A DNA stretch of 26,268 nt. It comes from a virus. The translations under genes were made by a program, and so were the position numbers. Positions 1 through 26,268 of this stretch are shown here, in pieces. The first letter of the stretch is position 1. Each line of letters begins with the position of its first letter. The notes beneath the pieces are model-generated. The model was not told where the DNA came from. It saw only the letters and a list, made by a program, of their open reading frames with translations, and searched no databases. The stretch is taken from positions 1 through 26,268 of the IMG/VR virus record IMGVR_UViG_3300044712_000411. One strand, written 5' to 3'.

Positions 1-11
1 ATAAGTCACCA

Positions 12-194
12 ATGCTTAATTTTGACAAGGTGCACCCAAATGTAAAAGCTTATTTCATAGCACATGGTTACCTCGAAGCCCTCAAAGGCGAAGAGGTGAA
101 GGAATTATTGGATTTAATAAAAAACTTTGTCGATATAAGTAAGGATGACAAATTTTATTGTCTATTTTGTTATTGCAAACCGGATCACTCGTAG
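12..194 (+). CDS. Small hypothetical protein, possibly 5'-truncated
   Basis: A 60-residue reading frame of unknown function, predicted mostly helical, with Cys residues near the C terminus (CLFCYC). The ATG at 12 has no visible Shine-Dalgarno sequence, and the frame stays open back to the window edge, so the gene may start outside the window. It runs in the same direction as everything downstream. I do not recognise a family. Confidence 0.45.
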   Translation: MLNFDKVHPNVKAYFIAHGYLEALKGEEVKELLDLIKNFVDISKDDKFYCLFCYCKPDHS

Positions 195-261
195 AAATGT
201 GTTTGTTATTTAGCAAATAAAACTCTTGAAAAATGGGATTCCAAATGAAACTTGAAGATAT

Positions 262-290
262 TTGGCTCAAAGAGAACGGGAAAATATAAA
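262..290 (+). promoter_or_regulatory. Sigma70-like promoter
   Basis: A TTGGCT (-35, 262-267) and a TATAAA (-10, 285-290) are separated by exactly 17 bp. This lies in the longest gene-free stretch at the left end of the window (195-337). The predicted start site, about 7 bases after the -10, is near 297, where the three 10-bp repeats begin. The likely target is the operon at 338 and 629. The call rests on two 4/6 to 5/6 hexamers with ideal spacing, so it is suggestive only. Confidence 0.4.
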
Positions 291-296
291 TGATTT

Positions 297-326
297 TAGA
301 CATTGGTAGACATTTTTAGACATTTA
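297..326 (+). repeat. Three tandem 10-bp repeats (TAGACATTnn)
   Basis: The octamer TAGACATT occurs three times, at 297, 307 and 317, each followed by two variable bases. The period is exactly 10 bp, about one helical turn, so every copy faces the same side of the DNA. The array covers the predicted +1 to +30 of the promoter at 262-290 and ends 11 bases before the ATG at 338. A 10-bp period is not a multiple of three, so this is not an amino-acid repeat. It may be an operator or a site for an RNA-binding regulator. Confidence 0.6.
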
Positions 327-337
327 AAGAAATAAAA

Positions 338-589
338 ATGCGTGGCAGAAGAGAGAATAAATTGAAAAAAGTTAAATTATTGCGTAATGATAAATTATTT
401 AGATTTGAATGGTGGTCTATTAATTCCCATCATGCCTGCATAAGAATTGGATGGTTAGATTACACGAATAAAGGCGATTTGGGAGATAAGTCAGCTGTAT
501 CGTATGCAATGGAGACATTTAACTATGAAAGAGTTGAAATTTTAGAAGTTGATATGTTGCATTATTGTTTTGGTTTAAATTTGAACTAA
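338..589 (+). CDS. Small hypothetical protein
   Basis: An 83-residue protein with a basic N terminus (MRGRRENKLKKVK) followed by a region rich in aromatic residues (EWWSINSHHACIRIGWLDY). No known fold is recognisable. The start at 338 is preceded only by a weak purine stretch (AAAGAAA) and sits directly behind the 10-bp repeats, so expression may be controlled from there. It is followed 39 bases later by the gene at 629 and probably shares its transcript. Confidence 0.5.
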   Translation: MRGRRENKLKKVKLLRNDKLFRFEWWSINSHHACIRIGWLDYTNKGDLGDKSAVSYAMETFNYERVEILEVDMLHYCFGLNLN

Positions 590-628
590 CAAGGAATACT
601 TGCCAGTTGGATTAAGGGAGTGTTTAGA

Positions 629-943
629 ATGACAAAAGAAGAATTCAAAGCAAAGTTTAAGGTGGGGGATATTATTAAAAAAGATGGAAGTGAAAGCACT
701 TACAAAATCACGGCTATCAGTGAACAACATGTTGTTCTTATTCGGAATGGTTATGAGAATCTTTGTGATTTTGACGCCTATGATTGGGAAAAAGTAGAGC
801 CAAAGAAGAAGCCGAGCGAGGAGATAAGGGACAGAATGATAAGCCTCGGATATGATGGAAATGATCTCATGGATGTGAAAAGTTTAGCGCTTGGGTTCAA
901 TTTAATCTTAGAAAAGCTTGACGAGAACTGGGAGAAAAAATGA
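629..943 (+). CDS. Small hypothetical protein
   Basis: A 104-residue protein. The ATG at 629 is preferred over an in-frame GTG at 620 because AAGGGAG at 614-620 is spaced 8 bases from the ATG and overlaps the GTG. The first ~50 residues (FKVGDIIKKDGSESTYKITA) resemble a small beta-barrel of the type that starts 'F.vGD.i'. The C-terminal half is charged and helical. The function is unknown. Its stop overlaps a possible 14-codon ORF at 940. Confidence 0.6.
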   Translation: MTKEEFKAKFKVGDIIKKDGSESTYKITAISEQHVVLIRNGYENLCDFDAYDWEKVEPKKKPSEEIRDRMISLGYDGNDLMDVKSLALGFNLILEKLDENWEKK

Positions 944-984
944 AAAAACGCATGGCATACCCGATATGGGGCTTGCAGTCATAA
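940..984 (+). CDS. Possible 14-codon microprotein
   Basis: An ATG at 940 overlaps the TGA of the preceding gene (ATGA) and has GGGAG at 930-934, five bases upstream. It encodes MKKRMAYPIWGLQS. The overlap and ribosome binding site are those of a coupled gene, but the length gives no coding statistics. It may be a remnant of a longer gene or a leader peptide. Confidence 0.2.
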   Translation: MKKRMAYPIWGLQS

Positions 985-1015
985 AAAATAACTATATCGT
1001 AGTACAGTTAATCAT

Positions 1016-1201
1016 ATGCCCTATCAATCCCTAAAACCAACAGAATGCATCCTGTGCAATCATTCAATCTCTCAAAAGACCGGGAGATGCGAAAACTGCT
1101 GTGTCTATTACCACGGAATTGTTGCGAAGCAAAAGAAAAAGAAGGTTCGGAAATACTATCGGGACGGTCAATTGAAAAAACTACGGGAGATGATTATTTG
1201 A
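1016..1201 (+). CDS. Small Cys-rich, putative zinc-ribbon protein
   Basis: A 61-residue protein with two Cys-x2-Cys knuckles (CILC near residue 11 and CENCC near residue 25), separated by about 10 residues. This is the spacing of a small zinc ribbon. The tail is very basic (KQKKKKVRKYYRDGQLKK), which fits nucleic-acid binding. No Shine-Dalgarno precedes the ATG. A weak -10-like TACAGT at 1003-1008 lies 7 bases upstream, so a leaderless transcript is possible but weaker here than for the genes at 1222 and 1961. The exact function is unknown. Confidence 0.5.
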   Translation: MPYQSLKPTECILCNHSISQKTGRCENCCVYYHGIVAKQKKKKVRKYYRDGQLKKLREMII

Positions 1202-1206
1202 ATGTT

Positions 1207-1215
1207 TGCTATAAA
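1207..1215 (+). promoter_or_regulatory. Extended -10 promoter element (TGCTATAAA)
   Basis: TG at 1207-1208, one base, then TATAAA at 1210-1215 form a near-ideal extended -10 element. No good -35 is present at the normal distance, which extended -10 promoters can do without. Transcription would start near 1222, at the A of the ATG of the next gene. That gene has no Shine-Dalgarno. Confidence 0.4.
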
Positions 1216-1221
1216 TAGAAA

Positions 1222-1608
1222 ATGTTTATAGTCAAATGGCTGGCGAATGCAATTGAAAAGGAAAAGTCAAACGACGTTTTTACTTTAGACCCAATACTTA
1301 CATTCCATGATTTGCAGGCACTCTTAAAATTACAAACACGAAAATATCATCACGAAACCTGTTTTGGTCACGTCGAATCTATTTTAAAGCGCAAAACTTC
1401 CGATGGGCATGAATATGGAATTTCTATTTATGTCGAACCTTCTGGAAATGTATTGCGTTGGGATAAATCTGTAATATCTGGAATTAAATGGTGGGAAACT
1501 GTTTTTTTATCTCAACCACGATTGATGGGCTATGTGGAAGCGGGGTGGAAAATTTACGAAATAAAAGACACCCTTCCAGAAAACCCTATTGATGTGTGGG
1601 ATAACTAA
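1222..1608 (+). CDS. Hypothetical protein
   Basis: A 128-residue protein of unknown function. It has a helical N terminus, then a beta-rich part with a repeated aromatic pattern (YGISIYVEPSGN, KWWETVFL, WKIYEI). It lacks a signal peptide or membrane segment. The ATG sits six bases after an extended -10 element and has no Shine-Dalgarno, so the mRNA may be leaderless. The next gene begins 16 bases after the stop. Confidence 0.6.
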   Translation: MFIVKWLANAIEKEKSNDVFTLDPILTFHDLQALLKLQTRKYHHETCFGHVESILKRKTSDGHEYGISIYVEPSGNVLRWDKSVISGIKWWETVFLSQPRLMGYVEAGWKIYEIKDTLPENPIDVWDN

Positions 1609-1624
1609 TTTAAAAAGGACGAAT

Positions 1625-1927
1625 ATGAATAGAAATATAAATTTACCAGGAGTAGTTTTTTCATTTATAGCGGGTCCAATAAGAACAGAATTATATGGAG
1701 AACGAACGATATTAACACACTTGCAAAAATATTCACATTTTGGATTTATGATGACATGGCCATTTTGCTTTCATTTCTGGGTGTTTTTAAAATTACAAGA
1801 AAAAGAGAATGGACAATGGAAACCCGGAACAGAGAAGGGAATATATTTCAGAACACCCGGATGGCGTTGGGACGCTGATTTAGGAATGAAAACAACAAGG
1901 GGATATTTCGGGACCCATTGGGATTAA
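1625..1927 (+). CDS. Conserved aromatic-rich phage protein
   Basis: A 100-residue protein. The ATG at 1625 is chosen because AAAAAGGA at 1612-1619 is spaced 5 bases away; in-frame ATGs at 1589 and 1592 lie inside the previous gene and lack this site. It is extremely rich in Trp, Phe, Tyr and His (MMTWPFCFHFWVFLKLQ; FRTPGWRWD). From memory, near-identical short proteins recur beside the following gene in environmental tailed-phage genomes without an assigned function. No catalytic motif is visible. Confidence 0.65.
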   Translation: MNRNINLPGVVFSFIAGPIRTELYGERTILTHLQKYSHFGFMMTWPFCFHFWVFLKLQEKENGQWKPGTEKGIYFRTPGWRWDADLGMKTTRGYFGTHWD

Positions 1928-1943
1928 ATAGGGAGTACATATT

Positions 1944-1964
1944 ATGCTACAATCCCGCCCATGA
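1944..1964 (+). promoter_or_regulatory. Extended -10 promoter and/or 6-codon coupled leader ORF
   Basis: Two readings overlap here. TG at 1945-1946, one base, then TACAAT at 1948-1953 make an extended -10 whose start site would be about 1960, at the ATG at 1961. Alternatively, GGGAG at 1931-1935 with an 8-base gap serves an ATG at 1944. That ORF encodes MLQSRP and ends in a TGA overlapping the ATG at 1961, which would couple translation to the next gene. The bases alone cannot separate the two. Confidence 0.35.
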
Positions 1965-2353
1965 AATATCCTTTTTTAATTTTCGGACGCAACGTAACAT
2001 CATGGGAAAATGAAAAATCATACGTTTTTGTCGCTTGCTATGCTGAAAAATGGATAACGCCATTTTCAAGAAAAAAAAATCTTCCAGCAACAGAAATGAA
2101 CCCTTTCAATCAAGAATATTCTAACCCCTTATTGATTGAGTCCCGGGGAGATTACACCCCGACATATTCACAACCTTTTACGAAAACAAGTTTCGGCATA
2201 TATTTCCCATTTTTTATTTTTCTCGAAATTCGGTTCGGTGGGCGTGACAAGAACAATGGAAAATATAATCACGACTGGTCTTTTAAATTAGGTTTTAAAA
2301 AAGATTTATATAACGGGAAGCATCACTTCATTGTTGACTTTATTAGGAGATAA
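1961..2353 (+). CDS. Conserved hypothetical phage protein
   Basis: A 130-residue, aromatic-rich, soluble-looking protein (GRNVTSWENEKSYVFVACY; FGIYFPFFIFLEIRFGG). Like its upstream neighbour, it looks like a member of an unassigned family that, from memory, recurs in this type of phage as an adjacent pair. There is no Shine-Dalgarno at the normal distance. Initiation is either leaderless from the extended -10 at 1945-1953 or coupled to the 6-codon ORF at 1944. Confidence 0.65.
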   Translation: MKYPFLIFGRNVTSWENEKSYVFVACYAEKWITPFSRKKNLPATEMNPFNQEYSNPLLIESRGDYTPTYSQPFTKTSFGIYFPFFIFLEIRFGGRDKNNGKYNHDWSFKLGFKKDLYNGKHHFIVDFIRR

Positions 2354-2356
2354 AAA

Positions 2357-2626
2357 TTGAAACCAAGCGAATGGATTATTAAAAGAGCAACGGATAAGTG
2401 CAAGAAAGAATTTGATGAGTCTCCCGAATCTAAGAGAATGCCAACTTTGCTGGAACACATAGACGCACGCCTGGGGTGGCGCGTCCCAGAAGCAACCTTG
2501 GAATATTTAGACCAATATGCCGAATATATGGGAAATTTGAAAGCGCAAATGGATTTAATATTAAAAAAATTAGATAGCAACACTTACGCAATGGGAGAAA
2601 ATGAAAATGTCTCGACCACGAAATAA
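2357..2626 (+). CDS. Small hypothetical protein (TTG start)
   Basis: An 89-residue, mostly helical, charged protein (KPSEWIIKRATDKCKKEFDE; LKAQMDLILKKLDSN), probably with a short coiled coil at its C terminus. It begins with TTG at 2357, supported by AGGAGA at 2345-2350 seven bases upstream. The stop of the previous gene lies between. It overlaps the next gene by about 20 bases. Function unknown. Confidence 0.6.
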   Translation: MKPSEWIIKRATDKCKKEFDESPESKRMPTLLEHIDARLGWRVPEATLEYLDQYAEYMGNLKAQMDLILKKLDSNTYAMGENENVSTTK

Positions 2627-2807
2627 TTTCAATCCAATGATTACAGCCTTCGCCATCGTTAAATCTCCTAATGGTCAAAACCTCTGGCAAACATACACCT
2701 ACAAAATACAAGGCGAAGTTGTGTTCAGCATTGAAAAATCAGAGGAAGATTTAAGGGAAATTCACACCGCAAAAATTCAAGATAAAATATCGGGGTTTAT
2801 AGAATGA
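2607..2807 (+). CDS. Small hypothetical protein
   Basis: A protein of about 66 residues. ATGs at 2601 and 2607 are both possible. GGGAG at 2593-2597 is 9 bases from 2607 but only 3 from 2601, so 2607 (MSRPRNNF) is preferred. The sequence looks like one small beta domain (ITAFAIVKSPNGQNLWQTY) followed by an acidic helix. It overlaps the gene before it, and its TGA overlaps the ATG at 2804, so the three genes are translationally linked. Function unknown. Confidence 0.55.
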   Translation: MSRPRNNFNPMITAFAIVKSPNGQNLWQTYTYKIQGEVVFSIEKSEEDLREIHTAKIQDKISGFIE

Positions 2808-3082
2808 TTCAGTCGACTATTCTTTCAATATTGTGGTCTTTCGTATCATTGGTCGGAATTGTAGCTATTTACGATATCCTCAAGAGGGTTTGCGATATCT
2901 ATTTAAAATCTAAAGCTCAAATGAACAGTCAACTTGAGATTTTGAATAGCAAAAATACTAAAAATGATGATTTTGAACAATTTTCGTCTGAAATAAATTC
3001 AATAAAACAGGAACTAAAATCGTTAAAAATAGCGATTAGTATGAAAAATATGATGGGAAATAAGAAGGAATTGGGGTCTTAG
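2804..3082 (+). CDS. Small membrane-anchored coiled-coil protein
   Basis: A 92-residue protein with one N-terminal membrane segment (residues ~5-24) followed by a charged helical region rich in heptad-like Leu, Ile and Lys, predicted coiled coil. It starts at an ATGA overlap with the previous gene. Small proteins of this shape occur in many phages, often as spanin-like or membrane accessory proteins. Its position next to the terminase genes rather than the lysis genes makes a lysis role uncertain. Confidence 0.6.
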   Translation: MIQSTILSILWSFVSLVGIVAIYDILKRVCDIYLKSKAQMNSQLEILNSKNTKNDDFEQFSSEINSIKQELKSLKIAISMKNMMGNKKELGS

Positions 3083-3442
3083 TTGGCGCATGGAATTTTT
3101 AGAAAAAGGAAATCGAAAGGTTCTCCAAAAACGGGAGGGCGTAAACCCGGATCTAAAAATAGGTTTACTTTTACCCTTGGCGCTATTGTTACTATTTGCG
3201 AAAAATTTGGGTATGACCCACTTGAGCGTTTAATCAAGCTTTCGGAAGATCCCGCATTAGAACTAAAAGAACAAGCGAGGATTCACATTGCCTTATTGCC
3301 TTACGTTCGGGGCAAGCCTAAAGAAATAGAGGTGGAGGATAAAACAAACTCACCCCTAATAGATATCCCTGCCGAAAAATTAATAGAACTTCTCCCCACA
3401 TCAAATGACAATGGACAAACCGTCTTTAAAATTGACGAGTAA
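3083..3442 (+). CDS. Putative small terminase subunit (TTG start)
   Basis: A 119-residue protein immediately upstream of, and overlapping, the large terminase. The N terminus carries a basic, AT-hook-like stretch (TGGRKPGSKNR) followed by helices (YDPLERLIKLSEDPALELK; ARIHIALLPYVRGKPK). This pattern is common to short proteins encoded just before TerL in podoviruses. The expected role is recognition of the viral packaging site and loading of the large subunit. The start is TTG at 3083, directly after the previous stop, with GGGG at 3073-3076 as a possible ribosome site. The call rests on position and pattern, since no diagnostic catalytic motif exists for this family. Confidence 0.6.
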   Translation: MAHGIFRKRKSKGSPKTGGRKPGSKNRFTFTLGAIVTICEKFGYDPLERLIKLSEDPALELKEQARIHIALLPYVRGKPKEIEVEDKTNSPLIDIPAEKLIELLPTSNDNGQTVFKIDE

Positions 3443-4844
3443 GGACATAATCGACACCTTATGGAGAAAAGGTGTTCTCCATTGGAAATTGAAACCAATT
3501 CAGAAGGTTATGCACGAAAAAGAGCGGACTAGCACCGCTTTAATATGGGTTGAGAATTGTTCCCGCCGTTTGGGTAAATCATATCGTTTGGCAATTAAGG
3601 CGCTTGAAGTTGGATTGACGCAACGTGAAGCGGTTATCCCATTTGCCGCACCTACCCTTAAAATGATTAGAGATATCACTCTGCCGATATTCAGGGAAAT
3701 ATGCCGAGATGCCCCAAGCGATATAAAACCAATTTGGAGACAATCGGAGGGGAAATTTCTATTTCCATCAACAAAGTCAGAAATTGTTTTGGCTGGTGTG
3801 AATAGCGGAAACGCCGAGAAACTTAGGGGACGTAAAGCCACGATTGCAATTGTCGATGAAGCCGGTTTCATTGAAAATCTTGATTATTTGGTTCAAGATG
3901 TTTTGATGCCGCAATTATTGACGACAAATGGCAAAATTCTTATGGCCTCATCTCCCAGTAGAACCCCCGCCCATGCTTTCCGTGATTATTGTATGAGAGC
4001 GCAAAGGGAAAACGTCTATTCTGAGTATGACATCTATCAGGCTGGATACACCCCTGAGAAAATAGAGAAATTCAAAAAAGAAGCAGGCGGAGAGAATTCG
4101 ACGACTTGGAAACGCGAATATTTGTGTCAATTTGTTGTAGATGCTGATTATCACATTATCCCTGAATGGCGTGATGCGTTTGCGGTAGAAATAAAGAGAC
4201 ATGAATATTTTAAATATTATTACCGCTATGTTTTCATGGATATGGGGGTCAAGGATAAGACCGTCATTTTATTTGCTTACTATGATTTTTTAAACGCGCG
4301 CTTGGTCATTGAGGGGGAAATAGTGATGCAAGGGCCAGAAATGACCACCGAGAAGATTGCTGCCAAGATCAAAGAGAAAGAAGCAACATTGTGGCCTGAT
4401 TTAAGGGTACATCGTCGCATTGCAGATAATAATAATCCTTTGATGCTTTTAGACTTGGGATCTCTTCATGATATCCATTTCAGCCCGACACAAAAAACCG
4501 GAAAGACGGAACGTACAACAATCATTGAGGCCATGGTAAATGAATTGCGGATTAATGTCGGATCGGGGAAAGTGATTGTCAGCCCGAATTGCCCTGAAAC
4601 GATTGGATGTTTAAAGTTCGGTATTTGGAATAAGAATCGCACGCAATTTGAAAGGGTTAAAGAATACGGCCATTTTGATGCACTTGCCGCCCTCATCTAC
4701 GGGAACCGCGCCATTGATAGGGTAACAAACCCTATACCGATGAATCTTGGAATATCAACCCACACGCATTTAATAATGCCAGAACCTAAAATAAATGGGC
4801 CACTAGCGGAAAATATTAAAAAGATGTTTAATTTAAAGAGATGA
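3405..4844 (+). CDS. terL: Terminase large subunit
   Basis: A 479-residue DNA-packaging motor. The ATPase domain shows a Walker A (RRLGKS, residues ~54-59), a Walker B ending in the catalytic acid (IAIVDE, ~147-152) and a coupling motif (ASSPS, ~181-185). The C-terminal RNase H-like nuclease has its conserved acids in FMDMG (D~279), IADNN and GHFDA. The protein pumps DNA into the prohead at the portal vertex and cuts concatemers. It overlaps the small terminase gene by 38 bases. ATGs at 3405 and 3411 are both possible because no clear Shine-Dalgarno is present. Its stop overlaps the portal start (ATGA). Confidence 0.95.
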   Translation: MTMDKPSLKLTSKDIIDTLWRKGVLHWKLKPIQKVMHEKERTSTALIWVENCSRRLGKSYRLAIKALEVGLTQREAVIPFAAPTLKMIRDITLPIFREICRDAPSDIKPIWRQSEGKFLFPSTKSEIVLAGVNSGNAEKLRGRKATIAIVDEAGFIENLDYLVQDVLMPQLLTTNGKILMASSPSRTPAHAFRDYCMRAQRENVYSEYDIYQAGYTPEKIEKFKKEAGGENSTTWKREYLCQFVVDADYHIIPEWRDAFAVEIKRHEYFKYYYRYVFMDMGVKDKTVILFAYYDFLNARLVIEGEIVMQGPEMTTEKIAAKIKEKEATLWPDLRVHRRIADNNNPLMLLDLGSLHDIHFSPTQKTGKTERTTIIEAMVNELRINVGSGKVIVSPNCPETIGCLKFGIWNKNRTQFERVKEYGHFDALAALIYGNRAIDRVTNPIPMNLGISTHTHLIMPEPKINGPLAENIKKMFNLKR

Positions 4845-6862
4845 TCCCTGAAAATACCGTACAACTAGAAGTCATTAACGATCAAAAAAAGACTCAAGAG
4901 CGTTTAAAGCATTATTTTGCCAATAAACCCCGCAATGAAATCGCCGCTGCTCTCATGGGTAAATATGACGATTATTGGCGTTTTCTAGAAACTTCGGGAA
5001 GATTAGATTTAATTCGACGGTCTTATAGATATTATTACCGTGGTGCAGAAAAAGCAGGTATGCTTCAATCGGGTGGAGAACAAGGCGAGTTTTTAATAGG
5101 CCACTTCAACCACTACCGCAACATAATTCAGCATCTCCTCAACATGACAACCTCTGATAAACCCGCCTTAGAGCCAAGAGCATCAAACACCGACGCAAAA
5201 AGTCAGGCTCAAACAATGATCGCATCCGGTGTTCTGGACTATTACCAACGAGAAAGGCACCTAGATAGAATTTTCAAGAAAGCAACGGAACAATCATTGT
5301 ACGCGTTTGAATCCTATGTCTGCTTAGAGTGGGATGAGAGTTTAGGCAGTGATTACGCCCTAGACGATAACACCGGAAACGTTAAAAAGAATGGGGATAT
5401 ACGCATAACAAATATTGGGCCGTTAGATATCGCCTATGATTTTTATCGGGATTCTCCAACAAAACACGATTGGCGCATTGTTCGATTTTGGGAAAACAAA
5501 TATGACTACGCCGCTAAATACCCGGAGTTTTCAGACAAAATTATCAATTTATCTTCAAGTACGTTTAATCAAAAGCAAAGAAAAACATGGTATTCCGATA
5601 TTTCAGACTCTGATTTAATTCCCGTATATCGTTTCTATCATGAAAAAACGCCCGCCGTTCCAGAGGGAAGATTCACTGAATATTTAGCAGCAGATATAAC
5701 AACCCTTGATGGGCCTTTGCCTTATAGACGTGTGAATATTTATCCCATCATGCCAGACAACCTTGACGGAACTTGTTTGGGTTATTCAATCGTCGCCGAC
5801 TTGATGCCAATTCAAGAGGCGATTGACGGTCTTATCAATACAATTTTGACCAATGCCGCCACGTTTGGAGTGCAAAATATTGCAATTCCTGAGGGTGGAA
5901 ATATTGATGTTGTTTCCGTTTCAGGTGGTCTGAACGTCATTAAATACGATTCAAAGAGCGGTGAACCGAAAGTTTTGCAGATGTTAAGTATTCCTCCCGA
6001 ATTATTTAAATTTACTGAAATGTTGATTGGAATGATGGAAACGTTGTCAGGGTTGAATTCAGTTGTAAGAGGAAACCCAGAAGCGTCATTAAAATCCGGT
6101 GCGGCATTGGCTTTGATTGCTTCTCAAGCTGTTCAATTCAACAGTGGTTTACAACAAGCTTACGTTTCCCTATGTGAAGATGTTGGAACCGGTATCATCG
6201 ACATTTTGAAACAATACGCAAATACACCTAGAATCGCGTCTATATCAGGGAAATCAAACAGAGTATATTTGAAAGAATTTACTGGCGAGGATTTGAATGG
6301 GATCAGCAGAGTTACAGCGGAACGGGTTAATGCTTTGTCAAGCACGACAGCGGGTAAAATGCAGATTGGTGACGCTCTTTTAGAACGTAATTTAATTAAA
6401 ACACCGGAAGAATATTTGCAGATTGTCACAAATGGACGACTTGAACCCTTATATAAAGCAGAGCAAACACAGTTAATGCTGGTTCAAGCCGAAAACGAGG
6501 ATTTATCCGAAGGTAAGAAAGTAACAGCGTTAATGACTGATGACCACGTTTTACACATTAAAGAGCATCAAGTGATATTTTCATCGAGGGAAGCGCGGGA
6601 AAACCCAGAGTTAATCAAGAACGGTTTAGAGCATTTGCAACAGCATATTGATATGTTGGTGAGCGGGAGCCCGATTTTAAGTATACTAGGTCAACCCCAG
6701 ATTGCACCGCCTATGCCTCCGAACGGCCCGCCAACAGGGAATGGTAGCGAAGTTGTTGATGCTACGAATCCAATAACCAAAGACGCAAGCACAGTAAATT
6801 TGCCGTCACAACCGACAAACCCGCAAACGGGTGAAAAATATGTTCCACGTGGAACAATTTAG
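4841..6862 (+). CDS. Portal protein
   Basis: A 673-residue protein starting at an ATGA overlap with terL. It has the layout of podovirus (P22-like) portal proteins. A helical N terminus (ALMGKYDDYWRFLETSGRLD) is followed by an alpha/beta stem region. A long helical core includes ADLMPIQEAIDGLINTIL (~320-337) and SGAALALIASQAVQF (~420-434), and the C-terminal ~55 residues are Pro-, Asn- and Gly-rich. Twelve copies form the ring through which DNA is packaged and ejected and which joins head to tail. The final codons (YVPRGT) are embedded in the parS-like palindrome at 6841-6856. Confidence 0.92.
   Translation: MIPENTVQLEVINDQKKTQERLKHYFANKPRNEIAAALMGKYDDYWRFLETSGRLDLIRRSYRYYYRGAEKAGMLQSGGEQGEFLIGHFNHYRNIIQHLLNMTTSDKPALEPRASNTDAKSQAQTMIASGVLDYYQRERHLDRIFKKATEQSLYAFESYVCLEWDESLGSDYALDDNTGNVKKNGDIRITNIGPLDIAYDFYRDSPTKHDWRIVRFWENKYDYAAKYPEFSDKIINLSSSTFNQKQRKTWYSDISDSDLIPVYRFYHEKTPAVPEGRFTEYLAADITTLDGPLPYRRVNIYPIMPDNLDGTCLGYSIVADLMPIQEAIDGLINTILTNAATFGVQNIAIPEGGNIDVVSVSGGLNVIKYDSKSGEPKVLQMLSIPPELFKFTEMLIGMMETLSGLNSVVRGNPEASLKSGAALALIASQAVQFNSGLQQAYVSLCEDVGTGIIDILKQYANTPRIASISGKSNRVYLKEFTGEDLNGISRVTAERVNALSSTTAGKMQIGDALLERNLIKTPEEYLQIVTNGRLEPLYKAEQTQLMLVQAENEDLSEGKKVTALMTDDHVLHIKEHQVIFSSREARENPELIKNGLEHLQQHIDMLVSGSPILSILGQPQIAPPMPPNGPPTGNGSEVVDATNPITKDASTVNLPSQPTNPQTGEKYVPRGTI
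6841..6856. promoter_or_regulatory. parS-like palindrome, candidate host ParB loading site
   Basis: TGTTCCACGTGGAACA is a perfect 16-bp palindrome and fits the near-universal bacterial parS consensus TGTTNCACGTGNAACA at every fixed position. The C/G version seen here is the form known from Pseudomonas and related bacteria. It lies in the last codons of the portal gene and ends 4 bases before the AGGAG of the next gene. With 14 fixed positions, a chance match in a window this size is expected about once in 10,000 random windows of equal base composition. I saw no second CACGTG core. Whether ParB binds it is unknown. Confidence 0.75.
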
Positions 6863-6874
6863 GAGATAGGGAAA

Positions 6875-7885
6875 ATGCGTAAATTATTTTTATTTTTGTT
6901 TTTAATGTCGTTGGGGTTTATAGCAAGGGCCGGAATAATTTACACGGGAAATGTTGTCAATGACCCTTGTGTTGCCAAAGATACAAACTACGATCAAGAC
7001 CTTACCATAACGAATGCCAACTACCTAACCTATGTTTCTTCTCATTCTCAAGCCTCTCCCAGCGTTGTCACATTTGTAGACGGAAAGAAATCAACCGCGA
7101 CAATAACTATAAATTCATCAATCGTGGAGACACCGACTGCTTTTGTGAGAATTACCGTGGCCGGTGTTGTCTTTGATAACAACACCAATTTTCAAATGGT
7201 TTCTACAGCAAGCGGAACCGCAAAGGCTTTGTCTGATGCAATGATGGCCAACACAACGGTAAACGCCTTAATCGTTTCTACCTGGTCAGCCGCCGGAGTT
7301 GTTACATCGACATCATTAACAACGGGTTTAAATGCCTATGATTTATATACGTCTACCCCGTTCGGATTTAGGCTGAATTCTTCCTCGACAGCAAGCACAG
7401 CCACATTTTTGAACGGTTTAGCCAGCGATGTTTCATCCTCTGGAGATACAATCACAGAGACAAATCATAGGTACGGGACAGGACTAGCAGTTCTCTTATC
7501 AACCGCTTCCGGTTCATCTATCGGTGGTTTGGTAGGTGGGACGACTTATTACGCGATTGCAAGTACCACGGATTTACTCAAATTATCTACAACGAAAGCC
7601 AATGCAATTGCAGGAACAGCGATTGACTTAGGAACACAAGCGGGAAACGGAACATTTACTTTGACCCCGCTAACAATTTCAAGCAGCCCTTCCTACAAAT
7701 GGCAAGCGTCAAACGATAACCTTAATTTCATTGACTTGGCGGTTTCTAGCGTCACCATTTCTGGCGCGGGTGTTGCAGGGTGGGATCTTGGGAACGTTCC
7801 ATACCGTTATTTGAGAATTAAATATGTTGCTCCGACGAATGGGTGCGGAACTCTTAAAATTGACGGAGCCGGAAGGGATTACTAG
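6875..7885 (+). CDS. Beta-rich virion-type protein with signal peptide
   Basis: A 336-residue protein preceded by AGGAG at 6861-6865. The first ~20 residues are a textbook Sec signal: two basic residues, a Leu/Phe core (LFLFLFLMSLGF) and an ARA-G cleavage site. The rest is Ser/Thr/Ala-rich beta sequence. Residues ~91-150 resemble the 'ITxxGxxF ... ALxxAM' module also found in the genes at 13645 and 16798. Residues ~200-260 (GGTTYYAIASTTDLLKLS) match a module common in phage fibres. The C terminus (YRYLRIKYVAPTNGCGTL) is typical of a phage surface protein. Two Cys (~33, ~326) could form a disulfide. Location is uncertain: virion, periplasm or cell surface. Confidence 0.7.
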   Translation: MRKLFLFLFLMSLGFIARAGIIYTGNVVNDPCVAKDTNYDQDLTITNANYLTYVSSHSQASPSVVTFVDGKKSTATITINSSIVETPTAFVRITVAGVVFDNNTNFQMVSTASGTAKALSDAMMANTTVNALIVSTWSAAGVVTSTSLTTGLNAYDLYTSTPFGFRLNSSSTASTATFLNGLASDVSSSGDTITETNHRYGTGLAVLLSTASGSSIGGLVGGTTYYAIASTTDLLKLSTTKANAIAGTAIDLGTQAGNGTFTLTPLTISSSPSYKWQASNDNLNFIDLAVSSVTISGAGVAGWDLGNVPYRYLRIKYVAPTNGCGTLKIDGAGRDY

Positions 7886-7887
7886 GA

Positions 7888-8949
7888 ATGAAATTAAGGT
7901 TTTTAATCTTATTTTCGTTATTGATCCCATCAATTTCATTTTGTGAAAGCGAAGTGATTAGGAATAAAATATTAATTGCTGATGTTTCTGGGAACGTTTA
8001 CAACGCGAATAAATTGATATTCCCAACCAATAGCTTAACCAACAATGGTGATGGTTCCTTTACGGTTGCTGGTTTTGATACGGCCGCAAATTACACTCTC
8101 AGCGGGACCTGGTACCATTACGGGTACAACACTTTTGCCGCAGGTTTTACTGCTGGGGCAGATTCGTACATATCCGCAAAATTTGGGATTGCGACTGATG
8201 TTCCAACACACTCATTAACATTAGGATCGACAGCAACAGGCTTAACTTTTTATAACACAACAGATCAGACGACAAATTATGAGCGGACTATTACGCAATA
8301 CACTTCAAACGAATTCAGAATAACAAGCACAAGCGGGGGAACAGGGACAACTCGCCCTTTAAGATTTGTTAGCGGATTCTCCACATATTATGTTCATCCG
8401 ACTGGTGGTGGTTTTAATAATTTTCACACTTGGAATATAACGTCAACCTCGATAAATCCTTCGGCTGGGATGTTTGGTGCTTTAAGCGTGTTAGGTCAAA
8501 CGAGTGGAACTACTAAAAATTTCAGAATAGCGCCGACTATAAATCAAAGCTCAACGGCCGGATATATCGCTTTTCAAATAGATGTAACAAGCACGACCGT
8601 CGGGAGTGGGAGCAAAACGTTATTGGATGCTTCGGTGGATAGCGTTTCAAGGTTTTCTATAGATTCATTCGGTAAAGTGACATCAAGCGCAACAATAACA
8701 GCCGCCGGAACAACAGGAGCCAGGACAATAAATACCCCAAAAGGTGTTGTTAATTTTGCGGCGGCGGCGACTTCTCTTGTTGTTACAAATAGCCTTGTAT
8801 CCACATCAAGCTTTATTGATTGCACAGTAAGAACAAATGACACCACGATGAAAGCGGCCGCGTGTGTTCCCGGATCAGGTTCATTCACAATTTATCCAAA
8901 TGCGGCACCGACAGCAGAAACAGCGGTGGGATTCACGGTATCTAATTAA
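7888..8949 (+). CDS. Tail-fibre-like protein with signal peptide
   Basis: A 353-residue protein beginning two bases after the previous stop. The N terminus is a Sec-type signal (MKLRFLILFSLLIPSISFC, cleavage near residues 19-20). Next comes a ~40-residue module (IRNKILIADVSGNVYNANK, ending FPTNSLTNNGDGS) that is clearly shared with the gene at 9163. The remainder is low-complexity beta sequence typical of fibres. The C-terminal domain (VNFAAAATSLVVTNSLVS; GSFTIYPNAAPTAE) is a type I recall from many phage fibre and appendage proteins. Likely an appendage or host-surface protein; the signal peptide makes the destination uncertain. Confidence 0.72.
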   Translation: MKLRFLILFSLLIPSISFCESEVIRNKILIADVSGNVYNANKLIFPTNSLTNNGDGSFTVAGFDTAANYTLSGTWYHYGYNTFAAGFTAGADSYISAKFGIATDVPTHSLTLGSTATGLTFYNTTDQTTNYERTITQYTSNEFRITSTSGGTGTTRPLRFVSGFSTYYVHPTGGGFNNFHTWNITSTSINPSAGMFGALSVLGQTSGTTKNFRIAPTINQSSTAGYIAFQIDVTSTTVGSGSKTLLDASVDSVSRFSIDSFGKVTSSATITAAGTTGARTINTPKGVVNFAAAATSLVVTNSLVSTSSFIDCTVRTNDTTMKAAACVPGSGSFTIYPNAAPTAETAVGFTVSN

Positions 8950-8960
8950 AGGAGTTTTAT

Positions 8961-9161
8961 ATGGTTGATGAAATTATTAACGTTGGAGTTGAACCAATTG
9001 AGATTGTGCCAACAATCATAAAAGAGGGTGAACAGCATTTTGAAAAAGTCCCCGTTGATCTAGAAGCCTTGATAAAAAATCAACAGGACGTAATTGCATC
9101 ATTGCAAGTGCAAATGGATAGGGCTAACGCTACATTACAATCGTTAATTTCTGCTAGATAA
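8961..9161 (+). CDS. Small coiled-coil protein between fibre genes
   Basis: A 66-residue acidic protein with a good Shine-Dalgarno (AAAGGAG, 8948-8954). The N-terminal half is extended and Val/Ile/Pro-rich, and residues ~32-66 form a helical, probably coiled-coil tail (LEALIKNQQDVIASLQVQMD). It has no signal peptide, unlike its neighbours on both sides. It might be a trimerisation or chaperone partner for the fibre-like proteins, but this is inferred only from position. Confidence 0.6.
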   Translation: MVDEIINVGVEPIEIVPTIIKEGEQHFEKVPVDLEALIKNQQDVIASLQVQMDRANATLQSLISAR

Positions 9162-9162
9162 A

Positions 9163-11067
9163 ATGAAAATTAAAACATTACTTTTAACCACATTTATTTT
9201 ATTTTCTTGCCTTATCGTTTTTGGTGAAACGGAAAATATTAGATACAAAACTTTAATTACAGATGAAACGGGAACGCCTCTTTATAACCCGAATGTAATT
9301 AAATTCCCTGCCAATACGGTTAATGATAATGGTGACGGTTCCTTAAGTATTGAAACTGATGGAAATTTGTCAAATGCGTTTCGGTCTTATGTCACAACAA
9401 TTGGTACGACTCCCGTCGATGGCTATCGGGTGAATCAATTCTTCCTAGCGTTAGATGCGGCAGGGCTTACCAGTTATTTGGTTGACGGGTGTTTTTTAAG
9501 GACGAATCAAAATATTGGATCGTCAACGAGTTTATTGACAATTCGCGGAGCAACGTCAACAATTGTGGGATCGCCTTCTATTGGGCCAAACGGAGTTGTC
9601 ACTAACGGATCAAGTCAATATGTTTACTGGGGAGTTTCAAACACAACGGCTTCATCTGTAGCAGTAACTTATAAAGGCGTTCCTCTCACACAGGTTTCAA
9701 ATGGTTGTATTTGGAGTTACCAAAACAATACTGGTTTAGGGACGGGGGCTGCATCAAATACGGGCGGGATGGATTTACAGTATAACGGATTAACTACGGG
9801 CTATGTTTTTACAGGTCAAGATGCGACGGTGGCAGTCACAAGCGCTATCACAGACCCCACTTCGTCGAGCGCCTCAACAATCCATGCGCAAAACCCCTAT
9901 GAACAAATTGATATTGTGACGAATGACAATGCGGCCTCCCCATCATTGACGGCGTATGTCGATGGCAAACTCTGTCTCAATGACACGTCTGGAAATGTTC
10001 AAACAACAGTGGCTAGAAATCGTTTTTATGTAGGTGCGAGAGAATACAACGCTGGTGGTGGCGGTGTCCAAAATTACGGTGTCGGAACACACACAAACTG
10101 GTTTTTATTTAACAAGGTTTTAAATGCAACAGAAGCCAAAGCGTTGTCCGATGCCATGCGGTGGCTTAACCCTGCTAAAAAGAACATTGTTTTTATTGGT
10201 GATTCAACGAGCGCTTGGCTTTCGTCAAAATCAACAGACTCGTGGACTTATCAATATTCAACCTTAAAAAAAGCTTCTGATTCTAGGATTTACAATACAG
10301 CGGTCAATGGGCAAAGTACCGGATTTTTTAACACAAACTATGATGATTTCGTGAAACGTTATCGCCCCGGCGTAAATGGAGTTGATGAATCTTATGCTTT
10401 CGTGTGGCTTGGGATTAATGACATTAACGGGGGCTCTTCGGACTCGACAACCTACACCGCTTTAAAAACATTGTGGGCCTCGTTAAAACGTGACGGGTTT
10501 AGAGTTTACGCCAACACTCTCATGCCTGGGACAAGTTATACCGGAAATAAAGAGACGTATCGTGTGGCATTAACCACGTCCATATTGAGCAACACGTCTT
10601 TATATGACAACGTTTACAGGCCAGACATTCTATTCCCCGACCCTAACGATTCAATATTTTATTTAGACGGTTTTCACCTTCAAACACTGGGAAATACTGT
10701 AATGGCAAACGCAGTTTCAGCCGATACAGTCAATGTCCCCTATGTCCCATTGACCTACGTTCTAACGGATTCGGCCACAATCGCGACAAATGCCGCTCTT
10801 ATTCCCGATGGTGGTTTGGCGTATGTAACGTTGGGAGGAAATCGGACACTTGGAAATCCAACAAACCCAAGAAGCGGGCAGAAAATAACATACAGATTTA
10901 CCCAAGATGGGACTGGAAACAGGACATTGGCATTAGATACACAATTCAGTACCGGGCCTTATACAGTCACGCTTTCAACGAATCCAAATAAAACAGATTA
11001 TTTGGAAGCTATCTATAATTTGATCGCGAACAAGTGGAACATTATAAATTTCCAGAAGGGTTATTGA
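9163..11067 (+). CDS. Tail-spike-like SGNH esterase with signal peptide
   Basis: A 634-residue multidomain protein. It starts with a hydrophobic Sec-type signal (residues ~1-22) and then the N-terminal module shared with the gene at 7888 (IRYKTLITDETG, NDNGDGS). A concanavalin/LamG-like beta sandwich (~130-335) follows. Next is an SGNH hydrolase with all four blocks: FIGDSTS (S348), NGQST (G383), GINDI (N419) and DGFH (D502, H505). The C-terminal beta domain (LGGNRTLGNPTNPRSGQKI) is of a type common at fibre ends. SGNH enzymes of phage spikes remove acyl groups from capsule or O-antigen. The gene follows the previous stop by one base without its own Shine-Dalgarno, so it is probably translationally coupled. 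Confidence 0.85.
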   Translation: MKIKTLLLTTFILFSCLIVFGETENIRYKTLITDETGTPLYNPNVIKFPANTVNDNGDGSLSIETDGNLSNAFRSYVTTIGTTPVDGYRVNQFFLALDAAGLTSYLVDGCFLRTNQNIGSSTSLLTIRGATSTIVGSPSIGPNGVVTNGSSQYVYWGVSNTTASSVAVTYKGVPLTQVSNGCIWSYQNNTGLGTGAASNTGGMDLQYNGLTTGYVFTGQDATVAVTSAITDPTSSSASTIHAQNPYEQIDIVTNDNAASPSLTAYVDGKLCLNDTSGNVQTTVARNRFYVGAREYNAGGGGVQNYGVGTHTNWFLFNKVLNATEAKALSDAMRWLNPAKKNIVFIGDSTSAWLSSKSTDSWTYQYSTLKKASDSRIYNTAVNGQSTGFFNTNYDDFVKRYRPGVNGVDESYAFVWLGINDINGGSSDSTTYTALKTLWASLKRDGFRVYANTLMPGTSYTGNKETYRVALTTSILSNTSLYDNVYRPDILFPDPNDSIFYLDGFHLQTLGNTVMANAVSADTVNVPYVPLTYVLTDSATIATNAALIPDGGLAYVTLGGNRTLGNPTNPRSGQKITYRFTQDGTGNRTLALDTQFSTGPYTVTLSTNPNKTDYLEAIYNLIANKWNIINFQKGY

Positions 11068-11258
11068 TGAGTTGTTTTAATTGTGAACACGGGAGCATTT
11101 TTCATTTTGGGTATATCGGCATGAAAGGCGGGTGCTTGCCGCCTGAATCATGTTGTGATTGCCTTGGTTATAATTTTGTCCCTACCGATGATGGCGGGAC
11201 GACACCTCTCATAAAACAAGAGGAAATAAAGGAGATTCAAAAATATGGCCGAAACTAG
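11067..11258 (+). CDS. Small Cys-rich hypothetical protein
   Basis: A 63-residue protein. The ATG at 11067 is preferred to an upstream in-frame GTG because AGAAGGG at 11054-11060 is spaced 6 bases away and the start overlaps the previous stop (TGATG). Six Cys are arranged as CFNC near the start and GCLPPESCCDC in the middle, together with His9 and His13. This would suit binding of one metal ion. The C terminus overlaps the scaffold gene by 14 bases. The role is unknown. Confidence 0.6.
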   Translation: MSCFNCEHGSIFHFGYIGMKGGCLPPESCCDCLGYNFVPTDDGGTTPLIKQEEIKEIQKYGRN

Positions 11259-12183
11259 CACAGCCGCACCGACACAGCCGCAAACCGGAAACGCTAAACC
11301 GGACGTAAATGCCCCCGTTGACGGTAAAAAAACGGTAGACGCTCAACCTAAAGCAACGGATCAAAAGCCGCCGGAAGGTTTAACGCCAGCAGAAAAGAAG
11401 GCTTGGAAATTGGCGGTCAATGGGAAAGAGACTGAACTTGATATTTCAGGAATCGAGTTTAAAGATCCTGCTTTAGAATCAAAGCTGAAAATGTTGGTTC
11501 AAAAAGGTTTGGGAGCGGACGAAAAATTTGAAAGATCATCGAAAGTTGAAAAGATGATGGAACAGTTTGTTTACTTGCTTAAAAATGACCCTGTTAAGGC
11601 GTTGACTCATCCGATGTTCGGCCATGACATGCGGAAATTGTCCGAGGAATACCTAGTTAAACAGCTTGAATTAGAGCAAATGGACCCGCGTGACAGGAAA
11701 GTTAAAGAATATGAAGAGCGGATGAAACAAATTGAAGAGGAACGCCAATTAAAAGAAGCAGAAGAGTCAAGATTAAAAAATGAAAAATTGCGTGAACATT
11801 ATTCAAAGGAATATTCTAACGATATTCTTTCAACACTTAAAAATTCAGGGTTGCCACAGTCTCCAATGACGGTAAAACGAATGGCGCACTATATGCACCA
11901 AGGTTTACAGCAGGGTGTCGAATTAAAAGCCGCAGATGTGATTGATATTGTTCGGCAAGATTATATGAACGACATTAAATCTCTCATGGGCGGTCTTGAT
12001 GAAGATAATTTATTGAATTTGTTGGGTGAGGATATCAGCACGAAAGTAAACAACGCAAGAATGAAGAAATTAAAAGGCGTTGGAAATCCTGTTCCGGTAT
12101 CAGAACAACCGAGTGTATTGAATAAATCGCCAAAATATAGAAGCACAAACGATTTTGAGAAGTTAATAAGTCAAAGAATTTAG
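11245..12183 (+). CDS. Putative scaffold protein
   Basis: A 312-residue protein directly upstream of the major capsid gene, the usual place for the scaffold. It has a disordered Pro/Ala/Thr/Gln-rich N terminus (~1-48) and then a short folded part (LAVNGKETELDISG). A highly charged coiled coil follows (~155-185, VKEYEERMKQIEEERQLKEA), and the tail is helical and basic. Scaffolds direct capsid assembly and leave the head before or during packaging. AAGGAGAT at 11227-11234 is a strong ribosome site. Sequence similarity between scaffolds is low, so the call depends on composition and position. Confidence 0.8.
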   Translation: MAETSTAAPTQPQTGNAKPDVNAPVDGKKTVDAQPKATDQKPPEGLTPAEKKAWKLAVNGKETELDISGIEFKDPALESKLKMLVQKGLGADEKFERSSKVEKMMEQFVYLLKNDPVKALTHPMFGHDMRKLSEEYLVKQLELEQMDPRDRKVKEYEERMKQIEEERQLKEAEESRLKNEKLREHYSKEYSNDILSTLKNSGLPQSPMTVKRMAHYMHQGLQQGVELKAADVIDIVRQDYMNDIKSLMGGLDEDNLLNLLGEDISTKVNNARMKKLKGVGNPVPVSEQPSVLNKSPKYRSTNDFEKLISQRI

Positions 12184-12196
12184 CCAAAGAAACGGA

Positions 12197-12252
12197 CATG
12201 GACGCGCAAGCCATCCATGGAAGGCAACAATCAAAAAGACGCGCAAGCTATC
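12197..12252 (+). repeat. 15-bp direct repeat with hairpin upstream of the capsid gene
   Basis: GACGCGCAAGCCATC at 12201-12215 returns as GACGCGCAAGCTATC at 12238-12252, with one mismatch. The 37-base offset is not divisible by three, so this is a nucleotide-level element rather than a protein repeat. The first copy lies inside an inverted repeat, CATGGA (12197-12202) and TCCATG (12214-12219), with an 11-base loop. The 120-base gap has no convincing gene, and the capsid Shine-Dalgarno follows at its end. It may be a regulatory or mRNA-processing element. Confidence 0.55.
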
Positions 12253-12303
12253 TTCACGAGGTTGAAATCCGAGGCCAGAAAAAAATAAAAAGGAGAAACT
12301 TAT

Positions 12304-13578
12304 ATGGCAACAGTAGCAACAAACTTAAGTGGACTCTTTAAGGAAACCTATGCCGACGTAGTTATTCAACTCGTCCCTGAGGTTGCCAAACTGGTGAAGA
12401 TGGTGGATTTCGTCCCCAGTGATAAAGAGATCGGAAACTTGTATCACCAACCCGTGATCGTGAATAACGAGCATGGTGTGACTTACGCAGCTCAAAACGG
12501 TGGAGCCTTTACGCTTAATGCCGCGATTGCGATGAATATGCAGGACGCTCAAGTACCAGGCGCCCAAATTATTCTTCGCTCCGCCATTGATTATGAAAGC
12601 GCCGCTCGTGCGTCTAATGATCGAAAGGCTTTTGTGAAAGCAACAAGCTTACTTGTAAAAAACATGATGGAATCTATGCGGAAACGCGTGGAAGTTGCTT
12701 CATGGTATGGTGCAGACCCAGACGGATTGGGTCAGACTTCATCCTCAGCTAATGCCAGTGCCACGAGTACGGTTTTGCAATTAACGACCGCTTCTTGGTC
12801 AACCGGTATTTGGGCTGGTTCTGAAAATTCTACTTATCAGTTCTATAAAGATTCTGATGATTCTCTTGTTTCTTCTAGCACAGACTCTATTTTCACTATT
12901 TCCGCCGTTGACGTGGAAAACCGAAAATTGACTGTGACCGGAACAGCGACAGGAATTACTGCTCTTGACATTGCCGCCGCCGCTGGTGCGTTGAATATTT
13001 TCTACAACGGAGCCAAAGCCAAGGAAATGTCAGGACTGTCAAAAATTCTTCAAAACACCGGAACATTGTTCAACGTTTCCGCTACTACATACAACCTGTG
13101 GAAAGCGAATTCGTACAATGTTTCTTCGACCGCGTTCACGTTTGGAAAAGCCATTTCCGGCTTAGCCAATGCCGTGGGCAAAGGACTTGAGGAAAAAGTG
13201 ACCCTGTGGTTGAACCCGCGAACTTGGGGAAATATCAACACAGACCTGGCCGCACTCCGACGCATGGATTCTTCATGGAAAGCTGAAAAAGGTGAGAATG
13301 GAAATAAATCTATTACCTATTACAGCCAAAATGGTGAGATTGAATTGGTTTCTCACTCTGTCATCAAAGAGGGAGAGGCTTTTGCAATTCCTATGCAACG
13401 CGTGAAACGTCTTGGAGCCGTTGACATTACATTCAAAACCCCTGGAATGGGCGAAGATGAGTTTTTCTTGCATCTTGCCGACTCTGCCGGGTTTGAATTG
13501 CGATGCTATACGGATCAGCACATTTTCTTAGAAACGCCCGCTAAGGCGGTTCGTTACTATGGGATTGTGAATACTTAA
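12304..13578 (+). CDS. Major capsid protein
   Basis: A 424-residue protein with AAAAAGGAG just upstream. It follows the pattern I know for the HK97-fold capsid proteins of P22-like and related podoviruses. There is a helical N terminus, a long helix (DRKAFVKATSLLVKNMMESM) and then a variable Ser/Thr-rich insert (~145-200). The conserved part follows (EMSGLSKILQNTGTLFN; TLWLNPRTWGNI), and the protein ends with PMQRVKRLGAVDITFKTPGM and RCYTDQHIFLETPAKAV. It forms the icosahedral shell. Codons ending in C (AAC, ATC, TTC) look more frequent than in neighbouring genes, as expected for the most abundant product. Confidence 0.9.
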   Translation: MATVATNLSGLFKETYADVVIQLVPEVAKLVKMVDFVPSDKEIGNLYHQPVIVNNEHGVTYAAQNGGAFTLNAAIAMNMQDAQVPGAQIILRSAIDYESAARASNDRKAFVKATSLLVKNMMESMRKRVEVASWYGADPDGLGQTSSSANASATSTVLQLTTASWSTGIWAGSENSTYQFYKDSDDSLVSSSTDSIFTISAVDVENRKLTVTGTATGITALDIAAAAGALNIFYNGAKAKEMSGLSKILQNTGTLFNVSATTYNLWKANSYNVSSTAFTFGKAISGLANAVGKGLEEKVTLWLNPRTWGNINTDLAALRRMDSSWKAEKGENGNKSITYYSQNGEIELVSHSVIKEGEAFAIPMQRVKRLGAVDITFKTPGMGEDEFFLHLADSAGFELRCYTDQHIFLETPAKAVRYYGIVNT

Positions 13579-13590
13579 TATTGTTTAAAT

Positions 13591-13620
13591 GCGGTGGGGT
13601 TCATTCTTGGGCCTCACCGC
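13591..13620 (+). terminator. Hairpin terminator after the capsid gene
   Basis: GCGGTGGGG (13591-13599) can pair with CCTCACCGC (13612-13620) in a 9-bp stem with one G-U pair, closing a 12-base loop. It is followed by TTATAAAATTT, so the U-tract is weak. A partial terminator after the capsid gene is common in phages and keeps capsid mRNA in excess over downstream genes. Confidence 0.6.
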
Positions 13621-13644
13621 TTATAAAATTTGAGGAGATAAACT

Positions 13645-14205
13645 ATGTCAAGAGCTAGAATTTTAATCAATGTCGATGAAACGTCAGGAACGCTGGACGC
13701 TATTTTAAGGCCTTTAGCTACAGATCCAGCGCCGGGGATTCAACGATTGGCCGCTTATTTAGAAGGGATTGCCGGAGGCGTTTGTAATGGAAGCGTGAGA
13801 ATTACCACGAATTGCGTAAAAGCCAGTCAAACTGGAACTTTTACAGATAAACCAACAGCCAATGACACAATCACTATTAATGGAGTTGCTTTTACTGCTA
13901 AAAATTCAGGGGCCGCCGCTAATGAATTCAACATCGCGAATAGCGGAGTTGCCGCCACGGATGCAATAAACAATGCCACAGCATTGGCCGCCGCGATCAA
14001 CGCATCAACAAGTGCAAAGATCGTTAATCAGGTAACCGCATCATCTTCCGGTGCCGTTCTTACTCTTACCGCGAATATCCCCGGAACCAATGGAAATTTA
14101 TTCACCGTTACTGAAGCTATGAATAATTTCACATTAGCCGGAACAACGTTTGCTAGTGGAACAGAGGGAACCGAAGTTATTATGAATCACGGAATAACAG
14201 TCTAA
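13645..14205 (+). CDS. Putative capsid decoration or head-associated protein
   Basis: A 186-residue protein with a strong GAGGAGAT site. Residues ~1-55 (SRARILINVDETSGTLDAIL; GIQRLAAYLEGIAGG) form one unit. Residues ~70-175 are an Ala/Thr-rich beta module (DTITINGVAFTAK, then DAINNATALAAAINASTSAK, then a terminal strand set). The same kind of module is inserted in the nozzle gene and, more distantly, in the gene at 6875. The place after the capsid gene and the beta-rich, adhesin-like sequence suggest a head decoration protein. This is an inference from position and composition. Confidence 0.6.
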   Translation: MSRARILINVDETSGTLDAILRPLATDPAPGIQRLAAYLEGIAGGVCNGSVRITTNCVKASQTGTFTDKPTANDTITINGVAFTAKNSGAAANEFNIANSGVAATDAINNATALAAAINASTSAKIVNQVTASSSGAVLTLTANIPGTNGNLFTVTEAMNNFTLAGTTFASGTEGTEVIMNHGITV

Positions 14206-14219
14206 AATAGGGGTTTTCT

Positions 14220-15011
14220 ATGTCTCAATCCGCTGTATTAAACGGAGTTACTTATACGATCCCAGACGTAGGGGAATCCCTACCGTCTGTCAATTGGGGT
14301 CAAAATCTAACCGATTATTTTACTGCTATTCCAAACGCCGTTCTTCAAAAAACAGGAGGAAATTTTACTCTAACGGCAGATGTGGATTTCGGTTCTAGTT
14401 ATGGTATTAAATCTACTTATTATAAATCGAGAGCTACCAATATATCTTCCGTTGGTGTTGGAAGGTTTGGAAATGCAGAACTTTTAGGGTGGAGAAATCA
14501 AGGGAATACCGCTGATATTACTCTAGGAGTAGATTCATCTAATATCCTAGCCCTTGTAGGAAATACGGGGCTTGCGATAGATTCAACTCGGAGATTTTAT
14601 TTTGATGGTGGTGGCGACACATACGTCGCAGAATCTTCAGCTAATGTTTTGAGAATAACTACCGGTAGCTCTGTTTCAGCAGAATTTTATTCAACGGCAA
14701 TAGCTCTTAAAGGATGTTTTGTTACAAGTCAGACATTATCAGATAATGTAGATGTCACTGGGGTTACGTTCGTAAGATACGATGGGGCGGGAATCCCTTT
14801 AACATTAAATGGGTTAAGTTCTGGGTCATCGAATCAAACAATATATATTTTCAACATAGATTCTTCGGCAAGCGTCACGATAAAGCATAATAATGCTGGA
14901 GGAACTCAAAAATTCTTAACACCTGGAGGAACTGATTACGTTTTAACAGCTCGATCAGGAGTCACCGCATTATTTGATATTTCAGGGTTTTGGGTTATTT
15001 TGGATAAATAA
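14220..15011 (+). CDS. Tail-fibre-like protein
   Basis: A 263-residue protein. The N terminus (VLNGVTYTIPDVGESLP, then WGQNLTDYFTAIPN) is the attachment domain I recall from many phage fibres. It is followed by a pattern also common there (GNFTLTADVDFGSSYGIKS, YYKSRATN, ELLGWRNQGNTADITLGVDS). The C-terminal ~95 residues (NVDVTGVTFVRYDGAGIPL; KFLTPGGTDYVLTARSG) form a beta domain. Unlike the genes at 6875, 7888 and 9163, it has no signal peptide. It is probably a virion fibre or head fibre. Confidence 0.75.
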   Translation: MSQSAVLNGVTYTIPDVGESLPSVNWGQNLTDYFTAIPNAVLQKTGGNFTLTADVDFGSSYGIKSTYYKSRATNISSVGVGRFGNAELLGWRNQGNTADITLGVDSSNILALVGNTGLAIDSTRRFYFDGGGDTYVAESSANVLRITTGSSVSAEFYSTAIALKGCFVTSQTLSDNVDVTGVTFVRYDGAGIPLTLNGLSSGSSNQTIYIFNIDSSASVTIKHNNAGGTQKFLTPGGTDYVLTARSGVTALFDISGFWVILDK

Positions 15012-15020
15012 GGGGGCGTG

Positions 15021-15254
15021 ATGTCTAAAATAATAATAGATATACCGGAAGGAGTAGCAAATAGAATTTTCGACTCTTTTTCATTTGAATATAAATACAA
15101 CTCTTTAACAGACGGAACGAAATCAGATTTCGTTAAAAAAATAATAACTCAATTTATTAAGCGAACTGTTAAAGATTATGAATATTCAAGAGCTATTAAA
15201 AACGCTCAAAATCAAGTTTCAGCAGATATAAACGAAAATATAAACATAGGTTAA
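15021..15254 (+). CDS. Small conserved phage protein
   Basis: A 77-residue protein starting MSKIIIDIPEGVANRIFDSF and continuing SDFVKKIITQFIKRTVKDYE. From memory, similar short proteins recur in tailed phages at this position (one beta strand, then helices), without an assigned function. The ATG at 15021 is preceded by AGGGGG at 15011-15016; a GTG at 15018 is also in frame but too close to that site. It may act in morphogenesis or as a chaperone. Confidence 0.65.
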   Translation: MSKIIIDIPEGVANRIFDSFSFEYKYNSLTDGTKSDFVKKIITQFIKRTVKDYEYSRAIKNAQNQVSADINENINIG

Positions 15255-15257
15255 AAA

Positions 15258-15575
15258 ATGAGAACTATTAAAAATATTGATGCTCAAATTGAACATTTTA
15301 TTGACGATAATTCTTTCCCGGAAGATCAAAAAAAGCAGATCCCGACATTTAGACAAATGTTTAAAGCCGCTGTGGGGTTGAGCCTGTCAAAAGATGGTGA
15401 ACAGGCGATTGATTTATACCAGTTGGGATTAAAACTTAAAATTTCAGAATCAGATATAAATTTAGAAGATGCCGAATTTAAACTTTTAAAAGAAAAATGT
15501 GGGGAGAATCCAGCCAAATGGATAGGCCATTTTCACGGCCAAGTGATGCAAAAACTAAAAGATTCTGAAAAATAG
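15258..15575 (+). CDS. Small conserved phage protein
   Basis: A 105-residue, largely helical protein (PTFRQMFKAAVGLSLSKDGE; AIDLYQLGLKLK; LEDAEFKLLKEKCGENPAKW). This shape, a short protein with a middle 'D..Q.. L..KL' segment and a C-terminal 'W..G.. .Q.L', recurs in phage structural modules without a settled function. It starts four bases after the previous stop. A role in head or tail assembly is inferred from the neighbours. Confidence 0.65.
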   Translation: MRTIKNIDAQIEHFIDDNSFPEDQKKQIPTFRQMFKAAVGLSLSKDGEQAIDLYQLGLKLKISESDINLEDAEFKLLKEKCGENPAKWIGHFHGQVMQKLKDSEK

Positions 15576-15583
15576 GGGATATC

Positions 15584-15859
15584 ATGCAGAACGTTGATTT
15601 AAAGAAAAAATTGCTTGAAGAGTTGATGAATATGGTTCAGGGTCTTGACGGAGACAAATTACCTAAAAAAGGCGTGATGATCGCTGAAATTTCAAAAGAA
15701 GATCCCATGGAAGAAAAAGACGAAATGATGGATTCTGGAAGCTATGGAGAAAATGAAGAGGGGTGCGAGGATCACAGTGAAGAAAATGGGGAAGATGATC
15801 TAATGAGTTCAGTTGATCCACGTATTTTAAAATTAGTTAAAAAAATGAAAGGGATGTAA
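15584..15859 (+). CDS. Small acidic low-complexity protein
   Basis: A 91-residue protein with AGGGGAT upstream. The N terminus is a short charged helix (DLKKKLLEELMNMVQGL). Residues ~40-77 are almost entirely Glu, Asp, Gly, Ser and Met, strongly acidic and probably disordered, and the C terminus is a basic helix (ILKLVKKMKGM). The function is unknown. It sits between two morphogenesis genes and is one base from the adaptor start. Confidence 0.6.
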   Translation: MQNVDLKKKLLEELMNMVQGLDGDKLPKKGVMIAEISKEDPMEEKDEMMDSGSYGENEEGCEDHSEENGEDDLMSSVDPRILKLVKKMKGM

Positions 15860-15860
15860 C

Positions 15861-16793
15861 GTGAGCATTGACTATACCGTTGATGCGCTTATCGACAAGA
15901 TAAAACGAAGAGGATCTATCCCTACCTCTCAAGGCCTATTTTTATCAAGTGACTTTGTTGATATTTTAAGTGACTCACTTATTCAAACAATCGTCCCTGC
16001 CATCACGTCGGTTCGGGAGGAATATTTTGTTATTTCAAAAGATGAGGATATTGTAAGCGGACAATCAGAGTATAAAATTCCATCTCGTGCAGTTGGGGGG
16101 ATGTTGCGTGATGTAGTTATTGTTAATGATGCGGGGACGGAAATATCTATACAACGCCTTGAGCCTGAAACATTGAAAAGTTCTAACACTTGGTTGACTC
16201 AAAATAGATATGGGTTTAAAGTCAAGGGGGATTCAATTGTTTTAATCCCAACCCCGACACAAACGCAAGATTCTATCCGTTTTTATTATGAACGCCGCCC
16301 AAACAATTTAGTTTTACAATCTAGCGCGGCAACAATAACCGAAATTAATACGGGAACGAATCAAATTACATTGGACCAAACCCCTAGCACATTTTCGACG
16401 AGTGAAACCTATGACATTATCGGGAATAATCCTATTTTTCCATCTTATGGTGACGACATAGCGATCACGACTTTATCAAGTAACATTATGACGCTTTCAG
16501 ATGACATCCCCGACGATGTTGCAGTTGGACAATGGGTTTCATTATCTTGTTTTTCACCTGTACCACAGATCCCGTACGAGGCGCATTTGTGGCTTGCTCA
16601 TGAAGCATTGAGCGTATGTTTAGAAGCGCAAACAGATCAGCCCGGACTTGCAAACGCAAAAAAACAATGTGAAATGCACAGGGCGAACTTTTTAAAAATT
16701 ATTACTCCCCGTGTTCATGGCAGCCCGCAAAAAATAACAAATAGGAATGGGATAATGTCTTATAGCCGTGTTGGTGGCCGTTGGACACGGTAA
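15861..16793 (+). CDS. Head-tail adaptor (tail tubular protein A-like)
   Basis: A 310-residue protein beginning with GTG at 15861, one base after the previous stop. The layout is that of podovirus adaptors or tail tubular proteins. It has a helical N terminus with a short basic loop (ALIDKIKRRGSIP), a beta-rich middle (SGQSEYKIPSRAVGGMLRDV; DSIRFYYERRPNNLV) and a C-terminal helix (YEAHLWLAHEALSVCLEA). Such proteins form a ring under the portal and join the head to the nozzle. The assignment agrees with the nozzle gene directly after it. Confidence 0.78.
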   Translation: MSIDYTVDALIDKIKRRGSIPTSQGLFLSSDFVDILSDSLIQTIVPAITSVREEYFVISKDEDIVSGQSEYKIPSRAVGGMLRDVVIVNDAGTEISIQRLEPETLKSSNTWLTQNRYGFKVKGDSIVLIPTPTQTQDSIRFYYERRPNNLVLQSSAATITEINTGTNQITLDQTPSTFSTSETYDIIGNNPIFPSYGDDIAITTLSSNIMTLSDDIPDDVAVGQWVSLSCFSPVPQIPYEAHLWLAHEALSVCLEAQTDQPGLANAKKQCEMHRANFLKIITPRVHGSPQKITNRNGIMSYSRVGGRWTR

Positions 16794-16797
16794 CAAC

Positions 16798-19266
16798 ATG
16801 GAATACGTTTCTTTAAAAGCAAAAGGTCTAGCGACTCACCCAAACCCTTTAAGCCTTCCACCGGGCTCCCTCCTTGTTGCCGACAATGTTTCTATAGATC
16901 GTGACGATATTATTGAATTGAGACGCGGGCTTAAACTTTATGGAGCATTAACGAGCCCCAAAAAACTATTTAATTATCAAAATAGAATTTTAGCTCATGC
17001 TGGGACAAGCATGTATTACGACTCCGACAACGCCGGAACATTCACGGCATTAAGCGGAACCTATTCAGCACCAACCGGAGCCAATAGAATAAGATCCATG
17101 GAAGCAAACAAGAATTTTTACTTCACCACGTCGGCGGGAGTAAAAAAGATGGATTCTTACAGCGCAACGCCTGGAATGACCGGAATGTATAAAGCATTGG
17201 GCGGGACAGGAGCGACGACGGGCGCTTCAGGATTTATGGCCAACAACACTCAAGTAGCTTACCGTATTTGTTGGGGAATAACCGACGCAAATTCAAATAA
17301 AATTATTGGTTCACCTTCACAGAGAATTATTGTTGTCAATAATGCCGGAGCCACAAGAGACGTGAGCCTCACTTTTGATATTCCTAGCGGGGTAACAACA
17401 TCACACATTTACCAGGTTTACAGGAGCGCACAATCAACGGGTGTTGCCGTAGAACCAAATGATGAACTTCAATTAATTGTCGAGAAGAACCCTACCGCCG
17501 GTGAAATTGTGGCTTTGTCTGTGACATACACGGATCAAACCCCAGACAATTTACGCGGAGCGGCTCTCTATACAAACCCCAGCCAGGAAGGAATCGCGGA
17601 ATCAAATGACTCCCCTCCATTGGCGAAAGATTTAGCCGTTTTTAAAAATTCCGCTATTTACGCCAACATAATTTCAAAAAATCGGATGTATATCACTTTG
17701 ATATCTGTGGGCGGTACGGGTTTTGTTATTGATGACACAATAACTATTGCTGGGACGGTTTACACTGGAAAAGCGGGTGAAACGGTAGCGTCAGGATATT
17801 TTAAGGTGACAACTGCTGGAACCGCCGCCCAAAATATTGAGGACACAGCGAAAAGCCTCGTAAAAGTCATCAATCAATACACCTCAAACACTTTGGTTTA
17901 TGCCTATTATATTTCAGGATATCAAGATTTACCCGGACAAATTTTAATTGAGGAAAGAGGAATAGGAGGAAATACTTTTGTTGCAATTTCAAGCCGAGGT
18001 GCGGCATTTTCTCCGAATCTTCCATCTTCCGGATCAACTTATGCGTCAACAAGCGATACACAACAACATGCGGTGGCAATTTCCAAACAAGATCAGCCGG
18101 AAGCAGTACCCATAAAGAATATTTTTCCAGTGGGAAGTGCTTATTATGCCATCCTTCGTATTATTCCTCTGAGAGATTCTTGCTTCATTTTAAAAGAGGA
18201 CGGGATCTATAGAATAACCGGGGAAGATGTAAATAATTTTTCTATCGAAGAATTTGACAAAACGACAATTTTGAAATGCCAAGAATCGGCAGTTTCTCTC
18301 AATAATCAGGTTTTTGCTTTTACTTCTCAAGGAGTTGTTTCAATATCCGATGGGGGTACACGAATTTTAAGTCGTCCTATAGAATTAACACTTCTACAAA
18401 TTTCAACAGAATCCTATACAAATTTTGACACAGCTTCTTTTGGTGTGGCCTATGAAAGTGATCGCAAATATTTATTTGCAACGGTATCAGCCACAACCGA
18501 CACCTATGCAACACAAATTTTCTGCCTAAATTTCTTAACGAATTCATGGACGAGATGGGAATTCAACACCTCATGTGGGGGCATATCAAAACGAGATAAT
18601 AAACTCTACTTATCCGATGCGGCCTTGAATTACATTCGCCAAGAAAGAAAGGGATACACCGCGACGGACTACGCCGACAAGGAAGTAAGTTTGACCATAT
18701 CCGCACATTCAGGCGTGACGGTTACGGTGAGTTCTACCACGGGAATTTCTGCGGGCTGGACATTGGCACAATTTAACGGGTCATTGATTTCCCGATCTTC
18801 TGTGGTGGCCTCTATTGTAGATGGAACACACCTAACAACAACCGAAGAAATAAACTGGAACGCCGCCGCCGCTACAGCATATCAACCTATTGATGCGGAA
18901 ATATTATTCGCCCCTATTACTGGTGATAACCCATTTTTACTTAAACATTTCCAGAACCAAATTTCAATTTTCTCCAATGCAAATTTTGAGGAAATAACTT
19001 GCACTTATACGACAGATCAAAGCCTTGCAAGTCAATCCGTTGACCTTGTTCCAAAATCAGGTTATGCGTGGGGTCTTGGTGGGTGGGGTTTATATGCGTG
19101 GGGTGGTGGAAACCCATCTTTACAGCCTATTCCGACACTCATACCACAAGAAAAGGCCAGAGCAAATATATTGAACATGGGTATTTCACATTCTCAAGCG
19201 TTATCTAGTTTCTCTTTGGCGGGAATATCCGTGTTTTTTGAGTTTGTGAGCGCGAGAATTAAATAA
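16798..19266 (+). CDS. Tail nozzle / tail tubular protein B-like
   Basis: An 822-residue protein. The ATG at 16798 is preferred to an in-frame GTG at 16768 inside the previous gene, because the family starts (M)EYVSLKAKGLATHPNPLSLP, then GSLLVADNVSIDRD and IIELRRGL. The body is a propeller-like beta domain ending in Trp/Gly-rich repeats (GYAWGLGGWGLYAWGGG). An Ala/Thr-rich module near residues ~305-400 (DDTITIAGTVYTGKAGE) looks inserted. The protein would form the distal tube of the short tail. No clear Shine-Dalgarno is present, so it is probably coupled to the adaptor. Confidence 0.8.
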   Translation: MEYVSLKAKGLATHPNPLSLPPGSLLVADNVSIDRDDIIELRRGLKLYGALTSPKKLFNYQNRILAHAGTSMYYDSDNAGTFTALSGTYSAPTGANRIRSMEANKNFYFTTSAGVKKMDSYSATPGMTGMYKALGGTGATTGASGFMANNTQVAYRICWGITDANSNKIIGSPSQRIIVVNNAGATRDVSLTFDIPSGVTTSHIYQVYRSAQSTGVAVEPNDELQLIVEKNPTAGEIVALSVTYTDQTPDNLRGAALYTNPSQEGIAESNDSPPLAKDLAVFKNSAIYANIISKNRMYITLISVGGTGFVIDDTITIAGTVYTGKAGETVASGYFKVTTAGTAAQNIEDTAKSLVKVINQYTSNTLVYAYYISGYQDLPGQILIEERGIGGNTFVAISSRGAAFSPNLPSSGSTYASTSDTQQHAVAISKQDQPEAVPIKNIFPVGSAYYAILRIIPLRDSCFILKEDGIYRITGEDVNNFSIEEFDKTTILKCQESAVSLNNQVFAFTSQGVVSISDGGTRILSRPIELTLLQISTESYTNFDTASFGVAYESDRKYLFATVSATTDTYATQIFCLNFLTNSWTRWEFNTSCGGISKRDNKLYLSDAALNYIRQERKGYTATDYADKEVSLTISAHSGVTVTVSSTTGISAGWTLAQFNGSLISRSSVVASIVDGTHLTTTEEINWNAAAATAYQPIDAEILFAPITGDNPFLLKHFQNQISIFSNANFEEITCTYTTDQSLASQSVDLVPKSGYAWGLGGWGLYAWGGGNPSLQPIPTLIPQEKARANILNMGISHSQALSSFSLAGISVFFEFVSARIK

Positions 19267-19673
19267 TGGCAAAACTCCCAACACAAAGAAGAGTTTCAAA
19301 AGAAGATTTTCCAGACGCCCCATCTTGGTTTGATAATTTCACAGCGATCATTTCTAGTTTTATGCGTGAGGTCTACAGTGCGTTAAACGGTAACTTGACT
19401 TTCGGTGAGAATGTCAATGGAATGGTCAAGAAATTTAGAATTACAGCCGGGGCCGCGCCAGAAAACAATACCTTTACCTTTACGCATGAGTTAAAATTAA
19501 AACCGTTCGGCGTTTACCCTTGCCAAGTCGCCCAAGTGACCGGAAGTTATGCGCCCATTACGTCAGCCGTTTTTGTTAGTTGGAGATTAAACGACGGCGG
19601 CCAAATTGTGATTGATGCGATCACAGGTTTAACAAATGGGAGTATTTACGACATTACGGTTCTGGTTATATAA
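19266..19673 (+). CDS. Small tail-associated protein
   Basis: A 135-residue protein overlapping the nozzle stop by one base (TAATG). The N terminus is polar (KLPTQRRVSKEDFPD), and then one helix (WFDNFTAIISSFMREVYSAL) leads to a beta-rich C-terminal domain (FTFTHELKLKPFGVYPCQ; DGGQIVIDAITGLTNGSIYD). From memory, this is a recurrent phage pattern at the tail end of the structural module, so a fibre-attachment or tail-tip role is plausible. No catalytic motif. Confidence 0.68.
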   Translation: MAKLPTQRRVSKEDFPDAPSWFDNFTAIISSFMREVYSALNGNLTFGENVNGMVKKFRITAGAAPENNTFTFTHELKLKPFGVYPCQVAQVTGSYAPITSAVFVSWRLNDGGQIVIDAITGLTNGSIYDITVLVI

Positions 19674-19683
19674 AGGTGATTAA

Positions 19684-21729
19684 ATGGCATATATTCTAAA
19701 CGATGATGAAGAGCAAAAGAAACGAGAGCAAGAGCAAGGAATCCCTGTTTCTGGGACGCAAACAGGTTCTTTGCAGGGAACAGAAAAACCCGTCGAGAAT
19801 ACAGCGAAGCCGAATTCTGCTTTTGTTGATGTTGCATCCTACCTAAACGCAAATAAACCTCAAGCATTAGAAACCGCTGGCCGTGTCGCTGGTAAATTAG
19901 ATACGGAAAGAAACACCCTTTCATCTTCAATTCGTGACACGTCTAACCAATATGGGCAGAAAATAGATACAGGGACAATTCGCCCCGACACGGATTTAGT
20001 TGAAAGGGCCGCAACAAATCCGACGGACTTTATTAAAAATTCAGCAGACTTTGACAAGTTTAAGCAACAGCGTGACGCTCAATATACGGGGCCAGGAAGT
20101 TTTTCGGAGTCCCAAGATTATGCGAATTTAAGCAACAGCGTAAAAACAGCACAAGAAAAAGCAAAAGGGATTGACACTCAAGCGGGGCGAAAAAGCTATT
20201 TGTACGAAATCGGGAATAACCCAACAGCGGGGGTGGTTTCTCTTGATGACCTTCTTATTGGTCAAGATCCAAACGCTAGGCAGAAATTAACACAGTCAGC
20301 GGAACAATTTAACACTCTTGCGCCAAGTCTTGAAAGTGAAACTAAAAATCTTTCCGATAAACTTGCGAATGCAAGGGCGCAAACAGAACAGGCAAAGACC
20401 GGGGTGCAGAATAGATTTTTAGGTGAAAATGGTGTCGTTCCTACCTTTGATAAGGATTTACAGGGACGAGTTTCCGATGAAAGATCAAAGGCGTTAAATA
20501 AGCAAAAAGATTATCAGGATTTGATTAAAGCCGGGAAACCATTGACGGATGAACAATACGCATCATTAGGAATTACAGGAACCGATTGGAATTCACTTCA
20601 AAATAACAGGGCATGGTTGAACACCGATTGGAAAACAAATTTTGATGTATCCCCATATTTAACAAATAGAAACCCCGATGTTGAAATAACAAAAGGGAAT
20701 GTTGCATCAAGTGATGATTATGCAAAAGAAGCGGCTTTCCAGAAATTACTGGGGAATGACTTGCCGATATTAAATGATAATGATTCAAATATAGCAGGCA
20801 CATTTAATAGAAATTTATTCGATTTTAATAAGGACGCTTTCTCGAATTCATCTAATTTATTGAAAGAGAAGGATTTGATTCTTCTTAATGAATTACTCAA
20901 TGGTCAAAATGAAGCAACAATCCCAGGAGTTGTAGGCATGGTTCCAAATGTAAACGTTTCAAACTATGGATTTGAACATAACCCTGAGGGTTATAAGAAT
21001 TATTATGATTTAGCATATAACGTTTTAAACAGGAATCAAGACGGATTGCCTCAAGTAGAAAAAGATTGGCTGAATTGGTGGGGTCCATACTTATCCGGGT
21101 CTACAAACGTAATGCCAACGACCGGATCGAGTCAACCTCCTCCTAGATCATTACAGCCAACAACGCCAGAGGGTAACATTCCTTCAAGCGAAACTGGTCG
21201 GTTAAGGATACGCGACGGTCAACAACAATGGTTTGACGGTAACAATTGGATAACCGCTCCCACAGAGGTAATTTATAGGGACGCGAATGGGAATCAAACT
21301 GGACCAACAAGTGGCTCGCAGCCATTCCAATTTAATTTTAATACGGGCACCTATGAAAAATTGGGTGATGTTATCCAGCCGCCGCCGGAGTCTCCTTCAA
21401 TTCCAGCAGTTCCGACAGTTCCATATATTCCTATAGCGCGAGAAAATCCCCTCCCTATTCCTCCGAATTTACCGACACCCCCTGTAGGAGGTTACCCCGA
21501 ACCGAATATACCTCCTCCAGACGACGGAGGAACATATTCATGGGACCCTATAGCGTTACGATGGATAGTTAAACGCGATACGCCAACGCCTCCGGCTGGA
21601 CCTCCATATAGTCCACCAGGTGGTGAATGGTATAGGATCGTGAACGGATCAGTTTATCGTTTTAATCCACAGACTAACCAATACGATCCGCCAAGGCCAT
21701 CACGCCCTGGTGTTGTTCGCGCATTTTAA
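19684..21729 (+). CDS. Putative internal virion / ejection protein, Pro-rich C terminus
   Basis: A 681-residue protein with an AAAGGTGAT site. Residues ~1-270 are highly polar and helical, rich in Gln, Lys, Asp and Ala, like podovirus ejection proteins. Residues ~270-480 contain an alpha/beta part (PEGYKNYYDLAYNVL; VEKDWLNWWGPYLSG). Residues ~480-681 are Pro-rich linkers joining two short Trp-containing segments (RIRDGQQQWFDGNNWITAP; YRFNPQTNQYDPP). The position between nozzle and the other ejection genes supports release into the host with the DNA. Direct evidence for the function is absent. Confidence 0.62.
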   Translation: MAYILNDDEEQKKREQEQGIPVSGTQTGSLQGTEKPVENTAKPNSAFVDVASYLNANKPQALETAGRVAGKLDTERNTLSSSIRDTSNQYGQKIDTGTIRPDTDLVERAATNPTDFIKNSADFDKFKQQRDAQYTGPGSFSESQDYANLSNSVKTAQEKAKGIDTQAGRKSYLYEIGNNPTAGVVSLDDLLIGQDPNARQKLTQSAEQFNTLAPSLESETKNLSDKLANARAQTEQAKTGVQNRFLGENGVVPTFDKDLQGRVSDERSKALNKQKDYQDLIKAGKPLTDEQYASLGITGTDWNSLQNNRAWLNTDWKTNFDVSPYLTNRNPDVEITKGNVASSDDYAKEAAFQKLLGNDLPILNDNDSNIAGTFNRNLFDFNKDAFSNSSNLLKEKDLILLNELLNGQNEATIPGVVGMVPNVNVSNYGFEHNPEGYKNYYDLAYNVLNRNQDGLPQVEKDWLNWWGPYLSGSTNVMPTTGSSQPPPRSLQPTTPEGNIPSSETGRLRIRDGQQQWFDGNNWITAPTEVIYRDANGNQTGPTSGSQPFQFNFNTGTYEKLGDVIQPPPESPSIPAVPTVPYIPIARENPLPIPPNLPTPPVGGYPEPNIPPPDDGGTYSWDPIALRWIVKRDTPTPPAGPPYSPPGGEWYRIVNGSVYRFNPQTNQYDPPRPSRPGVVRAF

Positions 21730-21738
21730 GGAGATATT

Positions 21739-22677
21739 ATGCCAATAGCACCGCTTATAATCGGAGGGGCCGCCGCAGGGCTTGGGGCTTCAATGTTCAG
21801 TGGGAAAAACAAGGCAAAACAATACCTTGACCAGATTCTTGCTCAATATAACGGGATAAATCCACCGACGATTGAAGAGCAAAAAGTTATTCTTGAAAAA
21901 TTGGTGCAACAGGGGCTAGTGACGCCAGAAGATGCCCAAACCGTTAATTTAGGCGATACGGCCACGAATGGGATTGCGCTTGATCCAGCGTCTAAGCAGG
22001 CCCAAATGGAAGCACTCGCAGGGCTACAGGAAGTTTCAAACGAAGGTGGGATGACTGGTCTTGATTTACAAAAGATGCAGGATTTAAAAGACAATTTTGA
22101 AACAACGCGCCGGGGTGATGAGCAAGCCATTATTGAAAACGCCAAGAACAGAGGTGTTTATGGTTCAAACCTTGAATTGACTAATAGGCTTATTTCAGGA
22201 CAAAACGCCGCAAACAGGGCCTCACGGGAAGCCATTGATATTGGCGCACAAGCTCAAAATGCACGAATGGCGGCTTTGCGTGATGTTGGGAGTTTGGGCG
22301 GTCAAATAAGAGGTCAGGAATTTGGAGAGGCAAGCAAGAAAGCAGAAGCGCAGGATGCCATTAATAGATTTAACGCACAAAACAAACAAAATCAAGTCAA
22401 TTTTAACGTTGGGAATAGGAATCAGGCGCAAGCGACGAACTTAGGAGAAAAACAACGAGTTTCAGATTTAAATATTGGCAATGAAAATGCCAATAGAGTC
22501 AGAAATTCTCAATTAATTCAGCAGAAATACAATAACACCATGGGATTGGCTGATGCCAAGGCGAGAGCATTAGCGGGTATTGCGGACAGTGAAGAGGAAG
22601 CACAACGACAGAAAAACCAATTGGCCGCGGGCCTCATTGGTTTGGGCGGTTCTACGATGGCCTCTTATAAAAAATAA
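21739..22677 (+). CDS. Putative internal virion protein with glycine-rich hydrophobic N terminus
   Basis: A 312-residue protein with an AAGGAGAT site. The N terminus (PLIIGGAAAGLGASMFSG) is a glycine-rich hydrophobic segment, as found in short podovirus ejection proteins such as T7 gp14 and P22 gp7, which are thought to insert in the cell envelope. The rest is almost all helix rich in Gln, Asn and Ala (NFNVGNRNQAQATNLGEKQR), and it ends in a second weak hydrophobic stretch (LAAGLIGLGGSTMASY). It would contribute to the DNA channel across the envelope. Confidence 0.72.
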   Translation: MPIAPLIIGGAAAGLGASMFSGKNKAKQYLDQILAQYNGINPPTIEEQKVILEKLVQQGLVTPEDAQTVNLGDTATNGIALDPASKQAQMEALAGLQEVSNEGGMTGLDLQKMQDLKDNFETTRRGDEQAIIENAKNRGVYGSNLELTNRLISGQNAANRASREAIDIGAQAQNARMAALRDVGSLGGQIRGQEFGEASKKAEAQDAINRFNAQNKQNQVNFNVGNRNQAQATNLGEKQRVSDLNIGNENANRVRNSQLIQQKYNNTMGLADAKARALAGIADSEEEAQRQKNQLAAGLIGLGGSTMASYKK

Positions 22678-22686
22678 AGGTGAATT

Positions 22687-23799
22687 ATGAATCTTGATTT
22701 ATACGATAGAAAAAAACAGGTTGAAGATTATTTAAAGCATAAATTCTTTAATCAATCCCCGCCACAAGTTCAACAACAGCCCGTGGAACAAATACCCGTT
22801 GAACAGGTGCCAATTTACACCCCGGAAGAGAGAGCAAAAATAGAAAACACGCCAGATTATAGTTCCATGGGTGGAGAATTGTTGGCGGGATTAGGTGATG
22901 TTTTGGCCAGTGCTTACGGTAAAACGCCTACTAATTTTTCACAGTCAGCAAAAGAAGCTTCATTGAATAAAAAGAAATCCGCTCTTGATTTATTCGATCA
23001 AAATAAAAAAACAAGCGAGAATAAAATTCTCTCTGAATATTTCCAGAAAAAATATGGAATTCCTGCTTCTACAAATTTAGAAGTTTCCGAAAAATTGGCG
23101 AAACTAAAAAATGATGAAGATTTGAAAAGAATGACAGTTGAACAGGCCAATGTCGAAAAGGAAAGCGCTCGATCATATCGTGATTTGTTGCGCCAAGAAC
23201 GCTTTGACGCTCAGCGTGAAAAATCAGATTTAAAGAAAGAACAGCAAGATGAAAAAATGCAAGCGGAACTTTCAAAAAGGCTTGGCGATCCACAGAATAT
23301 TGTTTCTTCATTGAATGTTATCAATGACAATTTGGGGTTTAATGTTGACGATTATGATCCCAATACCGGAACCGTAAAAGGTAAAAAAGTTGATTTGCCA
23401 GGTGTTTCTATCCCAGGCATTGGAAGGATAACAGCTTATGATACGAGAGCGAGACAATTGAAATCTTCCATGGCAAGACTCTTTAATCTTGAATTAAAAG
23501 ACCGAAGCGGCACAGCCGTGACTCCGACCGAATTATTACGCTTAAAGGATGAATTCAATTCAGGGAAATTTAACACGGAGCCGGAATTGTTAAAGGCATT
23601 GCAAGACTATAAATATATTTTGAGAAATCACTTGAAAAATACTGAAGCAGGATTTAAGCCGGAAATTGTTGATACTTATAAAAATCGCGGGGGAATTACT
23701 TCTCAAGACTTACCAGAAAAGACAGCCGTCCCAACATGGAGTGACGAAGAGGAAAAACGTTTTCAAGAATTGCAACAAAAATTTAGTGGGAAGAAATAA
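22687..23799 (+). CDS. Putative internal virion / ejection protein
   Basis: A 370-residue protein with an AAAGGTGAA site. It has a Gln/Pro-rich early segment containing a short repeat (PVEQIPVEQVPIY, residues ~36-48). A helical, highly charged central part (~90-205) follows. The folded C-terminal domain (ARQLKSSMARLFNLELKDRS; ELLRLKDEFNSGKF) resembles a domain found in large phage virion proteins. It overlaps the next gene by one base (TAATG). Its place in a row of four polar helical proteins suggests ejection. Confidence 0.62.
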   Translation: MNLDLYDRKKQVEDYLKHKFFNQSPPQVQQQPVEQIPVEQVPIYTPEERAKIENTPDYSSMGGELLAGLGDVLASAYGKTPTNFSQSAKEASLNKKKSALDLFDQNKKTSENKILSEYFQKKYGIPASTNLEVSEKLAKLKNDEDLKRMTVEQANVEKESARSYRDLLRQERFDAQREKSDLKKEQQDEKMQAELSKRLGDPQNIVSSLNVINDNLGFNVDDYDPNTGTVKGKKVDLPGVSIPGIGRITAYDTRARQLKSSMARLFNLELKDRSGTAVTPTELLRLKDEFNSGKFNTEPELLKALQDYKYILRNHLKNTEAGFKPEIVDTYKNRGGITSQDLPEKTAVPTWSDEEEKRFQELQQKFSGKK

Positions 23800-25370
23800 T
23801 GACAGATCAGGAAGAACTTGAATTCTTAACCCTTAAACGCAAACGGGCAATGGCGATGCAAACGCCGGAGCCTATGGTAGAACCCGCTTCAAAATTAAAG
23901 AGTTTGGCTTTAGGTGGCGTACAAGGTGGAACTTTTGGTTTTGCAGATGAAGCGGAAGGCGCAATACGCGCTTTGGGTGATGAAACGTATAAGGAAGGCC
24001 GTGATGCCGCAAGAAAACGCTATGAAGAAGCGGAGGCGGCCAACCCTAAAACATATATGGCAGGACAATTGGGAGGAGCTATTCTACCCGTTATTGCTGC
24101 TGAAATGGGGAGTGCAGGAACAGCCACGCCCGCCGTTGGTGCTAGATTGGCTTCAATGCTTGCCCCAAAGACTTTACAGGGAGTTATGGCATTGGGAGCC
24201 GTGCAAGGATTGGGAGAATCAAAGAATGAATCGGCACCTGCTCAAGTTTTAGATGCCGCAAAAGGGGCTGGGTTATATGGGGCTTTTCATATGGGCGGGA
24301 AAGCGGTGTCACCAGTTATTGATCCAATTGCCAATAAATTGGCGGCCTTGGGTGAACTCGTAAGCGGAAAATTTAAGAATGTGGCCATGGATACAGGAAA
24401 AAGAGCTGTGGGATTTACAAAAAGGCTTCTTAATACTCCGCTTAAAGAAAGGCAGGCAAATGAAGCGGTTAGCATGGCTTTAGAAAAAGGAATAATAACC
24501 CCTCTCTCAAGCACGAAAGCAATGCAAGAAGCGGCAGAATCCGTTTCCAAGGAAAGCGGCCAAGCCATGGGAAAATTTTTACAAGATCAATCGAATACGG
24601 GGCTTATGTTCGACCCATTAAAAGCCATTGAAGATTTAAACAAATTGCGGCCAAAAGGTTTAAATATTGGAGAGAATCAGAAAATAAACACGCTCATAGA
24701 TAATGCCTTGGAAACGGTAAAATCAAGAGCAAAACAAAATCATGATCCAAATAGTTTGGCCTCTGGAATTCCATCAAGCAAGTTTATCGACTGGGAAGGC
24801 GCACGAGAATTAAAAAGTTTGCTTCAGAAAATGGCAAATTATGACACCACGATGAGTGGGGCCGCCAATGAAGTAAAAAAGAAAATAGCAGGATCTATGC
24901 GGAATTCATTTATGGGGCAGCTTGAAGAATCTTCATTGAAAGGTGGCGGGGAAAAAGGTTTTGATGCTTTTGCAAAAAATGTCAAAGACTACGGATCAGC
25001 TGAAACGTTACAAGATGCATTACAAAATAGATTGTCTTCTGAAAGTGGCAACGCAACGATTGGATTACGGGATGCGGCATTAGGTGGAGCAGAACTGGCA
25101 AACACTGGGAATTTTGGTAAAGCGGCCATGGTTGCCGGAGGTTTAAAACTTGGCAGAAAATATGGGAATCAAACTATTTCTTCCGGTGCGAACGCTATAG
25201 CGAGAAGAATTGAAACAAACCCCGCCGTTTACGGTAAATACGCAAATGATTTTATGACATTGGCAAAACGAGGCGGTTCGGCATTGGCCGCGCACCATTT
25301 TATTTTGTCGCAAAGTGATCCTGAATATCGGAAATTGGCTGAGAAATTGGATAAGGACGAGAACAATTGA
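23799..25370 (+). CDS. Putative ejection protein with glycine-rich hydrophobic segments
   Basis: A 523-residue protein. After a polar N terminus it has an Ala/Gly-rich, moderately hydrophobic region (~35-150) containing GVQGGTFGFADEAEGAI, MAGQLGGAILPVIAAEMGSA and LQGVMALGAVQGLG. Helical regions with many Lys, Glu and Gln follow. Such 'GG..GFADE..GA' segments are typical of phage ejection proteins. No lytic transglycosylase motif was found. Its stop overlaps the TTG start of the NlpC/P60 gene, so the two are translationally coupled. Confidence 0.66.
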   Translation: MTDQEELEFLTLKRKRAMAMQTPEPMVEPASKLKSLALGGVQGGTFGFADEAEGAIRALGDETYKEGRDAARKRYEEAEAANPKTYMAGQLGGAILPVIAAEMGSAGTATPAVGARLASMLAPKTLQGVMALGAVQGLGESKNESAPAQVLDAAKGAGLYGAFHMGGKAVSPVIDPIANKLAALGELVSGKFKNVAMDTGKRAVGFTKRLLNTPLKERQANEAVSMALEKGIITPLSSTKAMQEAAESVSKESGQAMGKFLQDQSNTGLMFDPLKAIEDLNKLRPKGLNIGENQKINTLIDNALETVKSRAKQNHDPNSLASGIPSSKFIDWEGARELKSLLQKMANYDTTMSGAANEVKKKIAGSMRNSFMGQLEESSLKGGGEKGFDAFAKNVKDYGSAETLQDALQNRLSSESGNATIGLRDAALGGAELANTGNFGKAAMVAGGLKLGRKYGNQTISSGANAIARRIETNPAVYGKYANDFMTLAKRGGSALAAHHFILSQSDPEYRKLAEKLDKDENN

Positions 25371-25807
25371 AACATTCAGAAATTCCGTGGTCAAAAATGA
25401 TCGAGTTCGGTAAAAAGTGTGTTGGGAAACCTTATGTTTATGGGGTTGAAGTTAATATTCCTACGTTCTTAAAAGATCCAAACCCCGACAAAATTGTGGC
25501 CTTAGATTGTTCTGAATTGGTTGAAGTTCTTTACGCTTTGGTTGGAATTAATGTCCCTGACGGGTCATATAATCAGGCCAAAATGTGCCGAAGAGTTCCA
25601 TTTGAATCTGTTTTGATTGGGGACATGGGTTTCAAATGGTACCCGGACACACAAGTAATTCACCACGTTGGGTTATATTTAGGGAATAAAGAGGTTTTAG
25701 AGGCCAAGGGGAAAGCGTTTGGTGTTGTAGTAACACCTTATGATGACTATGTTAAATCTTCGCATTTTGCATATTGGGGACGTTTAAAAACAATAGAAGA
25801 TGCTTGA
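25367..25807 (+). CDS. NlpC/P60-family peptidoglycan endopeptidase (TTG start)
   Basis: A 146-residue protein with the catalytic pattern of NlpC/P60 cysteine peptidases: ALDCSELV (C48) and IHHVGLYLG (H100), plus the EAKGKAFGVV segment downstream (E112 as a possible third residue). These enzymes cleave peptide stems of peptidoglycan, typically at the gamma-D-Glu-meso-diaminopimelate bond. The start is TTG at 25367, with AAGGACG upstream, overlapping the previous TGA. It could be the endolysin, followed by small membrane proteins, or a virion-borne enzyme, because it is coupled to the last ejection gene. No signal peptide. Confidence 0.88.
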   Translation: MKHSEIPWSKMIEFGKKCVGKPYVYGVEVNIPTFLKDPNPDKIVALDCSELVEVLYALVGINVPDGSYNQAKMCRRVPFESVLIGDMGFKWYPDTQVIHHVGLYLGNKEVLEAKGKAFGVVVTPYDDYVKSSHFAYWGRLKTIEDA

Positions 25808-26009
25808 TGTCATGAATCATAATGATATGAACGAAATGCCAAAATCATTAAAAATGGCAATGGTTTTTATTGACCGGGTGGGGTTCCCCATCATGGCTTT
25901 TTTACTTATGTTTTATCTTTGTTTTAAAACTTTATCAGATAATACAGTCGTTTTAATTCAAGTGAGGGAAACACTCGTTTCGTTGAATTCAAACTTAGCT
26001 AAAAAATGA
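25800..26009 (+). CDS. Small membrane protein, holin candidate
   Basis: A 69-residue protein with one membrane segment (VGFPIMAFLLMFYLCF, ~27-42), a positively charged segment before it (KSLKMAMVFIDR) and a polar helical tail (VRETLVSLNSNLAKK). It follows the peptidoglycan hydrolase with an 8-base overlap. The start may be 25800 or an in-frame ATG at 25812. Small single-span proteins here are often holins or holin accessories, but no family is diagnostic. Confidence 0.6.
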   Translation: MLDVMNHNDMNEMPKSLKMAMVFIDRVGFPIMAFLLMFYLCFKTLSDNTVVLIQVRETLVSLNSNLAKK

Positions 26010-26098
26010 AAATACCTGATTTTTTCATCAAAATTAAATTTAGATTTTTAAGATTCAGTGATTGTTTAAAAGCATTAAAAGGGGTGTTTTATGATTAA
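26006..26098 (+). CDS. 30-residue basic protein in the lysis region
   Basis: The ATG at 26006 overlaps the stop of the previous gene (ATGA), and the TAA at 26096-26098 overlaps the next gene by 8 bases. The ORF therefore fills the only gap in this part of the operon. The product begins MKIPDFFIKIKFRFLRFSD and ends CLKALKGVFYD. Its amphipathic basic pattern (FRFLRFSDCLKALKG) resembles very short phage proteins that I recall beside lysis genes. No Shine-Dalgarno precedes it; coupling would supply ribosomes. The short length limits certainty. Confidence 0.5.
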   Translation: MKIPDFFIKIKFRFLRFSDCLKALKGVFYD

Positions 26099-26268
26099 AA
26101 ACTTAGTTGCTAAATTACTGGGGAAACAAGTGGAAGGCCAAGATTTTGGACTTTCAAAAGCGAAATTGACGGCCATTATTTATGTTGTTCTTTATGCCAT
26201 CCCTATCATTTCAGAGGCTTGGGGGCATAAAATAGAAATCCCCCCGTTTGTATTTAGATTTTTAGAAG
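26091..26268 (+). CDS. Membrane protein, lysis region (3' truncated by window)
   Basis: An open reading frame with AAAAGGGG at 26077-26084 and an ATG at 26091, running off the window end after 59 codons. It has a basic amphipathic N terminus (IKNLVAKLLGKQVEG), a linker, one membrane segment (LTAIIYVVLYAIPIISEAW, ~25-43) and then PPFVFRFLE. From memory, short phage proteins of this pattern ('K.KL.A.....L.AI......G..I.IP..V...L') recur near lysis genes and are often called holin-like. The C terminus is not visible. Confidence 0.65.
   Translation, partial: MIKNLVAKLLGKQVEGQDFGLSKAKLTAIIYVVLYAIPIISEAWGHKIEIPPFVFRFLE

Follow-up and report, generated by a model that had tools for sequence, protein, structure and literature searches.

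Three identical octamers stand one helical turn apart in a short gap between two small reading frames of a virus, and the question raised by this locus is whether such an array is meant to be read and, if so, by what kind of molecule. The window, meaning the whole stretch of DNA analyzed, is a virus record of 26,268 bases with matches of terminase, portal, head, internal-virion, and tail type and with an NlpC/P60 domain protein (positions 25367–25807) near its right end. An exact-match search for the octamer TAGACATT located three copies within a gap of 143 bp (Table 1) and no further copies on either strand of the window. The preliminary description had placed three repeats in exact 10-bp steps at 297, 307, and 317, and these positions were confirmed. 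The octamer is the same in all three copies, and the spacers are unlike. When spacing was disregarded, at least three copies occurred in 4 of 100 shuffles. Counting any octamer except those built from one or two letters only, no three-copy array at periods of 8–24 arose in 300 first-order Markov windows, compared to the one observed. The improbable feature of the array is its exact 10-bp spacing, not its copy number.

Table 1. Features in and around the octamer array of the window.
Feature	Position	Strand	Basis
Upstream frame, 60 aa; stop 102 bp ahead of the array	12..194	+	ORF list
Promoter-like pair TTGGCT-17 bp-TATAAA, unsupported as a promoter	262..290	+	Sequence letters; absent from the promoter-scan list
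Complete tandem array, period 10, 3.2 copies	294..325	+	Tandem Repeats Finder score 50
Site 1, TAGACATT	297..304	+	Exact match
Site 2, TAGACATT, 10 bp after site 1, spacer GG	307..314	+	Exact match
Site 3, TAGACATT, 10 bp after site 2, spacer TT	317..324	+	Exact match
Downstream frame, 83 aa, without PHROG or Pfam matches; ribosome-binding site better at the in-frame TTG at 362	338..589	+	ORF list, family scans, anti-SD energies

Within the collections searched, the virus itself is an orphan. The frames at 338, 620, 1016, and 1222 matched no PHROG or Pfam family, no homologue of the 83-aa protein was found in these collections, and a blastn search of positions 1–4000 against phages gave no match. 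Three relatives of the terminase were identified, with 31% identity over residues 139–257. No gene was common to all of the array-bearing groups compared, and the window shared none with them. Direct searches with the arrays, which are limited by low-complexity filtering, returned 10 weak matches (E of 1 or worse) for positions 285–337 against phages, none for the array of locus L020 against phages, and none for that of L030 against plasmids. The array was also undescribed in the listed titles and abstract openings of open-access papers on the word, on iterons, and on direct repeats.

The surprise lies in the recurrence of the word rather than in the single array; to our knowledge, regulatory sites are rarely recognizable across unrelated viruses. 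A search for three copies of TAGACATT at 10 bp retrieved 20 other viral contigs, which were sorted into 10 flank families using blastn on 1.5-kb flanks, some families remaining distant relatives (groups A and D and groups B and J share proteins). The same search retrieved 1 contig for one permuted control word and 7 for another, and 3 in total for eight words of equal G+C with their mixtures, searched as one pattern. Extending the search to TAGACATT with three near variants and all mixtures produced 22 contigs, of which 20 were already known and 2 were added. The control words were few, and the one found in 7 contigs, TTACAGAT, includes real-looking arrays; other words can thus form short 10-bp arrays as well, and the size of the TAGACATT enrichment is uncertain. 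Arrays of TTACAGAT at L023:12049, L025:3059, and L026:14096 lie just downstream of primase-helicase-like genes, which we take to be of the VirE or D5 type. A second 10-bp array, with four copies of a word close to CCCAGTATCA, was noted at L020:9508–9552, where it adjoins a six-copy TAGACATT array. With gaps of 0–30 bases allowed, a wider scan of the viral collection found at least 120 stretches with three octamers. The word recurs in the same arrangement in dozens of unlike viral contexts, with 42 helically spaced flank families (about forty) among the matches listed.

The spacing of the copies follows the helical turn. Among the matches listed for 73 new loci (L059–L131), gaps of 11 bp were seen 59 times, 12 bp 26 times, 22 and 27 bp 14 times each, 21 bp 11 times, 20 bp seven times, 9 bp six times, and 10 bp five times; gaps of 13, 14, and 17 bp never occurred. 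A count per flank family is fairer because one large family supplies many of the 12-bp cases, and one representative per family was used for this count and for later analyses. Among the matches listed for 62 families, the gap of 11 bp was the most widespread (23 families), followed by 10 bp (17 families, a number inflated by the first search, which was restricted to 10 bp), 12 bp (9 families), and 21 and 22 bp (6 families each), with 27 bp seen in 2 families and 13 bp in a single one. The per-family spacings among the matches listed thus peak at 10–12 and 20–22 bp, and the 27-bp cases include repeats within reading frames. For other words in 975 kb of L059–L168, 83 three-copy regions were found, in which 134 of 166 gaps were multiples of 3, as in coding repeats, with 11 and 22 bp seen once each and 10 bp five times. 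A T occupied position −1 of the octamer in 77% of 37 representative contexts (neighboring copies counted), and the flanks favor T. Inverted copies within 60 bp were found for 6 of 45 arrays, compared to 0.2 expected, and for the window array there was none. At L109:1799–1867, four octamers spaced by 20, 20, and 21 bp are located directly 3′ of an integrase gene.

These features bear on the possibility that the array is a functionless tandem repeat, generated by replication slippage and tolerated in an intergenic gap. Several arrays do have perfect units, and in an uncontrolled count 11 of the 45 had one edge no more than 5 bases from the stop codon of a frame of at least 60 aa, as might be seen in neutral DNA. 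However, the spacers vary while the octamer is fixed, in the window and elsewhere, a difference that is partly built in because the loci were picked by exact octamers. Copies two turns apart have unlike DNA between them, and TAGACATT recurs more than the control words do. On balance, we consider slippage unlikely.

Because the word recurs in the same arrangement in dozens of unlike viral contexts, the array is probably a docking site for protein. For the fuller proposal, that a sequence-specific DNA-binding protein occupies it cooperatively, we regard the chances as evenly balanced. Same-face cooperative binding had been suggested in the preliminary description from the spacing; that part gains support, by inference, from the recurrence of the octamer at about one or two helical turns, and the promoter and transcript attached to it were not supported, as described below. 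If a protein binds here, three identical octamers one turn (10 bp) apart would place three protomers on the same face of the DNA, bound side by side and head to tail, one per turn. The octamer of the window would then be a variant of a site, approximating TTTAGACATT, that recurs in viruses, mostly with 3–6 copies at 10–12 or 20–22 bp. Occupancy of the 143-bp gap would most simply lower or time the expression of the gene starting at 338 (or 362).

Examination of the gene neighborhoods showed that the placement of the arrays is mixed, ahead of genes, after them, or between convergent genes, with both orientations relative to the neighbor represented, a misfit with one regulatory role. For the placement analysis and for that of the −7 box, 18 of the 62 families were dropped as not helically spaced or as having all gaps in multiples of 3. 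Family matches were sought for 141 of the 159 listed neighboring frames, and no family matched more than five of these proteins. The matches were led by metallophosphoesterase (5), Erf-like (3), and DnaC-like loader (2), and the single matches within the 25 commonest families included chaperonin, protease, portal, thymidylate synthase, and arm-binding. At L061:5380–5560 and in its family (31 loci), the array lies between two divergent genes, presumably Hsp20-like and Clp-protease-like, and an inverted octamer copy is present. Bacteroidetes-type −7 boxes beside the arrays were also considered and dropped, with 4 of 44 and 2 of 44 compared to 1.9 and 2.0 expected; L061 and L085 do carry such boxes.

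Replication-origin iterons would account for the array as repeats bound by a viral initiator, its place ahead of the late genes marking the edge of a replication module. In keeping with an origin, none of the 20 records has its 10-bp-spaced copies in more than one cluster, though some have lone octamers elsewhere (L072, for its part, has two clusters), and the Erf-like, DnaC-like, and metallophosphoesterase matches put some arrays by replication or recombination genes. The arrays of L015 and L020 lie just downstream of genes that we take to be initiator-like and loader-like, a small gene intervening in L015, and the array of G008 (6284) is close to the maximum of cumulative GC skew (6000). However, other arrays adjoin lysis, structural, or chaperone genes, the array lies at neither the minimum nor the maximum of the skew in the other six of the seven records, and no replication gene was recognized in two scans covering 9 and 7 window proteins, the window being possibly a fragment. 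Iterons are accordingly a rather unlikely reading of this locus.

A role of the repeats as RNA had been proposed from a −35/−10 pair predicting a transcription start at about 297. The two hexamers and their 17-bp spacing are literally present at 262–290, but they do not stand out as a promoter. A promoter scan of positions 1–1500 listed 7 promoter-like sites, compared to a shuffle mean of 5.6, and omitted this pair because its −10 hexamer is without the final T. Pairs matching 9 of 12 positions numbered 60 on the plus strand of the window, within the 53–75 of ten simulations, and the sigma-70-type hexamers at 262–290 are not above chance. The start at about 297 rests on this pair, a prediction rather than an observation, and is unsupported. 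The ATG said to follow 11 bases past the array does so when counted from the claimed end at 326, and 13 bases separate the third octamer from the ATG at 338. This proximity favors repeats of a 5′ leader that bind a translational regulator. However, the leader RNA fold was nothing unusual relative to shuffles (z of 0.48), and the sole Rfam match in positions 1–1500, at 101–158, had an E of 0.72 and fell under the gathering score, so that neither test points to a structured RNA. The anti-SD energy is −0.9 at the ATG at 338, which has next to no ribosome-binding site, and −5.0 at the in-frame TTG at 362; it is −4.0 or lower at 23 of 36 listed starts (alternatives counted), but the starts of the terminase and portal frames are no stronger than the ATG at 338. 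In other records, the array is found 3′ of genes, between convergent genes, or on the opposite strand, the word thus having either orientation relative to the neighbor gene, and spacing by the turn of DNA would be of no obvious use in RNA. The translational-regulator site is weakened by these results, and we judge it very unlikely. A gene start on the opposite strand, where AATGTCTAA reads ATG-TCT-AA, was considered separately and rejected, as most antisense frames from the arrays are short; the reading holds in few contexts (for example, L078, L105, and L009), and the antisense frame from the window array, of 73 aa, is without support.

The repeats could also serve a temperate phage as attachment-site arms or as excisionase sites. 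Direct repeats one turn apart occur at such sites (PMC7498355), and the L109 array follows an integrase gene; however, this is highly improbable for the window. The tyrosine integrase family Phage_integrase was found in only 2 of the 48 array-bearing records, and the excisionase-like domain HTH_17 matched 8 of 48 at an E of 0.001 or better, one of them over the cut-off of the model and 7 below it, many of these records being fragments. Neither domain was found in the window, which may itself be a fragment. Finally, a three-frame stop signal, in which 10- or 11-bp spacing shifts the TAG at the start of each unit through the frames, is scarcely credible. A TAG of the array terminates an upstream frame of at least 60 aa in L006, L162, and L168, but 42 of 45 arrays have no such stop, the frame-keeping spacings of 12 and 21 bp are also common among the matches listed, and the five bases after TAG would have no need to be fixed.

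Returning to the binding-site reading, bacterial genomes offer a clue to the type of protein involved. In the bacterial and archaeal collection, the exact 10-bp array is limited to 3 stretches, once per genome, and a single host regulon was not supported on this basis; the L030 genome has one further octamer pair near its array. An array follows a HATPase_c_4-type gene in 3 of the 5 bacterial genomes in which an array was seen, namely Idiomarina (L029), a Desulfobacterales genome (L030), and L171, with TAGACATT repeats at 10 or 11 bp. The array starts 5 bases past the stop of this gene in Idiomarina and 2 bases past it in the Desulfobacterales genome, and the two proteins share 57% identity. 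The HATPase_c_4 assignment is a Pfam match; we take the bacterial gene to carry AlbA_2 as well and its C-terminus to be a winged helix. Among 369 genomes of the Idiomarina class, 3 have the array (2–4-bp spacers) and 15 the HATPase_c_4-type gene, and the two coincide in two genomes. One of these is Idiomarina, and in the other the stop codon TAG of the gene is part of the first unit of an 11-bp array. The third array genome of the class (L186, 12-bp spacing) and Tepidiphilus (L031) showed no HATPase_c_4-type gene in the stretch examined.

The homologues of this gene were tabulated for 26 of 29 loci, with three partial or distant HATPase_c_4 homologues left out. Some carry repeats of other words (TAAACTTTAGA, TAAGAGAGTTT, TAAAAGAGTTT, TGAGAGAGATT, and TAAATGCAGAG), each of which begins with the stop codon itself and has a period of 11 bp, and the remaining homologues have decayed repeats or none downstream. 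Under a strict rule, arrays were found at 9 of 241 ORF ends in the 29 HATPase_c_4 loci, all nine at the stop of the HATPase_c_4 gene, and at 1 of 1419 ORF ends in the viral loci L059–L168. Repeats of 10–11 bp were seen at or a few bases after the stop in L169, L171, L180, L181, and L189–L193, the word varying among homologues. In L030 (758–905), decayed copies (TAGGCATT, CAGGCATT, and CAGACATT) run for more than 100 bases past the three exact octamers. Neither AlbA_2 nor HATPase_c_4 is encoded in any of the 48 array-bearing viral records, the window included and many records being fragments, and the window array is accordingly not a repeat at the stop of such a gene. The family therefore points to a type of protein and is not the binder in these records as far as they extend.

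A bolder and distinctly doubtful extension is that TTTAGACATT at helical spacing is an address shared by many unrelated viruses for one winged-helix class, encoded by virus or host, with the bacterial HATPase_c_4-type proteins as relatives of the binder and the viruses borrowing or decoying a host regulator of defense genes. The presence of one octamer with helical spacing in about forty viral flank families would offer a way to a common viral or host DNA-binding protein through a single pull-down. The linked bacterial family, with its own repeat words, could be used to find out which domain recognizes the site.

Among known systems, iterons of the phage P4 type are decamer direct repeats about one turn apart that are bound by an initiator. 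The window array resembles them in its short direct repeats at about one turn; however, its word differs, and no initiator was recognized among the window proteins scanned. The repeats at the stop codons of HATPase_c_4-type genes share the octamer itself, spaced by 10 or 11 bp, in L029, L030, and L171, but the domain is absent from the 48 viral records and the bacterial relatives carry other words.

Two systems in the literature are similar in arrangement. The Apl operators of coliphage 186 are described as direct repeats 10–11 bp apart that are bound cooperatively, presumably by one monomer per operator, and that lie at attP and between pR and pL, with Apl an outlier among recombination directionality factors (RDFs) (PMC7498355). 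As in the window, these are short direct repeats in phage DNA at about one helical turn (10 bp in the window, 10–12 and 20–22 bp elsewhere). However, the operators are of 6 bp and not strictly conserved according to that source (PMC7498355), in contrast to the identical 8-bp units of the window. A site of the RDF type would be expected with an integrase, an att site, and a small excisionase-like wHTH protein from the same phage, and neither Phage_integrase nor HTH_17, the one Pfam model by which RDFs were sought, was found in the window, which may be a fragment. BldC, a MerR-like protein of Streptomyces, forms head-to-tail multimers on a variable number of direct repeats (PMC5859096, PMC11963761), and variable copy number is likewise seen in the TAGACATT arrays. 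It differs in being a bacterial regulator with the unit AATTXXXX(C) (PMC5859096) and 9-bp repeats at whiI (PMC11963761), and the window gave no HTH_17 match. With such proteins not found in the window, membership is that of a candidate only, but by analogy, the array may well work as the Apl- and BldC-type sites do.

Follow-up and report, generated by a model that had tools for sequence, protein, structure and literature searches.

It is taught that the virions of tailed phages assemble in the cytoplasm. Why, then, would a phage place what look like Sec export signals on three neighboring fibre-like genes of its structural cluster? Such signals are unexpected, since the whole phage particle is normally put together within the cell. 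We addressed this question in a 26.3 kb record of an uncultured virus, analysed over its whole length of 26,268 nucleotides (the window). Its genes run from terminase through a P22-like portal, the three signal-bearing genes, a scaffold-like gene, the capsid gene, a gene starting at 13645 and a fibre adaptor gene at 14220, followed 3' by a SU10-type adaptor (PF24175, 9.6e-8), tail and ejection-type proteins and an NlpC/P60 lysin. The P22-type portal, scaffold and capsid genes thus stand in the order of a P22-like portal podovirus. We refer to the portal-scaffold interval as the slot and to genes by their start positions; ORFs of the window were called mechanically (n = 34). The main features are as follows, a slash marking a predicted cleavage site.

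4841..6862, + strand: P22-like portal protein bordering the slot upstream (PF16510, 8e-12; phrog_156, 1.8e-20)
6875..7885, + strand: slot gene 1, predicted signal-bearing fibre/adhesin with a C-terminal beta-sandwich domain, 336 aa (homologues in L133 and L033)
6875..6931, + strand: signal peptide predicted at residues 1-19 of slot gene 1, ARA/GIIY (rule-based caller, not SignalP)
7888..8949, + strand: slot gene 2, predicted signal-bearing fibre, 353 aa (rule-based signal call)
7888..7944, + strand: signal peptide predicted at residues 1-19 of slot gene 2, with an uncertain cleavage site (rule-based caller)
7945..8079, + strand: N-terminal adaptor-like module of 7888, common to 9163 (63 aa, signal included, at 44% identity)
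8695..8934, + strand: C-terminal fibre-tip domain of 7888 (50% identical to EBPR podovirus 3 gp15)
8961..9161, + strand: 66-aa ORF between the fibres, without signal (no confident family match)
9163..11067, + strand: slot gene 3, predicted signal-bearing esterase fibre, 634 aa (PF13472; rule-based signal call)
9163..9225, + strand: signal peptide predicted at residues 1-21 of slot gene 3, VFG/ETEN (rule-based caller)
9226..9363, + strand: N-terminal adaptor-like module of 9163, common to 7888 (pairwise match with 7888)
10192..10695, + strand: GDSL/SGNH hydrolase domain of 9163 with GDS, G, GxND and DxxH blocks (PF13472, 1.8e-10)
10663..11037, + strand: C-terminal fibre domain of 9163 (common to cyanophage and Methylophilales phage proteins)
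11245..12183, + strand: scaffold-like protein bordering the slot downstream, without signal (homologues at the same place across relatives)
12304..13578, + strand: major capsid protein, without signal (phrog_14242, 1.4e-8; homologues in relatives)
14220..15011, + strand: conserved tail-fibre adaptor gene, leaderless in the window (signal on the orthologues of L121, L122, L123 and L168)
25367..25807, + strand: NlpC/P60 peptidase, probable endolysin, without signal (PF00877, 2.2e-13)

A 74-aa cysteine-rich ORF (11034-11258) also overlaps the 3' end of 9163.

Genes 6875, 7888 and 9163 lie where the original prediction had placed them, between the portal and the scaffold-like gene, and its claim of Sec-type N termini was borne out by a rule-based caller (charged n-region, hydrophobic core and the -3/-1 rule, rather than SignalP), which matched these three and no other of the 34 ORFs. 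The N termini read MRKLFLFLFLMSLGFIARA before GIIY in 6875, MKLRFLILFSLLIPSISFC before ESEV in 7888 and MKIKTLLLTTFILFSCLIVFG before ETEN in 9163. All three have a positive n-region, a hydrophobic core and small residues at -3 and -1, with 7888 borderline at -1 (Cys or Ser) and its cleavage site the weakest of the set. Cleavage would leave mature proteins beginning with GIIYTGNVVNDPCVAK (6875) and ETENIR (9163). With the rule-based caller, shuffled versions reached the protein's own score in 16 (6875), 6 (7888) and 0 (9163) of 5000 trials each; a looser caller flagged 3.1%, 2.1% and 0.8% of the respective shuffles at all, from which the probability of obtaining all three by chance is about 5e-6. 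Lipoprotein signals were considered and rejected, since inspection by eye showed no h-region ending in the canonical lipobox [LVI][ASTVI][GAS]C: 7888 reads ISFC (Phe at -1), 9163 reads LFSC (Phe at -2, mid-core), and 6875 has no Cys at that place.

We then asked what kind of protein each signal precedes. The closest relative among the loci listed, L133 (portal 66% identical to that of the window), carries a homologue of 6875 as its first slot gene. The mature parts of the two are 43% identical, with the alignment starting right after the signal, and the signals themselves differ in sequence, as expected if a signal is kept for its function. The small C-terminal beta-sandwich domain of 6875 is also encoded, leaderless and immediately 3' of the portal, in L025, L027, L028 and L033 (in the last at 12089-12700, 40% identity over 131 aa), and the L133 homologue matches tail PHROGs (1e-7 and 2e-6). 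Together, these leaderless homologues and tail matches indicate that the body of 6875 is of phage tail type. Its AlphaFold model was modest (pLDDT 67), and all matches of the model in the PDB had E > 0.04 and were only loosely lectin- or discoidin-like. A cysteine pair (32/324) is kept in L133; cysteine numbers in the other members of this set gave no clear argument for disulfides.

Genes 7888 and 9163 have in common an N-terminal stretch comprising the signal and a 45-residue module (44% over 63 aa, E = 7e-10); the module was not found elsewhere in the fetched loci or phage records. The fibre-type assignment of the C terminus of 7888 is based on its match to EBPR podovirus 3 gp15, itself annotated as hypothetical, and the C terminus of 9163 is homologous to a Synechococcus phage fibre protein. 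The description of all three as tail-fibre-like thus held for 6875 and 7888, and 9163 goes beyond it: we found a GDSL/SGNH esterase domain that is intact in sequence, overlooked in the first reading, with a PF13472 score of 42.1 bits against a cutoff of 32.9 and hydrolase blocks at residues 346 (GDS), 380 (G), 417 (GxND) and 502 (DxxH). The AlphaFold model of 9163 was unusable (pLDDT 32). The best reading of the three genes is that they encode phage fibre/adhesin proteins, one of them an esterase fibre, predicted to be made with cleavable Sec signal peptides.

To examine how widespread such signals are, we collected related loci from viral contigs through portal alignments, keeping the best 80 loci per scan; the contigs are partial, and the comparison set held 109 distinct related portals. 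The slot proved highly variable, being empty in about half of the relatives and accepting many gene types, and filled slots among the loci listed hold fibre-like or miscellaneous genes that are mostly leaderless. Signal-bearing slot genes occurred in seven phages including the window, which fall in two neighboring portal clades, one of the window, L133 and L129 and the other of L121, L122, L123 and L168 (slot gene 1 of L122 was counted by eye and with the looser caller, not the strict one). L076, in the clade of the window, has no signal on its slot genes. Mapped on the portal tree, slot signals required 2 changes versus 6.9 expected, a value reached by 0 of 500 shuffles. A strict-caller match in L120 (15486) was judged spurious, and a fibre of L128 flagged as signal-bearing was discounted as an internal start. 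In most members the n-region is short and charged, the core hydrophobic and the cleavage site of A/G type. In L133, signals precede the 6875 homologue, an alpha-galactosidase in slot 2 (GH27; PF16499, 1.9e-22) and a small protein after the leaderless fibre adaptor; we tried to align this alpha-galactosidase with 9163 as one architecture and rejected the idea, as there was no above-chance alignment outside the signal.

Signals were also found beyond these two clades. L179, a phage with Mu-like head genes and a portal unrelated to that of the window, encodes a signal-bearing homologue of 6875 (40%) and, next after it, a fibre that also bears a signal and has an SO2946-like C-terminal domain. The original prediction had also turned on whether homologues keep the hydrophobic N terminus: it is present in L133, L121, L122, L123, L168 and L179 and absent from L025, L027, L028 and L033. 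Across the window, L133, L121, L122, L123 and L168, 18 of 20 fibre-type proteins begin with a signal, as against 0 of 49 core proteins of virion and lysis (Fisher 1e-14, which overstates independence because the six phages are related; the two gene lists were drawn up by the analyst after the signals had been seen).

The most telling comparison came from the fibre adaptor common to the family, of which 14220 is the window's representative. The original prediction took the lack of a signal on 14220 to make the slot signals specific. This stands within the clade of the window, where 14220, the main fibre, is leaderless, as is the L133 fibre adaptor, and fails outside it, for the orthologue is signal-bearing in L121, L122, L123 and L168. 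In these four phages the predicted end of the signal coincides with the start of the leaderless orthologues; for example, L121 reads ARA/YQTYTINGIPYLFPDV beside MAVNLTINGTNFLYPEE in the leaderless L019. This junction is the strongest point for signals that are functional and cleaved, and it predicts that mature fibres would begin at the adaptor's usual start residue, having arrived via Sec. A search of the same four contigs, two of which are about 39 kb and may be incomplete, found no second adaptor-type fibre.

The simplest explanation of these observations is that the signals function and lead to Sec export, and late translocation and cleavage are, judging from the sequences, very probable. 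Late in infection, the products of 6875, 7888 and 9163 would cross the inner membrane via Sec, be cleaved and fold in their mature fibre/adhesin forms outside the cytoplasm. The capsid and tail machine would be built inside the cell; a holin would open the membrane at lysis, as the signal-less NlpC/P60 lysin implies, and the mature fibres would join the virions last. In P22 and T4, tailspikes or fibres are known to be attached late, to particles that are otherwise complete. We put forward this loading of exported fibres at lysis tentatively, as a reading that may well be right; it agrees with the L121-clade junction, the tail-type bodies and the signal-less lysin. A tailed-phage lineage with two-compartment virion assembly, its capsid and tail machine cytoplasmic and its Sec-exported fibres attached at lysis, is likewise quite possible, if less likely than not. 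An envelope-related assembly route, which had also been suggested, is unsupported, the portal, capsid, adaptor and ejection proteins all being without signals.

The exported proteins might instead never enter the virion and act, as late adhesins and enzymes, on the envelope or surroundings of the infected cell, a possibility we take seriously without expecting it. Their roles could then, again tentatively, include deacylating or masking receptors, blocking superinfection and re-adsorption to debris, and loosening surface polysaccharide for release. The leaderless main fibre of the window and L133 suggests that the virion fibre stays inside in that clade, so that the signal-bearing proteins of the window could be extra, non-virion products, and several signal-bearing proteins of relatives are enzymes that could work free: the L133 alpha-galactosidase and, in the distant P22-type podovirus L004, a GH28 protein, found along with a LamG lectin among several slot proteins with signal-like N termini (those of these two read by eye). 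The intact SGNH motifs of 9163 fit the same picture, but such domains, like lectin domains, are also commonplace on virion tail fibres (PMC13123978). Also against free action, the conserved adaptor itself bears the signal in four relatives in which no other adaptor-type fibre was found, and 6875 has a body that matches tail-type families, with homologues that occupy the same slot without a leader. On balance, loading onto virions at lysis is slightly favored over free action.

Both readings presuppose export and cleavage. That the hydrophobic N termini stay uncleaved, as membrane anchors or hydrophobic assembly elements of a cytoplasmic fibre, is improbable: the weak cleavage site of 7888, the long, signal-anchor-like n-region of slot gene 1 in L122 and the rule-based nature of the predictions leave some room for it, but the prevailing n-regions, cores and cleavage sites are those of ordinary signals, and a retained anchor does not predict that cleavage in the L121 clade would restore the leaderless N terminus exactly. 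We consider it very unlikely that the signals are a passing feature, gained by recombination with secreted host proteins and of little effect on the phage. A slot so variable and so permissive is where such gains might be expected, but several different signals stand on adjacent genes and are kept as signals despite sequence divergence, and they occur in two portal clades and in the Mu-like-head phage L179.

If the signal-bearing fibres are virion proteins, as in the favored reading of loading at lysis, the rule of cytoplasmic assembly has an exception; if they are not, phages export a set of late adhesins and sugar-active enzymes that has so far gone unrecorded. T5 encodes a superinfection-exclusion protein, Llp, a small lipoprotein exported to the envelope, where receptors could be affected. 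The window proteins resemble it in their predicted export and possible effect on receptors, but they are large, beta-rich and fibre-like and lie in the structural cluster. Sec export of tailed-phage proteins by a signal peptide during infection is known for endolysins, Lys44 of Oenococcus phage fOg44 and the SAR endolysins (PMC6116005); these are lysis enzymes, whereas the window bears its signals on fibre/adhesin genes and has its own NlpC/P60 lysin without one. SGNH hydrolases are similarly established on tail fibres and tailspikes, as in gp63.1 of E. coli phage G7C and in Klebsiella prophage fibres (PMC13123978), an arrangement like that of 9163; signal peptides go unmentioned in the main text of that study, whereas the enzyme fibre 9163 starts with a Sec-type signal. 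L004, podovirus ctLwi270 from Manatee Spring (MW202554), is alike in that lectin, GH28 and beta-rich proteins of its slot have signal-like N termini, but its portal is only 19% identical and its slot proteins are different. In a survey of phage DGR target proteins, these are stated to be without signal peptides (PMC6199706), and five rumen phages have 0 to 2 signal peptides each (PMC5723332). We found no published signal-bearing tail fibre or Sec-exported virion fibre of a tailed phage in the open-access literature, covered mostly at the level of titles and abstracts.

Additional searches bore on the host and wider relatives of the window. Single-protein scans with the portal and with the 67-aa signal module gave no confirmed relatives, and a terminase scan gave three, all weak. 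Of two genome-contig scans, one returned none and the other three MAG contigs from a mixture of phyla, a scatter too wide to point to a host. Among isolated phages, a distant Silvanigrella phage (L003) was the sole near-complete portal relative; in its record, a stretch with the terminase start and neighboring genes occurs twice (21111-22679 and 30344-31741) around a run of N, a repetition that may stem from assembly.

Several other genes of the compared loci deserve mention. L022 encodes a leaderless slot protein (12717-14561) in which a long insert is repetitive and rich in cysteine (CSTYTGAGQATCETHTGVGC-like), something uncommon in phage fibres, and a thioredoxin-like slot protein (15210-15734; SGCSFCDKMKPVF). 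A slot gene of L093 (15547-16362) has a patatin-like N terminus (GGGSKG...GTSVGALNA). L121 carries an HNH-like gene (15384-15854) at the usual place of the 13645 homologue, and L123 a GIY-YIG-like gene inside the slot (11454-12011); as read by eye, both are probable homing endonucleases. Finally, Synechococcus phage Ssp-JY42 (L013) encodes near its fibre genes a 786-aa protein (9931-12291), without a Pfam match, that begins with a textbook signal (MKRLILSLLAVLQLLLQPAQAWA).
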